A stretch of 64,000 bases of DNA from Herbidospora daliensis (GTDB taxonomy: Bacteria; Actinomycetota; Actinomycetes; Streptosporangiales; Streptosporangiaceae): contig NZ_BBXF01000004.1 in NCBI RefSeq assembly GCF_001570585.1, forward strand, positions 310,001 to 374,000, given 5' to 3'. Position numbers and translations under genes: made by a program. The notes under the pieces were generated by a model. The model was not told the origin of the DNA. It saw only the letters and a program-made list of their open reading frames with translations, and did not search any database. Positions 1 to 64,000 of the stretch are shown here, piece after piece. Numbering within the stretch: the stretch's first letter is position 1; each line of letters begins with the position of its first letter.

Positions 1-1107
1 ACCACACTGCGCTTCGACGACGTGAAGCCCGCCGTGGGACACCGGATCCAATCGCGGTTGCACTACCTGCGCAGCGAGCGCGCCGACACCCTCTACCAGT
101 TCGGGCTCCACCTGCCGGGCGCGACCATGCCCCTGACCTACGTGGCCTTCTCACGCTGCGACCGGCAGTACGTCATGGACGCCCTGACCGGCCACGGCCT
201 GGCCGCAGCCCCTCACGAGATCCTCGTGCTCACCCGCATGCACGGGCTGGCCGGCATCCCGGCCAATCTGATGAGCCTGACCATCGGCCGGGCCGTCCGC
301 GCGATAAAGGACAGGTCGGACACCAGATTCGTCATCACGGCCTTCAACCCCATGCTGGGTTTCGACGGCCGTTCGTTCCGGGCCGCCGGATTCCGCGCCA
401 TCGCGTCGTCACCGGTGACCTACGCCTATGATCAGAGGGGTTTCTTCCAGACCCGGCGCATTTCCCGGAAACTGTTCCCGCAGCGACTCGACACCCCGAA
501 CAACGTGCTGATGGTCCTGGGCGTGCCGACGGCGGCCAAAGACGAGGTCGCGACGCTGGACGGATTGGTGGAGATTCCGCCCGAGGTCCATTCCCGGGTC
601 GACCCCATCAATCCGCCCGCGATCGATTTCTCGTCGGCCGGCTGGAGTCAATGGTTGTGCGAACACCGCGCCCTGCTGGAGAACCACTGGTCCGGCGCGA
701 CCGCCCATCCGAAGTATTTCGAGATCCCCCGGGGAGAGGCCGACCCGCGCGGCCAGTGCGGAGTGGCGTCGGTATGGCTGGCCCGCAGGCTCCGCACCGA
801 TCTCCGGGTCGAGCCCACCTACTGTTTCGGGCGGCTCAGCTTCGATGCGGCCGGTGTCGGCGACGTCGACCACCACTGCTGGGTCGAGATCGGTGAGGGG
901 AACGACCCCCGCCGGACGGTCATCGACCTCACCGGCGACCAGGCCGAGGGAAACGCCGAACGGATCATCACGGGCCCCCACGACGAATTACGGGCCCGCG
1001 GAATCCATTACGAGCCGATCTCACGACTGCCGCTCGACGCGTTGCCCACCGATCGGGTATGGCCGCGATTCCTCGATCTCGATGACAGGCTCGGGCCCCG
1101 GCGTTAG
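1..1107 (+). CDS. Mom-like acyltransferase fold fused to a Cys-His-Asp (YunG/transglutaminase-like) domain, 5'-truncated
   Basis: The frame is already open at base 1, so the true start probably lies left of the window; the first usable start inside is GTG at 22. Residues (numbered from 22) about 1-145 resemble the GNAT-like Mom family: a HYL near the start, EILVLTR, an N-x2-S-x3-GR stretch and a GFDG...AAGF segment. Residues about 240-310 carry a likely catalytic triad: Cys in GQCGVAS (about 246), His in DHHCWVEI (about 285) and Asp in VIDLTGDQ (about 302), as in small YunG-like proteins of the transglutaminase/papain superfamily. The family assignment is by motif reading only and the substrate is unknown. 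The next gene follows on the same strand after 41 bases. Confidence 0.55.
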   Translation, partial: TTLRFDDVKPAVGHRIQSRLHYLRSERADTLYQFGLHLPGATMPLTYVAFSRCDRQYVMDALTGHGLAAAPHEILVLTRMHGLAGIPANLMSLTIGRAVRAIKDRSDTRFVITAFNPMLGFDGRSFRAAGFRAIASSPVTYAYDQRGFFQTRRISRKLFPQRLDTPNNVLMVLGVPTAAKDEVATLDGLVEIPPEVHSRVDPINPPAIDFSSAGWSQWLCEHRALLENHWSGATAHPKYFEIPRGEADPRGQCGVASVWLARRLRTDLRVEPTYCFGRLSFDAAGVGDVDHHCWVEIGEGNDPRRTVIDLTGDQAEGNAERIITGPHDELRARGIHYEPISRLPLDALPTDRVWPRFLDLDDRLGPRR

Positions 1108-1148
1108 GGTGACGCCGCCCGTTCTACGTTCAAATGAGGAAATCGAGC

Positions 1149-2189
1149 ATGCCCGGCGACCGCCCCCAGGTTCTCCTCCTCTCGTCCAACCACAGGCGGA
1201 GGTACGCCGAGGACATCCTCAGCGCCCTGGCCCTGCCGAGAGGCGCCGTCATCCAGTTCCGCTACGACGCCGAATACGTGGCGCCCCGGCTCCGCGAGAA
1301 GATCGCCAACGGCACGGTGGTGACCACCCGCTGCCTGCTCGCGTTCGTGGCCGACGTCGAGACCGACGCCCCGTTCATGGTGCCCGTGCGCTTCGCGACC
1401 GTGGTGAGCGCCGAATCGGTCGCCGACGTCGTGCTCTTCCGGCTGCAGGTGGAGGACTATCCGAGCCTCGATGAGTTTCCGACGACCGAAACCGAGATCC
1501 GCGGAGCGGGCAAGCGGTTCGTCGACACGCTGATCCAGCGCAACGGGCAGCACTACTTCCCGGCGGCGAGCCAGTTCGCCGACCTGCACTGCCACGAGCC
1601 CGTCGGGACCGATCCGCAGTCGTGGCTCGGCGTGGCCCGGCGGCTGGCCCGGCACGACGAGTTCGCCAAGTCCTATTTCGTCCGGGTCGAACCACCCCGG
1701 ACCCCCAGCGGAAAGACGATCAAGTTCGACGCCTCCGGACAACTGAGCGTGAGCGACCGTCAGCCGGTGAAGATCCGGGTGAACTTCTTCTCCGCCGACT
1801 ACTCCGAGAGCCCCAAGCAGCTCACCTGCGCCACCGACGGCACCTACCTGCGGATCTCCTCCGACGACTCCTATGACGTCGCGCTGCGCTACGACTCGGT
1901 GGAGTTCTGGCTCCAGCCGGCGGTGCTCAGTTTCGACGCGCTGGCCCGGGTGACGGTCAAACTCTCGGCCGACCGGCTGACGACCAACGCCGGGTTCCCG
2001 GTGGTCGTGCGGCGGTCGCGGTCGCGGCTCGCGCTGCGGCTTGGGGCGAGCGGGCTGGGAGCGATCCTGGTGGCGCTGCCGGCCGTGCTGGGGAGCGGGG
2101 TCGCCCTCGAGTGGCGGCTGCTGCCGGCGGTCGCCGGGGCGGTGCTGCTGGCGTTGTCGACCGTCGTCATCTCACGGGGAGAGAAGTGA
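1149..2189 (+). CDS. Hypothetical protein with two C-terminal membrane segments
   Basis: A 346-residue protein I do not recognise. ATG at 1149 is preferred over the in-frame ATG at 1134 because a GAGGA ribosome site (1136-1140) sits 8 bases before it and overlaps the earlier candidate. The body is soluble-looking, with charged and beta-rich stretches. The last 50 residues form two hydrophobic helices (around ASGLGAILVALPAVLG and AVAGAVLLALSTVVI) ending in a short charged tail, so the protein is probably anchored by its C-terminus with most of it cytoplasmic. Its 3' end overlaps the convergent HD-domain gene by 23 bases. Confidence 0.6.
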   Translation: MPGDRPQVLLLSSNHRRRYAEDILSALALPRGAVIQFRYDAEYVAPRLREKIANGTVVTTRCLLAFVADVETDAPFMVPVRFATVVSAESVADVVLFRLQVEDYPSLDEFPTTETEIRGAGKRFVDTLIQRNGQHYFPAASQFADLHCHEPVGTDPQSWLGVARRLARHDEFAKSYFVRVEPPRTPSGKTIKFDASGQLSVSDRQPVKIRVNFFSADYSESPKQLTCATDGTYLRISSDDSYDVALRYDSVEFWLQPAVLSFDALARVTVKLSADRLTTNAGFPVVVRRSRSRLALRLGASGLGAILVALPAVLGSGVALEWRLLPAVAGAVLLALSTVVISRGEK

Positions 2190-2790
2190 CCCCGCCGGCG
2201 AAGAACTCGGGGCGGCGGGCGAACTCCTCGCACAGTTCGTCAAAGAGCGGCAGCAAGGCGGGGAAGGTGGCCGTGATCTTGCGCCGGGCCACCTCCTCCG
2301 TCACCTTGTAGGCCGACCAGGTGGGCCGCACGGGATGGCGGTCGCCCAGCAGCGTGGTCATGTGGGGAAGCAGCTTGTCGAGCGCGTAGACGAACCTGCT
2401 CTCGGCGTCGTCGAGCCTCTTGTAGCGGTAGAGGTCGTCGATCAGCCATGGGAACCGGTCGCCGAACTCGGCCCGGATGCGTTCCCTGGCCTCCTCTTCG
2501 CGCAGCTCCTTCTTGTCGAGGTCGCCCGCGTCGGCGTAGACCGACACGTCGCCGGAGTAGATCTCCGGCAGGTCGTGGATGAGGGCGTATTTGGCGAGCA
2601 GTCCCTGATCGAGCTTCTCGTCGACGAGCGGAGCGACGATGACGGCGACCAGTCCGAGGGCGAAGGAGTGTTCCGCATCGTTCTCGCGGCGGTCGACCGA
2701 CTCGGGGACGACCGACACCCGCGCCACGTGGTAGGGCGGAACCGCCAGCTCACGCACGACGAGCCGCAGGATTCCCATGTCCATGGCCAC
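2167..2790 (-). CDS. HD-domain phosphohydrolase (YfbR/5'-nucleotidase-like)
   Basis: A 207-residue HD-superfamily protein. Metal-binding residues are visible: His41 in NDAEHS, the HD pair His72-Asp73 in ALIHDLPE, and a downstream Asp in DKLLPH. The spacing and length match the YfbR-like nucleotidases, which remove phosphate from deoxynucleoside monophosphates in the cytoplasm. In-frame ATGs at 2784 and 2778 are alternative starts. It lies 29 bases downstream of the nuclease/lamin-tail gene on the same strand and may be co-transcribed with it. Substrate specificity cannot be read from the sequence. Confidence 0.8.
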   Translation of the reverse strand: MAMDMGILRLVVRELAVPPYHVARVSVVPESVDRRENDAEHSFALGLVAVIVAPLVDEKLDQGLLAKYALIHDLPEIYSGDVSVYADAGDLDKKELREEEARERIRAEFGDRFPWLIDDLYRYKRLDDAESRFVYALDKLLPHMTTLLGDRHPVRPTWSAYKVTEEVARRKITATFPALLPLFDELCEEFARRPEFFAGGVTSLPVR

Positions 2791-2819
2791 GGCTCCACCC
2801 TAGACGACGTTGATCGAGG

Positions 2820-4052
2820 TCAGCGGCCGAAGACGATCGTCCGGCCGGTCTGGACCTGCTCCTTCTTGTACGTCACCGTGTCGATCACCACGTCGTCCGG
2901 CCCGACCAGCATGATCGAGTCGCTCTCGTTGTTGAGCCAGCCCACCTTCACGACCCTGACCTCGCCCGCCTCGATCGGGCCCGTCAACGCCGTCCGGTTG
3001 CCCGAGGTGTCGCGCAGGTGCCAGCCGTCGAGTGCGATCGGGCCGGGGGTCACGTTCAAGAGGGTGATCTTCTCGGCGCCCGCGTCGGCGCCGGCCGGGT
3101 TGGGCAGGGCGGCCACGATCACCAGGTCGCCGGTGACCGCCGTCGGCGGGGTGGTCGGGCCGGTGGCCGGGTCGGGGGCGATGACGAAGTCCTCGGGCCA
3201 GACCGTCAGTTCGATCTGGTCGCCCGACGCGCGCACGACGTCGTGCAGGTTGCCGTGTTCCCGTCGGCCGATCAGCCAGACGGCGTCGTCGCGGTGGACC
3301 GGGTCGGCGCGCAGCCAGGTGTCGAACTGGTCGAAGCCGGTGAAGCCGGCGGCGAAGTAGGGCACCAGGCGGCGGAACAACTTCGGCCAGATGACGGTCT
3401 CGTCGAGCGTTTCGGGGGTGACCGTGGCGGGGTTGCCGGGGTGGCCGTCGGCGTGGGGCCACAGGCCGGTGGCGGGGCGGGCGGCGCGGGAGACGCCCGC
3501 CAGGTGGTCGCGCAGGTCGACCGGCAGGGTGGCGTAGTAGGCCGGGTAGGCCAGGCCCTCGGCCAGCAGGGCGCGGTTGGCCGACGCGTCGGCCAGGTCG
3601 GGCGTCAGGAAGATCGGCGCGCCGTCGGGGGTGTCGGTGGCGCCGCCGTAGACGAAGGCGATCAGGCGGCCGTTGGCGTCGACGCCGTTCGTCAGGACGT
3701 GGCCGCTGATCGAGTCCTGGTCGGCGCGCTTCACCTTGTTCGGGAGGTCGTCGAAGAACTCGACGCCGGTGAAGCCGAGCAGGGCCAGCAGCCGGTCGCG
3801 GGCGGCGTAGGCCCAGTCGAGCCGCTGGTGGGTCTCCTCGAAGTGGGTCTCCAGGGCGTCGATCGCCTCCAGGCGGACCGAGACGCCGCGCCGGTTCAGG
3901 TCGGGCGAGGCGCCCGACGGCCTCGGGAGCGCCTCGATCAGCGCGGGCGTGTCGGGGAGGAACTTGATCGTGTCACCGTCGGGCTCGGGGCCCTGGCGCG
4001 GGAGATCGGGATATCTGATCACGAAATTGCCGCGCAATAGCGTATATGTCAT
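2820..4052 (-). CDS. Staphylococcal-nuclease-like N-terminus with C-terminal lamin-tail domain
   Basis: A 410-residue protein. The N-terminal part has DGDTIKF and VSVRLEAIDALETH, which match the D-G-D-T and R-L-x-x-I-D-x-x-E features of staphylococcal nuclease (SNase) domains. The middle is unassigned. About residues 306-405 form a beta-rich lamin-tail domain (VIVAALPNP..., EKITLLNVT..., DGWHLRDTSG), a module often attached to secreted or DNA-acting bacterial nucleases. I see no signal peptide, so it may be cytoplasmic. It sits 39 bases downstream of the response regulator on the same strand. Whether the nuclease active site is complete is uncertain. Confidence 0.65.
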   Translation of the reverse strand: MTYTLLRGNFVIRYPDLPRQGPEPDGDTIKFLPDTPALIEALPRPSGASPDLNRRGVSVRLEAIDALETHFEETHQRLDWAYAARDRLLALLGFTGVEFFDDLPNKVKRADQDSISGHVLTNGVDANGRLIAFVYGGATDTPDGAPIFLTPDLADASANRALLAEGLAYPAYYATLPVDLRDHLAGVSRAARPATGLWPHADGHPGNPATVTPETLDETVIWPKLFRRLVPYFAAGFTGFDQFDTWLRADPVHRDDAVWLIGRREHGNLHDVVRASGDQIELTVWPEDFVIAPDPATGPTTPPTAVTGDLVIVAALPNPAGADAGAEKITLLNVTPGPIALDGWHLRDTSGNRTALTGPIEAGEVRVVKVGWLNNESDSIMLVGPDDVVIDTVTYKKEQVQTGRTIVFGR

Positions 4053-4091
4053 CGCCTATCACCCCGTGGCGAGAATAACCGGGGCGGGAAT

Positions 4092-4703
4092 TCAGATCCA
4101 GCCCGCTTCCGTGGCTATGCGTATCGCGTCCACCCGGTTTCTCGCGTTGAGTTTGGTGACGATTTTGGTCAGATAGTTTCGTACCGTTCCGACCGAAACG
4201 TGCATTTGCGCGGCGATCTCCGGGGGTTCCGCTCCCCCGGCCGCCAGGCGGAGCACCTGGATCTCGCGGCCCGACAGGGGGATGTCGCCGACGTCCCATG
4301 CGGTCAGCGCCAGCTGCGGGTCGATGATGCGGCGGCCGGCGGCCACCTCCCGCACCGCCTGCGCCAGGCGCTCCGACGGGGTGTCCTTCAGCAGGAAGCC
4401 CGACACCGAGACCGACAACGCCCGCCGCAGCGTGCCCGGACGGCCCAGGCCGGTGAGGATGAGCGTGTGGCACGACGGGAGTTTGGCGTGCAGTTCCTCG
4501 GCCGCCGACAGGCCGTCGACGACGGGCAGGTCGACGTCGAGGATCGCCACGTCGGGGCGGTGTTCGAGGGCGGCCGGCACGATGTCGGCGCCGCTGCCGA
4601 CCTGGGCCACGACGGTGAGGTCGGGTTCCAGTTCCAGCAGGGCGGCCAGGGCGCCGCGGACGATGCGCACGTCCTCGGCGAGGAGGATCCGTAACGTCAG
4701 CAC
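4092..4703 (-). CDS. NarL/LuxR-family response regulator
   Basis: A 203-residue two-component output regulator. The receiver domain has the acidic pocket (LAEDVRIV), the phospho-acceptor Asp in AILDVDLPVVDG, the Thr/Ser in LILTG and the conserved Lys in FLLKDT. The C-terminal LuxR-type helix-turn-helix begins at LSGREIQVLRLAAGG and ends near the C-terminus. GTG at 4703 is chosen because a GGGGGA site lies 6 bases upstream and the receiver starts immediately after; a longer frame adds 10 unlikely residues. It lies 90 bases downstream of the double histidine kinase, its probable partner. Target promoters are unknown, but the RiPP operon just upstream is the natural candidate. Confidence 0.87.
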   Translation of the reverse strand: MLTLRILLAEDVRIVRGALAALLELEPDLTVVAQVGSGADIVPAALEHRPDVAILDVDLPVVDGLSAAEELHAKLPSCHTLILTGLGRPGTLRRALSVSVSGFLLKDTPSERLAQAVREVAAGRRIIDPQLALTAWDVGDIPLSGREIQVLRLAAGGAEPPEIAAQMHVSVGTVRNYLTKIVTKLNARNRVDAIRIATEAGWI

Positions 4704-4793
4704 GCCATTCCCCCGGCCGGTCCACAAGGTCAAAATGAATCTTGTACCGAGGTTACGCGAATAGGCAATGCCGACATTCTTGACAGAACGTCA

Positions 4794-6998
4794 TTATGGG
4801 ATGTCGGCTTTAAGAAGGAACGTCCCGGCACTTCGTTCATATTTCAACGAACCGCCGATGGATTCGAGGCGTTCGGCCAGGTCATCAAGGGCGGTGCCGG
4901 GCTCGGCAGGGGCCATCAGCGTGACCACTCCGTCGTTCCAGACGGTCAGCGAGCCGTCGGCGAAGGTGATCTCGCAGGAGCTCGCGGCGCTGTGCCGCAG
5001 CACGTTCGTCACCGCCTCGCGCAGCACGACCGCGAGGATCGCGTCGGCCTCCGCCGGGACGTCGCAGGCGCCGTCGCGGACACACACCCCGGCCGCCGCC
5101 AGGGTCGCGCGGGCGGAGTCGAGTTCGGCGGTGAAGCTCATGTGGCGGTAGCCGCTGGCCACGGATCTGACGTCGGCGACGGCGCGGCGGGCGACGTCCA
5201 GGACGTCGGCGAGTTCGGCGCGGGCCCGGTCGCCCGAGCCCGGGAGCAGGCGGTAGGCGCGTTCGCTCTTGACCGTCATGGCGGCCAGGTCGTGGCCGAG
5301 CAGGTCGTGCAGTTCGCGGGCGACGCGTAATCGTTCCCGGGTGACCGCGCCGCGCGCGAGGTCGTCCCGGGCCTGGTCGACCTGGGCGACGAGGCCGGAC
5401 AGTTCGCCGATGCCGTACACGACCAGGCCGGTCAGCAGGGTCGAGAGGGCCAGGTAGGCGGTCCACTCCCCCGTGTCGCCCTGGACGACCGACAGGCCCG
5501 CCACGCTGACGCCGACGGCGGCGTAGCAGGCCCAGCGCCACACGCCCGGCAGCACCATCAGCGCCGTGCCGGCCAGGAAGCCGCCCATGGAACCCCACGG
5601 TTCGCCGATCCAGAGCAGCGGCAGGTAGGTGGCGACCGCCTGGACCGGCAGCGCGGCCCGGCGCAGGAAGCCGAGGGAGACGGCGATCTGGACGCCGACC
5701 AGCACGGCCACGCACAGCGCGAACTCCAGCAGGCTCAGCGCCTGGGGATGCCGGCCGAGCACGTTCACGACCATCAGCACCCCGTAGCCGAGCAGCACGA
5801 CGACGGCGATCGTGCGGGCCACCCGCAGGTGCCAGGGCTGGCCGGTGATCTGGGCGAACGTCCACGTCACCGGGTCGTCGGCGGCCTGCGGGGCCGGACC
5901 GGCGGCCGGGACCTCGGCGGTGAAGGTGAACCACTCGCCGTCGAGGGTCGTGGTGCTGACGCCCCCGGCCTCCTCGACGCGGGCCGCCAGGTTGTCCAGG
6001 CCCGCGCCCCCGCCGGGCTCGGAGCCGCCGACGTCGGCGGCGTCGTTGACCACCCGCAACACGACGCGGTCGCCCTCGCGGGCGGTCTCCAGCAGGCAGT
6101 ACTGCGCCTTGCTGTGCCGCAGCACGTTGGTCACGGCCTCGCGCAGCACGATCGCCAGGACGGTGTCGACCTCCTCCGGCAGCGGGCCGGGGGCCAGCCG
6201 GACCTCGACGTCCATGTCGGCGGCGATCAGCATCGACTCGGCCGAGCGCGCCTCGGCGGCCAGCGACATCGGGCGGCTGCCGCCCGCGACCACCCGCACG
6301 TCGCCGAGCGCCTGGCGCGACAGCGTGAGCACGTCGCGCAGTTCGCGGCGGGCGCGTTCGGCCGAGGCGGGCAGCAGGCGGTAGGCCAGCTCGCTCTTCA
6401 GGGTCAGCGCCGAGACGTTGTAGCCGAGCAGGTCGTGCAGGTCGCGGGCCACCCGCAGGCGTTCCTGCGCGACGGCCACCCCGGCGAGCTCGCCCCGGGC
6501 GGCGTGCACGGTCAGCGCCAGCGACGCCAGCGAGCTCACGCCGTAGACCATCAGTCCCGTCAGGGCGGTGAAGTAGGCGCCGTAGACGACGTCGACGGTC
6601 GCCAGGCCCGTCCAGGTGAGCGCGAGCGACATGGCGGCGGGCACGGCGGCGTACAGTGCCCAGCGCAGCGGGCCCGCGACGGCGAGCAGCATCGAACCGG
6701 CGAGGAACCCGGCGAGGGACCCGGCCTGCGGACCGGCCCAGGCGAACGGCGCGAACGTGACGACGGCCTGCGCCGACAACGTCGCCGCCTTCAGCGGCGC
6801 CCGCCACGACAACACGTCGCGGGTCGAGTGGACGAGCTGGAGCCCGAAGCCCAGGAGCAGGCAGGCCGCGAACGCGCCGAGCGACCATCCGCGCAGGCCC
6901 TCGTCCCAGACGAACATCAGGGCGTTGAAGGTGTAGCCGAACAGCACGGCGCCGATGACGCCACGCGCCATCAGTACGGGGCGTATCCCTAACGACAC
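4794..6998 (-). CDS. Double (tandem-fused) DesK/NarX-type histidine kinase
   Basis: About 734 residues with GTG at 6998 (or the adjacent GTG at 7001, after a GAGGG site). The open frame continues upstream only as sequence overlapping SagB. The protein is two complete sensor kinases in a row. Each half has about five membrane helices followed by a HisKA_3 dimerisation domain with the phospho-acceptor His (ARDLHDLLGYN in the first, ARELHDLLGHD in the second), an HATPase N-box (REAVTNVLRHS in both) and a degenerate glycine-rich end (GLDNLAARVEE / ALDDLAERLES). Both His residues are intact. It begins about 30 bases after the SagB stop, implying co-transcription with the RiPP genes. Confidence 0.85.
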   Translation of the reverse strand: MSLGIRPVLMARGVIGAVLFGYTFNALMFVWDEGLRGWSLGAFAACLLLGFGLQLVHSTRDVLSWRAPLKAATLSAQAVVTFAPFAWAGPQAGSLAGFLAGSMLLAVAGPLRWALYAAVPAAMSLALTWTGLATVDVVYGAYFTALTGLMVYGVSSLASLALTVHAARGELAGVAVAQERLRVARDLHDLLGYNVSALTLKSELAYRLLPASAERARRELRDVLTLSRQALGDVRVVAGGSRPMSLAAEARSAESMLIAADMDVEVRLAPGPLPEEVDTVLAIVLREAVTNVLRHSKAQYCLLETAREGDRVVLRVVNDAADVGGSEPGGGAGLDNLAARVEEAGGVSTTTLDGEWFTFTAEVPAAGPAPQAADDPVTWTFAQITGQPWHLRVARTIAVVVLLGYGVLMVVNVLGRHPQALSLLEFALCVAVLVGVQIAVSLGFLRRAALPVQAVATYLPLLWIGEPWGSMGGFLAGTALMVLPGVWRWACYAAVGVSVAGLSVVQGDTGEWTAYLALSTLLTGLVVYGIGELSGLVAQVDQARDDLARGAVTRERLRVARELHDLLGHDLAAMTVKSERAYRLLPGSGDRARAELADVLDVARRAVADVRSVASGYRHMSFTAELDSARATLAAAGVCVRDGACDVPAEADAILAVVLREAVTNVLRHSAASSCEITFADGSLTVWNDGVVTLMAPAEPGTALDDLAERLESIGGSLKYERSAGTFLLKADIP

Positions 6999-7030
6999 CA
7001 CGGAGCCCTCACTTACCGGGAAATGTCGGC

Positions 7031-8479
7031 TTATGCGAGAAGTGCGGCGGCCAGCATCGGCCACTCGGCGTCGTTGACCGGATAGCCGTCGCCGGTGAAG
7101 CCGGTCCCGGCGTGGCCGACGGCGTAGCCGCACACGCTCGACTCGGTCCGCCAGTCGAGCCCGAACACCTGCGCCGACGCCTCGATGTCCGGCCCGTCGA
7201 GACGGCGCCCGGCCAGCCCCAGCGCGGTCGCGACCAGCGACAAGGTCTGCACCAGCGCGCCCGCGTCGGTGAGCACGAGCGAGTAGCCGAGCCCGTTGTA
7301 CTTCCACGACAACCGCCGGAACCGCGCGGTGACCATCAGCAGCACCGGCGGCGGGGAGGCCAGGTTGGCCGAGACGAGCAGCTCGTCGGGGTCGCCGTCG
7401 AGCGGGTTCAGGGCGTGCCGGTAGGGGTCGTAGTGGTAGACCCCGCGCGCCAGCCCGGCGCACCGATCGACGACGGCGTAGAGCTCCAGCTCGTGGCAGT
7501 CGCCGCTGGTCGGATGCGGACGGTCGCTCGTGGTGGCGGTCGCCTCGGTCGACGGGGAGCCGGTCAGCGACCGGACCCGGGCGGTCCGGTAGAGCAGCGC
7601 CCCCAGGTCGGTCAGGGTCATCGCCTCACCGGAGAAGGTCTGCGCCGGCCGGTGGGCCTCGGCGACGGCGGAGAAGGGCGGGTCGGCGGCCAGGTCGTCC
7701 CACGACGGGCGGGGCAGCGCGATGCCGTCGGCCGCCTCCTTCACGACCGGCTCGACGCTGCCGTGCTCGCCGAGCGGATAGGTCACGCCGAAGTCCTGGT
7801 CGTGGCGGCCCAGCGTGGAGCGGGTGTGGAACATCAGGTCGATCGGGGTCCACGCGGTCAGCGCGGGATCGTGGTCTTCGGCGAACTCCACCCGCTGGAA
7901 CGGGTCGCCGCCGACGGCCTCGACGACCATGCCGGCCGCCATCAGGTAGGAGATCACCGACCGGGTCTCCGGCCCGGCGTCCGCGGCCAGGGCCGGGCGC
8001 ATCAGCGTGCCCAGGTGGCCGATCGCGTCGGCGCGGTGCAGGATCACCCGATGGTGCGACAGCGGCGACTCCAGCAGGTAGTTGCCGCCGTCGGTGGTGA
8101 GCACGGCGAACCGCGACAACCTGACCGGATGGACCGGCGGCCGGTCGGGCAGCCGGAAGCCCGCCTGCGGGGTGAGCGGCACGACCGAGATGAGCGGCTG
8201 CTCCCGGTCGACGCCGAACGACCGCACGATCAGATGTCCGAGCCGGTCGAGCAGCACGCCGAGGGCTTGCCGGTCCGCGTCCGACCTGATGACGTTGCCG
8301 AGCGAGATCGGCCCCAGGCTCATCCGGCGCAGCGCCTCCACGACGGCCGGCGCGGGCATCGGGAGGACGGTGTCCTCCCAGCGCGAGTGCACGACGATCA
8401 CACCCTGGTCCGGGTCGGGTTCGACGAAGACGTCCTCGCGGAACGACCACAGGGGGAACGGGGGGAGCGAGTCGTGCAT
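7031..8479 (-). CDS. SagB-type FMN-dependent azoline dehydrogenase
   Basis: A 482-residue SagB-family (nitroreductase-fold) protein. The N-terminal half (about 1-260) is a poorly conserved extension common in actinobacterial SagB proteins. The C-terminal half carries the FMN-binding dehydrogenase: LYRTARVRS, then SGDCHELELYAVVDRCAGLARGVYHYDP, the signature SagB stretch, then AGALVQTLSLVATALGLAGR. In TOMM biosynthesis SagB oxidises azolines made by the YcaO cyclodehydratase to azoles. ATG at 8479 is preferred because a GAGGAG site lies 6 bases upstream; the longer open frame overlaps the cyclodehydratase gene. It follows that gene by 11 bases. Confidence 0.88.
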   Translation of the reverse strand: MHDSLPPFPLWSFREDVFVEPDPDQGVIVVHSRWEDTVLPMPAPAVVEALRRMSLGPISLGNVIRSDADRQALGVLLDRLGHLIVRSFGVDREQPLISVVPLTPQAGFRLPDRPPVHPVRLSRFAVLTTDGGNYLLESPLSHHRVILHRADAIGHLGTLMRPALAADAGPETRSVISYLMAAGMVVEAVGGDPFQRVEFAEDHDPALTAWTPIDLMFHTRSTLGRHDQDFGVTYPLGEHGSVEPVVKEAADGIALPRPSWDDLAADPPFSAVAEAHRPAQTFSGEAMTLTDLGALLYRTARVRSLTGSPSTEATATTSDRPHPTSGDCHELELYAVVDRCAGLARGVYHYDPYRHALNPLDGDPDELLVSANLASPPPVLLMVTARFRRLSWKYNGLGYSLVLTDAGALVQTLSLVATALGLAGRRLDGPDIEASAQVFGLDWRTESSVCGYAVGHAGTGFTGDGYPVNDAEWPMLAAALLA

Positions 8480-8490
8480 GTCGGCTCCTC

Positions 8491-10443
8491 TCACATGAAC
8501 AGGGCGACCGGGTTCAGGTCGTCGTAGGCGGTCGGCCGGTCGAGCCGCCCCAGTGCCACCGGGACGTCGAACAGCCGCCCCGGGGCGAACCGCGGCCAGA
8601 AATGCCGCAGCCCCGGCACGACGACCTTGACCACCGGCACCCCGATGTCGGGCCGGGTCTGGTCGAGGATCAACGGGTCGAAGGGCCTGATCAGGTCGAT
8701 GTCGTTCTTGAGATCGTCGTTCGGGGTGTACGGATGCGGCGCCGTCACCCCGTCGGGCAGCAGGCACGGATGGCTGCGGGCCGACACCCGCCCCCACCAC
8801 GGGCGCATGTCGATGTCCCGGGCGGCCGGCAGCAGCTGGCCGAGCTCGGTGAGCGCGCGGCGGGCGGCGGTCGCGGGGTCGAAGTGCGCGCCGAAGCCCA
8901 GCATGACCTCCTCGCCGTCCTTCGTCGACACCGCGGCCATGGCCGGGATGCCCAGGTCGGTGGTCAGGTTGAGGACGTGGACGTCGCGGCCCAGCCCCGC
9001 GTAGTCGTCGCGCAGCGCGGCGGTCCACGGGTCGTCGAGCACGACCTCCGGCTGTCGGGTGCGGTTGTACCACCAGATGCCGACCGCGTCGCGTTCGACC
9101 AGTTCGAGGAAGCCCTGCAGGATCGCGGCCTCGATCGACGAACCGGCGGCGTTGCCGTTGGAGTCGGCCTGGCCGCCCTCGGTGAAGTAGAGCAGATCGG
9201 TCGGCAGGTAACGCCTGCGGCCGTCGAGCGTGAACAGGGGCGTCCACTCGGTCACGGCGGTCTCGTCGAAGGGGGCCCGCTGGCGCGCGTCGTAGAGCAG
9301 CACGTCGTCGGGGTGCACGGCCGCTTCGCCCAGCCCCCGGTAGGAGTCGTGGACGACGTGCTCCTCGCCGAGCCGGGAACCGCAGTAGCGTTCGACCGCC
9401 TCGCAGAGCGCGCCCACCTTGGCCTCCATCGGGGTGCCGCCCTTGCCGCCGCTGTTGGCCCGCAGCCCGGAGACGGGCAGCGCCAGGTTGCGGCCGGACA
9501 GGTAGCTGTGGAGGAACCCGGGCGCGCGCGGATCGCGGCGCACCCGGTCGACCACGCCGGTGACGGGGTCGGTGAGGTGGACGTACCGGTCCCAGGTCTC
9601 CTGGAGCCCGGCCGCCCGGTGGGCGTGCTTCTTGGGCCTGGACGTGATCTCGACCGGCGCGCTCCGCACCAAGGGGTCGCCGCACGCCGGGCACTGCGGC
9701 CTTCGGGTGACCCGGTGGTGCGCGCCCTCCAGGGTGAGCGGGTCGAACGTCCACAGCGTGTCGAGCCGCCGGCCGGCCAGCCACCGCGCGACCTGCAGGG
9801 CCGCGAGCTGGGCGCCGACCGACGACGTGAGCGGCAGCGCGGCGCGCGGCGCGAGCCCGAGCGGCGCCTGCCGCCGGATCCGCAACCGGGCCGCCAGGCA
9901 CTCCCAGCAGGCCGAGTCGTCTCGATGGAACCCGGGCCCGATCCACAGGTCGGGCCCGTTGACGGCGACGGGAAGCCACGGCCGCCCGTCGGCCAGCCGA
10001 TCGGCGTTGACCGAGGCCAGCACGGGGTCGAGGTAGTCGTCGCAGACCACCACGACGGGCCCGCCGGTCCCTTCGCGCAACCCCAGGTCGGCCAGCGCCC
10101 GCTCGACGAGCGGAGAGCGCCCGACCACCTCGACCGTGCCGGCCGGCACGTCCAGCCCGGCCAGGTCCCAGTAGGCGGCGACCTCGGGCGGCACGCCGTC
10201 GTCGTCGGGCTGCGGCGCGACGAGATCGGCCTCGGCCAGCCGCCCGAGCAGCCGCCCGAGGTCGGCCGCGCCGAGCCCGGTGCGCTCGTGCAGCCCGGCC
10301 AGGTCGTGACTGCCGTCGAGCAGCGGGGCGACCTCCTCGATGTGGTCGCCGTGCAACGCGACGGTGGCCCGCGCCGAGGTCAGGTAGACCCCGTCACCGG
10401 GCACGGTCAGCGCCCGCCAGTGCCGCTTGAATCCGACTTTCAT
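8491..10443 (-). CDS. Fused leader-peptide-binding/YcaO cyclodehydratase (SagC-SagD type)
   Basis: 650 residues. The N-terminal about 260 residues are a TOMM leader-binding (Ocin-ThiF/SagC-like) module with paired zinc cysteines in ACWECLAA and PQCPACGD. The C-terminal YcaO domain has its ATP/Mg glutamate motifs: KVGALCEAVERY and SIEAAILQGFLELVERD. Such enzymes phosphorylate the backbone amide and close Cys/Ser/Thr residues of a precursor peptide into azolines. ATG at 10443 is chosen because it overlaps the precursor stop as ATGA; an in-frame ATG at 10458 would overlap more. The protein ends in ...NPVALFM, without the Pro-rich tail of many azoline-forming YcaO proteins. Confidence 0.88.
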   Translation of the reverse strand: MKVGFKRHWRALTVPGDGVYLTSARATVALHGDHIEEVAPLLDGSHDLAGLHERTGLGAADLGRLLGRLAEADLVAPQPDDDGVPPEVAAYWDLAGLDVPAGTVEVVGRSPLVERALADLGLREGTGGPVVVVCDDYLDPVLASVNADRLADGRPWLPVAVNGPDLWIGPGFHRDDSACWECLAARLRIRRQAPLGLAPRAALPLTSSVGAQLAALQVARWLAGRRLDTLWTFDPLTLEGAHHRVTRRPQCPACGDPLVRSAPVEITSRPKKHAHRAAGLQETWDRYVHLTDPVTGVVDRVRRDPRAPGFLHSYLSGRNLALPVSGLRANSGGKGGTPMEAKVGALCEAVERYCGSRLGEEHVVHDSYRGLGEAAVHPDDVLLYDARQRAPFDETAVTEWTPLFTLDGRRRYLPTDLLYFTEGGQADSNGNAAGSSIEAAILQGFLELVERDAVGIWWYNRTRQPEVVLDDPWTAALRDDYAGLGRDVHVLNLTTDLGIPAMAAVSTKDGEEVMLGFGAHFDPATAARRALTELGQLLPAARDIDMRPWWGRVSARSHPCLLPDGVTAPHPYTPNDDLKNDIDLIRPFDPLILDQTRPDIGVPVVKVVVPGLRHFWPRFAPGRLFDVPVALGRLDRPTAYDDLNPVALFM

Positions 10444-10679
10444 CCGCAATACGTCCATTTCGCCGACGTGAGGGACGGTTTGGTCAGGTCGGCGATGTGC
10501 AGGGGGTCACCGCCCGCCGACAGCGGGGGCGCCTCGTCGGCGCCGAGGTCGATGCCGAACTGGGCCAGGGTGCCGGCCGGGTCGTCTTCGTAGCGGGCGG
10601 CCAGCTCGGGTTCCGTCCACGCGCGCATCACCAGTTCGGCGAAACGCCAGTCTTCGTCTGCGTGAGTCATCGTGGTCAT
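10440..10679 (-). CDS. TOMM/azole RiPP precursor peptide
   Basis: A 79-residue peptide directly upstream of, and overlapping by ATGA, the fused cyclodehydratase gene. The N-terminal part (RAWTEPELAARYEDDPAGT, about 19-37) looks like a nitrile-hydratase-like leader: amphipathic helices with acidic and Ala-rich character. The C-terminal tail LTKPSLTSAKWTYCG contains three Thr, two Ser and one Cys and is the likely core. The position, overlap and composition support precursor status; no homology search was possible. A GGAGAA site lies 12-13 bases upstream of ATG 10679; ATG at 10670 is an alternative. The cleavage site is not evident; GADEAPPLSAGG (about 46-57) may hold it. Confidence 0.72.
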   Translation of the reverse strand: MTTMTHADEDWRFAELVMRAWTEPELAARYEDDPAGTLAQFGIDLGADEAPPLSAGGDPLHIADLTKPSLTSAKWTYCG

Positions 10680-10723
10680 GCATTCGATTCTCCGGAGAGG
10701 GGCCGGATGGCCCTAGTCATCGA

Positions 10724-10764
10724 TTCACGAGCCGGGTGTGAGATTTTCACATCGGGGTCGTGAA
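10724..10764. promoter_or_regulatory. 41-bp nested dyad between the RiPP operon and the LysR gene
   Basis: Two inverted-repeat pairs share one centre at 10744: outer TTCACG (10724-10729) with CGTGAA (10759-10764), and inner TGTGA (10737-10741) with TCACA (10747-10751). It lies in the 239-base gap between the precursor start and the divergent LysR gene, where an operator for a LysR-type or CRP-like dimer is expected. The role is inferred from symmetry and position. Confidence 0.55.
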
Positions 10765-10918
10765 ACCGAATGAAGACCCGGCGATGTAAGCGCTTCTAGG
10801 CTGAGCCGCGTGAATCGTATTCGAATCCGCCGGCCCCGGAGGCCGCGGCCCGGGACGGTCCGGGACATCGACACGCGTACGCCGTCAGGCGTCCATCTGC
10901 CTTATTGAGGGAAACCGC

Positions 10919-11785
10919 ATGTATCACGATCTGCAAATCAATCGGCTGAGGGCTTTGGTGACCGTGGTCGAGCTCGGCGGGTTCCGTAAGGCGGCCGAGG
11001 CGCTGCACGTGACCCAGCCGGCGGTGAGCCAGCAGATCCGTCAGCTCGGCGGTCTCGTGAAGGGGCCCATCTTCACCTCGACCGGGCGCAGCCTGGAGCT
11101 GAGCACCGAGGGCGAGGAACTGCTCGGGTACGCCCGCCGGATCGTCGCGCTGAACGACGAGGCGGTGGGCCGGTTCGTGCCCCCGTCGGGCACGGCGCGG
11201 CTGACGATCGGGGTGGTCAACCAGCTCGCCGAGGCGCTGCCGGAGATCCTGCGGCTGCTGAACCGGGGTCTGCCGCACGTGCAGGTCGGGGTGCAGACGG
11301 GGTTGAGCGAGTCGCTGGAGAACCAGGTGGCGTCGGGGCAGCTCGACCTGGCCCTGCTGCTCCAGTCGGAGCCGGTCTCCGCGCCCGCCCACCAGCTGGG
11401 CGAGATGCGCATGGACTGGTTCGGCCGCCCGGCCCACGGCGAGGGCGCCGCGCTCCCGCTGACCCTCTTCACCGAGCCGTGCACGCTGCGGCGGCGCATC
11501 GTCGACGCCCTCGACGCCTCGGAGGTGCCGTGGCGGGTGGCCTACGAGGGGCCGGAACTCGTCGGGCTGCGCTCCGCCGCCAAAGCGGGGCTGGGGGTCG
11601 CCTGCCTGGTCGCCAACGGCGACGAGTTGTGGGGGCTGCCGCGCGCGGCGAGCAACGCGCTCCCGTCGGCTCCGGGCCCGCTGCCGGTGACCGTGGCCCT
11701 TTCCGCGAATGCGACCGATTCCGAATACGTGCCGATCGCGGAACGCGCCATTCAGCAGGCGCTGCGGGACTATCCGTTCGCCTGA
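10919..11785 (+). CDS. LysR-family transcriptional regulator
   Basis: 288 residues. The N-terminal winged helix-turn-helix is canonical (NRLRALVTVVELGGFRKAAE, then ALHVTQPAVSQQIRQL, residues about 6-45). It is followed by a two-lobed effector-binding domain (LTIGVVNQLAEALPE..., GLRSAAKAGLGVACL). A GAGGG ribosome site precedes ATG 10919. The gene is divergent from the RiPP precursor gene and separated by a dyad operator, the usual arrangement for a LysR protein controlling both itself and the divergent operon. The co-inducer is unknown. Confidence 0.88.
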   Translation: MYHDLQINRLRALVTVVELGGFRKAAEALHVTQPAVSQQIRQLGGLVKGPIFTSTGRSLELSTEGEELLGYARRIVALNDEAVGRFVPPSGTARLTIGVVNQLAEALPEILRLLNRGLPHVQVGVQTGLSESLENQVASGQLDLALLLQSEPVSAPAHQLGEMRMDWFGRPAHGEGAALPLTLFTEPCTLRRRIVDALDASEVPWRVAYEGPELVGLRSAAKAGLGVACLVANGDELWGLPRAASNALPSAPGPLPVTVALSANATDSEYVPIAERAIQQALRDYPFA

Positions 11786-11795
11786 TGCTGCGATC

Positions 11796-12404
11796 ATGAG
11801 GGCCGTGTATCGCGAACTGGCAGAGTCGGCCGACGGAATCACTTTCACCTATGTCAGGGGCGTCTCCCCCGCCGACCTCGTCGCCCGCTGGGGTGGTGAC
11901 ATCGCGGCCTTCACGCCCATGAGCTTCGAAGACATGGCGTGGAACTGCTACAGCCGGAACAAGCCCCTGCCGTTCCTGGCCGTGACCGCCATCGGCGACT
12001 GGACGCTGGCCGTCGACGACCACATGATCGGCGTCATCAACGAGATCATCCAGCCCTTGTCCCTGAACGGCCGGGTGGTCTCCCACTATCTGCAGGAGAT
12101 CACGGGGATCTACGAGTTCCGCTGGGTCGAAGACGGCCGGATCGAGTTCGGCTTCTACGGTGAGGACGGCTTCATCAGCGGCGACCCGGACACGAACATG
12201 CCGGCGGGATGGGACGTGGTGCCGGAATCGTTCGCCGCGATCCTGGCCCGCTCCGACACGATGTTCCCCGACCGGCCGGAGATCAACAACGGCCCGGTCT
12301 TCACGTGGGCCGAAGACCTCACCGGCATCACGCTGACCCCTCCAATGCTCGACGGCCTGGAGTTCGTCGCCGGCCGCATCCCCCGTCCCGAAGTGGCCCA
12401 ATGA
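11796..12404 (+). CDS. DUF6461-like protein
   Basis: 202 residues starting at ATG 11796, 10 bases after the LysR stop; GTG at 11805 has a slightly better ribosome site and is an alternative. The protein contains TFTYVRGVSPADLVARWGGD, a central ICP-like beta region (FLAVTAIGDWTLAVDDH) and a C-terminal FTWAEDLTGITLTP, features I associate with the DUF6461 family of actinobacterial proteins. No membrane segment or catalytic motif is visible. Function is unknown; the family assignment is tentative. Confidence 0.6.
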   Translation: MRAVYRELAESADGITFTYVRGVSPADLVARWGGDIAAFTPMSFEDMAWNCYSRNKPLPFLAVTAIGDWTLAVDDHMIGVINEIIQPLSLNGRVVSHYLQEITGIYEFRWVEDGRIEFGFYGEDGFISGDPDTNMPAGWDVVPESFAAILARSDTMFPDRPEINNGPVFTWAEDLTGITLTPPMLDGLEFVAGRIPRPEVAQ

Positions 12405-12501
12405 GAGTGGCCCGCCACGTAGGAGCAGGTCAGGGCGGTGATCGGGTGGTTCGGTCGCCGGGTGTCAAGCCCGTCGCAAGCCGACCGGCCGACCGTGGGG
12501 C

Positions 12502-12987
12502 ATGACCTCCTTCAGAAGCGCGGTCGCCGCGTTCGGCGTCACCGTGATCGCCCTGACCGCCCCCGCCCTCGCGGCCGACGAGGCCGGCAAGCTGACCGCC
12601 CGGCTGACCATCACGGGGAGCGGCAGCGAGTGCCGGGTGCTCACCGTCGGCAAGGTCGGCATGACCAACGCCCAGGCTCAATATCTGGTCGACAACGGCG
12701 CTACGGCGCGCGTGGAGGTCTGGGCCGAGGACCCGATCTACGACAACCGCGTCTACAAGGCGCCGAAGGCGAGCCTGAGCGCGATCTCCGATCGGAACGG
12801 GGGCGGGCTGTTCATCGTGTCCGACCTGAAGTTGTCGTGCGTGAACTACCTCGACGAGGACGACAAGCCGCCGTTCGACTTCGGCGACGAGATCTACACG
12901 AAGATCATCTTTGAGGCGCCCGGCTATTCGCGCATGACCAAGAGGTCGAACGTCGTGCACGACAACTTCGGCTTCGGCGAGCCGTAA
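12502..12987 (+). CDS. Small secreted protein of unknown function
   Basis: 161 residues with a clear Sec signal peptide: short N-terminus, hydrophobic core around AAFGVTVIALTAPALA, and a probable cleavage after ALAA near residue 25. The mature part is about 135 residues with only two cysteines (in ECRVLT and LSCVNY), spaced for one possible disulfide. I do not recognise a domain. No neighbour suggests a function, and the gene stands alone between weakly spaced flanking genes. Confidence 0.65.
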   Translation: MTSFRSAVAAFGVTVIALTAPALAADEAGKLTARLTITGSGSECRVLTVGKVGMTNAQAQYLVDNGATARVEVWAEDPIYDNRVYKAPKASLSAISDRNGGGLFIVSDLKLSCVNYLDEDDKPPFDFGDEIYTKIIFEAPGYSRMTKRSNVVHDNFGFGEP

Positions 12988-13096
12988 AGCGACCGTATAT
13001 TTTTACGTTTTCTTGACGCCCCGGTTCCCGGGCACGGACGTGTGCCGTCAGTAGCGTGACCACTCGTCTGATTTGCCCGGATAGCGGAGGTACTCG

Positions 13097-14995
13097 GTGA
13101 CCGGCACGCTCCGGCGATGGTTGCTGAAGGGGCTCAAGCGGCCCGAAGGTCTGGTCGGCGGGACCCACGACGAGGAGCCGCCCGAGCACCAGCACTCCTG
13201 GTGGCAGGTCATGTGCCTGACCGGGGTCGACTACTTCTCCACCCTGGGCTACCAGCCGGGCATCGCCGCGCTGGCGGCCGGCGCGCTGAGCCCGGTCGCC
13301 ACGCTGGTGCTGGTCGCGCTGACGCTGTTCGGCGCGCTGCCGACGTACCGGGCGGTGGCCGAGCAGAGCCCGCACGGGCTCGGCTCGTTGTCGATGCTGG
13401 AGCGGCTGATGCCGGGGTGGCGCGGCAAGCTGCTGGTGCTGTTCCTGCTCGGGTTCGTCGCGACGGCCTTCATCGTCACCATCACGTTGTCGGCGGCCGA
13501 CGCGACCGCGCACATCCTGCACAACCCGTTCGTGCCACACGCGCTGGCGGGCTGGCAGGTGCCGGTGACGCTGCTGCTCATCGCGGCCCTGGGCGCGGTG
13601 TTCCTGGCCGGGTTCAGCGAGGCGATCTCGGTCGCGGTGGTGCTGGTGGCCGTCTACCTGGTGCTGAACGTGGTCGTGGTCGCCACCGCCGTGCAGCACG
13701 TGCTCACCGCGCCGGAGCAGGTGCACGACTGGCAGCAGACGCTGAACAGCGACTACGCCAGCCCGCTGGCGATGGTCGCGGTCGCGCTGTACGTGATGCC
13801 GAAGCTCGCCCTGGGCCTGTCGGGCTTCGAGACCGGGGTGGCGGTGATGCCGCTGGTCAGGGGCGACGTCGCCGAGCGGGTCAGGGGCGCGCGCAAGCTG
13901 CTGACCACGGCCGCGCTGGTGATGAGCGTCTTCCTGATCGCGTCCAGCCTCGCGACCACCGTGCTCATCCCGCCCGCGGAGTTCGCCGAGGGCGGCTCGG
14001 CCAACGGGCGGGCGCTGGCCTACCTGGCCCATCTGTATCTCGGCGACTGGTTCGGCACCGCCTACGACCTGTCGACGATCGCCATCCTGTGGTTCGCGGG
14101 CGCCTCCGCGCTGGCCGGTCTGCTCAACATCGTGCCGCGTTACCTGCCGCGTTACGGCATGGCGCCCGACTGGACGCGCGCCTCGCGGCCGATGGTGCTG
14201 GTCTTCACCGGCATCGCCTTCGTCATCACCGTCGTGTTCGGCGCGGAGGTCGAGGCGCAGGGCGGCGCGTACGCGACCGGTGTGCTGGCGCTGATCCTGT
14301 CGGCGGCCGTGGCGGTCGCGTTGTCGGCCTGGACGACCGGCCGGACGCGTCCCGCGCTCTTCTTCGGCGCGGTCACCCTGGTCTTCGGGTACGCCACCGT
14401 CGCCAACATCATCGAACGCCCCGACGGCCTGGTCATCGCGCTGCTGTTCGTGCTGGCCATCGTGGTCGTCTCGCTCGTCTCCCGGGCCACCCGCTCGACC
14501 GAGCTGCGGGTCACCCGCATCAGCCTCGACGACGCGGCCCGCCGGTTCGTCAACGAGGCGGCCGAGATCCACCTCATCGCCAACGAGCCGAACAACCGCG
14601 ACGCGAAGGAGTACGTCGACAAGGCGCGCGAGGCATGGGAGCTGCACCGCCTGCGTACCCGAGAAGGACTGCTGTTCCTGGAGGTGACCGTGCCGGACGC
14701 CTCGGAGTTCGCCGGGGAGCTGCGGGTGATCGGGGAGGAGCGGCACGGGTTCCGCATCCTGCGCATGCAGAGCACGACCGTCGCCAACTCGATCGCGGCG
14801 CTGCTGCTGCACCTGCGCGACCTGACCGGCAAGACGCCGCAGGTCTACTTCCACTGGGCCGCCGAGGGCAACCCGATCGGCGCGCTGCTGCGTTACCTGG
14901 TGTTCGGCGGCGGCGACATCCCGCCGCTGACCCGCGAGGTGCTGCGCCAGGCCGAGCCCGACCCGTCGCGCCGCCCGGTCGTGCACGTCGGCTGA
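13097..14995 (+). CDS. APC-superfamily permease with soluble C-terminal domain
   Basis: 632 residues. GTG at 13097 follows a GGAGG site by 6 bases. The first about 460 residues form roughly 12 membrane helices of the amino acid-polyamine-organocation superfamily, including [26 protein letters not shown], the unwound first-helix region. The last about 160 residues are cytoplasmic with mixed alpha/beta character. Related large permeases transport amino acids or potassium; the substrate cannot be decided here. It is monocistronic, and a strong palindrome lies just after it. Confidence 0.78.
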
Positions 14996-15017
14996 CCCCC
15001 GCTTGCCACTCTCCTGA

Positions 15018-15045
15018 CGGTATACGTATGCTTATGCGTATACCG
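15018..15045. promoter_or_regulatory. Perfect 9-bp inverted repeat upstream of padR
   Basis: Arms CGGTATACG (15018-15026) and CGTATACCG (15037-15045) are perfect and separated by 10 bases. It is about 80 bases before the PadR start and 23 bases after the permease stop. It has no T-run, so it reads as an operator more than a terminator. PadR is the nearest candidate binder, though PadR sites usually lie closer to the start. Confidence 0.5.
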
Positions 15046-15123
15046 GCCAGGTACTTGCGGCGCCGCTATTCAGCGTTACTATGTACCAGTAGCTAGCATT
15101 GCTGAGTAGTCGAGGAGCGCACC

Positions 15124-15459
15124 ATGGGCAAGCAGCTCACCGAGATGCTCAAGGGCACGCTGGAGGGCATCGTGCTCGCGATCCTGGCCGGCCGGTCCGC
15201 GTACGGCTACGAGATCACCGCGTGGCTGCGCGACCAGGGCTTCTCCGACATCGCCGAAGGCACCGTCTACGCGCTGCTCGTCCGGATCGAGCAGCGCGGC
15301 TTCGTCGACGTCGCGAAGGTCCCCTCCGAGAAGGGACCGCCGCGCAAGGTCTACTCCCTCAACCCCCGGGGCCGGGAGCACCTGCAGGAGTTCTGGCGGA
15401 ACTGGGCCTTCCTCGCCGAACGTCTCGACCACCTCCACAAGGGAGAACAATCGACATGA
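15124..15459 (+). CDS. PadR-family transcriptional regulator
   Basis: 111 residues with the PadR winged-helix signature: LKGTLEGIVLAILAGRSAYGYEITAWL, then EGTVYALLVRIEQRGFV and PPRKVYSLNPRGRE. PadR proteins repress stress or drug-export operons and release DNA on ligand binding. This one is the first gene of a tightly coupled four-gene operon, its stop overlapping the DUF1048 start as ATGA. It is expected to autoregulate the operon; the upstream palindrome at 15018-15045 is a possible site. Confidence 0.9.
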   Translation: MGKQLTEMLKGTLEGIVLAILAGRSAYGYEITAWLRDQGFSDIAEGTVYALLVRIEQRGFVDVAKVPSEKGPPRKVYSLNPRGREHLQEFWRNWAFLAERLDHLHKGEQST

Positions 15460-15860
15460 CCCCCGAATCGACCGAAGAGAAGAGCCGCTACCGGCGATAT
15501 CTGGAGCTCTTCACCGGTTCCCTCGACGACAAGAAGCGCTACCGGCAGGTCAAGGCCCGCATGGAACGCCTGCCCGGGAACTACCGCACCGCGTACGACG
15601 CGCTGGAGCGTTACCTGATGTTCTTCGGCCGGGCCGACGGCCCCCTCGCGCTGGAGATGTACGAGGATCTCGCCGACCTGTTCGAGCAGAGCGCCGCCAA
15701 CGCGACCCCGATCCGCGAGGTGTTCGGCGACGACCCGGTCGAGTTCGTCGAGGCGTTCATCCAGAACTACCCGGTCGGGCGGTGGATGGCCAAGGAGCGC
15801 GAGCGCTTCACCAGCGCCGTCGCCCGCGCCGCCGGCGAGGCCGAGCGGAGGGCCTCATGA
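15456..15860 (+). CDS. DUF1048 family protein
   Basis: 134 residues; ATG 15456 overlaps the padR stop. The sequence (YLELFTGSLDDKKRYRQVKARMERLP, then DLADLFEQSAANATPIREVFGDDPVEFVEAF) is typical of DUF1048, small helical proteins found between PadR regulators and DrrAB-type exporters in actinobacteria and Firmicutes. Its molecular role is not established. Its stop overlaps the next start. Confidence 0.85.
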   Translation: MTPESTEEKSRYRRYLELFTGSLDDKKRYRQVKARMERLPGNYRTAYDALERYLMFFGRADGPLALEMYEDLADLFEQSAANATPIREVFGDDPVEFVEAFIQNYPVGRWMAKERERFTSAVARAAGEAERRAS

Positions 15861-16603
15861 TCCGCGTGCGGGCGCTGGAGAAGTCCTACCAGGACCTGAA
15901 GGTGCTGAAGGGCGTCGAATTCGAGGTGGCGAAGGGCAGCATCTTCGCCCTGCTCGGCTCCAACGGCGCAGGCAAGACCACGGTCGTGCGCATCCTGTCG
16001 ACGCTGCTGCGGGCCGACGCGGGCAGCGCCGACGTCAACGGCTTCGACGTCGCCGCCCAGCCGGCCCGGGTGCGCGAGTCGATCAGCCTGACCGGCCAGT
16101 TCGCGGCCGTCGACGAGATCCTCACCGGGCGCGAGAACCTCGTGCTGGTCGCCCGGCTGCGCCATCTCGCCGACCCGGGGAAGATCGCCGACGACCTGCT
16201 CGACCGCTTCTCCCTGACGGAGGCGGGCGGCCGGAAGGTGGCGACCTACTCGGGCGGCATGCGCCGCCGCCTCGACATCGCGATGAGCCTCATCGGCGAA
16301 CCGCCGGTCATCTTCCTCGACGAACCCACGACCGGCCTCGACCCCGAGGCCCGCATCGAGGTGTGGCAGGCGGTCAGGGAACTGGCCGGTCGCGGCACCA
16401 CGGTGCTGCTCACCACGCAGTACCTGGACGAGGCCGAACAACTCGCCGACCGCATCGCCATCCTCCACGAGGGCCGGATCATCGTGAACGGCACCCTCAC
16501 CGAACTCAAGCAACTGCTCCCGCCCGCCAAGGTCGAGTACGTCGAGAAGCAGCCGACCCTGGAGGACGTCTTCCTCACCCTCGTCGGCAAGGACAAACGA
16601 TGA
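15857..16603 (+). CDS. ABC transporter ATP-binding protein (DrrA-like)
   Basis: 248 residues. It has Walker A GSNGAGKTT, a Q-loop region at LTGQFAAVDE, signature YSGGMRRRLDIAMSL, Walker B VIFLDEPTTGLDP and the switch region TTVLLTTQYLDEAE. The protein powers an exporter with the permease encoded next. Daunorubicin-resistance-type ATPases usually continue for another 60-80 residues after the nucleotide domain; this one ends early with LEDVFLTLVGKDKR. Start and stop both overlap neighbours as ATGA. Confidence 0.92.
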   Translation: MIRVRALEKSYQDLKVLKGVEFEVAKGSIFALLGSNGAGKTTVVRILSTLLRADAGSADVNGFDVAAQPARVRESISLTGQFAAVDEILTGRENLVLVARLRHLADPGKIADDLLDRFSLTEAGGRKVATYSGGMRRRLDIAMSLIGEPPVIFLDEPTTGLDPEARIEVWQAVRELAGRGTTVLLTTQYLDEAEQLADRIAILHEGRIIVNGTLTELKQLLPPAKVEYVEKQPTLEDVFLTLVGKDKR

Positions 16604-17361
16604 CCAGGCACTTCTTCGGCGACACCACGGCCCTGCTCGGCCGGTCCCTGCGGCACATCACCCGCAGCCTGGACACCATCATCACGACCACCGTGATGCC
16701 GATCATGTTCATGCTGCTGTTCGTGTACGTCTTCGGCGGCGCGATCCAATCGGGCTCCGACTCCTACGTCTCCTACCTGCTGCCCGGCATCCTGCTCATC
16801 ACGGTCGCCTCGGGCATCGCGTACACCGCCTTCCGGCTCTTCCTCGACATGCAGAGCGGCATCTTCGAACGGTTCCAGTCGATGCCGATCGCCCGGTCGG
16901 CCGTGTTGTGGGCCCACGTGCTGACCTCGCTGGTCGCCAACCTGATCTCGCTGGTGGTCGTCATCGTCGTCGCGCTGGTCATGGGCTTCCGCACCTCGGC
17001 GGGGATCGGCGCCTGGCTCGCGGTCGCCGGTCTGCTGGTGCTGTTCACGCTGGCCCTGACGTGGCTGGCCGTCATCCCCGGATTGACCGCCAAAACCGTC
17101 GACGGCGCGAGCGCCTTCTCCTACCCGCTCATCTTCCTGCCGTTCCTGAGCTCGGCCTTCGTGCCGACCGACACGATGCCGGGGCCGGTGCGCGCGTTCG
17201 CCGAGAACCAGCCGGTGACCTCCATCGTCAACGCCATCCGCGACCTGTTCACCGAGCAGCCGGTCGGCTCGGGCATCTGGGTCGCCATCGCCTGGTGCGC
17301 CGGGCTCCTCGTGGTCGCCTACGCCTTCGCGATGGCCGTCTACCGCCGCAAGATCTCCTGA
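16600..17361 (+). CDS. ABC-2 type permease (DrrB-like)
   Basis: 253 residues with about six membrane helices, for example TVMPIMFMLLFVYVFGG, SYLLPGILLITVASG, LVANLISLVVVIVVALVMG and GLLVVAYAFAMAVY. It has the ABC-2 permease element ENQPVTSIVNAIRDL near the C-terminus. It forms the membrane part of the exporter with the preceding ATPase. Last gene of the PadR operon; it ends 5 bases before a convergent gene. Confidence 0.92.
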   Translation: MTRHFFGDTTALLGRSLRHITRSLDTIITTTVMPIMFMLLFVYVFGGAIQSGSDSYVSYLLPGILLITVASGIAYTAFRLFLDMQSGIFERFQSMPIARSAVLWAHVLTSLVANLISLVVVIVVALVMGFRTSAGIGAWLAVAGLLVLFTLALTWLAVIPGLTAKTVDGASAFSYPLIFLPFLSSAFVPTDTMPGPVRAFAENQPVTSIVNAIRDLFTEQPVGSGIWVAIAWCAGLLVVAYAFAMAVYRRKIS

Positions 17362-17365
17362 TCGG

Positions 17366-18310
17366 CTAGATCGGGAAGCTGCCGCGACACCACCGCCAGT
17401 GGCGACCGGCCCGGAGATGATCGATGATCGCGCGCTGCAGGACGCTGCGGCGCGGCAGCCGGTCGAGCGGCGTGGACAGCGTACGGAACACGAACCGCAG
17501 CACCTCGACGTCGGCGTCGATGCCCTCGGGCTCCTCATAGGGCTCCAGCTCGAACCTGCGCTGGAACCGGACCATGTTGGAGTCGGCCGGCAGATATTCG
17601 GCCAGTTGCGGGTCGAGCAACCACGAACCGCACGCGAACGCCGTGTAGGTCTCGCCGGGGAAGTGCCGGGGGAAGAAGTCGCGGGCCAGGTCGAGCGAGG
17701 CGTCGATGGCCTCGGGGGTCAGCGGTCCCGTCTCGGGGATGTGCAGATCGAGGGTTGCTCCCCCACGGTGGAACTGGAGCCGGCCCAGTTCGTAGACCGA
17801 CCCCCGAACGTGCAGCGTCAGCCAGCTCTGCATGATCGGCCAGCCCTCGCCGTTCATCCGCCGGTCGATGGCCAGGTTGCGGCCGAGGTCGGACAGGCTC
17901 AGCCAGGTCACGTCTTCGGGCACGCCGTGGTCGCGGTGGAACTTCACGGCGACGTCGACCAGGGCCAGGTAGGCGTAGACGTACAGGTGCTTGAAGGCGA
18001 GATTGCGCTCGCGAGGCAGTTCCGGGCCGGGCGGGAGCCAGCCCGGACCGCCGAGGTCGGCGCGGACTAGGGCGACGGAGCGGTCGAGCAGCCAGCGCAA
18101 TTCCGGCGTCCACCACGGGGAACCGGGGTCGGGCCAGCCCTCCATGATCTCGGCGACGTCGTCGGGCGCGACCGCGAGGCGGTCGAGGATCGCCGGCGCG
18201 TCGGCCTTGGCGGGCAGCGGGGCCGACGGCAGGTCACCGGCGAGCCGGTGCACGCGTTCGACCTCGTCGAGGGGAACTCCGAGCCGGGCGGCGATGGCGT
18301 CCAGGTCCAC
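17366..18310 (-). CDS. GNAT-like acyltransferase-domain protein (DUF5596-like)
   Basis: 314 residues from GTG 18310. The body matches the actinobacterial 'acyltransferase domain-containing' family: an N-terminal helical region (ARLGVPLDEVERVHRLAGDLP), a central VTWLSLSDLGRNLAIDRRM and a C-terminal beta region with LHIPETGPLTPEAIDASLDLARDFFPRHFP. The molecular substrate is unknown. The gene lies 44 bases downstream of the TetR regulator on the same strand and could share its transcript. Confidence 0.65.
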   Translation of the reverse strand: MDLDAIAARLGVPLDEVERVHRLAGDLPSAPLPAKADAPAILDRLAVAPDDVAEIMEGWPDPGSPWWTPELRWLLDRSVALVRADLGGPGWLPPGPELPRERNLAFKHLYVYAYLALVDVAVKFHRDHGVPEDVTWLSLSDLGRNLAIDRRMNGEGWPIMQSWLTLHVRGSVYELGRLQFHRGGATLDLHIPETGPLTPEAIDASLDLARDFFPRHFPGETYTAFACGSWLLDPQLAEYLPADSNMVRFQRRFELEPYEEPEGIDADVEVLRFVFRTLSTPLDRLPRRSVLQRAIIDHLRAGRHWRWCRGSFPI

Positions 18311-18354
18311 GCGGACGATCTTATGGGAACACCCGGCCCGAAAACGATCGGCCG

Positions 18355-18891
18355 TCAGGCGGGTGGCGGCCGCAGACCGTCCATCAAAAGATCGAGCAGC
18401 CGCCCCGCCTGGGCCCGCTGACCGGGTTCGCCGGCGATGAGGGAGATGCCTCCCAGCGCCATCAGCACGTCGAGGGCCGCGACGTCGTCGCGGCCCGAAG
18501 CGTCGGCGGCGAGCAGCGCGGCGAGCGCGCCGGTGATCCGGGCGCGGATCGCGAGCCGTTGCTCCTCGTCGCTCGCGAGCACGGCCTTCAGCGCGTCGGC
18601 CATGGCGCGCTTGGCCGCCAGGAAGCCGAGGAAGTCCTCCATCCAGGGGCGCAACCGCGCGCCCGGCGCCTCGGCCTCCGCGCAGATCCGGTCGACCTCG
18701 CCGCTGTAGACGGCCCAGACCAGGTCTTCCCTGGTGGGGAAGCGGCGGTAGAGGGTGCCGATGCCGACCCCGGCCTCCTTGGCGATCTCCCGCAACGAGG
18801 CGTCGGCGCCGTCGCGGGCGAAGGCCGCACGGGCGGCGGCCAGCACCAGATCCTGGTTGGCCTTGGCGTCGGCGCGCAGGCGGTCGCCCAC
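18355..18891 (-). CDS. TetR-family repressor
   Basis: 178 residues. The N-terminal helix-turn-helix is classic: AARAAFARDGADASLREIAKEAGVGIGTLYRRFPTREDLV is the region, with recognition helix GVGIGTLYRRF. The C-terminal ligand domain is short. The gene is divergent from an SDR gene, and the 96-base gap holds matching inverted repeats, so repression of the SDR and of itself is likely. The inducing ligand is unknown. Confidence 0.92.
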   Translation of the reverse strand: MGDRLRADAKANQDLVLAAARAAFARDGADASLREIAKEAGVGIGTLYRRFPTREDLVWAVYSGEVDRICAEAEAPGARLRPWMEDFLGFLAAKRAMADALKAVLASDEEQRLAIRARITGALAALLAADASGRDDVAALDVLMALGGISLIAGEPGQRAQAGRLLDLLMDGLRPPPA

Positions 18892-18910
18892 CTGACCTCC
18901 TCGAACTTGC

Positions 18911-18961
18911 TAAACGGAGCACGCTCCGCTTATGGTCGGACGTATGCGGACGGCGCTCCGC
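18911..18961. promoter_or_regulatory. Paired TetR operators in the tetR-SDR gap
   Basis: Site 1 at 18911-18932 reads as TAAACGGAGC, two bases, GCTCCGCTTA: a 10-bp dyad with one mismatch. Site 2 at 18946-18961 has arms GCGGA and TCCGC, with the same GCTCCGCTTA half-site running to 18964. The shared half-site between two divergent starts marks a probable TetR operator pair. Confidence 0.65.
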
Positions 18962-18987
18962 TTACATCGAGTCTACGAGGAGGACCG

Positions 18988-19752
18988 ATGACGGGAAGAC
19001 TGAGCGGGACCGTCGCCCTGGTGACGGGCGCGAGCAGCGGGATCGGCGCGGCCACGGCGCGCGCCCTGGCGGCCGAGGGCGCGGCGACGGCGCTGGTGGC
19101 CCGGCGCGCCGACCGGCTCGCGGAGCTGGCGGCGGAGATCCGGGCAGGCGGCGGCACGGCGGCGGTCGTGCCGGCCGACGTCGCCGACCGCGATCAGGCG
19201 CGGCGCGCGGTCGGCCGGGTCGTCGACGGCTTCGGCCGCCTCGACATCGTGGTCAACAACGCGGGCCTGGCGCTGGTCGGCCCGGCCGAGGCGGCCCCCG
19301 AGGACGAGTGGGACCGCATGCTCGCGGTCAACGTCGAGGGCCTCCTGCACGTCACCCGGGCCGCGCTCCCCCACCTCGTCGGCGCGGCGGCCGACTCGTC
19401 CCGGCGGGTCGCCGACCTGGTCACGATCAGCTCGACCGCCGGCCGGGTCGCCCGCGCCGGACAGGCCGTCTACAGCCTGACCAAGTCGGGGGTGAACGCC
19501 TTCTCCGAGTCGCTGCGGCAGGAGCTGCAGCCGAAGCGGGTGCGCGTCGGGATCGTGGGGCCCGGGACCGTCGCCACCGAGCTCTCCACCCACCTGCGCG
19601 ACGGGATCAGGGAGGCCGTCGCCGGTCAGATCGGCGCGCTGGAACTGCTGCGCCCCGAGGACGTCGCCGACGCCGTCGTCTACGTGGTCACCCGGGAGCG
19701 GCGGGTCGCGGTCAACGAGATGCTGGTCAGGGCCGCCGAGCAGACGTGGTGA
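18988..19752 (+). CDS. Short-chain dehydrogenase/reductase (TetR-controlled)
   Basis: 254 residues, classical SDR. It shows the NADP(H)-type glycine motif TGASSGIG near the start, an Arg-rich beta-2 end (ARRADR), NNAG, the catalytic Ser in ISSTAG and YSLTK with catalytic Tyr and Lys. A GAGGAGGA site precedes ATG 18988. The substrate is unknown. It is convergent with cysN and separated from it by one base. Its own TetR regulator suggests it is independent of the carrier-protein operons. Confidence 0.9.
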   Translation: MTGRLSGTVALVTGASSGIGAATARALAAEGAATALVARRADRLAELAAEIRAGGGTAAVVPADVADRDQARRAVGRVVDGFGRLDIVVNNAGLALVGPAEAAPEDEWDRMLAVNVEGLLHVTRAALPHLVGAAADSSRRVADLVTISSTAGRVARAGQAVYSLTKSGVNAFSESLRQELQPKRVRVGIVGPGTVATELSTHLRDGIREAVAGQIGALELLRPEDVADAVVYVVTRERRVAVNEMLVRAAEQTW

Positions 19753-19753
19753 C

Positions 19754-20911
19754 TCAGCCGACCGAGATCATCCCGGCCGACCGGGTCGCGCCGTCGCCCG
19801 GGTCGATCAGCAGGCAGGCGCCGGTGATCCGGCTGTCGGCGTAGTCGTCGACCGCGAGGTCGGCGGAGGTGCGCACGACCACGTCGCCGATGTCGTTGAC
19901 GCCCAGCGAGCCGCCCGCGCCGATGTGCTCCACCACCGCGTGGACGGTCCGGGTCGTGTGCTTGACCAGCACCTTCTCCCCCACCGTCAGCGCCTTCTCG
20001 TGCAGGTGGCAGACGGTCGCGCGCAGTTCGCGGGTGGGCTCCGGCGCGGTGGCGGCGGGTGAGATGAGCGCGCCGCGCGAGACGTCGAGGTCGTCGGCCA
20101 GCCTGACCGCGATCGACTGCGGCGCCCACGCCATCGCCACCGGCTCCCCCAGCACGTCGATGCCGGCCACCGTCGTGGAGTGGCCGCCGGGCTGCACGAC
20201 CACCCGTTCGCCGACGTGCAGGATGCCGCCCGTGAGCTGGCCGGCGTAGGCGCGGCGGCCGCGGGTCTTGATGACGTACTGGACCGGGAGCCGCGCGGGC
20301 AGGCCGGTCAGGTCCTCACCCGCTTCGGCCGTCTCCAGGAACTCCAGCACGGTCGGGCCGCCGTACCAGTCCATGTGTTCCGACGGGGTCACCACGTTGT
20401 CGCCGGTCAGGGCCGAGATCGGGATGGCGGTCACCTCGCCGGGGTAGTCGAGGTCGTCGGCGATCGACGCGAAGACCTCCTCCGACCAGCCGACCAGGTC
20501 CATCTTGTTGACGGCCAGGACCAGCGAGGGCACCCGCAGCAGCCCGGCCACGGCGGCGTGGCGGCGGGTCTGCTCGGTCACGCCCCTGCGGGCGTCGACC
20601 ACGAGCACGACCAGCTCGGCCGTCGAGGCGCCGGTGACCATGTTGCGCGTGTACTGCACGTGGCCCGGGGTGTCGGCCAGCACGAACCTCCGGCGCGGGG
20701 TGGCGAAGTAGCGGTAGGCGACGTCGATCGTGATGCCCTGTTCCCTCTCGGCGCGCAGGCCGTCGGTCAGCAGGGCCAGGTCGCTCGGGGAGGCGATCTT
20801 CTCCAGCTGGTCGGCCATGACCGACTTGGAGTCGTGCAGCAGCCGTCCGACCAGGGTCGACTTGCCGTCGTCGACGGAGCCGGCGGTGGCCAGCCTGAGC
20901 AGTGCGGACAT
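19754..20911 (-). CDS. cysN: Sulfate adenylyltransferase large (GTPase) subunit
   Basis: 385 residues. G1 GSVDDGKST, G2 region REQGITIDVAYR, G3 DTPGH, G4 NKMD are all present, followed by two beta-barrel domains, as in CysN. With CysD it makes adenosine 5'-phosphosulfate (APS) from sulfate and ATP at the cost of GTP. The protein is short and has no fused APS kinase (CysC) domain, and no cysC is in the window. Its start overlaps the cysD stop as TGATG. Placement in an operon with a sulfotransferase points to pathway-dedicated sulfate activation. Confidence 0.92.
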   Translation of the reverse strand: MSALLRLATAGSVDDGKSTLVGRLLHDSKSVMADQLEKIASPSDLALLTDGLRAEREQGITIDVAYRYFATPRRRFVLADTPGHVQYTRNMVTGASTAELVVLVVDARRGVTEQTRRHAAVAGLLRVPSLVLAVNKMDLVGWSEEVFASIADDLDYPGEVTAIPISALTGDNVVTPSEHMDWYGGPTVLEFLETAEAGEDLTGLPARLPVQYVIKTRGRRAYAGQLTGGILHVGERVVVQPGGHSTTVAGIDVLGEPVAMAWAPQSIAVRLADDLDVSRGALISPAATAPEPTRELRATVCHLHEKALTVGEKVLVKHTTRTVHAVVEHIGAGGSLGVNDIGDVVVRTSADLAVDDYADSRITGACLLIDPGDGATRSAGMISVG

Positions 20912-21789
20912 CAGAAGTACCCTTCTCGTTTGCGGTCCTCCATGGCGGCCTCGGCCAGCCGGTCGTCGGCGCGGGTCGCGCCGCGTTCGGTGATCCGCGA
21001 GGCCGCGATCTCCTCGACGACCTCGCCGGGCGTGCGGGCGGTCGACTCGACCGCGCCGGTGCACGACATGTCGCCGACCGTGCGGTAACGGACCGTGCGG
21101 CGCACCAGCCGCTCGCCCTGGCCGCCCCACGCGCCGGGGCACAACCACATGCCGCGCCGGTCGAACACCTCGCGTTCGTGGGCGTAGTAGATCGACGGCA
21201 GCGCGATGTCCTCGGCCGCGATGTACTGCCAGACGTCGAGCTCGGTCCAGTTCGACAGCGGGAACACGCGCACGTGCTCGCCCGGGTTGTGGCGGCCGTT
21301 GTAGAGGTTCCAGAGCTCGGGGCGCTGGCGGCGCGGGTCCCAGCCGCCGAACTCGTCGCGGAGGGAGAACACCCGCTCCTTCGCGCGGGCCTTCTCCTCG
21401 TCGCGCCGCCCGCCGCCGAAGACGGCGTCGTGGCCGCCGGTCTCGATGGCGTCGAGCAGGGGCGTGGTCTGCAGGCCGTTCCTCTCCGGTACGTCCGGCA
21501 GCGCGCCCCGGTCGATGTAGTCCTGCACCGAGGCGACCTCCAGCCGCAGGCCCGCCGTCACGCGGTCGCGGAACTCGATGACCTCGGGGAAGTTGTGGCC
21601 GGTGTCGACGTGCAGGAGCGGGAAGGGCACCGGCGCGGGGGCGAACGCCTTCACGGCCACGTGCAGCATGACGATGGAGTCCTTGCCGCCGGAGAACAGC
21701 AGCACGGGCCGCTCGAACTCGCCGGCGGTCTCGCGCATGATGTGCGCGGCCTCGGCCTCCAGCGCCTCCAGACAGGTCGTGGTGGTCAT
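20911..21789 (-). CDS. cysD: Sulfate adenylyltransferase small subunit
   Basis: 292 residues with the PP-loop SGGKDS, the substrate loop FGGGRRDEEKARAKER and LSNWTELDVWQYI, hallmarks of CysD. It catalyses the adenylyl transfer to sulfate while CysN hydrolyses GTP. Its start overlaps the LysZ-LysK stop (TGATG), its stop overlaps cysN. The full-length, conserved motifs predict an active enzyme feeding the sulfotransferase encoded upstream in the same operon. Confidence 0.95.
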   Translation of the reverse strand: MTTTTCLEALEAEAAHIMRETAGEFERPVLLFSGGKDSIVMLHVAVKAFAPAPVPFPLLHVDTGHNFPEVIEFRDRVTAGLRLEVASVQDYIDRGALPDVPERNGLQTTPLLDAIETGGHDAVFGGGRRDEEKARAKERVFSLRDEFGGWDPRRQRPELWNLYNGRHNPGEHVRVFPLSNWTELDVWQYIAAEDIALPSIYYAHEREVFDRRGMWLCPGAWGGQGERLVRRTVRYRTVGDMSCTGAVESTARTPGEVVEEIAASRITERGATRADDRLAEAAMEDRKREGYF

Positions 21790-23663
21790 CACGCCGCCCT
21801 CTCGACGAGCCGGGTCTCCGCCGCGATCCACTCGGCGACCGCGCGCGACAACACCGCGCGGGCCCGCCGGTATTCGACCGCGTCGAGGTGCTCGTGCGGG
21901 GTGTGGTCGAGCTTGGCGTCGCCGGGGCCGTACGCCACCATCGGCACGCCCTGCCACGTCGTGGCCAGCGTGTTCATGTCGCTGCTGCCCTTCTTGGCCA
22001 GGAACCGGTTGACGACGCCCTCGGCCCGGAAGGCCCGCGAGAAGGCCTTGACCAGAGGGCTGGTGCGGGCGGTGAGGTGGCCGGGGGTGGCCCGCAGCAC
22101 CTCGACCTCGACGGGATGGGCGACGTTCCTGATCAGCCGGGTCAGCTCGTCGACCGACAGGTCGGCCGGCACCCGGACGTCCAGGACCGCTTCGCCGCGC
22201 TGCTCGTCGCCGCCGTTGACGGCGTGGATGCCGAGCACGGCCAGCAGGGCGTCGGGCCCCGCCTCGGCCAGCGCGGCGCGCAGCCGGGCGAGCACGTCGA
22301 CCATCTGGTCGGCCGCCGTGGTGACGCCCTGGCCGGCGGTGTGCCCGACGGGGTCGGCGACGGCCACCCGGACCTTCAGCAGGCCGTAGTAGCCGATGGT
22401 CAGCGCGCCCGCGCCCGACGGCTCGCCGATGACGACGGCGTCGGCCCGGTAGTGGTCGCGGACGAAGAACGCGCCCGCCGAGGTGATCTCCTCCTCGACC
22501 GCGCCGACCACCCTGACCTGGGCGTCGGGCGGCACGTCGAGCTCGTGCAGGGTCTCCAGGTAGGCCACCAGGCTGCCCTTGGCGTCGACGCAGCCCCGGC
22601 CGGAGATGGTGCCGCCGTCCCAGCGGACGGGCCAGCGGTGCGGGACGGTGTCGAGGTGGCCGAGCATGAGGAGGCGGCGGCGGCCGGAGCCCTTCGAGGC
22701 CACGAGGTTGCCCGCCGCGTCGATCTCGGCGTCGATGCCGCGGTCGCGGCACCACGAGACCAGGTATCCGGCCAGCTCGCGCTCGTCGCGGGAGACCGAG
22801 GAGATCTCCACGGCCCGCGACAGCAGCGTGAGGTCTCCGGCGGGCGCGGGGGCCCGCCAGAACCGGGTGCCGACCTCCAGCGAGTGGGGGCCGGTGATCG
22901 CCACGTCGGCGCTGCCGTCGAGGGCGATCTCGGCCGCGCGCACCTTCTGCCGCATGCGGCCCTTCGCGTAGCGCAGCCCCTCGCCTCGGGCGAGGTCGGA
23001 GAGGCCGGAACGATCATCGGCGGGATCCGCCAGCAGGCCCGGCGTCCCCGTCACCAGCCGCAGGTGGTCGGCGTCGAGCGCGTTGGCCAGTTCGGCCGCC
23101 AGCACGTCGGCGTCGACGTTGAGCGGCGACCCGCCGTCGGAGGCGGCGGCGGGAGGCGAAAGGCAGACGACGTCGAACGCGTCGAGCAGGGTGGCCAGGC
23201 AGTCGGCGTCCACCGACGAGACGACCCCGGCGCGGTGGTCGCGGACGACCACCGTCCGGCCGTCGTCCACCGCCTTCAGCGGCGGGTTGGGCCGGGCCGT
23301 CACCAGCGAGCCCGCCTGGGCGGTCGAGGTGAAGCCGGTCAGCTCGCGCGCGGTCAGCGCGGCCTGCACGCGGGGCAGGGTGACCCGCTCGTAGGCGGCC
23401 ACGATGTGGTCCATCTCCTCCGGCGGGCAGTAGCGCGCCGTGGAGCCGTTCTTCAGGGTGAGCGAGCGCACCGGGCGGCCGGCGGCCGCGTAGTGGGACT
23501 CGATGCCGGCCGCGCCGCCCGCCACCAGGAGGATCCTCGCGCCGCGCCCGCGCAGGCGGGCCACTTCGTCGAAGACGCTCTCGTGGGCGAGGCTGGCACT
23601 GCCGATCTTGATGACGTAGAGGGCCGCCGTGTGGGTGGTGGCGACCTCACCGAGAACAGACAC
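21789..23663 (-). CDS. LysZ-LysK fusion: carrier-protein amino acid kinase plus M20 hydrolase
   Basis: 624 residues from GTG 23663. Residues about 1-270 are an acetylglutamate-kinase-like LysZ module (YVIKIGSAS, LLVAGGAAGIES, a C-terminal YAKGRMRQKVRAA). It would phosphorylate the side-chain carboxylate of an amino acid held on LysW. Residues about 280-620 are a LysK-type M20 hydrolase with metal ligands in GHLDTV, GCVDAKG, VEEEITSAG, IGEPSGAG and a late His in HTPHEHLD; it would release the finished amino acid from LysW. These are separate proteins in Thermus lysine biosynthesis; here first and last carrier steps are joined. Confidence 0.9.
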   Translation of the reverse strand: MSVLGEVATTHTAALYVIKIGSASLAHESVFDEVARLRGRGARILLVAGGAAGIESHYAAAGRPVRSLTLKNGSTARYCPPEEMDHIVAAYERVTLPRVQAALTARELTGFTSTAQAGSLVTARPNPPLKAVDDGRTVVVRDHRAGVVSSVDADCLATLLDAFDVVCLSPPAAASDGGSPLNVDADVLAAELANALDADHLRLVTGTPGLLADPADDRSGLSDLARGEGLRYAKGRMRQKVRAAEIALDGSADVAITGPHSLEVGTRFWRAPAPAGDLTLLSRAVEISSVSRDERELAGYLVSWCRDRGIDAEIDAAGNLVASKGSGRRRLLMLGHLDTVPHRWPVRWDGGTISGRGCVDAKGSLVAYLETLHELDVPPDAQVRVVGAVEEEITSAGAFFVRDHYRADAVVIGEPSGAGALTIGYYGLLKVRVAVADPVGHTAGQGVTTAADQMVDVLARLRAALAEAGPDALLAVLGIHAVNGGDEQRGEAVLDVRVPADLSVDELTRLIRNVAHPVEVEVLRATPGHLTARTSPLVKAFSRAFRAEGVVNRFLAKKGSSDMNTLATTWQGVPMVAYGPGDAKLDHTPHEHLDAVEYRRARAVLSRAVAEWIAAETRLVERAA

Positions 23664-23666
23664 TTC

Positions 23667-24434
23667 TCACACTCCTCTGGTGTTGCCGCCGTCGGCCAGG
23701 AAGACCGTGCCGGTGACATAGGCGGCCTGGTCGCTGGCGAGGAAGGCGGCCAGCGCGCCGAAGTCGTCGACGTCGCCGATCCGGCCCAGCGGGATGCGCC
23801 GGGCGACGGCGGCGAGCTCCTCCTCCACGGAGGCGCCGAACTGCTCGTCGAGGATCGGGGTGCGGTGGAAGCCGGGGGCCAGCACGTTCACCGTCACCCC
23901 GCTCGCGCCCAGCGCCGAGACCAGGCCCTTCATGTAGCCGAGCAGGCCGAGCCGGGCCACCGACGACAGGCCGCTCTCGGGGTGCGGCTGCCGGACCGAC
24001 TCGGAGGCGATCATCAGCAGCCGGCCCCAGCCGTCCTTCTTCAGGTGGGGCAGGGCGGCCAGCGTCAGGGCGATGTGCGGGATCAGGTTGGCGTCGATCG
24101 CGGCCCGGTAGTCGGCCACGCCGAACGCGTCGACGGGGCCGAACGGCACCCCGCCGGAGTTGGTCACGAGGATGTCGACGCCGCCGAGCGTGGCGGCGGC
24201 GTCGCGGACCCAGGCGGCCGCGGCGTGCTCGTCGCACAGGTCGACGGGCACGCTCAGCACGTCGCCGTCGCCCATGGCGCTCACCTCGACGTGGGCGCGG
24301 GCGAGCTTGCCGGGGTCACGGCCGCAGATGGCCACGCTGGCCCCCTCGGCGGCCAGGGCCTTGGCGACGCCCAGGCCGAGGCCGCTGCTGGAGCAGGCCA
24401 CCAGGGCGACCCGCCCTCTCAGGCGCAGATCCAT
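23667..24434 (-). CDS. Short-chain dehydrogenase/reductase of the carrier-protein pathway
   Basis: 255 residues. The nucleotide motif is ACSSSGLGLG, with NAG degenerate (TNSGG) and a 'DANLIPHI' loop. Catalytic Ser is in MIASES. Where YxxxK is expected the sequence reads SGLSSVARLGLLGYMKGL, so the usual YxxxK is not obvious. Similar variant SDRs occur in antibiotic clusters. It could reduce or oxidise the C2-extended ketone or hydroxyl of the LysW-bound intermediate. It lies 11 bases after the sulfotransferase gene and 3 bases before the kinase-hydrolase fusion. Confidence 0.8.
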   Translation of the reverse strand: MDLRLRGRVALVACSSSGLGLGVAKALAAEGASVAICGRDPGKLARAHVEVSAMGDGDVLSVPVDLCDEHAAAAWVRDAAATLGGVDILVTNSGGVPFGPVDAFGVADYRAAIDANLIPHIALTLAALPHLKKDGWGRLLMIASESVRQPHPESGLSSVARLGLLGYMKGLVSALGASGVTVNVLAPGFHRTPILDEQFGASVEEELAAVARRIPLGRIGDVDDFGALAAFLASDQAAYVTGTVFLADGGNTRGV

Positions 24435-24445
24435 GGCATGTCCCC

Positions 24446-25348
24446 TCAGGTCAGAATCGGGTAGCCGTACCTGCCGAGCAGGGGCAGGGCCGGGGCCGTG
24501 GCGGCGGCGCGGGCGCGGGCCGGCAGCCCGGTGCGCCAGCGTTCGTCGGCGCGGATGCGCGCCGGGCCGGCCGACAGCCGGTCGGGGTTGCCGGTGACCG
24601 TGTGGTTCACGCTCAGCGTGACGTTGCCGTCGGCGTCGGCGGGCGGGTCGTCGTCGAGGCCGGCGAACCGCAGCACCCGGGCGAGCGTGCCGCGCGGGTC
24701 GCGGCACAGGTCCTCGTGGCGCACCCGCAGGTAGCGGTCGGGGGCGGCGTGGCCGGACAGTTCGGAGGCGAGGTTGAAGCCGGTCCAGAAGCCGCTGCTG
24801 CGGGCCGGGCTCATCGGGTCGATGTAGTCCTTGGCCTTCGTGTAGGAGAACGCGGTCGCGCGCGGGTCGCGCACCATGTGCAGCACCCGCACGTCGAGGT
24901 CGGCGCGGCCCAGCAGGGCGGCCGCCTCGGCCGGGAACTTCGACCCGTCGACGACGAGCCGTTCGCCGCCGTGCGAAGCGAGGGTGCGGTAGATGTCGGC
25001 GGTGCGCCCGACGGCCTCGGCCACCCCGGGCGCGGTCGGCACCCGGCCGGTCGACTCGGCGATCCGGTCGCGGGTGTGGCGGGTGCGCAGCAGCGCCCGC
25101 TGCTGGAGCGTCATCAGCCGCGCCTCGCCCTCGGACGAGGTGATCACCTTCGACCACAGCTCACACGCGGTCACGTCGGCGCCGCAGCCGCAGGTCGAGT
25201 TGGTGCCGGACTTCAGGATGCCGTTCTGCCACAGGTAGTGCAGCTCGCCCGCGTGCAGCACGCCGGGCAGCTCGCCCAGCACGTTGCCGAGCATGGTGCT
25301 GCCGCTGCGCAACCAGCCGGTGATGTAGAGGACACGCGGCTCACCCAT
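24446..25348 (-). CDS. PAPS-dependent sulfotransferase
   Basis: 300 residues. The 5'-phosphosulfate-binding loop is GWLRSGSTMLGNVL at the N-terminus; the 3'-phosphate site is VRDPRATAFSYTKAKD in the middle. A Cys-rich insertion (CGCGADVTAC) follows the first motif. It transfers sulfate from PAPS to a hydroxyl. In vazabitide and azinomycin pathways, sulfation of a hydroxyl next to an amine sets up sulfate elimination to an aziridine, and the neighbouring LysW genes make that the leading model. The start overlaps the end of the HK97-fold gene by 8 bases. Confidence 0.88.
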   Translation of the reverse strand: MGEPRVLYITGWLRSGSTMLGNVLGELPGVLHAGELHYLWQNGILKSGTNSTCGCGADVTACELWSKVITSSEGEARLMTLQQRALLRTRHTRDRIAESTGRVPTAPGVAEAVGRTADIYRTLASHGGERLVVDGSKFPAEAAALLGRADLDVRVLHMVRDPRATAFSYTKAKDYIDPMSPARSSGFWTGFNLASELSGHAAPDRYLRVRHEDLCRDPRGTLARVLRFAGLDDDPPADADGNVTLSVNHTVTGNPDRLSAGPARIRADERWRTGLPARARAAATAPALPLLGRYGYPILT

Positions 25349-26165
25349 GCCACTTCACCGCCATCAGGTGCTGCGGCAGGTGCACCGCCAGCCCGATCCT
25401 GGACGTGGCCCGCACCGCCCCCGGGACCAGCGCGATCGACGCGACGCCCGGCATGAGCAGCGTGCAGGCGGCCCGGAAGTCGCCCATGAGCAGGGTGTCC
25501 TTGGGCATCATGCGGGTGCGCGAGACGGTGATGCCGGCGTTCTGGAACCGCACCAGCAGGTCGTCGCGGACCATCTTCCAGTACGTCTCCGGGTGCGCCA
25601 CCACGCCGTCGCACGACCCGCCGGTCTCCTCGATCTCCCCGGCGGCCCGGGTGACCGTGGTCGCCAGGTCGTCGTGGCTCTCGGCCGAACGGCTGCCCGG
25701 CAAGCCCAGCAGGCCGGTGATCGCGCCGTCGGCGGTGCCGTGCAGCAGCGACTCGTTCTCGACGACCGACAGGCGCACCAGCACCCGGTAGTCGACGTAG
25801 GCGGCGAGCAGCGCCGGCTCGCCGGCGACGCCGTCGGGCAGCGGCACCTCGACCGACAGGTCGGTCAGCGGCGCCCTGGCCAGCCGGGGCGCGAACGCGG
25901 CCTCCGGGGTGGCGCCGTAGGCGGTGCCCGCCTCCTCGATCCGGCCCTGGGGCGGCTCGTGGACGTAGGACACCGACCCGTCGGCCACGTCGGCGGTCTT
26001 CAGCAGGTGCCGGACCGTGTAGCGCGGCCGGGAGGCGAACAGCGGGAACGCGGCCGGCAGGTGCAGGCCGAACGGGACCTCGCGGGCCCCGGCGGCCACC
26101 TCGGCGGCGAACCGCTCGCCCGGCGACTGGGCGGCCGGGGCTTCTTGCAGGGCGATCGCTCGCAT
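25341..26165 (-). CDS. HK97-fold, encapsulin-like protein of a biosynthetic cluster
   Basis: 274 residues, first gene of the leftward carrier-protein operon. By pattern it follows the phage major-capsid/encapsulin fold: an N-terminal arm, a P-domain-like stretch with YVDYRVLVRLSVVENESLLHG and GLLGLPG, then VVAHPETYWKMVRD, MMPKDTLLMGDF and VPGAVRATSRIGLAV. No portal, terminase or tail genes are nearby, arguing against prophage. Family 3 (natural-product) encapsulins are known from surveys to sit in clusters with sulfotransferases, SDRs and amino-group carrier proteins, exactly this setting. The alternative is an aziridine-forming protein of the Vzb10/11 or AziU3/U2 kind, which I cannot exclude. 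A GGAGGG site precedes ATG 26165. Confidence 0.7.
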   Translation of the reverse strand: MRAIALQEAPAAQSPGERFAAEVAAGAREVPFGLHLPAAFPLFASRPRYTVRHLLKTADVADGSVSYVHEPPQGRIEEAGTAYGATPEAAFAPRLARAPLTDLSVEVPLPDGVAGEPALLAAYVDYRVLVRLSVVENESLLHGTADGAITGLLGLPGSRSAESHDDLATTVTRAAGEIEETGGSCDGVVAHPETYWKMVRDDLLVRFQNAGITVSRTRMMPKDTLLMGDFRAACTLLMPGVASIALVPGAVRATSRIGLAVHLPQHLMAVKWHG

Positions 26166-26389
26166 TGAGCCCTCCTAGGGATATACGACTCCCATTGAGC
26201 CTATGAATTGCGCGAAACAATGTCCGCATCGAATCGAGTAGGAGCGCTTATGCTCAGTGAACCGCCTGTTTATACGGCCCCCGATAAGCGCGGGAATTCA
26301 CTTCGATCGGCAACCCTTATTGGCGGTTCGACGCCGATTCTGGTTACGGTTGAAACGCCGATATTTCCCCGACGACATAGGGACGAGCC
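26166..26389. promoter_or_regulatory. Divergent promoter region of the two carrier-protein operons
   Basis: 224 bases separate the HK97-fold gene (leftward) and lysW (rightward). The region is noticeably more AT-rich than the genes, as expected of promoters, and holds no credible gene. I could not identify a confident -35/-10 pair or a strong palindrome. Co-regulation of both operons from here is inferred from the divergent layout. Confidence 0.55.
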
Positions 26390-26572
26390 ATGCAGAAGGT
26401 TATGAACGCCCCCGAGTGTCCCGAGTGCGCGGCGCCGGTCTCCATCGACGCCGACGCGCGGGTGAGCGAGATCGTCGAATGCCTCGACTGCCGCAGCGAG
26501 CTGGAGATCTCCTCCGTCACGCCGCCGTCCCTCACCCTCGCCCCCGAGGTCGAAGAGGACTGGGGGGAGTAA
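26390..26572 (+). CDS. lysW: LysW-type amino-group carrier protein
   Basis: 60 residues. Two CxxC zinc pairs (CPECAA and CLDCRS) and the C-terminal EEDWGE, whose last Glu side-chain carboxylate is the attachment point for the amino group of the substrate, are diagnostic. Intermediates stay attached to this carrier while the side chain is modified. An AGGGACGAG ribosome site precedes ATG 26390. The stop overlaps lysX as TAATG. Primary lysine or arginine pathway partners are missing nearby, so it serves secondary metabolism. Confidence 0.95.
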   Translation: MQKVMNAPECPECAAPVSIDADARVSEIVECLDCRSELEISSVTPPSLTLAPEVEEDWGE

Positions 26573-27420
26573 TGCGGTCCGGCCGTCGCCTCGCCGTGCT
26601 CGCGTCCCGGGTGCGGTTCGAGGAGAAGCAGATCATGGCCGCGCTCGACCGGCGCGGCGCGACCTCCGTCCACCTCGATCCCCGGTCTCTGGTCGTGGCC
26701 GACGGCGTTTCCCGGACCGATTTCGTGCTGAACCGCGAGGTCGGCCATTACCGGGCCCTCTACGCCGCGAGCGCGCTGGAGTCGGCGGGGGCGACGGTGC
26801 TGAACAGCGCCGCCGCCACCCACGTCAGCGGCGACAAGTGGCTGACCACCTCGGCGCTCCTGGCCGCCGGCCTGCCGACCCCCCGCACGGCCCTGGCCAT
26901 GACGCCCGAGGCGGCCGTCGACGCCCTCGACCAGATCGGCTACCCGGCGGTCGTCAAACCGCTGGTCGGCTCGTGGGGACGCCTCGTCACCGCGCTGCCC
27001 GACCGGCCCACCGCCACGGCCGTGCTCGAACACGTCGCGGCCCTGCCCTCACCCCAGCAGCACGTCGTCTACGTGCAGGAACTCGTCGAGAAGGCCGACC
27101 GGGACATCCGGGTGCTGGTCGTCGGCGGCGAGGCGCTGGGCGCGACCTACCGGCGCGGCGACGAGTGGCGCACCAACGTCGCCCGGGGCGCCGTCTCGAC
27201 CCGGTGCGACCTGACCGACGTCCACACGAAGCTCGCCGTCGCCGCCGCCGACGCGGTCGGCGCCGAGATCGCCGGGGTCGACCTGCTGGAGGACGCCGAC
27301 GGGCACCTGACCGTCCTGGAGGTCAACGACCGCGTGGAGTTCCGCGGCTTCCAGGACGCCCACGAGATCGACGTCGCCGACGCGATCGCGTCCTACGTGC
27401 TGAGGAGGGCCGGGGCATGA
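26572..27420 (+). CDS. lysX: LysX-type ATP-grasp ligase
   Basis: 282 residues, RimK-like ATP-grasp. Visible features are FEEKQIMAALDRRG at the N-terminus, SGDKWLTTSALLAAGLPTP, the VVKPLVGSWGRLV nucleotide loop, and C-terminal Mg ligands in AGVDLLED and LEVNDRVEF. It joins the alpha-amino group of an amino acid to the C-terminal Glu of LysW. The transketolase downstream implies glutamate as substrate, by analogy to DADH biosynthesis; aminoadipate is the alternative. It overlaps lysW and lysY. Confidence 0.93.
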   Translation: MRSGRRLAVLASRVRFEEKQIMAALDRRGATSVHLDPRSLVVADGVSRTDFVLNREVGHYRALYAASALESAGATVLNSAAATHVSGDKWLTTSALLAAGLPTPRTALAMTPEAAVDALDQIGYPAVVKPLVGSWGRLVTALPDRPTATAVLEHVAALPSPQQHVVYVQELVEKADRDIRVLVVGGEALGATYRRGDEWRTNVARGAVSTRCDLTDVHTKLAVAAADAVGAEIAGVDLLEDADGHLTVLEVNDRVEFRGFQDAHEIDVADAIASYVLRRAGA

Positions 27421-28451
27421 TCCGATGCGCCGTCGTGGGAGGCGCCGGCTACATCGGCGGCGAACTCCTGCGCATCCTCACCGGGCACCCATCGGCCGAG
27501 CTGGTGGCCACCACCTCACGGCGGCTGCGCGGCCGGCAGATCGACGGCGCCCACCCCAACCTGCGCGGCCGCACCCGGCTCGCCTTCGTCTCCGACGAGG
27601 AGCTCGACCAGGACGGCCCCTACGACGTGCTGTTCCTGGCCACCCCCCACCGCGAGACGATGCGGCGGATGCCCGAGTTCCTCGGGCTGGCCGCGACCGT
27701 GGTCGACCTGTCGGGCGACTTCCGGCTGCGCGACCCGGCGGTCTACGCCGACTACTACGGCGTCGAGCACGCCGCCCCCGAGCTGATCGGGGGCTTCACG
27801 ACCGGCGTACCGGAGCTGCACCGCGAGGAACTCCAGGTGGCGAGCCGCATCAGCGTGCCCGGGTGCATGGCCAACGCCGGCATCCTGGCGCTGACCCCGC
27901 TGGCCGAGGCCGGGCTGATCGACGGCGAGCTGACCGTCGACGCCCGCACCGGGTCGAGCGGCGCCGGTGCGACCGCCGGGGCGGAGAACCTGCACGCCGA
28001 ACGCAGCGGCGCGCTGCGCGTGTTCGCGCCCACCCGGCACCGGCACGAGGCCGAGATCGCCCAGGCCACCGGGCTGCCGGTGCGGATGACGGCGACCGGC
28101 GTCGAGGCCGTGCGCGGCGTGCAGCTGCTCTGCAAGGCCCGGCTGGCCGGGGGCGCCGACGAGCGCGCGATCCGGTCGGCCTACCGCGACCGCTACGCCG
28201 ACGAGCACTTCGTGCGGGTGGTCGCCCACCGGCGCGGGCTGCACCGGTTCCCGGACGCCAAGATCCTCTCCGGCTCCAACTTCTGCGACGTCGGCTTCGC
28301 CCTCGACGCCGGTTCGACCACGGTCACCGTGATCGCGGCCCTCGACAACCTCGTCAAGGGCGGCGCCGGCAACGCCGTGCAGTGCATGAACATCCGCCAC
28401 GGCCGTCCCGAGCGCGAGGGCCTGGAGTTCGTCGGCCTGCACCCGAACTAG
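27417..28451 (+). CDS. lysY: LysY-type acyl-phosphate reductase (semialdehyde dehydrogenase)
   Basis: 344 residues, ArgC/LysY family. N-terminal NADP loop VVGGAGYIGGELLR, catalytic Cys in SVPGCMANAG, a substrate loop HRHEAEIAQ and the C-terminal DNLVKGGAGNAVQ are all present. It reduces the LysW-bound acyl phosphate made by the LysZ module to a semialdehyde, which the split transketolase can extend. Start overlaps lysX stop as ATGA. Confidence 0.94.
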   Translation: MIRCAVVGGAGYIGGELLRILTGHPSAELVATTSRRLRGRQIDGAHPNLRGRTRLAFVSDEELDQDGPYDVLFLATPHRETMRRMPEFLGLAATVVDLSGDFRLRDPAVYADYYGVEHAAPELIGGFTTGVPELHREELQVASRISVPGCMANAGILALTPLAEAGLIDGELTVDARTGSSGAGATAGAENLHAERSGALRVFAPTRHRHEAEIAQATGLPVRMTATGVEAVRGVQLLCKARLAGGADERAIRSAYRDRYADEHFVRVVAHRRGLHRFPDAKILSGSNFCDVGFALDAGSTTVTVIAALDNLVKGGAGNAVQCMNIRHGRPEREGLEFVGLHPN

Positions 28452-28459
28452 GAGAAGCG

Positions 28460-29290
28460 ATGACCACCACCATCGACGCCCCTCCGGCGGCCGGGACGGC
28501 CGCGCGGATCAGGGAGCACGTCGTCAACCTGTGCGCCGGCCCCGAGGGCGGCCACCTGGGCGGCTCGATGTCGCTCGCGGAGATCCTCGCCACCCTCTAC
28601 ACACGGGTGCTGCGGGTCGACCCCCTCGACCCGGCGTCCCCCGGCCGCGACGTGCTGCTGCTCAGCAAGGGCCACGGCGGGCTGGCGCTCTACGCCGCGC
28701 TGACCGAGGCCGGGTTCTTCCCCGCCGACCGGCTCGCCGAATACGGCCGGCCCGGCGGCGAGTTCATGGCCCACCCGCACGCCGAGATCCCCGGCGTCGA
28801 GATGCCCTCGGGCTCGCTCGGCCACGGGCTGGCGCTGGCGGTCGGCTTCGGCCTCGGCTTCCGGCTCGACGGCGCCGACCGGCGCTGCTTCGTCGTCATG
28901 GGCGACGGCGAGCTCCAGGAGGGCTCGGTCTGGGAGGCCGCCTCGGTGGCCGCCGCCCAGCGGCTCGACACCCTGGTCGCGGTCGTCGACCGCAACCGGC
29001 TCCAGATCACCGGCGCGACCGAGACGATCGACGCGCTCGAACCGCTGGCCGACCGCTGGTCGGCTTTCGGCTGGACGGTACGCCAGGTCGACGGCCACTC
29101 CTGCGAGGAGCTGGAGGCCGCGCTGACCGAGCCGCCGGCCCCGGGCCGCCCGACGGTCGTGATCGCGCACACCGTGAAGGGCAAGGGCATCCCGTTCGTC
29201 GAGGACCAGCCGCGCAGCCACTACGCCAAGCTCGGCGAGCGCCAGCACGCCAAGGCCCTCGCCGCACTGCGAAGGGGGGCCGCGTCATGA
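28460..29290 (+). CDS. Transketolase, N-terminal (TPP-binding) subunit
   Basis: 276 residues. GGHLGGSMSLAEILATLY, SKGHGGLALYAAL and the TPP/Mg motif GDGELQEGSVWEAA...DRNRLQ match the N-terminal half of split transketolases. With the next gene it forms a complete enzyme that moves a two-carbon ketol unit to an aldehyde. In the vazabitide pathway a split transketolase extends LysW-glutamate semialdehyde to a seven-carbon chain; the same is inferred here. A GGAGAAG site precedes ATG 28460. Confidence 0.93.
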   Translation: MTTTIDAPPAAGTAARIREHVVNLCAGPEGGHLGGSMSLAEILATLYTRVLRVDPLDPASPGRDVLLLSKGHGGLALYAALTEAGFFPADRLAEYGRPGGEFMAHPHAEIPGVEMPSGSLGHGLALAVGFGLGFRLDGADRRCFVVMGDGELQEGSVWEAASVAAAQRLDTLVAVVDRNRLQITGATETIDALEPLADRWSAFGWTVRQVDGHSCEELEAALTEPPAPGRPTVVIAHTVKGKGIPFVEDQPRSHYAKLGERQHAKALAALRRGAAS

Positions 29291-30213
29291 CCGCGTCCTC
29301 TCGCGAGGTCTACCGCGACGCCGTGCTCGACCTGCTCCCCCGCGACGAGCGGCTGGTCTGCCTCGACTCCGACACCGGCCTGTTCGACGCGGCCGCCTTC
29401 CCCGAGCGCTACCTCAACCTCGGCATCGCCGAGCACACGCTGATGGGCGCGGCCGCCGGGCTGGCCAAGTCGGGCCGGATGCCGCTGGTCAACACGATGG
29501 CGGCGTTCGCGTCGTCGCGGGCCAACGAGGCCGTGAAGATCGACATCGCCCTCAACAACCTGCCGGTGCGCATCGCCGCGACCCATTCGGGCGTGTCGGC
29601 CGGCCACCTCGGGCCGACCCACCACGCGCTGGAGGACCTGGCCGTGATGCGGACCCTGCCCAACATGACCGTGGTCGTGCCCGCCGACGGCCCGCAGACC
29701 GGGACCCTGTTCCGGCAGTCGCTGCGCGTCAAGGGCCCGGTCTACCTGCGGCTCGGCCGCAACGCGACGCCCGAACTGCCCGCCGCGCCGCCGGTCACGC
29801 TCGGCCTGGCGCAGGTGCTGCGCGACGGCTCCGACGTCACGATCGCCGCCTGCGGGCCCTACCCCGTGCTGGCCGCGCTGGAGGCCGCCGACACCCTCGC
29901 CGCCGAAGGCGTCCGCGCCTCGGTGCTGAACGTGCACACGGTGAAGCCCCTCGACGTCGCCACGATCGCCGCGCACGCCCAGCGGTCGGGCGTCGTCGTG
30001 ACCGTCGAGGAGCACTGGCGCAACGCCGGATTCGGCGCCGCCGTCGCCGAGTCGCTCGCCGAGATCACGCCCAGCCTGGTGCTCCGGGTTGCGATGCCGG
30101 ACGCGTTCGTCCCCGTCTCCGGAGGGCAGCGGTATCTGACCGAACGCGGAGGCGTCACCTCGGCCGCGGTCGCCGCCAAGGCCCGATCAGCGCTGGGGAG
30201 GTCGCCGCGATGA
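29287..30213 (+). CDS. Transketolase, C-terminal subunit
   Basis: 308 residues. The pyrimidine-binding domain carries the catalytic Glu in [42 protein letters not shown] and the C-terminal transketolase fold (LNVHTVKPLD, VTVEEHW) follow. It overlaps the N-terminal subunit by ATGA, ensuring equal expression. Role as for the preceding gene. Confidence 0.93.
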   Translation: MTASSREVYRDAVLDLLPRDERLVCLDSDTGLFDAAAFPERYLNLGIAEHTLMGAAAGLAKSGRMPLVNTMAAFASSRANEAVKIDIALNNLPVRIAATHSGVSAGHLGPTHHALEDLAVMRTLPNMTVVVPADGPQTGTLFRQSLRVKGPVYLRLGRNATPELPAAPPVTLGLAQVLRDGSDVTIAACGPYPVLAALEAADTLAAEGVRASVLNVHTVKPLDVATIAAHAQRSGVVVTVEEHWRNAGFGAAVAESLAEITPSLVLRVAMPDAFVPVSGGQRYLTERGGVTSAAVAAKARSALGRSPR

Positions 30214-31676
30214 CCACCATCATGGACGACCTGCGCCGGCATCCCCCCGGCAAGCTCGCCCTGGTCTGCCACCAGGACGGCGGGGTCGTGGAGCTGACGT
30301 ACGGTGAGCTGCTCGACCGCGTCGACCGGACGGCCACCCTGCTGCGCCGCCTCGGCGTCGGCAGGGGCCAGGTCGTGACGTTGCAGCTGCCCAACTCGTG
30401 GCAGCTGGCGGCGCTGATCCTGGCCTGCTACCGGATCGGGGCGGTTCCCGGGCCGGTGGTGCCGATCATGCGGCGGCGTGAGGTCCAGTTCATGCTGCGG
30501 CTGACCGAGAGCCCCGTGTACGTCGCCCGCCGGGAGTTCCGCGGGTTCTCGTACCGGGACATGATCGCCTCCGTGGACGCGCCGAACCTGCGTCACACCC
30601 TGTTCGTCGACGACCTGGAGCTGCCCGAGGCCGACCTGGCCGGGGCCGAGGAGTCGGGTCCCGGCGACCCGGCGCAGGTCGCCTTCACCTCCGGCACGAC
30701 CGGCGAGCCGAAGGGCGTCGTGCACACCCACGACAGCCTCTACGCGATGAACCGGGCGCAGGCCGACGTGCTCCACCTGACCGAAGGCGTCGTCACAGCC
30801 ATGGGGTCGCCGACGACGCACCAGGCCGGGTTCACCTGGAACCTGTTCATGCCGCTGCTGCTGGGCGGCACCGCCGTGCACGTCGAGTCGTGGGACGCCC
30901 ACCGGATGCTCGACCTCCTCCAGGAACGCGGCGTGACCTTCTTCATGGGCGCCCCGACGTTCCTGGCCGACCTCATCGAGGCGCAGGCCGAGCGGCCCCG
31001 GGACCTGGCGAAGCTGGAGACGTTCGCGACCGGCAGCGCGCCGATCGCGCCCTACCTGGTCGAACGCGCCCGCGACGTGCTCGGCTGCCGCCTCTACGCC
31101 CTGTGGGGCATGACCGAGAACGGCTGCGTCACCATCACCCGGCCGGAGGACCCGCCGATGCGGGCCGCCGAGAGCGACGGAACGGTCGTGCCGGGCATGG
31201 AGGTGCGCATCACCGCCGAGGGCCGCTTACAGGTCAGGGGCGCGTCGCAGTGCGCCGGCTACTTCCGGCGCGAGCACCTCTACCGGGCCTGCCTCACCGG
31301 CGACGGCTGGTTCGACACCGGCGACCTGGCCCGCGACGACGGCCACGGCGGCATCCGGATCACCGGCCGCGCCAAGGACGTCATCATGCGCGGCGCGGAG
31401 AACATCCCGGTCGTCGAGGTCGAGGCCGCCCTGCTGCGGCACTCCTCCGTCCGCGACGTCGCGGTCGTCGGCTACCCCGACGCGCGGCTCGGCGAACGGG
31501 CCTGCGCGGTGCTGGTCGCCCCTTCGGGGCTGACGCTCGACGACCTCCGCACGCACCTGGCCGGGCTCGGCATGGCCAAGCAGTACTGGCCCGAACGGGT
31601 CGAGCTGGTCGAGGCGCTGCCGCGCACGCCGTCCGGGAAGATCCAGAAATTCGCCCTGCGGGAGGGGCTGCGATGA
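30210..31676 (+). CDS. Acyl-CoA synthetase (AMP-forming)
   Basis: 488 residues, ANL superfamily. It has the P-loop FTSGTTGEPKGVVHTH, A5-like LYALWGMTE, GWFDTGDLARDD, GRAKDVIMRGAENIP and the C-terminal catalytic Lys in RTPSGKIQKFAL. It resembles cyclohexanecarboxylate- and other carboxylic-acid-CoA ligases. The substrate is probably a free acid feeding the acyl-CoA dehydrogenase encoded next. It overlaps the transketolase gene by ATGA, so it belongs to the carrier-protein operon. Confidence 0.9.
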   Translation: MTTIMDDLRRHPPGKLALVCHQDGGVVELTYGELLDRVDRTATLLRRLGVGRGQVVTLQLPNSWQLAALILACYRIGAVPGPVVPIMRRREVQFMLRLTESPVYVARREFRGFSYRDMIASVDAPNLRHTLFVDDLELPEADLAGAEESGPGDPAQVAFTSGTTGEPKGVVHTHDSLYAMNRAQADVLHLTEGVVTAMGSPTTHQAGFTWNLFMPLLLGGTAVHVESWDAHRMLDLLQERGVTFFMGAPTFLADLIEAQAERPRDLAKLETFATGSAPIAPYLVERARDVLGCRLYALWGMTENGCVTITRPEDPPMRAAESDGTVVPGMEVRITAEGRLQVRGASQCAGYFRREHLYRACLTGDGWFDTGDLARDDGHGGIRITGRAKDVIMRGAENIPVVEVEAALLRHSSVRDVAVVGYPDARLGERACAVLVAPSGLTLDDLRTHLAGLGMAKQYWPERVELVEALPRTPSGKIQKFALREGLR

Positions 31677-32812
31677 ACTTCGACTTCACACCCCAGCAGG
31701 AGACGCTGGCCAAACGGGTGCGCGAGTTCGCCGCCGACCGCGTCGCGCCCTTCCGGGCCGAGAGCGACCGGCGGGCCGAATACCGTCCGGGCCTGCTGGC
31801 CGACCTGGCCGCCGAAGGGCTCTTCGGCGTGCGCGTCCCGGAGGAGTTCGGCGGCCAGGCGCTGGACGCCGTCAGCGCCGGCATCGTGCTCGAAGAGCTC
31901 GCGGCGGCCGACCTGTCGGTCTGCTACCCGGTGCTCAACGCGGCGCTGGTCGGCGGCGTGCTGGCCGCGAACGGCAGCCCCGCCCAGTTGGCCCGCTGGT
32001 TGCCCGGCATCGCCGCCGGTACGTCGATCGTCGCCCTCGGCCTCACCGAGGCCGGCCACGGGACCGACGCGGCCGCCATCGAGACCGTCGGGGAACACGC
32101 CGCCGACGGCTGGCGGCTGACCGGCGAGAAGACGTCCATCATGGCCACCGCCTACGCCACCCACGGGCTGCTGTTCGCCCGGACCGGCGGCGCCGGGGCC
32201 CGGGGCATCAGCGCCTTCTACACCCCGCTCCACGGGGTGCGCCGGGAACTGCACACCGACCTGGGCTGCCGCTCGGGCGGCCGGGGCCGGTTCAGCCTCG
32301 ACGGCCTGCGGGTCGCCGACGACGACCTCGTCGGCCGGCCGGGCGCGGGGTTCGTGGAGGTCATGCGCGGCTTCGGGGTCTCCCGGGCGCTGATCTCCCT
32401 GATGGCCGTCGCCGTCGCACGGGCCGCCCTCGACGAGGCCATGGCCCACGCCGGACGGCGCGAAGCCTTCGGCCAGCCGATCGGCCGGTTCCAGTCGGTG
32501 GCGTTCCCGCTGGTGGAACACGCGACGATGCTGCACGCGGCCCGCCTGGTCTCCTACGAGGCCCTGGCCGCCGCCGACGCCGGCCGCGACCCCCGGCTGC
32601 CCGCGAACATGGCCAAGTGGTGGGCCCCCAAGGCGGCCATGGAGGCCGTGCACCAGTCGCTCCTCACGATGGGCCACCTCGGCTGGTCGGAGGACGGCCC
32701 GGTGGCCCAGCGCCTTCGCGACGTCATCGGCCTGCAGCTGGCCGACGGAACCGCCGCCGCCACCAAACTCGTGGTCGCCCGTCAACTGCTCGGACGGGAG
32801 GCCGCCCCGTGA
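31673..32812 (+). CDS. Acyl-CoA dehydrogenase
   Basis: 379 residues. N-terminal helical domain (FTPQQETLAKRVREFAADRV), FAD-binding middle (LGLTEAGHGTDAAAIET, LTGEKTSIMATAYA) and C-terminal helices (REAFGQPIGRFQSVAFPLVEH) are all intact. The usual catalytic Glu segment is not clearly readable. With the preceding ligase it would activate an acid and introduce an alpha,beta double bond. Last gene of the rightward carrier-protein operon; it ends 8 bases from the convergent CGNR gene. Confidence 0.9.
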   Translation: MNFDFTPQQETLAKRVREFAADRVAPFRAESDRRAEYRPGLLADLAAEGLFGVRVPEEFGGQALDAVSAGIVLEELAAADLSVCYPVLNAALVGGVLAANGSPAQLARWLPGIAAGTSIVALGLTEAGHGTDAAAIETVGEHAADGWRLTGEKTSIMATAYATHGLLFARTGGAGARGISAFYTPLHGVRRELHTDLGCRSGGRGRFSLDGLRVADDDLVGRPGAGFVEVMRGFGVSRALISLMAVAVARAALDEAMAHAGRREAFGQPIGRFQSVAFPLVEHATMLHAARLVSYEALAAADAGRDPRLPANMAKWWAPKAAMEAVHQSLLTMGHLGWSEDGPVAQRLRDVIGLQLADGTAAATKLVVARQLLGREAAP

Positions 32813-32820
32813 CCCGCCTC

Positions 32821-33411
32821 TCAGGCCACCGGTCCGGCATCGGCGCCATCGCCCGCTCGGAACTCGGCCCGGTCGGCCGCGCCCCGGCGGTAGGTGCGCA
32901 TCTTCGCCCGTGTGCCGCAGACGGCCATCGAGCACCAGCGGCTGCCCCGGTTCCTGGAGCGGTCGTAGAAGGCCCACTCGCAGCGGTGTTCGCGGCACGC
33001 CTTGAGGCGGGGCCACGAGCCGTCGGCCACGGCGGCGGCGACCGCGCCGAGGATGGTCGCGAACACGCCGCGCAGGTCGGGCTGGACCGGGCGCAGGCCC
33101 AGGGTCTCGCCCGACAGCACCAGCGGGCAGTCGCGGGCCACGTGGTCGATCGCCAGGCGGGCCTCGCGGTCGGGGGCGGCGCCGTTGTTCTCGCGGAGCA
33201 CGGCGCGCAGCGCCTCCCGCAGGGTGACGGCGTCGCGCCGGTCGAGTTCGCCCACCTCGATCGTGAAGCCGTGGCGGGCGAGCCAGCGGCCGGCCGCCTC
33301 GGTCGTCGCGAACTCGTCGGGCCCGAACTCCAAATTGAGGCTGTTCACGAACGACTGCACCAGCGCCAGCGGACCCGGCGCGATCTCCCTGTCACCCGGC
33401 TGACCCTTCAT
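32821..33411 (-). CDS. CGNR zinc-finger regulator (ABATE-type)
   Basis: 196 residues. An N-terminal ABATE ligand-type domain (FVNSLNLE...) is followed by a C-terminal CGNR zinc finger: CREHRCEWAFYDRSRNRGSRWC, then MAVCGTRAKMRTYR, with Cys ligands as CxxxxC...CxxxxC. These are stress or drug-responsive DNA-binding proteins often next to MFS exporters. The gene is divergent from a DHA2-type exporter, and an inverted repeat lies between them. Confidence 0.88.
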   Translation of the reverse strand: MKGQPGDREIAPGPLALVQSFVNSLNLEFGPDEFATTEAAGRWLARHGFTIEVGELDRRDAVTLREALRAVLRENNGAAPDREARLAIDHVARDCPLVLSGETLGLRPVQPDLRGVFATILGAVAAAVADGSWPRLKACREHRCEWAFYDRSRNRGSRWCSMAVCGTRAKMRTYRRGAADRAEFRAGDGADAGPVA

Positions 33412-33414
33412 GGC

Positions 33415-33439
33415 TACCAGTAAAGACAGTTCGCTGGTA
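33415..33439. promoter_or_regulatory. Operator between CGNR regulator and exporter
   Basis: Inverted repeat TACCAG (33415-33420) and CTGGTA (33434-33439) with a 13-base spacer, between the CGNR start and the exporter start. The dyad extends to 7 of 8 positions if the flanking base pairs are counted. It is the most likely site for autoregulation and exporter control by the CGNR protein. Confidence 0.6.
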
Positions 33440-33466
33440 ACAAATCAAGTACGAGGAGGAAAACCC

Positions 33467-34864
33467 ATGTTCCAGGAGAACCGCAAGCCGGCCCTGGCAC
33501 TGCTGTGCATGGCCCAGTTCGTGCTGGTCCTGGACTTCGCGATCGTCAACGTCGCACTGCCCTCCATCCAGCGTGACCTCGGCTTCACCGACAGCGCCCT
33601 GCAGTGGGTCGTCGGCGCGTACGCGTTGTTCTTCGGCGGGTTCCTGCTGATCGGCGGGCGGCTCGGCGACATCGTGGGACGCAAGAGGATGTTCGTCGGC
33701 GGGCTGGCCGTCTTCACCGCGGCCTCGCTGGTCGGCGGGGTCGCGACCGAGCCGATCGTGCTCATCGTCGCCCGCGCGCTGCAGGGCCTCTCGGCGGCGG
33801 CCGTGTCGCCGGCCGTGCTGGCGCTGATCGCGGCGGGCTACCCCGAAGGGAAGGAACGCGCGAAGGCCATGGGCATCTTCGGCGCGGTCGCCTCGGCCGG
33901 GTTCACCGGCGGGGTGCTCTTCGGCGGCATCCTCACCGAGTTGTTCGGCTGGCGGGCGGTCATGTTCGTGAACGTCCCGGTCGGCGTCGCACTGGTGCTG
34001 CGGGCGGTCGGCCGGCTGGCCCCCGACCACGTCTCCGCGCGCACCCAGAAGATCGACGTGCCCGGCGCGATCCTGGTCACGGCCGGGATGTGCGCGCTGA
34101 CCTACGCGCTCACCACCGCCACCGACCACGGCTGGGGCGCCCCCGGCGTCGTCTACCCGCTGGCCGGGGCGGCGGTGCTGCTGGTCGCGTTCTTCGTGCT
34201 GCAGACCCGGCGGGCCGACCCGCTGGTGCCGCTGTCGATCTTCAGGATCCGCGGCGTGGTCGCGGGCGACTCGATCGCGTTCCTGTCGGGCGGCGTCATG
34301 TCGATCTCGACCTACTTCCTGACCCTCTACATGCAGCACGGCCTCGGCTACTCCGCCATCCAGACCGGCGTCGCGTTCTTCCCGCAGGCGGTCGTCACCG
34401 TGTTGTCGGCCAAGTTCGTGGCCGACCTGACCGGGCGGCTCGGGCCCCGGCCCGTGCTCATCGGCGGGGCGGCTTTCCTGACCGCCGGTTCAGCGTGGCT
34501 GCTCACGGTGCCGGTGGGCGGCAGCTACTGGCTGCACGTGCTGCCCGGCGGCGTGCTGATCGGGCTCGGCGTCACCGTCATGATGATCTCCACGGCGGTG
34601 GCCGCCACGACCGGGGTCGACGGGCCGCGCATGGGCCTGGCCAGCGGCCTGTACAACTCGCTGCGCCAGCTCGGGGTCGGGCTGCTGCTGGCCGTCGCCG
34701 TGACGGCGGCGGCGCCGTCGACCGACCCGCAGAACATCGGCAGCTACCACGTCGCCTTCGGCATCAGCACGGCCCTGTCGGTGCTGATCGCGCTGATCGC
34801 GGCCGCCGTGCTGCCGTCGAGGAAGCCCGCGCCGGCCTCGGAGAAGGAGAAGGTCGACGCCTGA
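33467..34864 (+). CDS. MFS exporter, DHA2 (EmrB/QacA) type
   Basis: 465 residues with about 14 hydrophobic helices. Diagnostic motifs are LDFAIVNVALPSIQRDLG in helix 1, GGRLGDIVGRKRMF in the loop 2-3, and a helix-5 antiporter-like region (GAVASAGFTGGVLFGG). Such pumps export drugs or the host's own antibiotic by proton antiport. A strong GAGGAGGA site precedes ATG 33467. Between the two biosynthetic operons and under a CGNR regulator, it is the leading candidate for product export and self-resistance. A terminator follows. Confidence 0.92.
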   Translation: MFQENRKPALALLCMAQFVLVLDFAIVNVALPSIQRDLGFTDSALQWVVGAYALFFGGFLLIGGRLGDIVGRKRMFVGGLAVFTAASLVGGVATEPIVLIVARALQGLSAAAVSPAVLALIAAGYPEGKERAKAMGIFGAVASAGFTGGVLFGGILTELFGWRAVMFVNVPVGVALVLRAVGRLAPDHVSARTQKIDVPGAILVTAGMCALTYALTTATDHGWGAPGVVYPLAGAAVLLVAFFVLQTRRADPLVPLSIFRIRGVVAGDSIAFLSGGVMSISTYFLTLYMQHGLGYSAIQTGVAFFPQAVVTVLSAKFVADLTGRLGPRPVLIGGAAFLTAGSAWLLTVPVGGSYWLHVLPGGVLIGLGVTVMMISTAVAATTGVDGPRMGLASGLYNSLRQLGVGLLLAVAVTAAAPSTDPQNIGSYHVAFGISTALSVLIALIAAAVLPSRKPAPASEKEKVDA

Positions 34865-34879
34865 GCGAACTCGCGAAAA

Positions 34880-34914
34880 AGCCGGTCCCCTTTCATGGGG
34901 GCCGGCTCTTTTTA
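34880..34914 (+). terminator. Rho-independent terminator after the exporter
   Basis: A stem of AGCCGGTCCCC (34880-34890) pairing with GGGGGCCGGCT (34897-34907), with one G-T pair, a six-base loop and a following CTTTTTATT run. It lies 15 bases after the exporter stop and isolates it from the benzoxazole-type operon. Confidence 0.9.
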
Positions 34915-34956
34915 TTGCATAACAAGCGCTAATCGCAGCGCCATTGTTCGGCCGTA

Positions 34957-34985
34957 GTTACCGCCATAGCGTAGTAAGCGGTAAC
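34957..34985. promoter_or_regulatory. Perfect dyad upstream of the benzoxazole-type operon
   Basis: GTTACCGC (34957-34964) and GCGGTAAC (34978-34985) are perfect inverted repeats with a 13-base spacer, just 15 bases before the first gene of the operon. The spacer equals that of the CGNR-type site at 33415-33439 and the GGTAAC half-site resembles its right half, so a common binder is possible. The aggac ribosome site follows. Confidence 0.65.
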
Positions 34986-35000
34986 AGCGAAAGGACGGAC

Positions 35001-36212
35001 ATGGCGAACACACTGATCGCCGGCGGCGGGATCGGCGGCCTGGCGGCCGCGCTCTCGATCGCCCGCGAGGGCAATCGCGTGACCGTGCTCGAACGCGGTC
35101 ACCGGTTCGCCGAACTCGGCGCGGGGATCCAGCTCGCGCCCAACGCGTTCCGCGCCCTCGACCTGCTCGGCGTGGGCGACCGGGTGCGCGAGCGCGCGGT
35201 CTTCATCGACGAACTGCGCTTCATGGACGGCACCACGGGCGACCGCGTCGCCGGGCTGCCCCTCACGGGCGCCTACCGGGAACGCTTCGGCAACCCCTAC
35301 GCCGTCGTCTCCCGGGGCGACCTCTACCAGCCGCTCCTGGACGCCTGCCGCGCCGACGGCCGCATCGAGCTCCTGCCGGGCCACACGGTCACCGGCTACA
35401 CGCAGAGCGCCGCCAAGGTGGTCGTGACCGGCCGGGCCGTCGACGGCGGCGAGCAGGTCTCCGGCCGCGTCACCGCGACGAGCTTCGAGGCCGACCACCT
35501 GATCGGCGCCGACGGCATCCGCTCGGCGGTCCGGGCCCAGCTCGTCGGCGACGGCCGCCCCCGGGTCTCCGGCCACACCATCTACCGGTCGGTCATCCCG
35601 ATGGACCGGGTCCCGCCCGAGCTGCGGTGGAACGTCGTCACCCTGTGGGCCGGGCCCAAGTGGCACTTCGTGCACTACCCGATCGGCGGCGGCCGGTTCC
35701 TCAACCTGGCCGCCACCCGCGACGACGGAGCCGCCCGGGAGGTCGCGGGCGAGCCGGTCGCGCGGGAGGTCGTACAGAACCGGTTCCCGGGGCTCAGCGC
35801 CACGGCCAGAGCTCTGCTGGAGCTCGGCGACGAGTGGCGCACCTGGGTGCTGTGCGACCGCGACCCCGTCTCGACCTGGGTCGACGGCCGGGTGGCCCTG
35901 CTGGGCGACGCGGCCCACCCGATGCTCCAGTACGCCGCCCAGGGCGCCTGCACAGCCCTGGAGGACGCGGTCGTGCTCGGCAGGGTCTTCCCCGACCTCG
36001 ACGCCTACGCCGAACTGCGGCGGGAGCGCACCGCGAGGGCGACGCTGACCGCCCGCCGGCTCGGCGAGCACCTCTACCACCCGGCGGGCGACGCCGCCCG
36101 CGACCGGAACGCCACCCTGGCCGCGCTGTCCGAGACGGACCTGCACGACCACGTGGCCTGGTTACACGCCTTCGATCTAGCAGAAAGGATCCCGAGCGAT
36201 GCGGTTCGATGA
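35001..36212 (+). CDS. FAD-dependent monooxygenase (salicylate/3-hydroxybenzoate hydroxylase-like)
   Basis: 403 residues. FAD-binding GxGxxG as AGGGIGGLAAAL, the DG motif LIGADGIRSAVR, and the GD motif ALLGDAAHPMLQYAAQGA are all in register. These enzymes hydroxylate phenolic acids with NAD(P)H and oxygen. In this operon it could modify the salicylate or 3-hydroxyanthranilate unit or the final aryl product, or act as a self-protective step. ATG 35001 follows AAGGA. The gene's end overlaps the next start by 14 bases. Confidence 0.85.
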   Translation: MANTLIAGGGIGGLAAALSIAREGNRVTVLERGHRFAELGAGIQLAPNAFRALDLLGVGDRVRERAVFIDELRFMDGTTGDRVAGLPLTGAYRERFGNPYAVVSRGDLYQPLLDACRADGRIELLPGHTVTGYTQSAAKVVVTGRAVDGGEQVSGRVTATSFEADHLIGADGIRSAVRAQLVGDGRPRVSGHTIYRSVIPMDRVPPELRWNVVTLWAGPKWHFVHYPIGGGRFLNLAATRDDGAAREVAGEPVAREVVQNRFPGLSATARALLELGDEWRTWVLCDRDPVSTWVDGRVALLGDAAHPMLQYAAQGACTALEDAVVLGRVFPDLDAYAELRRERTARATLTARRLGEHLYHPAGDAARDRNATLAALSETDLHDHVAWLHAFDLAERIPSDAVR

Positions 36213-37236
36213 CATCTGGGTCGCCGGAACCGGCGGCACGCTCGGCGAACGGGTGCCGGTCGAGCGGGCCGTCGCCGCCGGCGACTACTCGGCCGACGCC
36301 GCGAAGAGCACCGGGCAGGTCTCGGTCGCCATGTCGCGGCAGGCCCCGCCCGAGATGGCGGTCGCCGCCGGGCGCCGCGCGGTCAAGTCGGCCGAAGACG
36401 GCGGCGCGCACGTCGGCCCCGACACCTTCTACCTGCACAGCCACAGCCACTTCCAGGGCGTCGACATGTGGCCGGCCGCCTGCTGGATCGCCGGGGAGCT
36501 CCTCGGCACCGATCTGCGCGGCCTGCCGATGTCGGTCCAGGCGGCCTCCAACGGCTCGCTGGCCGCCCTGGAGATCGCGGCCACCACGCTCACCGCCCGG
36601 CCCGAGACCCCCTCGGCGCTGGTCACCGTCGCCGACCGGTTCGCGCCGCCCGCCGACCGGTGGTACCTGTCGCCCGGCATGGTGTTCGGCGACGGCGCGG
36701 CGGCGGCCGTGCTGGCCAGGGGAGGCGGTCGGCTCCGGCTCCGCAGCCTGGTGTCGGAGACCGACGCCGCGCTCGAGGGTCTGTCGCGGGGGGACGAGCC
36801 GTTCCGCACCGCGCCCCAGCCGGGAGCCGACATGCGCGGCCGGACCCGGGCGTTCCTCGCCCACGGCGGCCTCTCGCTCAAGGACGTGCGGCGGCGCTCG
36901 GCCGACCGCACCCGCAGCGTGGTGACCCGGGCCCTCGGCGAAGCCGGTAAGTCGCTCGACGACGTCGACTGGTTCGTCACCCCCTTCGTGGGGCGCGCCC
37001 TCCACCACGACGGCTTCATCCGCCCCTTCGACGGCTACACGCCCAAGAACACCCTGCTCGACCTGGGCCTCACCACCGGGCACCTCGGCCCGGCCGACGG
37101 CCTCTACGCGCTGCACCACCTGATCCGCGACGACCTGCTCGCGCCCGGGGCCACGGTGCTGGTGCTCGGCACCGGCATGGGCTTCACCTTCTCCGCGGCA
37201 GTGCTTACCAGGGAGGACACGCCATGCGTCCGGTGA
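36199..37236 (+). CDS. KAS III-like acyltransferase with Ser in the active-site Cys position
   Basis: 345 residues of the ketosynthase III fold (thiolase superfamily). The nucleophile motif reads VQAASNGSLAAL: Ser117 sits where KAS III has Cys. His is present in HHDGF and TTGHLGPADG. Ser-type relatives such as DpsC transfer acyl groups without decarboxylative condensation. In A33853-type pathways a KAS III-like enzyme joins two aryl acids. It and a second, Cys-type copy (41720-42787) bracket the activating genes. An amide- or ester-forming role is the leading inference. Confidence 0.8.
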   Translation: MRFDDIWVAGTGGTLGERVPVERAVAAGDYSADAAKSTGQVSVAMSRQAPPEMAVAAGRRAVKSAEDGGAHVGPDTFYLHSHSHFQGVDMWPAACWIAGELLGTDLRGLPMSVQAASNGSLAALEIAATTLTARPETPSALVTVADRFAPPADRWYLSPGMVFGDGAAAAVLARGGGRLRLRSLVSETDAALEGLSRGDEPFRTAPQPGADMRGRTRAFLAHGGLSLKDVRRRSADRTRSVVTRALGEAGKSLDDVDWFVTPFVGRALHHDGFIRPFDGYTPKNTLLDLGLTTGHLGPADGLYALHHLIRDDLLAPGATVLVLGTGMGFTFSAAVLTREDTPCVR

Positions 37237-38294
37237 ACGCCCGAATCTCCGCGGTCGAACCGCTGCTCACCCCGGCCGAACTGCGCGCCGAGGTCCCGCT
37301 CGGCGACCGCGCCGCCCGCACCCTGCTCAAGGGCCGCGAGGAGGTCGCCCGGGTGCTCGACGGCACCGACGACCGCCTGCTGGTCGTGACCGGCCCGTGC
37401 TCGGTGCACGACCCGGCCGCCGCGCTCACCTACGCCGAGCGCCTGGCCGACCTGGCCGAGGAGGTCTCCGACACGCTGCTGCTCGTCATGCGCGTGTACG
37501 TGGAGAAGCCGCGTACCCGGCTCGGCTGGAAGGGCCTGGTCACCGACCCGCACCTCGACGGCAGCGACGACGTCAACGAGGGCATCCGGCTCTCGCGCGA
37601 GTTGCTGGCGAAGGTGCTGGACCTCGGCCTGCCCACCGGCTGCGAGTTCCTCGACCCGACCGTGGCCCGCTACCTCTCGGACGTGGTCTGCTGGGGCGCG
37701 ATCGGCGCCCGGACCGTGCAGAGCCAGACGCACCGGCAGCTGACCAGCGGCCTGGCGATGCCGGTCGGCATGAAGAACACCACGACCGGCGCGGTCGGCG
37801 ACGCCATCGACGCGATCGTCTGCGCCTCCCACGGCCACGTGTTCCCCGGCATCGACGACGACGGCCTGGCCTCGGTCATCCAGACCAGCGGCAACCCCGA
37901 CTGCCACGTCGTGCTGCGCGGCGGCGCGTCCGGCCCGAACTACGGGCCCCTGGACGTCGCCCGCGCGCTCGACGCCCTCGGCGGCGCCGGTCTGCCGCGC
38001 CGCCTCGTCATCGACGCCAGCCACGGCAACAGCGGCAAGGACCACGAACGCCAGCCGGTCGTCGTCGCCGACGTCGCCCGCCGGATCGCCGCCGGTGAAC
38101 GCGGCATCGCCGGGCTGATGGTCGAGAGCTTCCTGGCCTCCGGCCGGCAGGAGCTCGTGCTGGGCGAACCCGGCCGGCTGGTCTTCGGCCAGAGCGTCAC
38201 CGACGCCTGCGTCGGCTGGGACCGCACGACCCGCATGGTCGCCCAGCTCGCCGACGCCGTCACCGCCGGCCGCGCCGCCTCCGTCGCAGCCTGA
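37224..38294 (+). CDS. DAHP synthase (type I, AroG-like)
   Basis: 356 residues. GPCSVHD, VEKPRTRLGWKGLV, EFLDPTVARY, SHRQLTSGLAMPVG-like and DASHGNSGKDH are hallmark motifs. It condenses erythrose 4-phosphate and phosphoenolpyruvate, the first shikimate step. A dedicated copy boosts chorismate for salicylate and 3-hydroxyanthranilate, as PhzC does for phenazines. It overlaps the preceding gene by 13 bases. Confidence 0.95.
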   Translation: MRPVNARISAVEPLLTPAELRAEVPLGDRAARTLLKGREEVARVLDGTDDRLLVVTGPCSVHDPAAALTYAERLADLAEEVSDTLLLVMRVYVEKPRTRLGWKGLVTDPHLDGSDDVNEGIRLSRELLAKVLDLGLPTGCEFLDPTVARYLSDVVCWGAIGARTVQSQTHRQLTSGLAMPVGMKNTTTGAVGDAIDAIVCASHGHVFPGIDDDGLASVIQTSGNPDCHVVLRGGASGPNYGPLDVARALDALGGAGLPRRLVIDASHGNSGKDHERQPVVVADVARRIAAGERGIAGLMVESFLASGRQELVLGEPGRLVFGQSVTDACVGWDRTTRMVAQLADAVTAGRAASVAA

Positions 38295-38305
38295 AAGGAC
38301 TGATC

Positions 38306-40411
38306 ATGGAAACCGCCCTTCCCCTGGCCCGTCCCGGCGGGGACCCGGCCGTCACGCACGAGCGCCGGGTCGAGGCCCCGGGCCGCGCCCTCGTCGCGCT
38401 GCTGCACCGCTACACCGGCGAGACCGAGATCGCCGGCTGCCACGTCACCGGCGACCTGGCCGTCGGCGAGATCGCGGCCGGGTTGCCGATCACGATCGGC
38501 CCGCTGTCGTTCGACGGGACCACCCTGCGGATGCGCGGCTCCGACTTCGACGCCGACGCCGCCGACCAGTACGCCGCCCACCTGGGCCGCTTCACCGACC
38601 CCGCGGCGAAGGTCCGCGACGTGGAGATGCTCACCGCCGAGGAGACCGAGCGTCTGCTGGTCGCCTGGAACCAGACCGGCGAGCCGGTCCCGGCGCCCTA
38701 CTTCCACGAGCGCGTCGCCGAGATCGCCGAGGCCACCCCCGACGCCCCGGCCGTCGTCTGGCCGGGCGGCACGCTCACCTTCCGCGAACTCGACGCCGAC
38801 GCCGACCGGCTCGCCCACCGCCTGACCCGGCTGGGCGTGCGGCGCGGCGACCGCGTCGGCACCTGCTTCCCGCGCGGTCCCGAGAGCCTGATCGCCCAGC
38901 TCGCCTGCTTCAAGGCCGGCGCGGCGGCGATCCTGCTCGACCCGGACTTCCCCGCCGACCGCGTCCAGTTCATGATCGTGGACGGCGCGGCGAAGCTGAC
39001 CCTGACCATGGACGCCCACCGCGACGTCGTCACCGGCCACGTGGTGACCCTCGACGGCGACGACTGGCGGCAGGAGCCCGCGACCCCGATCAACTCGGCC
39101 GTCGGCCCCGACGACCTGATCCACATCTGCTACACCTCCGGCTCGACCGGCAAGCCGAAGGCCGTCATGGTCCGCCACGGCGCGGCCCGCAACCTGATCT
39201 ACTCCATGCGCACCATCTGCGGCGTCACCCCGACCTCGCGGGGCACCTGGCTGGCCGCACCGGGCTACGGCATGGTCGAGGTCGAGTGCTTCTCGGTGCT
39301 GGCCGCCGGGGCGCCCGTCCACATCCCCGAGCCGTCGGTCGTGACCAGCCCCGAGTGGCTGCGCGACTGGCTCGTCGGCAGCCGGATCACCCACACGCTG
39401 CTCATGAAGGCCATGTGCGAGCGCCTGTGGGGCCTGGAGTGGCCGGCCGAGACCGCGCTGCGCAACATCCGCATCTGCGGCGAGCGTGTCCAGTCGTGGC
39501 CGCTCGACCTGCCGTTCCACGTCTTCAACCTCTACGGCTCGGCCGAGGCCACCGTCGTGGCGACCTGCGACATCACCGAACTGGGCCGGGAACTGGGCGA
39601 GCGCGAGCGGGCCCGGCGCCTGCCGCCCATCGGCCGCCCGACCCCGAACGTGCGAACCTACGTCCTGGACGAACGGCTGAAGCCGGTCCCGCCCGGCGTC
39701 GTCGGCGAGTTGTGCGTGGCCGGCGAGAGCCTGTCATCGGGCTACCTGAACCGGCCCGAGGCGACCGCCGAGAAGTGGGTCTCCCACGACGTCGGCACGC
39801 TCTACCGGACCGGCGACCTGGCCCGGTTCTGGACCGACGGCAGCATCGAGATCGTCGGCCGGACCGACAACCAGGTGAAGGTGCGCGGCAACCGCGTCCA
39901 CCTCGGCGAGATCGAGGTCGTCATCGCCGCCCAGCCCGGCGTGGCCCAGGCGGCCGTGCTGGCCAAGCAGGACGCCTCCGGCGACACCCGGCTGGTCGCC
40001 TACGTCGAGGGCGACCCCTCGATCCGCGACCTGCGGCGCGCCCTGGCGAAGCTGCTGCCGTCGTTCATGGTGCCGTCGGCGTACGTCGTCGGCCGGTTCC
40101 CGCTGACCACCAACGGCAAGATCGACCGCAACGCGCTGCCCGAGCCGCCCAAGGAGCGCCCCGACGTCGACAGCCCCTACGAGGAGCCGCGCACCGACGT
40201 CGAGCACACGCTGCGCGAGATGTGGGCGACCACGCTCGACCTCGACGGCATCGGCGTCAAGGACAACTTCTTCGACCTGGGCGGCGACTCGATGCGCGCG
40301 GCCGCGCTGACCGACCGCATCCGCGCCCGGTTCGCCACCGACGCCGACATCGACGACCTCTTCGACGACCCGACGATCGAGCGCATGGCCCTGGCCATCG
40401 CCGCGAAATGA
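38306..40411 (+). CDS. NRPS-like adenylation-thiolation didomain
   Basis: 701 residues. The first about 110 residues resemble the end of a condensation domain but lack its catalytic half. The A domain has A3 CYTSGSTGKPKAVM, A5 NLYGSAEATVV, A7 YRTGDLARF, A8 VKVRGNRVHLGEIE and A10 NGKIDRNALP. The T domain follows with FFDLGGDSMRAA (Ser about 662). At the site of the Asp that holds the alpha-amine in amino-acid A domains the sequence has Gly (in PGYGMVEVECF), so it likely activates an aryl acid such as 3-hydroxyanthranilate. No MbtH-like gene is in the window. Confidence 0.87.
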   Translation: METALPLARPGGDPAVTHERRVEAPGRALVALLHRYTGETEIAGCHVTGDLAVGEIAAGLPITIGPLSFDGTTLRMRGSDFDADAADQYAAHLGRFTDPAAKVRDVEMLTAEETERLLVAWNQTGEPVPAPYFHERVAEIAEATPDAPAVVWPGGTLTFRELDADADRLAHRLTRLGVRRGDRVGTCFPRGPESLIAQLACFKAGAAAILLDPDFPADRVQFMIVDGAAKLTLTMDAHRDVVTGHVVTLDGDDWRQEPATPINSAVGPDDLIHICYTSGSTGKPKAVMVRHGAARNLIYSMRTICGVTPTSRGTWLAAPGYGMVEVECFSVLAAGAPVHIPEPSVVTSPEWLRDWLVGSRITHTLLMKAMCERLWGLEWPAETALRNIRICGERVQSWPLDLPFHVFNLYGSAEATVVATCDITELGRELGERERARRLPPIGRPTPNVRTYVLDERLKPVPPGVVGELCVAGESLSSGYLNRPEATAEKWVSHDVGTLYRTGDLARFWTDGSIEIVGRTDNQVKVRGNRVHLGEIEVVIAAQPGVAQAAVLAKQDASGDTRLVAYVEGDPSIRDLRRALAKLLPSFMVPSAYVVGRFPLTTNGKIDRNALPEPPKERPDVDSPYEEPRTDVEHTLREMWATTLDLDGIGVKDNFFDLGGDSMRAAALTDRIRARFATDADIDDLFDDPTIERMALAIAAK

Positions 40412-40418
40412 GGACGGC

Positions 40419-41723
40419 ATGCATTACTTCGAGACCCAGGTCCCCCTCACCGAGGACCCCGTCGAGGTCGCGGCCCGGCTCGCCGACTCCGGCCTCTTCG
40501 CCGACCACGTCGTCTACGAGAACGGCGGCGTCTGGTCCTACGCCGGCGGCGCCCGCGCCGAGCTGACCCTCGACCGGTCCGGGGCGCTGCTCCGGCACGA
40601 GGGCCGCGACGAGGTGTTCGAGCCGTGGAACGGCGACCCGCTGCACCAGGTCGCCGGGCTGCTCGACACCGTGTCGATCCCCGAGTGGCGGGCCTACGGC
40701 TGGGCGGCGTTCGAGTTGTCGTACACCGAGGAGCACGTGGGCGACGGGCGGCTGCTGCACCTGGTCGTCCCCGAGGCCGAGGCCCGGATCGCCGACGGGC
40801 ACGCCCGGCTGCGCGCCGCGGACACCGCGACGCTGACCGCGCTCCTGGGCGCGATCCAGGAGGCTCCTTCGCCGAGGGCGGCGAAACCGACGCCGTTGGA
40901 CGTGTGGGGGACCGGCGAGGACGCCTACCGCGAGGCCGTGAAGCTGGCCGTCGAGTCGATCAACGCCGGCGAGCTGCACAAGGTCATCCTGTCGCGGGTG
41001 GTCGAGGTGCCCGGCGAGGTCGACCTGACCGCCACCTACCTGGCCGGCCGGCGCGGCAACAACCCGGCCCGGTCGTTCCTGCTCGACCTGGGCGGGCTGG
41101 CGGCGACCGGGTTCAGCCCCGAGATCGTCGTCCAGGTCTCCGCCGACGGGCACGTGGTGTCGCAGCCGCTCGCCGGGACCCGCGCGCTGACCCCTGACGA
41201 GGCGGTGAACGCGGCCCTGCGGGCCGACCTCTACGGGTCGGCCAAGGAGGTCTACGAGCACGCCATCTCCGTCAAGGTCGGCACCGACGAACTGGTCGGC
41301 GTGTGCGAGCCCGACTCGGTCGAGGTGCCGGAGTTCATGGCGATCCGCGAGCGCGGCAGCGTCCAGCACCTGGCCTCCCGGGTGTCGGGCCGCCTGTCGC
41401 CCGGCATGCGCGCCTGGGACGCCTTCGGCGCCGTCTTCCCGGCCGTCACCGCGTCGGGCGTGCCGAAGAAGGCCGCGTACGAGGCGATCCGGGCGCACGA
41501 GCCCGAGGCCCGCGGCCTCTACAGCGGCGCGGTCATGACCGTCGACCACACCGGCGAGATGGACGCCGCGCTGGTCCTGCGCTCGGCCTACCGCCGCGAC
41601 GGCCGCACCTGGCTGCGCGCCGGGGCCGGCATCGTCGGCCAGTCGACGCCGGAACGCGAGTTCGAGGAGACGTGCGAGAAGCTCGACAGCGTCGCGCGTC
41701 ACCTGGTGAGGGGCGCGGCATGA
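40419..41723 (+). CDS. Salicylate synthase (MbtI/Irp9 type)
   Basis: 434 residues. The C-terminal chorismate-binding domain tracks MbtI closely: PLAGTRALT, KEVYEHAISVKVG, ERGSVQHLASRV, FPAVTASGVPK, RGLYSGAV and LRAGAGIVGQSTPEREFEET. It converts chorismate to isochorismate and then eliminates pyruvate to give salicylate in one protein. Salicylate is the donor unit in caboxamycin-like benzoxazoles. It sits 7 bases after the A-T gene and overlaps the next by ATGA. Confidence 0.94.
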   Translation: MHYFETQVPLTEDPVEVAARLADSGLFADHVVYENGGVWSYAGGARAELTLDRSGALLRHEGRDEVFEPWNGDPLHQVAGLLDTVSIPEWRAYGWAAFELSYTEEHVGDGRLLHLVVPEAEARIADGHARLRAADTATLTALLGAIQEAPSPRAAKPTPLDVWGTGEDAYREAVKLAVESINAGELHKVILSRVVEVPGEVDLTATYLAGRRGNNPARSFLLDLGGLAATGFSPEIVVQVSADGHVVSQPLAGTRALTPDEAVNAALRADLYGSAKEVYEHAISVKVGTDELVGVCEPDSVEVPEFMAIRERGSVQHLASRVSGRLSPGMRAWDAFGAVFPAVTASGVPKKAAYEAIRAHEPEARGLYSGAVMTVDHTGEMDAALVLRSAYRRDGRTWLRAGAGIVGQSTPEREFEETCEKLDSVARHLVRGAA

Positions 41724-42787
41724 GATTCGACGACCTCTACCTGTCCGGCGTCGGCTCCGCCCTCCCCGGTACGGTCACCACGAGCGAGGCCGTCTCCCGC
41801 GGGCTCTACGACGCGGCAGATCGGGAAATGTCGGGCATGCTCGGCGTGCTGGTGGCCGGCGAGACGCCCGCCGTCGACCTGGCCGCCGAGGCCGGAAACA
41901 TCGCGGTGAAGCGCTCCGGGCACGAGCCCGACGACTTCGTCGCCCTGCTGCACAGCGGCAGCTACCACCAGGGCCCCGACGGCTGGTCCGCGCCCCACTA
42001 CGTGCTGCGCAACACGATCGACCGCCCGATCACGGCGCTCGAAGTGCGCCAGGGTTGCCTCGGGATGTTGTCCGGCCTCCGCATCGCCGCCGGGCTGCTT
42101 AAAAGCGAAGACGACGCGGGTCTGCCCGGCGCTGAAGACGACGCCGCTCCCCTGAAAAGCAACCACGCCGTTCTGTTGACCAGCGGTGACAACTACGGCA
42201 GCCCGCTCGTCGACCGGTGGCGGGCCTCGCGGATGTTCCTGCTGGCCGACGGCGGCGCGGCCGTCGTCGCGTCGCGGCGGGGCGGGTTCGCGAAGGTCCT
42301 GGCGGCCGGCGCGGTGTCCAACCCCGCGATGGAGGAGCTGCACCGGGGCGGCGAGACGCTGTTCCCGCCCGACCTGTCGCGCGGCCTCAACTTCGAGGAG
42401 CGCACCGCCTGGTGGCGGGCCCGCTGGGCCGAGGGCGTCGCCCCGCCCATGGGCCACCTGGGCGAACTCGTCGCCGAGGTCGCCTTCGGCACGCTGGAGG
42501 AGGCCGGCAGTTCGATCGACCGCGTGAAGCGGGTCTGCCACGTCGGCTTCACCGAGGGCCCGCTGACCGCCATCTACCTCGACCCGCTCGGCGTCGACGC
42601 CGCCAAGGGCACCTGGGAACTCACCCGGACCACCGGCCACGCCGGGGCCGGCGACCCCTTCATCGGCCTGGAGTGGTTGTGGACGCGCGGCGACGTCGAA
42701 CCCGGCGACCACGTCCTGCTCATCGGCACCGCCCCCGGCATGGAGGCGGCCTGCGCGGTCGTCGAGATCACCGAAAGGAGCGCGTGA
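41720..42787 (+). CDS. KAS III-like enzyme with intact active-site Cys
   Basis: 355 residues of the ketosynthase III fold, paralogous to the 36199-37236 protein (shared MRFDD start). The nucleophile is Cys113 in VRQGCLGML; His residues occur in HVGFTEG and TTGHAGAGDP. With salicyl-carrier protein encoded just downstream, it could take the salicyl group onto Cys and deliver it to the amine or phenol of 3-hydroxyanthranilate. The coupling role is inferred from A33853-type clusters. Stop and next start overlap as TGATG. Confidence 0.82.
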   Translation: MRFDDLYLSGVGSALPGTVTTSEAVSRGLYDAADREMSGMLGVLVAGETPAVDLAAEAGNIAVKRSGHEPDDFVALLHSGSYHQGPDGWSAPHYVLRNTIDRPITALEVRQGCLGMLSGLRIAAGLLKSEDDAGLPGAEDDAAPLKSNHAVLLTSGDNYGSPLVDRWRASRMFLLADGGAAVVASRRGGFAKVLAAGAVSNPAMEELHRGGETLFPPDLSRGLNFEERTAWWRARWAEGVAPPMGHLGELVAEVAFGTLEEAGSSIDRVKRVCHVGFTEGPLTAIYLDPLGVDAAKGTWELTRTTGHAGAGDPFIGLEWLWTRGDVEPGDHVLLIGTAPGMEAACAVVEITERSA

Positions 42788-44319
42788 TGTTGCCCGGTTG
42801 CACCCCGTGGCCCGACGAGCTGGCCGCCCACTACCGATCCCGGCACGTCTGGCAGGGCGTCGCCCTGGGCGGCCTGCCGGCCGAATGGGCCCGCGAGTTC
42901 GGCGACCGCACCGCCCTCGTCTGGCGGGAGGAGCGCCTGTCGTACCGGGACCTGGCGGCCCGGGTCGACCGCACCGCCGCCGGGTTCGCCCGGCACGGCA
43001 TCGCACCCGGTGACCGGGTGGTGCTGCAACTGCCGAACACACCCGACTTCGTGGTCGTCGCGTTCGCGATGTTCAAGGCGGGGGTGAAGGCGGTGTTCTC
43101 GCTCGCCTCCCACCGCTCGAACGAGGTCGGCCACCTGGCGTCGGTCTCCGGCGCCGTCGGATACGTCGGCCCGAACCACGACATGGCCCGCTCTCTGGGC
43201 ATTGAGCACGTCCTGTCCCCCGACGACCTCGACGGCGACCCCGTCGCGCACCCGGCGGCCGACCCCTCCGACGTGGCGTTCTTCCTGCTCTCCGGCGGCA
43301 CGACCGCGCTGCCGAAGCTGATCCCGCGGACCCACGACGACTACGCCTACCAGACCCGCGTCGTCGCCGACCTGTGCAAGGTGAAGGCCGACGACGTCTA
43401 CCTGGCGGCGCTCCCGGTCGAGTTCAACTTCACGTGGGGCTGCCCGGGTGTCGTCGGGACCCTGGGCCGGGGCGGCACGGTCGTGCTGGCCGACGACCCG
43501 GGCGCCGACGGCTGCTTCGCGCTGATCGCGCGCGAGAAGGTCACCGTCACCTCGCTGGTGCCGACGGTCGCGCACCTGTGGCTGGAGGCCCGCGAGTTCC
43601 TCGACGACGACCTGTCGTCGCTGCGGCTGGTGCAGATCGGCGGGGCCCGGCTCCAGCCGGAGCTGGCCGCCCGGATCGAACCCGGGCTCGGCTGCCGGTT
43701 GCAGCAGGTGTTCGGCATGGCCGAGGGCCTGCTGTCGATGTCCCGCCTCGACGACCCGGCCGACCGGGTGATCAACACCCAGGGCCGGCCCGTCTCCCCG
43801 TACGACGAGATCCGGATCGTCGACGGCGAACTGCTGGCGCGCGGGCCGTACACGCTGCGCGGCTACTACAACGCCGCCGAGCACAACGCGACGGCGTTCA
43901 CCGGCGACGGCTTCTACCGGACCGGCGACCTGGCCTCGGTCACCCCCGACGGCGACCTCGTCATCGAGGGGCGCATCAAGGACGTGGTCATCCGGGGCGG
44001 CGACAAGATCGCGGCCGGCGAGGTGGAGGGGCACCTGCTCAGCCACCCCGACGTCGACCGCGCGGCCGTGGTGCCGGTGCCCGACGAGTTCCTCGGCGAG
44101 CGCATCTACGCGTTCCTGGTCAGCCGCCGGGTCCGCCCGTCGCTGACCGACCTCAAGCGGGCCCTGCACGAACGCGGGCTGGCCGACTTCAAGCTGCCCG
44201 ACCGCGTCGAGTTCGTGGACGCCTTCCCGCTGACCCCCCTCGGCAAGGTCGACAAGAAGACCCTGGCCGCCGCCGCGGCCGATCCGCTGGCGGCCCGGGG
44301 CTGGAAGGAGCAGTCATGA
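42787..44319 (+). CDS. Salicyl/2,3-dihydroxybenzoyl-AMP ligase
   Basis: 510 residues, EntE/DhbE/MbtA type. P-loop LLSGGTTALPKLIPRTH, aryl pocket PVEFNFTWGCPG with Asn at the position that marks aryl-acid ligases, VFGMAEGLLS, RTGDLAS, GRIKDVVIRGGDKI and C-terminal LGKVDKKTL are present. It would adenylate salicylate and load it on the aryl carrier protein encoded next. 2,3-Dihydroxybenzoate is possible biochemically, but the operon encodes a salicylate synthase. Confidence 0.93.
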   Translation: MLPGCTPWPDELAAHYRSRHVWQGVALGGLPAEWAREFGDRTALVWREERLSYRDLAARVDRTAAGFARHGIAPGDRVVLQLPNTPDFVVVAFAMFKAGVKAVFSLASHRSNEVGHLASVSGAVGYVGPNHDMARSLGIEHVLSPDDLDGDPVAHPAADPSDVAFFLLSGGTTALPKLIPRTHDDYAYQTRVVADLCKVKADDVYLAALPVEFNFTWGCPGVVGTLGRGGTVVLADDPGADGCFALIAREKVTVTSLVPTVAHLWLEAREFLDDDLSSLRLVQIGGARLQPELAARIEPGLGCRLQQVFGMAEGLLSMSRLDDPADRVINTQGRPVSPYDEIRIVDGELLARGPYTLRGYYNAAEHNATAFTGDGFYRTGDLASVTPDGDLVIEGRIKDVVIRGGDKIAAGEVEGHLLSHPDVDRAAVVPVPDEFLGERIYAFLVSRRVRPSLTDLKRALHERGLADFKLPDRVEFVDAFPLTPLGKVDKKTLAAAAADPLAARGWKEQS

Positions 44320-44543
44320 GTGTCAAGGAAGACCTGCGCAGCACCGTCGCCGATCTGGTCGGCGCCGACCCCGCGTCCCTCGCCGACGACGACAACCTGG
44401 TCGTGCTGGGGCTGGGCTCGCTGGAGATGATGCGCCTGGTCACGAAGTGGCGGCGGGCCGGCCTGAAGGTCGAGTTCCGCGAGCTCGCGGCCGTGCCGAC
44501 CATCTCGGCCTGGTCGGCCCGCCTGGAGGAGGCGAGCGCATGA
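44316..44543 (+). CDS. Stand-alone aryl carrier protein
   Basis: 75 residues. The phosphopantetheine attachment is Ser35 in [11 protein letters not shown], within a typical four-helix carrier fold. It overlaps both the ligase before it and the amidohydrolase after it as ATGA. It would hold the salicyl thioester for the KAS III-like coupling step. Confidence 0.92.
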
Positions 44544-45892
44544 GCCGCCTGCTGATCAGGGGCGGCACCGTCTACCAGGCCGACCCCGGCCACACCGTCA
44601 CCCCCGGCGGCTCGGTGCTGATCGACGACGGCGTGATCGCCGGGTTCGACGACGCGCCCGACGCCGAGGTCGTCGACGCGACCGGCATGCTGGTGCTGCC
44701 CGGGTTCGTGAACCCGCACTGGCACGAGATGTTCGCCCTGCGCTACCCGTTCAAGGGGGCCCTGCGGCCCGCGTCCGACCGGGGCGACAAGCCCGCGTTC
44801 ATGGCCCACGGCGGCGACATCCCGGCCATCTCGACCGCGTTCGACCGATTCCACGGCCTGGTCGACGCCCTCACCGACGACGAGGCCCTGGCCGTCGCCC
44901 GCTACTCGCTCTGGACCCAGCTGCGGTCCGGCGTCACCACGCTCGGCGACGTCGGGTCGGTCAACAAGCCGGCCGCGCTGGCGCGGGCCGCGCGCGAGTT
45001 CGGGATGCGCCTGTCGGTGTCGGCGTGGGTCAGCGACGCGGTCTGCGGCCGCCGCACCCGCGACGCCGCCGAGGCGCTCGCCCGCGTCGAGGGGCTCATG
45101 GCGCTCCAGGACGCGTTCGTGCGGGTCAGACCCACCTCCGTGTACGCCACCAACATGACCGACGAACTCGGCGCCGGCCTGCGCGACCTGTGCGCGAAGC
45201 ACGACCTGCCGTTCGCCGCCCACGTCGGCGCGCTGCGGAACGAGGCCATGGCCATGGAGGCCTACTTCGGGGTCACCCCGGTCCGCCGGTTCGCCGACCT
45301 CGGCCTGCTCGACGAGCGGTTCACCGCCGTCCACTGCGCGTTCGCCACCGCCGAGGAGCGCGAGCTGCTCGTGCGGGCCGGCGCGCACGTCACCCACTCG
45401 CCCGCCAAATACGGCCCCGCCGGGGAGTCGACCCTGACGGAGACCCGGCAGATCCCCGCCCTGCGGGCCGCCGGGCTCGACGTGTCGTTGTCGACCGACG
45501 GGGCGTCGTTGCCCGTCCCGGGGATGGCCGAGAACATGACGGCGGCGTGGCAGGCGTACACGGAGATGGCCGCCGACCCGACCGCCCTGCTGCCGAGCGA
45601 CGCCCTCGCGATGGCCACCCGGATCGCCGCGAAGGGCCTCGGGTTCGCCGACGTCGGGTCGCTGGAGGTCGGCAACCGCGCCGACCTGGTGCTGATCCGC
45701 GCCGACGACTGGCGTTACCTGCTCAACCCGCGCCCGCTGGAGGCGTTCCTGACCCTCGGCGGCTCGGCCGACGTCGAGACCGTCATCGTGAACGGCCGGG
45801 TCGTCAAGGCCGACGAGGACACCCTCCGCGCCGACTACCTGGAGGCCCTGCGCTCGTTCTCGGTCCGGTGCCTGGGGGTGGAGCTGTCATGA
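44540..45892 (+). CDS. Amidohydrolase-superfamily enzyme (probable benzoxazole cyclase)
   Basis: 450 residues. The metal ligands of the chlorohydrolase/deaminase branch are visible: HxH in NPHWHEMF, His in AAHVGAL, His in AVHCAFA and Asp in STDGASL. In nataxazole and A33853 biosynthesis an amidohydrolase homologue closes the benzoxazole ring from the acylated 3-hydroxyanthranilate. Its location between the carrier protein and the 3-hydroxyanthranilate genes supports the same role here. A simple deaminase or chlorohydrolase function is the alternative. Confidence 0.85.
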
Positions 45893-46578
45893 TCGCCCTC
45901 GTCTCCGGCGCGTCCGGCGGCATCGGCTCGGCCGTGGCGAAGCGCCTGGCCGGCGACGGCTACACGGTGGTCGGCCTGGACGCCGACGTCACCTCCCCCG
46001 ACCAGGTCGAGTCGTTCGTCGACCGGGTCGAGAAGGAGACCGGCCCCATCGAGGCGCTGGTCAACTCGGCCGGGGTGCTGCACACCGGCCGGGCCGTCGA
46101 CCTGCCCGACGCCGACTGGGCCGACACCCTGGCGGTGAACGCCTCGGGCGTCTTCCACGTGTCCCGCGCGGTCGCCCGGCGGATGATCCCCCGGCGTTCG
46201 GGCGCGATCGTCACCGTGGCCTCGAACGCCGCGAAGACCGCCCGCCAGAACATGGCCGCCTACGCCGCCTCCAAGGCCGCGGCCACCGCGTTCACCAAGT
46301 GCCTCGGACTGGAGCTGGCCGAGTTCGGCATCCGCTGCAACGTCGTCGCGCCCGGCTCCACCGACACCCCCATGCTGACCGGCCTGTGGAACGGCGCGGA
46401 CGCGCTGCGCACCTCGGTCGAGGGCGCGCCCGGGGCGTACCGGGTCGGCATCCCGCTGGGCCGGGTGGCCAGCCCCTCGGACGTCGCCGACGCGGTCGCG
46501 TTCCTGCTCTCCGCCCGCGCCGCCCACATCACCATGCAGGACCTGACGGTCGACGGAGGCGCCTCACTCGGCGTCTGA
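45889..46578 (+). CDS. DhbA/EntA-like SDR (dihydro-hydroxyanthranilate dehydrogenase)
   Basis: 229 residues. [12 protein letters not shown], Ser in VASNAAK and YAASK with the catalytic Tyr and Lys match 2,3-dihydro-2,3-dihydroxybenzoate dehydrogenases. Next to PhzD- and PhzE-like genes, the expected substrate is trans-2,3-dihydro-3-hydroxyanthranilate, giving 3-hydroxyanthranilate with NAD. It overlaps the amidohydrolase stop. Confidence 0.88.
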
Positions 46579-46594
46579 AAGGAGCAAGAGAGTC

Positions 46595-47221
46595 ATGGCG
46601 ATCCCCGCGATCGAGCCCTACCCGATGCCGACCGACCTCCCCGACAACATCGCCCCGTGGCGGGTGGATCCGCGGCGGGCGGCGCTGCTCGTCCACGACA
46701 TGCAGAACTACTTCCTCAGCCCGTTCACCGACCCGTCGGCGCTGCTGGCGAACATCGCGGCGCTGAAGGAGCGGTTCGCGGCGTGCGGCGCGCCGGTCTT
46801 CTACACCGCCCAGCCCGGCGGCATGAGCACCGAGGACCGGGGCCTGCTGATGGACTTCTGGGGCCCCGGCATGACCGCCGACCCCGCCCACCGGGCCATC
46901 GTCCCGGCGCTCGAACCCTCCCCCGGCGACGTGGTGCTGACCAAGTGGCGGCCGAGCGCGTTCTGCCGCACCGACCTGCTGCGCCGGCTCCGCGAGCAGG
47001 GCCGCGACCAGCTGGTCATCTGCGGCGTGTACGCCCACGTGGGCATCCTGATGACCGCCCACGAGAGCTTCTCCAACGACCTGCAGACCTTCGTCGTGGC
47101 CGACGCGGTCGCCGACTTCACGCCGGACTTCCACCGCCTGGCCCTCGACTACGCCGCCGCCCGCTGCGCCGTGACGATCCGGACGGCCGGCGTACTGGAC
47201 GAACTGGAGGCGACATGCTGA
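46595..47221 (+). CDS. phzD: Isochorismatase-family hydrolase (PhzD-like)
   Basis: 208 residues. Catalytic Asp in LVHDMQNYF, Lys in LTKWRPSAF and the GVYAHVG loop match PhzD and EntB isochorismatase domains. It lacks the C-terminal carrier domain of EntB. Paired with a PhzE-like enzyme it should hydrolyse 2-amino-2-deoxyisochorismate to dihydro-hydroxyanthranilate and pyruvate. AAAGGAG precedes ATG 46595; its stop overlaps phzE. Confidence 0.92.
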   Translation: MAIPAIEPYPMPTDLPDNIAPWRVDPRRAALLVHDMQNYFLSPFTDPSALLANIAALKERFAACGAPVFYTAQPGGMSTEDRGLLMDFWGPGMTADPAHRAIVPALEPSPGDVVLTKWRPSAFCRTDLLRRLREQGRDQLVICGVYAHVGILMTAHESFSNDLQTFVVADAVADFTPDFHRLALDYAAARCAVTIRTAGVLDELEATC

Positions 47222-49065
47222 CCCGCCTGCTAAACGCGGACCCGCCCCCGTTCGCACTGCTGCACCGCCCCGGTTCCGGCGTGGCCGACATCGACGTGCT
47301 GTCCGGCGACGTCGCCGCGCTCGACCGCATCGCCGACATCCCCCTGTCCGGCGAGCCGGTCCCCGGCCACGAGACCCTGGTCGTGCTCCCCTACCGCCAG
47401 ATCCGCGAACGCGGCTACGCCTGCCCTGACGACGCCGCCCCCCTCCTGGCGATGACGGTGACCGACCAGTCGACCCTCTCCCTGGAAGAGGCGTGGCAGG
47501 TGCTCCCCGACGACCCGATCGAGCTGCGCGACGGCGACTTCGACACCTCCGACGAGGAGTACGAGGCGGTCGTGCGCCGCATCCTGGCCGAGGAGATCGG
47601 CGCGGGCACCGGCGCCAACTTCGTCATCAAACGCACCTACCAGGCGTCGATCGAGGGCTGGTCCCCCCGCACGGCCCTGTCATGCTTCCGCCGCCTCCTG
47701 GGCCGCGACCCCGGCGCGCACTGGACGTTCGTCATCTGGACCGGCGCCCGCACGTTCGTCGGCTCCTCCCCCGAACGCCACATCACCCTCGACGCCGGCA
47801 CCGTCGTGATGAACCCCATCAGCGGCACCTACCGCTACCCGCGCGGCGGCCCCGAACTGCCCGGCGTGCTCGACTTTCTGGACGACGAGAAGGAGGCCGG
47901 CGAGCTCTACATGGTCCTCGACGAGGAGCTCAAGATGATGGGCCGCGTCTGCGACCAGGGCGGCAGGGCCCTCGGCCCGCACCTGAAGCAGCTGTCCCGC
48001 ATCGCCCACACCGAGTACCTGATCGAGGGCCGCAGCTCCCTGGACGTCCGCGACATCCTCCGCGAGACCCTGTTCGCCCCCACGGTGACCGGCGGCCCGC
48101 TGGAGAGCGCCTGCCGCGTCATCTCCAGGTTCGAACCGGAGGGCCGCGACTACTACGCCGGCATGGTCGCCCTGATCGGCCGCGACCCGGCGGGCCACCG
48201 CGCCCTCGACTCGGCGATCCTGATCCGCACCGCCGACGTCGCGGCCTCCGGCGACCTGCGCGTCTCGGTCGGCGCGACCCTCGTACGCGACAGCGACCCG
48301 CCCTCGGAGGCCGCGGAGACGAGAGCCAAGGCGGCGGGCCTCCTGGAAGCCCTCCGCGGCGGCGCCTGCCGCGACGCCCCCGCCGACGTCGGCGGCCACC
48401 CGGCCATCTACCAGGCGCTGATGTCCCGCAACGAACCGCTAGCGGGCTTCTGGTTCGAGGGCCCCGACTGCCGCGACCGCCGCATCCCCGCATTGTGCGG
48501 CCTGAAGGTCCTGGTCATCGACGCCGAGGACACCTTCACGGCGATGGCCCGCCACATCATCCACGCGCTGGGCTGCGACGTGACGGTCACCCGCTACTCG
48601 GAGGAGTACGACGTCGGCGAGTACGACGTGGTGATCGTCGGCCCCGGCCCGGGAGACCCCCGCGACGTCACCCACCCGAAGATCGCCCGCCTCCGCGCCA
48701 CCACCCGCGAACTGCTCGACCGCCGTATCCCGTTCCTGTCGGTCTGCCTGGGCCACCAGGTCCTGTGCACCCTGCTCGGCCTCGACGTCACCCGCAACCC
48801 GTTCCCCAACCAGGGCGTCCAGCGCACCATCCCGTTCTTCGGCCGCATGGAACAGGCCGGCTTCTACAACACCTTCGCCGCCCGCTGCACCACCGACGCC
48901 CTCGGTGACATCACGGTCTCCAGGGAAGGAGACGAGGTCCACGCGCTCATGGGCCCCGGCTTCGCCTCGGTCCAGTTCCACCCGGCGTCGGTCCTGACGC
49001 GCAACGGCGTCGAGATCCTCGCCGACCTGCTCACGACCCTGACGAGAGAGGAAGCCGCATGCTGA
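47215..49065 (+). CDS. phzE: 2-Amino-2-deoxyisochorismate synthase (PhzE-like), variant glutaminase triad
   Basis: 616 residues. The N-terminal chorismate domain has NFVIKRTYQASI, GSSPERHI, MNPISGTYRYP, EELKMMGRVCD and FAPTVTGGPLESA. The C-terminal class I glutaminase domain has GPGPGDP and the nucleophile VCLGHQ. The usual HPES motif is HPAS here: His is present but the triad Glu is Ala, which may weaken glutamine use. It makes aminodeoxyisochorismate from chorismate and ammonia. It overlaps the previous gene by 7 bases and the hydrolase after it by 7. Confidence 0.93.
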   Translation: MLTRLLNADPPPFALLHRPGSGVADIDVLSGDVAALDRIADIPLSGEPVPGHETLVVLPYRQIRERGYACPDDAAPLLAMTVTDQSTLSLEEAWQVLPDDPIELRDGDFDTSDEEYEAVVRRILAEEIGAGTGANFVIKRTYQASIEGWSPRTALSCFRRLLGRDPGAHWTFVIWTGARTFVGSSPERHITLDAGTVVMNPISGTYRYPRGGPELPGVLDFLDDEKEAGELYMVLDEELKMMGRVCDQGGRALGPHLKQLSRIAHTEYLIEGRSSLDVRDILRETLFAPTVTGGPLESACRVISRFEPEGRDYYAGMVALIGRDPAGHRALDSAILIRTADVAASGDLRVSVGATLVRDSDPPSEAAETRAKAAGLLEALRGGACRDAPADVGGHPAIYQALMSRNEPLAGFWFEGPDCRDRRIPALCGLKVLVIDAEDTFTAMARHIIHALGCDVTVTRYSEEYDVGEYDVVIVGPGPGDPRDVTHPKIARLRATTRELLDRRIPFLSVCLGHQVLCTLLGLDVTRNPFPNQGVQRTIPFFGRMEQAGFYNTFAARCTTDALGDITVSREGDEVHALMGPGFASVQFHPASVLTRNGVEILADLLTTLTREEAAC

Positions 49066-49766
49066 ACGTCCGCGAATGGGGCACCGGCCCGAAGACGGCC
49101 GTCCTGATCCACGGCATCCTGTCGGACTCGGGCTGCTGGTGGCGGGTCGGCCCCGACCTGGCCGCACGCGGCTACCGCGTGGTGGCGGTCGACCTCCCCG
49201 GCCACGGCCGCAGCGCCCCCATGCCCGACGCGACGGTCGAACGCATGGCCGAGGCCGTCCGCCTGGCGGTGCCCGCCGAGGTCGACCTGGCTGTCGCCCA
49301 CTCGATGGGATCGTTCATCCTGGGGGCGGCTCTCTCCCCTGACCGGGTGGTTCATGTGGACGCACCCACGGGGGCGGGGCACCGGATGCCGGCGGAGGCG
49401 TGGCGGGGGACGTACGAGAAGGCCAAGTCCCGGCGCACCCTCGAAGCCCTGGCGGAGAAGCACCCGGGGTGGGACGCGTTCGACCGGGAGGCGGAGGCCG
49501 AGGCGGCGAAACTCTTCGACGTGGAGACGGCGGTGGCGCTGCTGGTGGCTTCTGGCGGGGTGGATCACACGCCGGGGCGGCGGGGGCTGGTGATCCGGGC
49601 GGAGGGGAGCCGGTTCGTGCCGGAGGAGACGCCGGGGGCGGTGACGATCGAGGGCGCCGACCACCACGTCTGGTACGGCCACCACGACGAATTCATGGCG
49701 GCCGTCTGCGACTTCGGGGACCAAAAAAATAGCCCCGCCAATCCAGTGGATGGCGGGGAACAGTGA
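49059..49766 (+). CDS. Alpha/beta hydrolase
   Basis: 235 residues. Oxyanion HG in LIHGILSDSG, nucleophile elbow AHSMGS (Ser about 89) and a late His in GADHHVWYG define the fold. Last gene of the benzoxazole-type operon, overlapping phzE, so it may hydrolyse a carrier-bound or ester product, or edit misloaded carriers. The final residues after FGDQ are encoded by a leftward terminator hairpin and look like an unselected tail. The GC and codon pattern stay normal until that hairpin. Confidence 0.85.
   Translation: MLNVREWGTGPKTAVLIHGILSDSGCWWRVGPDLAARGYRVVAVDLPGHGRSAPMPDATVERMAEAVRLAVPAEVDLAVAHSMGSFILGAALSPDRVVHVDAPTGAGHRMPAEAWRGTYEKAKSRRTLEALAEKHPGWDAFDREAEAEAAKLFDVETAVALLVASGGVDHTPGRRGLVIRAEGSRFVPEETPGAVTIEGADHHVWYGHHDEFMAAVCDFGDQKNSPANPVDGGEQ
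49722..49757 (-). terminator. Leftward rho-independent terminator inside the hydrolase 3' end
   Basis: On the minus strand a stem CCCCGCCATCCA pairs with TGGATTGGCGGGG (one bulge; + strand 49732-49757), followed by a T-run complementary to A7 at 49722-49728. It would end transcripts of the NYN gene (49807-50433), whose stop is 50 bases away. It lies within the last codons of the hydrolase. Confidence 0.85.
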
Positions 49767-49806
49767 TCGAACGCTACCAGGAGTCACTCATTGATCGCAA
49801 CCTGTA

Positions 49807-50433
49807 CTAGATGGGCAGTCCGTAGTTGGTCGCGTCGCGCACCGCGTCGTAGCAGGACTTGTCGAGCAGGTGACTCCAGATCTTCGGCTGGGAGAGCGAC
49901 AGCGGCCGCTTGGCCCCCGGCCCCTTCCACGCTGCCGCCTCGACCCGCGGACCGCCGTTCGGCCGCATGGCGGCGACGACTTCGAGCGCGGGCTTCAGGT
50001 CGCTGTCGGTCGACATGAGGATGCCGACGTCGTATCGGCCTTCCAGCGCCAGCTTGACGTAGTCGATCGCGAGGGCGACGTCGATGCCCTTCTCCTGGGG
50101 CTTGAGTCCGGGCGCGCACCGATCTGGCCACCCGCGCGGATACCGCAGGTCGCGGAAGACCCCGACGACACGGGGATCGTTCTCCCAGTCGACCCGCTGC
50201 CGGACGAAGGCCGCATGCCCCCGGGCATCCCGCGACGGGTGCGGCTGCCCGCGATAGATGCGGACCTCGACCAACTCGCGGTCATAGGGGCTGTTCTCGA
50301 TCAGCCAGACGCCGAGGCGAACCGGATCGATCTGCCCGTCCGTTCCCGGAGCCAGCGAGGGCTCGTGGAACGTCTCGCGAGCACCCTTGTAGACGTTCTG
50401 ATGATCCAGGAAGAGGATCACACGATCGGGCAC
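49807..50433 (-). CDS. NYN-domain (LabA/DUF88-like) protein
   Basis: 208 residues from GTG 50433. The PIN-like NYN fold is suggested by ILFLDHQNVYKGARE with the first Asp-Asn pair, EKGIDVALAIDYVKLA with a central Asp, and ILMSTDSDLKPALE with two further acidic residues. These ligate Mg in RNase-like members. A longer frame to 50526 adds 31 unlikely residues. It appears to be monocistronic with its own terminator. RNA or defence roles are known for relatives; this one is unplaced. Confidence 0.82.
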   Translation of the reverse strand: MPDRVILFLDHQNVYKGARETFHEPSLAPGTDGQIDPVRLGVWLIENSPYDRELVEVRIYRGQPHPSRDARGHAAFVRQRVDWENDPRVVGVFRDLRYPRGWPDRCAPGLKPQEKGIDVALAIDYVKLALEGRYDVGILMSTDSDLKPALEVVAAMRPNGGPRVEAAAWKGPGAKRPLSLSQPKIWSHLLDKSCYDAVRDATNYGLPI

Positions 50434-50460
50434 GGGGGATGCCTCGCAGTGTCGGAGACG

Positions 50461-50511
50461 GCGACATTGGCGCTTTCGGCCGCACGCTACCAGTAGTAGC
50501 CCCAATGTCGC
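50461..50511. promoter_or_regulatory. 10-bp inverted repeat upstream of the NYN gene
   Basis: GCGACATTGG (50461-50470) and CCAATGTCGC (50502-50511) are perfect arms with a 31-base spacer, 28 bases upstream of the NYN start. The spacing suits two operator half-sites for a dimer or looping, or an RNA element in the leader. No regulator is adjacent. Confidence 0.5.
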
Positions 50512-50539
50512 ACAGAGTCGCGACAACCTTCGAACATAC

Positions 50540-50579
50540 GTCGGGGCCGGCGCAGTCCCCCAACTGCGCCGGCCCCGAC
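50540..50579. other. Perfect 17-bp hairpin in the NYN-OsmC gap
   Basis: Arms 50540-50556 and 50563-50579 are perfect complements (GC-rich, GTCGGGGCC at the outer end) with a six-base loop. No T-run follows on either strand. It could be a U-tract-less terminator for the leftward OsmC gene or a structured leader. The rest of 50434-50775 holds no gene or tRNA that I can support. Confidence 0.65.
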
Positions 50580-50775
50580 TCCAAGCGGTGCCGCCGAGAC
50601 GCCCTCCCCCAAAGGCATCTGGACGGCTTCCCCCGCTCTCGGGCGCGGTTCCCCCTCCGCGCCCTTATGGGAAAAAGGCTTGTGTGGCGGCTTTCCAGCC
50701 CCCTTGACCTGCTTCCACGTTACTGAACCGACCTTAAGGACCGCGCAATGCCACTGCCGGTTGTTGGTCTAAGTC

Positions 50776-51165
50776 TCAGGAGTCCGGCAGGTCGAGCTTG
50801 ACCTCGGTCCCGGCTTCCAGGGATCGGCTGACGACGCAGTGCCGGTCGTGTACACGCTGGGCTATTTCGTGGAACTTGGCCATCGGCATGCCCTCGGGCA
50901 GCTCGATTTCGTAGCTGACCGTCACTTTGCCCAGGAGGGTCGGAGCAGACCTTTCTGCGCTGATCGTCACAGAAAGCTCGGGGAGCCGGAGGCCGCGCTG
51001 GGTGGTGAGCGGCTCGACGGTCATGGCGTTGCAGGCCCCGACCGCGACCTGGAGCAGTTCGACCGCGCCGAACTCCCCGTCGCCGTGTCCGAGGGCGACG
51101 GAGGCGCCCCGTTCGTTGGTCGCCACGAAACCGGACGGGGTCCGGGTAACCCGTACATCTCCCAT
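50776..51165 (-). CDS. OsmC-family peroxide-stress protein
   Basis: 129 residues from ATG 51165 (a GTAGGG site lies 8 bases upstream; GTG 51174 is an alternative). The redox Cys are in VGACNAMTV and HDRHCVVSRSL, as in OsmC/Ohr proteins. LLQVAVGACNAM and the C-terminal beta pattern match the family. It reduces organic peroxides with thiols. It is 10 bases downstream of the histidine kinase, so it is probably co-transcribed with the two-component pair. Confidence 0.9.
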   Translation of the reverse strand: MGDVRVTRTPSGFVATNERGASVALGHGDGEFGAVELLQVAVGACNAMTVEPLTTQRGLRLPELSVTISAERSAPTLLGKVTVSYEIELPEGMPMAKFHEIAQRVHDRHCVVSRSLEAGTEVKLDLPDS

Positions 51166-51175
51166 GAAAGGCACC

Positions 51176-52216
51176 CTACGGGAAGGCCAGTTTCACGAGT
51201 GTGCCGCCGCCGGGGGCGGGACCTGCGGAGACGGAGCCGCCGTGGCTGTCGACGACCTGGCGGACGATGGCGAGGCCGAGGCCCGAGCCGGGCAGGGCGC
51301 GGGCGCCCGAGGCGCGGTAGAAGCGGTCGAAGACGTGCGGGAGATCTTCAACGGCGATGCCGGGGCCGTGGTCGCGGACGGTCAGCACGCCGTCGCGCAG
51401 CAGGACCTCGACCGTGGCGCCCGAGGGGCTGTACTTGGCGGCGTTGTCGAGGACGTTGCCGACCGCGCGGGAGAGCCGGTCGGCCACCCCCAGGACGACG
51501 ACCTGGTCCAGGTCGGAGGTGTATCTGGTCTGCGGCCAGTGGGAGGAGGCGCGGGCGATCTCCCTGGTGACGATCTCGTCCAGGCGCAGCGGCTCGACCA
51601 GGGCCTGGGGTTCCTCGTCGCGGGCGAGTTCGACGATGTCGGAGACCAGGCCGGTCAGCTCCTCCAGGCCGCTGATCATTGCGGCGGCCACCTCCTCCCG
51701 TTCGCCGGCGGGCAGGCGGCCGCGCTGGAGGAGTTCGGCGTTGGTGCGGACCGCCGTCAGGGGGGTGCGCAGTTCGTGGGAGGCGTCGGCGACCAGGCGT
51801 TTCTGGGCCTTGGCCGAGCGTTCGAGGGCGTCGAGCATGGTGTTGAAGCTGCGGGCCAGGCTGCCGAGTTCGTCGTCGCCGGTGACGTCGATGCGGGTGG
51901 TGAGGTCGCTGGTGTCGGTGACCCGCTGGGCGGCGTCCTTGAACTTGCCGACGGGGCGCAGGCCCGTCCAGGCGGCGATCCAGCCCAGCGCGCCCGACAG
52001 GCACAAGCCTCCCAGGGCGATGGCGAAGAAGGGCCAGCCGAGGTCGGTGACCTCGGCGAGGCCGGCCAGCACGCCCGACGGCGGGCGGTAGCCGTAGCTG
52101 CCCATGGCCGACTCGAAGCGGTTGCAGGTGATCCGGTACGCCGCGTAGACGACCACGCTGACGCTGACCGCCCCGGCGAGCGCCGAGGCCAGGGCCATCC
52201 GCCAGTGGAGTTTCAC
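51176..52216 (-). CDS. Sensor histidine kinase (MprB-like)
   Basis: 346 residues. Two membrane helices ([17 protein letters not shown] and [19 protein letters not shown]) bracket a short extracytoplasmic loop. A HAMP domain follows ([21 protein letters not shown]), then HisKA with [10 protein letters not shown], and HATPase with [17 protein letters not shown] and GSGLGLAI. It pairs with the upstream regulator, whose stop it overlaps by ATGA. Confidence 0.93.
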
Positions 52217-52899
52217 GAACGCTCCCTGAGTGCGTAGCCCAGGCCGTGGACGGTCTGGATGAGCCGGGGTTCCCCGTCGGCCTCGGTCTTGCGGCGCAGG
52301 TAGCGGATGTAGACCTCCAGCGAGTTCGACCCGGGGGTGAACTCGTAGCCCCAGATCCGCTCCAGGATGACCTCCCGGGTGAGCACCTGGCCGCCGTTGC
52401 GGATCAACAGGTCGAGCAGGGCGTACTCGGTGCGGGTGAGGTCGAAGACGCGGGCGCCGCGGCGGGCCTGGCGGCGGTCGGGCAGCAGGTGCAGGTCGGC
52501 GAAGGAGGTGTCAGGGGGCGGGGCGGCGCGCCGCAGCAGCGCGCGGACGCGGGCGAAGAGCTCCTCCAGGGCGAACGGCTTGACCAGGTAGTCATCGGCG
52601 CCGGCGTCCAGACCGGCCACCCGGTCGCCCACGCCGTCGAGCGCGGTCAGCATCAGGACGGGGGTGCGGTCGCCGTTCTTGCGGAGGCGGCGGCAGACCT
52701 CCAGGCCGTCCATGTCGGGCATCATCACGTCCAGGACGACCACGTCGGGGGAGCTCCCGGCGATGGCGGCGAGGGCGGTGACGCCGTCGACGGCGCTGGC
52801 CACGCGGTGGCCCTCGACGCGGAGCGCGCGGGTGATCGCGGTCCGCACTTCGGGCTCGTCGTCCACGACGAGCACTCGGGTCTCTGGCACAGCGGACAT
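52213..52899 (-). CDS. OmpR-family response regulator (MprA-like)
   Basis: 228 residues. Receiver: acidic pair in VVDDEPEV, phospho-Asp in [12 protein letters not shown], Thr in LMLTALD and Lys in DYLVKPF. The C-terminal winged helix has [19 protein letters not shown] and [12 protein letters not shown]. First gene of a three-gene operon with the kinase and OsmC, suggesting envelope or oxidative-stress control. Confidence 0.94.
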
Positions 52900-53048
52900 T
52901 CTGCCGCCGGTTCATGAAAAGTCGCTTAGTAAAGTAAAGAATCCGACATACCTCTTAAAAGGGACGAACGTTCTGAGATTGAATCGTTATCGGGCTTGAA
53001 CGCGTCCCTGCTCCGGCGCGTATCTCAGCTCGGAGACGAAGGAGTGCG

Positions 53049-53855
53049 ATGACTACCTCTACGGACACCACCACCCGCCGCATCGACCGCTTCCCCGGGG
53101 CTCACCGAGCTGAGGACCTGATGGGATCGCATGTCGGGATCGACATCCGTACGGCTCTCCCGCAGCGGGAGCTGCGCCCGCTCCTCGACGACGCGTTCCA
53201 GTGGCTGCACTGGGTGGAGGAGACGTTCAGCACCCGGCGGCCCGACAGCCAGCTCAACCGGCTGGCGCGCAAGGAGATCACGCCCGAGGAGGCGGCGCCC
53301 GAACTGACCGAGGTCCTCCAGCGGATCGCGGAGCTCGACCGGATCACCGACGGGTTCTTCGGCGGCTCGACGGGCGAGTCGGCCGGGTCCGGGTACGTGC
53401 GCGACTGGGCACTCGAACGGGTCTCCCGCGCGCTGGCCGCCGCCGGGGCGGTGGACCACTGCGTCAGCGCCGACGGCGACGTCCGCGTCCGGGGATCGGC
53501 GCGGCCGGGGGTGCCCTGGCGGGTCGGGCTCAAGGACCCCAGCGAGGGGGCCGTGTCGCGGGTCGTGTTCGCCCACGACCTGGCGGTCGCCACCGCCGAG
53601 CGGCCCAACGGCTCGGGCGCGCAGGGCGACCTGGCCTCCGTGACCGTCGTCGGGCCCGACCTCGCGACGGCAGGGGCGTACGCCACGGCGCTGCACGCCA
53701 TGGGCTCGGTCCGGGCCCGCCGGTTCGCCCGGGAGATCGCGCTGCCGAAGGACACCCAGGCGACCCCCTACGACGTGATGCTCACCGGGCTCGACGGCCG
53801 GGTGACCAGCACGCCGGGGTTCCTCGTGTACGGACCCGACGTCAAGGCGAGCTAG
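53049..53855 (+). CDS. FAD:protein FMN transferase (ApbE family)
   Basis: 268 residues. Features of ApbE are MGSHVGIDI at the N-terminus, EETFSTRRPDSQLNRL, TDGFFGG, DGDVRVRG and a C-terminal TVVGPDLATAGAYATALHAMG. It attaches FMN to Thr of partner flavoproteins. No partner is evident nearby. It is short and lacks a lipoprotein signal. A GAAGGAG site precedes ATG 53049. Confidence 0.88.
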   Translation: MTTSTDTTTRRIDRFPGAHRAEDLMGSHVGIDIRTALPQRELRPLLDDAFQWLHWVEETFSTRRPDSQLNRLARKEITPEEAAPELTEVLQRIAELDRITDGFFGGSTGESAGSGYVRDWALERVSRALAAAGAVDHCVSADGDVRVRGSARPGVPWRVGLKDPSEGAVSRVVFAHDLAVATAERPNGSGAQGDLASVTVVGPDLATAGAYATALHAMGSVRARRFAREIALPKDTQATPYDVMLTGLDGRVTSTPGFLVYGPDVKAS

Positions 53856-54133
53856 TCGTCGAGGTCCTTGTGTTTGGAGAGGTACTCGATGTAGACCGGG
53901 CGAAGTGCCTCTCCCAGCTTGCCCTCGCCGGCGGCCATCGCGTCGCTGAGCAGCGCGGAGACCCGGCTCAGATCGTTGGCGGTCTCCTCTTCGCGGCCGC
54001 TGGCTCCCTGGGCGGCCGGGATGACCTTCAGCAGGTCCCACAGGAAGCCGAAGTCGCCGTGGCGCACGGCATACCGGACCGCGCGGTCGTGCAGTTCCTT
54101 CGCGGAGAGCTGTTCGAGCTGGTCGACGTTCAT
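53852..54133 (-). CDS. Small helical protein of unknown function
   Basis: 93 residues from ATG 54133, preceded by a GGGGTGGG site; the frame extends to 54178 without a better start. The sequence is helical and charged, with LSAKELHDRAVRYAVRHGDFGFLWDLLKVIPAA conserved-looking. I recognise no family. It is convergent with apbE (4-base overlap) and divergent from the holin-like gene. Confidence 0.6.
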   Translation of the reverse strand: MNVDQLEQLSAKELHDRAVRYAVRHGDFGFLWDLLKVIPAAQGASGREEETANDLSRVSALLSDAMAAGEGKLGEALRPVYIEYLSKHKDLDD

Positions 54134-54249
54134 GATCTGGCCCACCCCCAAGCGGTGATTTCCCGGGACGATCACCACCTATGCCCAACAACGGGTCAGA
54201 GTCACGCGACCTTCGCTCAGACGGGGGCGGACATGCGAGGATCACCCTC

Positions 54250-54624
54250 GTGAAATACATCGTCAAGATCCTCGTGGTCGCGGCGGCCTTGTGGGTGTCG
54301 ACCCGCGTCGTCGACGGAATCACGGTCGGCGGCGAGTCGACCGCCAAAGAGATCGGCACGCTCCTCGCGGTCGCGCTGATCTTCGGGGTGATCAACGCCC
54401 TCCTGAAGCCGATCATCAAAACGATCGGCTGCGCCTTCTATGTCCTCACGCTGGGTCTGTTCGCGCTCGTCGTGAACGCCGGCCTGCTGCTCCTGACCAG
54501 CTGGATCGCCGATCAGCTGACACTCCCGTTCGAGGTCGTCGGATTCTGGGCGGCCTTCTGGGGAGCGATCATCATCGGCGTGATCTCCTGGCTGCTCGAC
54601 CTGATCTTCGGAATTGACGACTAG
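54250..54624 (+). CDS. Phage-holin-4-2-like membrane protein
   Basis: 124 residues from GTG 54250 (GAGGA 9 bases upstream; an in-frame ATG at 54181 is less likely). Four membrane helices (KILVVAAALWVSTRVV, IGTLLAVALIFGVINALLKP, FYVLTLGLFALVVNAGLLL, FWAAFWGAIIIGVISWLLDLIFG) match the PF04020-type family common in actinobacteria. Function is unproven despite the name. It overlaps the lyase gene by 11 bases. Confidence 0.85.
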   Translation: MKYIVKILVVAAALWVSTRVVDGITVGGESTAKEIGTLLAVALIFGVINALLKPIIKTIGCAFYVLTLGLFALVVNAGLLLLTSWIADQLTLPFEVVGFWAAFWGAIIIGVISWLLDLIFGIDD

Positions 54625-55939
54625 GACGGTCCTGCTCGACGGCTCGACCCTGACCTGCGACGAGGTCAGGGCGGTCGGCTACGGCACGGCGAAGGTCGAA
54701 CTGGGCTCGGTGTCCCGGGCCGAAGACGCCTTCGCCGCCGCCCGGGAGCAGACCGGCCCGGTCTACGGCCGCACCACCGGCGTGGGGGCCAACAAGGACG
54801 TCGAGGTGCACGAACCCGGCCTCGACCTGCTGCGCAGCCACGCCGGGGGAGCCGGTCCGCTGGTCGGACCGGCCCGCGCCACCGCGATGCTGACCGTGCG
54901 CCTCAACCAGCTCCTGCGGGGCGGTTCGGGGATCAACCCGGCGCTGCTGCCCGTGCTGGCCGAGGCGATCAACGGCGGGGCCGCCCCGCCCATCCGGCTT
55001 TACGGCGCGATCGGCACCGGCGACCTCACCGCCCTGTCGACCACGGCGCTCTGCCTGCTCGGCGAGACGCCGTGGACCGGCCCCCGCTTCCCGCTGGCCT
55101 CGGCCGACGCCCTGCCGTTCATCAGCTCCAACGCCCTGACCCTGGCCGACGCCGCGCTGGCCTGCGCCGATCTGGCCCGCCTGCTGGAGGCGTCGGTGCG
55201 GGTCGCCGCCCGCACGTGGCGCGCCGCCGGGGCGTCGGTCGAGCCGCTCGCGTACGAGGTCCAGCGCGCCCGCCGCCACCCCGGTCAGGCCAGGGTCGCC
55301 GCCGCGCTGAGCGCCCTCCTCGACGACTGCTCCCCCGCGGGCCGTCTCCAAGATCCCTACGGCTACCGCGCGCTGCCGCAGGTCCACGGCGCGGCGTTCG
55401 ACGCCCTCGACGTGGCCCGCCGCGCGGTCGAGATCGACATGAACTCGGCCGCCGAGAACCCGCTGATCGCGGGCGAGGCGGCCTGGCACAACGGCAACTT
55501 CCACACCGCCCCGGTCGCGCTGGCCCTCGACGCCCTGCGGGCCGCGCTGGTGCAGACGGCCTCGCTCTCGACCGCCCGCCTGGCCACGCTGATGGAACCG
55601 GCCTACACCGGCCTGCTCCCCTTCCTCGCCGGGTCGCCCGGCGGCTCCGGCGCGCTCATCCTCGAGTACGTCGCTCACGACGCCCTCGCCTCGCTCCGGC
55701 AGCTGGCCGCGCCGGTGACCCTGGGCGGCGCGGTCCTGTCGCGCAGCGTCGAAGACCACGCGGGCTTCGGCACCCAGGCCGCGCGGGCCTGCCTGGCGGC
55801 GCGCGAGCCCTACGAGATCATCCTGGCCTGCGAGCTGGTCGCCGCCGACCGCGCCCTGGCGATCCGCGCCGGAGACCACCCGGCGGACCGGTCACTGGAG
55901 GCCGACATCGAGGCCGCCCGGTCGGCGCTGGCCGACTGA
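54614..55939 (+). CDS. Aromatic amino acid/histidine ammonia-lyase-like MIO enzyme, variant triad
   Basis: 441 residues from TTG 54614; no better start occurs for 30 codons. YGRTTGVGANKD is the Tyr loop and NSAAENPL the Asn-Glu region of MIO lyases. Where the cofactor-forming Ala-Ser-Gly normally lies, the sequence reads AIGTGDLTAL, so the Ser is Thr. Whether MIO can form from Gly-Thr-Gly is unclear; similar variants are, to my knowledge, common among actinobacterial paralogues. It is short (typical lyases exceed 500). Confidence 0.82.
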   Translation: MTTRTVLLDGSTLTCDEVRAVGYGTAKVELGSVSRAEDAFAAAREQTGPVYGRTTGVGANKDVEVHEPGLDLLRSHAGGAGPLVGPARATAMLTVRLNQLLRGGSGINPALLPVLAEAINGGAAPPIRLYGAIGTGDLTALSTTALCLLGETPWTGPRFPLASADALPFISSNALTLADAALACADLARLLEASVRVAARTWRAAGASVEPLAYEVQRARRHPGQARVAAALSALLDDCSPAGRLQDPYGYRALPQVHGAAFDALDVARRAVEIDMNSAAENPLIAGEAAWHNGNFHTAPVALALDALRAALVQTASLSTARLATLMEPAYTGLLPFLAGSPGGSGALILEYVAHDALASLRQLAAPVTLGGAVLSRSVEDHAGFGTQAARACLAAREPYEIILACELVAADRALAIRAGDHPADRSLEADIEAARSALAD

Positions 55940-55981
55940 CCCGCGGCGCGTGGCCGCCGGAAAGGCATGCGGCCGGCCGCG

Positions 55982-56962
55982 TCAGCGCCGGCCGACCGAC
56001 CCGCGTTCGCGGAGCATCGGCTTCTGCACGACCCGGCGGCGGCGCAGCGTGCCATCGGCCGCCCCCAGCACCAGCCTGACCGCCGACCGCACGATCGTGT
56101 CGAGATCCCAGCTCACCGTCGTCAGGCCGAGCAGCTCCGACATCGGGTGGTCGTCGTAGCCCATCACCGAGACGTCGCCGGGAACGGAGAGGCCCAGGTC
56201 GCCGGCGGCCTTCAGCACCCCGTACGCGATCGAGTCGGAGAAGCAGAACACCGCGCTCGGCCGGTCTCGCAACACCGCGCGAGCCGTCTCGGCCGCCGGG
56301 CCGAGGGCCTGCGGGCAGGTCGCCACGGTCACCTCCAGGCCGAGCCGGGCGGCCTCGGCGGTGACCAGGCGGTCGGCCGGACGGTCGGGGGTCTCGGCCA
56401 GGGTCGAGGTCAGCACCGCGACCCGCCGGTGCCCGCGACCGGCCAGGTATTCGAGGGCGAGGGTGACCCCGCTCTGGTTGTCGAACACCACCTCGGCCGC
56501 GGTCCGGGCCTCTTTTAGGGCGTCGCCGATGGTCACCAGCGGGATGTCCTCCGCGATGGCCGCCCAGAACGGCGCGGCCGGGTCGACCGGCTGCACGATC
56601 AGGCCGTCGACCCCGCGCAGCTGCCGGGCCAGGGTGCGTTCGCGGTCGGGGTCGCCGGCGGCGTCGAGGATCAGGCCGTAGTGGTCCTTCTCGCGCAGCG
56701 ACCGGCCGATGCCGACCGCCAGCGACTGCTGCCAGAGGTCCTCCAGCGAGCCGCAGAGCACGCCGATCATCCCGGTACGCCCGCTCGCCAGCGCCCGCGC
56801 GTTGGGATCGGCCTCGTACCCGAGCTCGGCCGCGGCGCGGCGGACCCGGTGCATGGTCTCCTCGGAGACCTGGAGCCCCCGTAGCGCGTAGCTGACGGCG
56901 GCGGTGGACAGGCCGGTCGCCTGGGCCACCTCACGGATCGTCGCTCGCTTCCGTTGGGGCAT
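55982..56962 (-). CDS. LacI-family repressor
   Basis: 326 residues. The DNA-binding head is TIREVAQATGLSTAAVSYALRG, the hinge helix NARALASGRT, and the periplasmic-binding-protein-like core follows. It is divergent from the amidohydrolase gene, and three related dyads lie between them. It likely represses the amidohydrolase-cupin operon and responds to its substrate. Confidence 0.93.
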   Translation of the reverse strand: MPQRKRATIREVAQATGLSTAAVSYALRGLQVSEETMHRVRRAAAELGYEADPNARALASGRTGMIGVLCGSLEDLWQQSLAVGIGRSLREKDHYGLILDAAGDPDRERTLARQLRGVDGLIVQPVDPAAPFWAAIAEDIPLVTIGDALKEARTAAEVVFDNQSGVTLALEYLAGRGHRRVAVLTSTLAETPDRPADRLVTAEAARLGLEVTVATCPQALGPAAETARAVLRDRPSAVFCFSDSIAYGVLKAAGDLGLSVPGDVSVMGYDDHPMSELLGLTTVSWDLDTIVRSAVRLVLGAADGTLRRRRVVQKPMLRERGSVGRR

Positions 56963-56989
56963 CGATCCAGCCTACTTGACACATATGGG

Positions 56990-57030
56990 GTGAAACGGTT
57001 CACTGAAGCGAATCAGTGAAGCGGTTCACT
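56990..57030. promoter_or_regulatory. Cluster of LacI operators
   Basis: GTGAAACGGTTCAC (56990-57003) and GTGAAGCGGTTCAC (57016-57029) are LacI-type sites with GTGAA/TTCAC arms. Between them ACTGA (57002-57006) and TCAGT (57013-57017) form a third overlapping dyad. A TTGACA (56976-56981) lies just left. Position supports repression by the adjacent LacI protein. Confidence 0.8.
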
Positions 57031-57088
57031 AGCCTCAGATCGATATACCTGTATTATGAGTAGGGAATTCGGGTTGGAGGAGGCGGAG

Positions 57089-57973
57089 ATGGCTGTGGAC
57101 GTACACCAGCACCTCTGGCCTGCGCCTTTCCTCGACGCGCTCCGATCACGGACCGCCAACCCCCGCCTCGACGGCTGGACCCTGCTGCTCGACGGCGAAC
57201 CGGCCTACGAGGTGAACCCGGCCGACCACGACCCGGCCGCACGGGCCAAGCTCGACTCCGCGCTCGACCTCGCGCTCGTCTCGTTGTCGAGCCCGCTGGG
57301 CGTCGAGCACCTGCCGCCCGGCGAGGCGTGGCCGCTGATCGACGCCTTCCACGAGGGCGCGGCGGCCCTCCCCGAGCCCTTCGGCTTCTGGGCCTCGGCC
57401 CCGGTGACCGACGTCTCGGTGCCCAAGCTCGAAGAAGCCCTCGCCGCCGGGGCCCTGGGCCTGCAACTCCCGGCCACCGCCATCCAGGACGAATCGGGCT
57501 GGGCCCGCGTCGCCCCGCTGCTCGACGCCCTGGGCGAGCGCCCGCTGTTCGTCCACCCCGGACCGGCCTCGGCCCCCGGCACCCCGCCCTGGTGGCCCGC
57601 CGTCGTGCCCTACGTGCAGCAGATGCACGCCGCCTGGTACGCCTTCCAGGCGTTCGGCCGGGCCCGGCACCCCCGGCTCAAGGTCTGTTTCGCGCTGCTG
57701 GCCGGCCTCGCGCCGCTGCACGCCGAACGCCAGATCACCCGCGGCGGCTCGGGCCGCGGGCTGGTCGATCCGGCCGTGTTCGTGGAGACCTCGTCCTACG
57801 GCCCCCGGGCCGTCGACGCGGTGATCAGGGAACTCGGCATCGACGTGGTCGTCAACGGATCCGACCGTCCCTACGCCGAAGCGCCCGTCCTCGACTTCGG
57901 ACCGGCCGCCCGGCACGCCATCACCGTGGCGAACCCCGCCAGATTGCTGACACGAAAGGAGCCGTCCTCATGA
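57089..57973 (+). CDS. Amidohydrolase (metal-dependent TIM-barrel)
   Basis: 294 residues from ATG 57089 (GGAGG upstream). HQH near the N-terminus (DVHQHLW), His in LFVHPGPA and Asp in NGSDRPY give the metal site of amidohydrolase-2-like enzymes. The substrate is unknown. Its stop overlaps the cupin start as ATGA and both are behind the LacI operators. Confidence 0.82.
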   Translation: MAVDVHQHLWPAPFLDALRSRTANPRLDGWTLLLDGEPAYEVNPADHDPAARAKLDSALDLALVSLSSPLGVEHLPPGEAWPLIDAFHEGAAALPEPFGFWASAPVTDVSVPKLEEALAAGALGLQLPATAIQDESGWARVAPLLDALGERPLFVHPGPASAPGTPPWWPAVVPYVQQMHAAWYAFQAFGRARHPRLKVCFALLAGLAPLHAERQITRGGSGRGLVDPAVFVETSSYGPRAVDAVIRELGIDVVVNGSDRPYAEAPVLDFGPAARHAITVANPARLLTRKEPSS

Positions 57974-58509
57974 GCACGCCCACCCTCCCGGTGCCCGCCC
58001 CCTGTCCCACGGCCCCTTTCGAGTCGCTGCCACCCCGGGCACTCGACCGGCGTGAGCTGCGGGAGCTGGTCGACGACCTGGCCGTGAAGCCGGAGCTCTG
58101 GCAGGAGCACCTGTCGTTCGAGGGCTCGGAAGACGGCGGCCGCCACTACGCCTCGCTCTACCGCGACGCCTACGTCGACGTCTGGCTGCTGTGCTGGCGG
58201 CCCGAGGACGACACGGGCTGGCACGACCACGACGTCTCGTCGGGCGCGGTCAACGTGGTCAAGGGCACGCTGGTGGAGGCCAACCCGCGCATCGGCGGCG
58301 AGCACCTGGAGACCAGCGTGAGCGCCGGGACCTCCTTCAGCTTCGGCCCCGACCACATCCACCGCCTCACAGGGGCGGAGCACGGCAGCGTGTCGATCCA
58401 CGCCTACTCCCCGCCCCTGTGGCGGCTCGGTCAGTACTCGATCAGCGACGACGGCATGATGCGCCGCCAGTCGGTGAGCTACGCCGACGAGCTGCGCCCG
58501 CTCGACTAG
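57970..58509 (+). CDS. Cupin, cysteine-dioxygenase-like
   Basis: 179 residues. GWHDHDVSSGAVNVVKG holds the His-x-His and following residues of the cupin metal site; a second His is in DHIHRLTG. The fold matches cysteine dioxygenase-type iron enzymes. The substrate is not known; the linked amidohydrolase suggests a small catabolic step. It ends at a leftward phosphodiesterase gene with no gap. Confidence 0.82.
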   Translation: MSTPTLPVPAPCPTAPFESLPPRALDRRELRELVDDLAVKPELWQEHLSFEGSEDGGRHYASLYRDAYVDVWLLCWRPEDDTGWHDHDVSSGAVNVVKGTLVEANPRIGGEHLETSVSAGTSFSFGPDHIHRLTGAEHGSVSIHAYSPPLWRLGQYSISDDGMMRRQSVSYADELRPLD

Positions 58510-59592
58510 TCACTTGTCCGAGCTGAGCACGGCGCGGGGCATCGAGGGGTCGTCGGCGAAGATGCCGTCGATCTCCTGCTCGAACAGCGCCGCCGCGAAG
58601 CCCATGACGTTGCCGACCGCGCGCGGGAACGCCGGGTTGGCCGGGTTGCCGAACTGGTAGTCGACCGGCAGCTGCGAGTTCTCGTTGCGCAGCGTCCAGG
58701 CGTGCACGATCAGGTCCTCGCGGTGGGCGTCGTGCACGAGGCGGGTCGGCGCGGTGGTGCGGCCGTCGGGGCCGACCGGGAGGATGCGGCGGGTGTTGAC
58801 GCCGATGCCGTTGGCGTAGGAGCGAATCTCGCGCAGGCCCTCGCGGGTGACCATCTGGTCGTAGGTGAGGGTCGCGGTGTCGAACGGCTTGCCGGCGGCG
58901 TCGATCAGCTGGGCCAGCTTGAGCTTGGTCTTCGGGCGCAGCGCCTTCAGGTTGCCGACCTCGAACGACTGGATGATGACCGGGTCGCCGGAGCGGGTCC
59001 AGCCGTAGCGGCCGAGCAGGTCGAGCAGCGGCTCCTCCAGCGACAGGCCGATGGAGTCGAAGTACGTGGGGTGCTTCGTCTCCGGGTAGATGCCGACCTC
59101 GTGGCGCTGCGCCAGCTGGATCACCTCCTCCAGGGTGGGGATCTCGGCCAGGCCGTTGAAGGCGGCGTTGTTCGGCCGCAGGTCGGGGATGCGCTCGGTG
59201 GCCCGCAGGGTCTTCAGCTCGGCGAGGGTGAAGTCCTCGGTGAACCAGCCGGTGATCGGGCGGCCGTCGATGACCTTGGTGGTGCGGCGGCCCGCGAACT
59301 CGGTGCGGGTGGAGACGTCGGTGGTGCCGCCGATCTCGTTCTCGTGCCGGGCGACGAGCACGCCGTCCTTGGTGGAGACGAGGTCGGGCTCGATGTAGTC
59401 GGCCCCCAGGGCGATGGCCGCCTCGTACGAGAGCAGGGTGTGCTCCGGACGGACGGCGCTGGCGCCCCGGTGGCCGATCACGGTGACGTCGCCGAAGCGG
59501 CGCTTGGCGGACGCGGGGGTGGTGCCCATCAGGGCGCCGGCGGCCGTTCCGGCCGCGAGCACGGTGATCGCGCCTCTGCGCGTGAGACTCAT
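58510..59592 (-). CDS. Secreted glycerophosphodiester phosphodiesterase
   Basis: 360 residues with a Tat-like signal (LTRRGAITVLAAGTAAGAL). The GDPD motifs are IGHRGASAVRPEHTLLSYE and DYIEPDLVSTKDGVLVARHE, with C-terminal HAWTLRNE and IDGIFADDP. It cleaves glycerophosphodiesters outside the membrane to glycerol 3-phosphate, for phosphate or lipid salvage. It is monocistronic. Confidence 0.93.
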   Translation of the reverse strand: MSLTRRGAITVLAAGTAAGALMGTTPASAKRRFGDVTVIGHRGASAVRPEHTLLSYEAAIALGADYIEPDLVSTKDGVLVARHENEIGGTTDVSTRTEFAGRRTTKVIDGRPITGWFTEDFTLAELKTLRATERIPDLRPNNAAFNGLAEIPTLEEVIQLAQRHEVGIYPETKHPTYFDSIGLSLEEPLLDLLGRYGWTRSGDPVIIQSFEVGNLKALRPKTKLKLAQLIDAAGKPFDTATLTYDQMVTREGLREIRSYANGIGVNTRRILPVGPDGRTTAPTRLVHDAHREDLIVHAWTLRNENSQLPVDYQFGNPANPAFPRAVGNVMGFAAALFEQEIDGIFADDPSMPRAVLSSDK

Positions 59593-59622
59593 GGGCCGGA
59601 CGGTAAAGGGGTGAGGTGAAGA

Positions 59623-60783
59623 TCAGGTGCCGTGCGGTTGACGTGCGGCGAGATAACCCAACACCAATTGCACCCCGCAGACGCCGAGCCCCACGACCAG
59701 GGGAACCGTCCAGTTCCCGCTGACCTGGTAGATGGCGCCGATCACGACCGGGCCGATCGCGGCCAGGGTGTAGCCGGTCGACTGGGCCACGGCCGACAGG
59801 GCGGTGACCGAGCGGGGGTCGGGGGCGCGCAGCGTGATGATCAGCAGCGCGAGCGCGATCGACGCGCCCTGGCCCAGGCCCAGCACGATCATCCACAACC
59901 ACGGGACGGTGGTCGGCCAGAACAGCACGCCGACGTACCCGACGATGGTGATCACGGCCGCCCACATGACGTGCGGAACCTGCGACTTCGCCTTCCCCGC
60001 GTGAATCGGCACGGTCAGGGTGGCGGCGATCTGGGCCAGGTTGGTGAGGCCCAGCAGGTATCCGGCGTCGTCGGCGCTGAGCCCGGCGTCCTGGAAGATC
60101 GTCGGCAGCCAGGCCAGCATGATGTAGAAGGTCATCGACTGCACGCCCATGTACGTCGCGACGTACCAGGTCACCCGCCGCCGCATGAGCGCGCGGAAGG
60201 GGCGCGGCGCCTGCGGAGGGGGCGGGGTCGGGGGCTTCAGCACCTGCGGCAGCCAGACGACCGCCGAGACCAGCGCGAAGATCGCCGTCGTGGCGGCGGC
60301 CCAGCGCCAGCCCATCTCCTGGGCCAGCGGCACCATCACGGCGGAGCCGAGGGCGGCGCCGCTGACCAGGCTGGTGACGTAGAGGCCGGTGAACAGGCCG
60401 ACCCGGTCGGGGAAGTGCTGCTTGACCAGGCCGGGCATGATCACGTTCATGAACGCGATGGCGGTGCCGGCCATGGCCGCGCCCAGGTAGAGCGTGACCA
60501 CGCCGCCGGAGCTGCGGATCACCACTCCGGCGATGAGCAGCAGCATGCCCGCCATCAGCGTGCGGTCGAGACCGAGGCGGGAGGACAGGATCGGGCCCAG
60601 CGGGCCCAGCAGGCCGAGGCACAACAACATGATCGTGGTGATGGCCCCGGCCGCCGCAGGGGATAGGGACAAATCGGACATGATCTCGCCCAGAAGCGGC
60701 GAGACTCCGGCAAGCGCCGGTCGCAGGTTGAGGGCGGCCAGGATGAACCCGGCGACCAGCAACAACCAGCCGTTCTTTCTCAT
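59623..60783 (-). CDS. MFS transporter (CynX/NimT-type)
   Basis: 386 residues from ATG 60783 (GGGGG upstream; a longer frame to 60810 is less likely). About 12 helices, with LLVAGFILAALNLRPALAGVSPLLGEI in helix 1, typical of the cyanate/2-nitroimidazole transporter group. It follows the dehydrogenase gene by 23 bases, so it may import an aromatic acid such as mandelate or benzoylformate for the operon. Confidence 0.88.
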   Translation of the reverse strand: MRKNGWLLLVAGFILAALNLRPALAGVSPLLGEIMSDLSLSPAAAGAITTIMLLCLGLLGPLGPILSSRLGLDRTLMAGMLLLIAGVVIRSSGGVVTLYLGAAMAGTAIAFMNVIMPGLVKQHFPDRVGLFTGLYVTSLVSGAALGSAVMVPLAQEMGWRWAAATTAIFALVSAVVWLPQVLKPPTPPPPQAPRPFRALMRRRVTWYVATYMGVQSMTFYIMLAWLPTIFQDAGLSADDAGYLLGLTNLAQIAATLTVPIHAGKAKSQVPHVMWAAVITIVGYVGVLFWPTTVPWLWMIVLGLGQGASIALALLIITLRAPDPRSVTALSAVAQSTGYTLAAIGPVVIGAIYQVSGNWTVPLVVGLGVCGVQLVLGYLAARQPHGT

Positions 60784-60806
60784 GACCCCCGAACCTACAA
60801 GATCGG

Positions 60807-62258
60807 TCAAAACGGATAAACGGCGATGTCACCCTGGACGGTCACCCACTGGGTGTGGGTGAACGCGTCGGCGTTCGCGCGGGGTCCGCCGAACCGCGAT
60901 CCGGTGCCCGAGGCGCCCAGTCCGCCGAAGGGCGCGACCGCCTCGTCGTCGACGGTCTGGTCGTTGATGTGCACGATCCCGGTGGGGATCTGCTCGGCCA
61001 GGCGCATCGCCTTCATGACGTCCCGGGTGAGGATGCCGAGCGAGAGGCCGTACTCGCTGTCGCCCGCCAGGGCCACCGCCTCCTCGATCGTGTGGAAGGG
61101 CATGACCGGGGCGACCGGCCCGAACACCTCGTGGTCGTACGCCGGCCCCGCCCCGGCCAGCACGGTGGGGCGGTAGAACAGGTCCTCGTACGTGCCGCCC
61201 GCCGCCAGCCGCGCGCCCGCCTCGACGCTGCCGGTGACCAGGGCGTGCACCTTGTCGCGCTGGCCCTCGGAGATCAGCGGCCCCAGGGCGACCTGCCCGG
61301 TGAACGGGTCGCCCACGGGCAGGTGGTCGGCCTTGGCGGCCAGGCGCTCGACGTACTCGTCGGCGAGCGAGGCGTGCACGAGGTGGCGGCCGGTGGTCAT
61401 GCAGATCTGGCCCTGGTGCAGGAACGAGCCCCACGCCCCGGCCGCGGCGGCCGCGTCGAGGTCGGCGTCGTCGAGCACGATCAGCGCCGAGTTGCCGCCG
61501 AGCTCCAGGTGGGCGCGCTTGAGCAGGCGTCCGCACGCCTCGCCGACCTTGCGCCCGGCGGCGGTCGAGCCGGTGAACGAGATGACCGGCACCAGCGGGT
61601 CGGCGACCAGCGCCTCCCCCGCCTCGGGCCCGCCGGGCAGCACGTGCAGCAGCCCTTCGGGCAGCCCGGCCTCCTCCAGCACCCGGGCGATCACCACGCC
61701 GCCGGAGACGGCGGTCCGGGGGTCGGGCTTCAGCACGACGGCGTTGCCCAGCGCCAGCGCGGGCGCGACCGACCGGATGCCCAGGATCAGCGGCACGTTG
61801 AAGGGCGCGATCACGCCGACCACGCCGACGGGGATCCGCCGGGCCAGGCTCAGCCGGGGGCGGTTGGTGGGCAGGATCTCCCCGGTCGTCCCGGAGGCCA
61901 GCGCGGCCGCCTCGAAGCACTCCTGCGCGGCGACGTGGGTCTCCAGGCCGGCTTTCGGCGGTACGGATCCGGTCTCCCGGATGATCCACTGGTGGATCTC
62001 CTCGGCGTACTGCTCGAAGAGGGCGCCCGCGCGCCGGAGCACCGCGGCGCGTTCCTCGAAGTTGGTCGCCGCCCACTCCTTCTGCGCCTGGGCGGCCCGG
62101 CGGGTGGCGGCCCGCACGTCCTCGGCGCCGGCGACGCCGATCCGGCCGAGTTCGCCGCCGGTGGCGGGCTCGACCACGGCCGCGTCACCCGCTTGGGAGG
62201 CGACCCAGCCGTCGCTGTAGATCCGGCCGGTCCAGAGTTTGGGGTCCAGCAGGGACAT
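60807..62258 (-). CDS. Aldehyde dehydrogenase (benzaldehyde dehydrogenase-like)
   Basis: 483 residues. FTGSTAAGRKVGE, catalytic Glu in HLELGGNSALIVL and Cys in HQGQICMTTGR are intact; FNVPLILGIRSVAPALALGN is typical of the benzaldehyde/vanillin class. It would oxidise benzaldehyde released by the decarboxylase encoded upstream to benzoate with NAD(P). It starts 8 bases after that gene. Confidence 0.92.
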   Translation of the reverse strand: MSLLDPKLWTGRIYSDGWVASQAGDAAVVEPATGGELGRIGVAGAEDVRAATRRAAQAQKEWAATNFEERAAVLRRAGALFEQYAEEIHQWIIRETGSVPPKAGLETHVAAQECFEAAALASGTTGEILPTNRPRLSLARRIPVGVVGVIAPFNVPLILGIRSVAPALALGNAVVLKPDPRTAVSGGVVIARVLEEAGLPEGLLHVLPGGPEAGEALVADPLVPVISFTGSTAAGRKVGEACGRLLKRAHLELGGNSALIVLDDADLDAAAAAGAWGSFLHQGQICMTTGRHLVHASLADEYVERLAAKADHLPVGDPFTGQVALGPLISEGQRDKVHALVTGSVEAGARLAAGGTYEDLFYRPTVLAGAGPAYDHEVFGPVAPVMPFHTIEEAVALAGDSEYGLSLGILTRDVMKAMRLAEQIPTGIVHINDQTVDDEAVAPFGGLGASGTGSRFGGPRANADAFTHTQWVTVQGDIAVYPF

Positions 62259-62266
62259 GAGACCTC

Positions 62267-63790
62267 CTACGGAGTGACTGCTATGTCGAGAAGAAGAGGT
62301 TCTGACCGTTCTGTCAGGGTGGGGATGACCGCGTCAAGGGTGTCGACGAGGGTGTTCCGGTCGCTGATCTCGACGGCCGCGCACCCCTGGGCCCGCGCCA
62401 GCCCCGCGAGGCTGATCCCGGGGAAGTCCGAGAGCACCACGAACAGCGCCCCGACGCCGTAGTGGGCGGCGCTCCAGAGGGCCTGGACGCCGTACATGGC
62501 CGACCCGTCGCCGACGACCGCCACCACCGGACGGGCCGGCAGCGCCATCCGCAACCCGGTCGCCGCCGGGAGCGCGAACCCGGGCCCGCCCGTCGCGGCC
62601 GAGACCAGTCCGAGCGGACGCCGGGCGGGCAGCAGCCGGTGCAGGTCGGGCCGCGACGACGGGGTCTCCTCGACCACGACCGTCTCCGGGGGCAGCCGTT
62701 CGGCCAGCGCCGCCAGCACGTGGGCGGCCCGGAACCCCTCGCCGGGCTCCGGGACGACCCTGTCGACCGCGCGCGGATCGCGCGGCCGCACCAGCTCCGC
62801 CAGCCTCCGGGCGGCCACCCCCGGATCGGCCCGCAACGCGACCTCCGCCGAGCTGCGGTGCAGTTCTGCGGCGTCGTCGGAGATGACCGCGACGGTGGTG
62901 CCGGGCGGGGTGGACGACCCCTCCCGGTAGGGGTGCTGGCGGAACGCCGCCGCCCCCACCACCAAAACCACGTCGTGGCCGCCGAGCGCGCGGCCCAGCG
63001 CCGGGCGGTCGGCCGGGAGCACCCCGGCGAACAGCCGGTGGTCCTGCGGGAACCCGGCGCGGGTGCCCGACGGCTCCTGGAACACCGGCGACCCGAGCCG
63101 CTCGGCCAGCGCGACCAGCCCCGCCCAGGCCGCCGGGGAGTCGGCGCCGGTGCCCGCGACCAGCGCCGGCGACCGGGCGTCGTCGAGCAGTTCGGCCACC
63201 GGGGCGAGCTCGCCGTCGCCGACCGTCCGGGTCCTGACCACCTGCCGCGGGGCCGGGATCCCGAGGCCGGAGCCGGGGGCGTCCCAGTCGTCCTCCGGCA
63301 CGACGACCAGCGCGGGGCCGCGCCCGGTCACCGCCTCGTGGCGGGCCCGCGCGACGGCGGCCGGGACGTCCTGCGCCCGCGACGGGGCGCTCACCCACAC
63401 GGCGTGGTCGCCGGTCAGGAACGGCTCGTCGGCCAGGTGGCGGCGGCCCGGCCGGCCGACCAGCACGACCAGGGGCGCGCGGTTGGCCCGCGCGGTGGCC
63501 AGCGCGCCGACCGCGTTGCCGAGCCCGGTCGCGGCGCGCAGCAGCACCAGCGCGGGGGCGTCGCGGGCGACGGCCCAGCCGGTCGCCATGCCGACCACCG
63601 CGCTCTCGTGCAGCGCCAGCACCGGCCGCAGGTCGGGGGGCCAGCCCGACAGCGGCGGGACCCGGGCCGCGCCGTGGCCGGCGAAGACCGTGGTCAGCCC
63701 CGTCTCCCGGAGCAGCGCGACGACCTCCTCACGGACACCGCATGGTGATCTGTCCAGGATCAGGTCCTCCAGTCCGGCTCGGATCCGCAC
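62267..63790 (-). CDS. Benzoylformate decarboxylase-like TPP enzyme
   Basis: 507 residues. The conserved Glu is in LALHESAVVGMATGWA, and the TPP/Mg motif is VGDGSAMYGVQALWSAAHYG. A central nucleotide-like domain lies between. Together with the aldehyde dehydrogenase and MFS genes it suggests a mandelate/benzoylformate catabolic operon. Other 2-oxoacid decarboxylase substrates remain possible. First gene of a leftward operon, divergent from an IclR gene. Confidence 0.88.
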   Translation of the reverse strand: MRIRAGLEDLILDRSPCGVREEVVALLRETGLTTVFAGHGAARVPPLSGWPPDLRPVLALHESAVVGMATGWAVARDAPALVLLRAATGLGNAVGALATARANRAPLVVLVGRPGRRHLADEPFLTGDHAVWVSAPSRAQDVPAAVARARHEAVTGRGPALVVVPEDDWDAPGSGLGIPAPRQVVRTRTVGDGELAPVAELLDDARSPALVAGTGADSPAAWAGLVALAERLGSPVFQEPSGTRAGFPQDHRLFAGVLPADRPALGRALGGHDVVLVVGAAAFRQHPYREGSSTPPGTTVAVISDDAAELHRSSAEVALRADPGVAARRLAELVRPRDPRAVDRVVPEPGEGFRAAHVLAALAERLPPETVVVEETPSSRPDLHRLLPARRPLGLVSAATGGPGFALPAATGLRMALPARPVVAVVGDGSAMYGVQALWSAAHYGVGALFVVLSDFPGISLAGLARAQGCAAVEISDRNTLVDTLDAVIPTLTERSEPLLLDIAVTP

Positions 63791-63852
63791 GGCTTTCCAC
63801 AGAGGGCGGAGTTCGTCATCCGAACGATGGTTCTCCTGGCGAACGATGGCAC

Positions 63853-63889
63853 ATTGTTCGCATAGAGAACAATGGTTCGTTATGGGAAC
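63853..63889. promoter_or_regulatory. IclR-type operators in the divergent gap
   Basis: ATTGTTC (63853-63859) and GAACAAT (63867-63873) form a perfect 7-bp dyad; GTTC (63875-63878) and GAAC (63886-63889) form a second. Several CGAACGATGG repeats lie to the left. The layout between the decarboxylase and IclR starts fits IclR control of both. Confidence 0.65.
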
Positions 63890-63915
63890 GATACGAGGCG
63901 CTAGAGTGCCGGACT

Positions 63916-64000
63916 ATGGCTGAGGAATTCGTGCAGTCGCTGGCGCGCGGCCTGGCGGTCATCCGCGCGTTCGACGGGTCCTCTCCCGAGCTGACCCTGA
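63916..64000 (+). CDS. IclR-family regulator, truncated by window end
   Basis: 28 residues are visible: an AEEFVQSLARGLAVIRAF start is typical of PcaR/PobR-like IclR proteins, just before their helix-turn-helix. The rest lies right of the window. Divergence from the decarboxylase operon suggests it senses an aromatic acid. Confidence 0.75.
   Translation, partial: MAEEFVQSLARGLAVIRAFDGSSPELTL

Follow-up and report, generated by a model that had tools for sequence, protein, structure and literature searches.

A Family 3 encapsulin gene near-obligately linked to a sulfotransferase in a carrier-protein gene cluster of Herbidospora daliensis

The DNA analysed here (the window) is a stretch of 64,000 nucleotides from the 8.5-Mb genome of the actinomycete Herbidospora daliensis (G000 in our sample; contig NZ_BBXF01000004.1, positions 310,001 to 374,000). 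It contains, on the minus strand, a gene with its ATG at position 26165 and its stop codon ending at 25341 (25341..26165), which has an RBS-like match and a GC3 of 0.98 and encodes a protein of 274 aa (P0002) recognized by the curated Family 3 encapsulin model NF041188. This gene is the first of a leftward operon. It overlaps by 8 nt the gene for a sulfotransferase (24446..25348, 300 aa; PF13469, E 1.8e-15), which is followed on the same strand by an SDR-family reductase (23667..24434, 255 aa; PF13561 and PF00106 in the longer open reading frame of the same frame) matching SDR structures in the PDB down to E 8.9e-37. The operon continues with a fusion of a LysZ-type kinase and a LysK-type hydrolase (21789..23663, 624 aa; PF00696 and PF01546), which scores above the cut-off of TIGR01902 and under those of the LysW-pathway kinase models, and ends with two sulfate activation genes: a CysD-like sulfate adenylyltransferase subunit 2 (20911..21789, 292 aa; PDB 1zun_A, E 4.2e-79) and a CysN-like large subunit (19754..20911, 385 aa; TIGR02034, 431 bits for the longer open reading frame against a cut-off of 336.1).

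A divergent operon on the plus strand opens with a LysW-like amino-group carrier protein, AmCP (26402..26572, 56 aa; PF21344, E 1.1e-13), and proceeds through a LysX-type ATP-grasp ligase (26572..27420, 282 aa; PF08443 and PF22626), a LysY/ArgC-type semialdehyde dehydrogenase (27417..28451, 344 aa; PF22698 and PF01118), a transketolase split into an N-terminal half (28460..29290, 276 aa; PF00456) and a C-terminal half (29287..30213, 308 aa; PF02779 and PF02780 in the longer open reading frame of the same frame), an AMP-binding acyl ligase (30210..31676, 488 aa; PF00501) and an acyl-CoA dehydrogenase family protein (31673..32812, 379 aa; PF00441 and PF02771). Adenylation and carrier-protein genes lie further on, at 38306-40411 and 42787-44543, so that sulfotransferase, SDR, AmCP and adenylation/carrier-protein genes together mark a natural-product cluster. 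A promoter and terminator scan of 26100-26450 found none. The called genes from 17.4 to 49.8 kb, except 18355-18891 and 18988-19752, were examined with Pfam, some as longer open reading frames, and those scanned belong to biosynthetic, regulator or transporter families; no aminotransferase and no peroxidase- or ferritin-type family was found among them.

The shell gene is kept in five Herbidospora species, its closest named relatives, at 93-97% identity and with dN/dS values of 0.11-0.29, indicative of purifying selection, which excludes a chance open reading frame; it occurs in six of the seven genomes of the genus sample. Its product matches NF041188 (encap_f3) over profile positions 1-266 of 266 with E 8.2e-98 and 326.8 bits, the cut-off being 180. 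The HK97 fold is seen both in the profile search and in an AlphaFold2 model, which aligns 233 residues to HK97 prohead I (rmsd 2.3) and whose N-terminal helix is included in several alignments to other encapsulin shells. PF05065 (Phage_capsid) is not among the Pfam matches of the protein at E<=0.1; this domain is reported for some Family 3 members only (Andreas and Giessen, 2021; PMC8346489) and thus does not define the family. The Family 1 domain PF04454 scores 13.6 bits, under its cut-off of 24.3, profile searches of a 2026 copy of the PDB returned no entry named Family 3, and a PADLOC scan matched no family. On the strength of its sequence and modelled fold, the protein is a Family 3 (natural product) encapsulin, a relative of phage capsids, and it most likely assembles into a closed shell.

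These results bear out most of the original prediction, which had been made from the letters of the DNA and their translations. The gene boundaries were exact, the HK97-like, encapsulin-like fold is reproduced by structure prediction and profile search alike, and the assignment to the natural-product encapsulins agrees with the curated model, profile homology, predicted structure and gene context. The leading position in an operon with a sulfotransferase and an SDR, the setting in a carrier-protein cluster and the lack of phage genes nearby are likewise seen in the genes scanned. The fold that had been named as speaking against the idea, that of AziU3/U2 or of another enzyme, did not appear. 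AziU3 and AziU2 gave no match to the encapsulin family profile at E<=1 in a PDB file that contains both chains and that returns them for true homologues; they are also missing from the structural matches listed (at least 50, VIA-align), which by itself excludes nothing.

A sulfotransferase accompanies the shell gene in nearly all loci. Among the best 80 of 126 encapsulin relatives in named genomes (Actinomycetota, Myxococcota and Pseudomonadota), examined up to 10 kb on each side, a sulfotransferase of the window type lies within 10 kb in 76 loci by tblastn (75 by blastp labelling), and directly after the encapsulin gene on the same strand in 49; one of the four loci lacking it (L081) is cut by a contig end. 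An SDR homologue occurs in 70 of these 80 loci, a gene whose best label is the AMP-binding acyl ligase in 64 and one best labelled as the acyl-CoA dehydrogenase in 43, and AmCP was detected in 41. The carbon-chain enzymes vary: 42 of the 80 have the transketolase pair, 22 a DegT aminotransferase with neither transketolase nor aldolase, six a DeoC-type and three a transaldolase-type aldolase, and seven none of these. The five labels need at least 11 changes on the encapsulin tree (79 rows), some of which are probably due to short contigs.

The same linkage was found across 345 genomes of the order, which hold 82 Family 3 genes. A window-type sulfotransferase lies within 10 kb of 69 of them and a sulfotransferase of either of two families within 10 kb of 80. 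The 13 encapsulins without the window type comprise 11 that adjoin a roughly 240-aa homologue of a PF19798 (Sulfotransfer_5) match and have an aldo/keto reductase where the window has its SDR (PF19798 was checked in three of these loci and the reductase Pfam in two), and two that lie 0.4-0.9 kb from a contig end, with neither enzyme on the remaining side. The encapsulin is therefore accompanied by either of two sulfotransferase families, and each of these comes with its own reductase family. A control search of these 345 genomes with the window sulfotransferase gave 72 strong homologues (at least 205 bits), of which 69 lie within 7 kb of an encapsulin, against none of the next 28 matches; the three unlinked ones lie 1.4-5.4 kb from a contig end. 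Twenty-two positions (at least 85% versus at most 25%), N22, N42, K173 and T252 among them, distinguish the linked enzymes from 20 unlinked ones. Linkage of encapsulin and sulfotransferase is near-obligate; common descent of the loci makes the counts non-independent, and genes linked in a biosynthetic cluster need not act in the same step.

The pattern of inheritance separates the two operons. In the 39 loci holding all seven genes, correlation of pairwise distances gave values of 0.91-0.95 among encapsulin, sulfotransferase and SDR (encapsulin-sulfotransferase 0.95, encapsulin-SDR 0.91) and of 0.95-0.98 among LysX, LysY and the two transketolase halves, but 0.50-0.61 between the two sets (0.51-0.61 for the encapsulin against the LysX, LysY and transketolase genes). 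When the loci were bootstrapped 500 times, the encapsulin-sulfotransferase value always stayed above the best encapsulin-carrier value; the encapsulin-SDR value failed to do so in 0.2%. Because correlations within the sets exceed those between them, the cluster of the window brings together two modules, one of encapsulin, sulfotransferase and SDR, which are inherited jointly, and the other of the carrier and transketolase genes.

The carrier/transketolase module is also found with other partners, namely the AziU3 and AziU2 proteins of the azinomycin type. Around 49 transketolase matches in the order (20-kb radius), 29 have an encapsulin only, 16 an AziU3 homologue only, none both and four neither (Fisher's p = 1.4e-9, a value that ignores descent); one of the four (G018:C31) has a contig end less than 1 kb away and, judging by its gene order, is probably the remainder of an encapsulin cluster. 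In six genomes of the order an encapsulin coexists with an AziU3 homologue, and nowhere do the two share a contig at a distance of 50 kb or less. In 12 of the 20 transketolase loci without encapsulin, those examined, AziU3 was present in ten, AziU2 in seven, a DegT aminotransferase (at least 80 bits) in ten and a homologue of the PF19798-type sulfotransferase in seven (Pfam confirmed on one). Two of the AziU3 homologues match solved AziU3 with E 1.6e-53 and 6.8e-71, and one AziU2 homologue matches solved AziU2 with E 3.1e-35. Conversely, neither AziU3 nor AziU2 was found in the stretches examined of 96 encapsulin loci, some of which duplicate one genome; 42 of the 96 combine encapsulin, both of its partners, transketolase and AmCP, and none of these 42 has a DegT aminotransferase of at least 80 bits. 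The PF19798-type sulfotransferase occurs with both kinds of module, as two sister clades. A class-wide sample of 197 genomes yielded two encapsulins above the cut-off (that of the window included), two AziU3 homologues and six transketolase matches, too thin a number to replicate the pattern: one is that of the window, two lie beside AziU3 and three have neither. An unassigned 382-aa neighbour, taken from the L075 locus as a candidate AziU-like protein, was rejected, as its best PDB match had E 0.16 and none of its matches was AziU.

It had been suggested that the shell could confine a reactive aziridine or sulfate intermediate, and the two halves of this idea fared differently. The sulfate half is supported and fits well with the sulfotransferase linkage and with CysD and CysN in the operon. 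The aziridine half has no such support: the window genome gave no AziU3 match at E<=1e-12, no aminotransferase was found among the cluster genes scanned and neither AziU protein occurs in the stretches examined of the 96 encapsulin loci.

True exceptions to the sulfotransferase rule are three Myxococcus loci that pair an encapsulin with NRPS genes (L103, L105 and L106), in which no sulfotransferase of either type was found within the stretches examined. Extension of L105 and L106 showed no window-type sulfotransferase or SDR nearby; this search of the genomes used PF13469 only, and its nearest matches lie about 22 and 26 kb off, once beside Wadjet-type genes. The contig of L103 is short. AmCP is present in two or three Myxococcus loci without sulfotransferase, L106 and L132 among them, along with the encapsulin, a methyltransferase, an ornithine-cyclodeaminase-like gene and NRPS genes; the lack of a linked sulfotransferase in such loci disfavours a single rule. 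From this gene content and the mention of Myxococcus in PMC8346489, in which chloromyxamides are the one product tied to a Family 3 cluster, we infer that these loci represent the chloromyxamide cluster.

Disordered termini of tailoring enzymes have been taken as a hint of cargo (PMC8346489). C-terminal tails of at least 20 aa occur in 19 of 75 linked sulfotransferases and in none of 20 unlinked ones, which may be a weak hint of the same kind; median lengths are 305 aa for the linked and 311 aa for the unlinked enzymes, and the window enzyme extends 4 residues past the last conserved column. At the DNA level (24 loci), the SDR gene start, which overlaps the sulfotransferase gene, accounts for the tail ends shared by loci of Myxococcota, Dyella, Nonomuraea and several Actinomadura, and a ribosome-binding-type GGTGAG or GGAG for the GE that closes the tails of Streptomyces and Actinomadura. 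Because the SDR start or the ribosome-binding site explains them, most conserved tail ends do not point to a loading peptide. The sole remaining loading lead is a P-[LR]-W-P stretch found in four Streptomyces loci (L044, L045, L047 and L050).

The reading that we prefer, at slightly better than even odds (roughly 0.55), is that the task of the shell belongs to the sulfation step of the cluster, the shell acting around sulfation or coupled to it; the cargo, substrate and sulfation position named below are conjectural parts of this picture. Glutamate would be loaded on AmCP by LysX, then phosphorylated and reduced to the semialdehyde, to which the split transketolase would add two carbons, giving a C7 hydroxy-keto amino acid, as homology to the azinomycin/vazabitide pathway suggests. 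The azinomycin route runs through a kinase, a reductase, a transketolase and an aminotransferase (PMC9570651); by analogy, the route of the window would equal it up to the transketolase and then use SDR, sulfotransferase and shell instead. Since no aminotransferase was found in the cluster, the SDR would deal with the keto carbon, perhaps once this carbon and the alpha-amino group have closed a pipecolate-type ring, and the sulfotransferase, aided by CysD and CysN, would sulfate a hydroxyl, probably O7. The shell might enclose the sulfotransferase, perhaps with the SDR, or receive its product, and so shield a reactive sulfate ester and its derivatives from water and other contents of the cell until the following enzyme takes over. 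On structural grounds, such a C7 skeleton with a ring nitrogen would match the 6-chloromethyl-5-methoxypipecolate of the chloromyxamides. A bolder version, put forward as a tentative and rather unlikely one, is that shell, reductase and sulfotransferase form a transferable module that replaces the aminotransferase and AziU3/U2, the lumen or family-specific residues directly handling an O-sulfo amino acid. This might be a 6-(sulfooxymethyl)pipecolate, and displacement of its sulfate would also give the chloromethyl-pipecolate skeleton of the chloromyxamides.

Other roles for the protein have to be weighed against this reading. The shell might confine an earlier reactive species, an aldehyde or hydroxy-ketone of the carrier-protein pathway, much as in the aldehyde/ketone hypothesis of Andreas and Giessen (2021; PMC8346489). 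A transketolase or a DeoC- or transaldolase-type aldolase is indeed present in 51 of the 80 loci (best 80 of 126), and AmCP adjoins the encapsulin even in the sulfotransferase-free Myxococcus loci; the encapsulin distances, however, track sulfotransferase and SDR rather than LysX, LysY and transketolase, the transketolase/AmCP clusters of the AziU3 type work without an encapsulin, and AmCP is detected in barely half of those 80 encapsulin loci (41), so this role appears unlikely. We hold it to be quite unlikely that the encapsulin module substitutes for AziU3/U2, with the HK97-fold protein itself binding the O-sulfo amino acid and promoting displacement of the sulfate, which would mean ring closure or attack by another nucleophile. 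The mutual exclusion in transketolase clusters (29 versus 16, none with both, four with neither), the 0 of 96 encapsulin loci with AziU3 or AziU2 in the stretches examined and the two sister clades of the PF19798-type sulfotransferase speak for such a substitution. R131, N137, R216 and D229, moreover, are invariant in both encapsulin alignments (A2 and A3) and absent from HK97 gp5 in the printed alignment, but such residues may merely hold subunit contacts. We know of no encapsulin shell that acts as a catalyst, which counts against a substitution, as does the DegT aminotransferase of the AziU3-type clusters: none was found among the scanned genes of the window cluster, and the substrates of the two types therefore probably differ.

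Loss of shell formation with retention of the HK97 fold, leaving a scaffold or partner subunit of the sulfotransferase, would suit the overlapping or closely spaced genes and the tight co-inheritance of the two, which are compatible with a one-to-one complex, and no loading peptide has been established. Such a loss is not expected to preserve the likeness to HK97 prohead I over 233 residues or the N-terminal helix included in several encapsulin alignments, and we consider it very unlikely. HK97 homology would also fit a capsid gene left behind by a phage or gene-transfer agent. The chance of this is negligible: searches for viral relatives came back empty (50,697 phage records by tblastn at E<=0.01, PHROGs at E<=1, and viral contigs), the gene is under purifying selection, and it holds the same position beside biosynthetic genes in three phyla.

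The linkage narrows the question of what Family 3 encapsulins do to one step, the sulfotransfer carried out by the neighbour and the fate of the sulfate ester. If the shell does protect or process such an ester, this would be a new use of encapsulins and a second solution to the chemistry of AziU3/U2.

Among known systems, the closest are the Family 3 encapsulins themselves (Andreas and Giessen, 2021, PMC8346489; NF041188), with which the window protein shares the HK97 fold, a biosynthetic cluster with sulfotransferase, SDR and AmCP neighbours and surroundings in which no phage genes were seen; no feature sets it apart as a member. That survey names sulfotransferase-SDR pairs and AmCPs as partners, raises the possible confinement of aldehydes or ketones and describes a family without a solved structure, of unknown role and with cargo merely suggested. 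Open-licence PMC literature yielded no proof of a function, as the original prediction had held. Additions made here, not seen in the parts of the survey consulted, are a second pairing of sulfotransferase and reductase, inheritance in modules and the absence of the encapsulin from AziU3 clusters. Family 1 encapsulins (Linocin_M18, PF04454; for example EncA of Myxococcus) differ in that the window protein falls under the PF04454 cut-off and its scanned neighbours include no peroxidase- or ferritin-type family. The HK97 major capsid protein gp5 differs in belonging to a phage, and its cross-link residues, at what we take to be their positions, are not kept by the encapsulin in the printed alignment with gp5. 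The azinomycin proteins AziU3 and AziU2 (PDB 7WUW and 7WUX) likewise belong to AmCP/transketolase clusters. They differ from the encapsulin in giving no sequence match to its profile, and AziU3 is found neither in the window genome nor in the 20 kb around any of the 29 transketolase matches that are linked to an encapsulin. AziU3/U2, functionally called an aziridine synthase (PMC12559475), binds an O7-sulfated C7 amino acid, O7-sulfo DADH (PMC11168924).

The sulfotransferases adjoining encapsulin genes in four Streptomyces loci (L044, L045, L047, and L050) carry long, dissimilar C-terminal tails which share the ending P-[LR]-W-P-G-E-x-x. The ribosome-binding-type sequence of the SDR gene overlaps the GE part of this ending and the P-x-W-P part lies outside it; P-x-W-P could be a loading signal.

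In the window, the run of genes at 36199-49766 includes DAHP synthase, isochorismatase (PhzD-like), chorismate-binding/GATase fusion (PhzE-like) and chorismate-binding genes together with two KAS III-like, AMP-ligase, carrier-protein, amidohydrolase and SDR genes, and is possibly a dihydrohydroxyanthranilate-type half of the encapsulin cluster. A LysZ-type kinase and a LysK-type hydrolase are fused in a single protein of 624 aa (window 21789-23663); two genes stand in its place in many encapsulin loci of Actinomadura and Myxococcota.

Other neighbours occur in relatives. A gene for a protein of about 380 aa separates the encapsulin from a transaldolase-like gene (L070:8645-9793, L075:8709-9857, and L080:8738-9880); no Pfam family was found for the L075 and L080 copies, and all PDB matches of the L075 copy had E values of at least 0.16. 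L082 (6603-9419) and other Actinomadura loci like it encode a lanthionine-synthetase-like protein (DUF4135 and LANC_like), flanked by the encapsulin on one side and aminotransferase/sulfotransferase genes on the other. In the cluster of L058 (6737-9994) the encapsulin adjoins a carbamoyltransferase and an FAD enzyme of the berberine-bridge type. The Myxococcus encapsulin/NRPS cluster adjoins Wadjet-type genes, namely JetD and a SbcC/RAD50-like ATPase (L132:17887-19986 and L134:3189-4172).

Matches below the cut-off of the family 3 model (e.g., in genomes G076 and G077) are weak, lie mostly in longer open frames (300–500 aa) and are probably phage capsids. Two genomes of the window's genus (G038 and G040) each contain an encapsulin cluster and, separately, an AziU3-type transketolase cluster.
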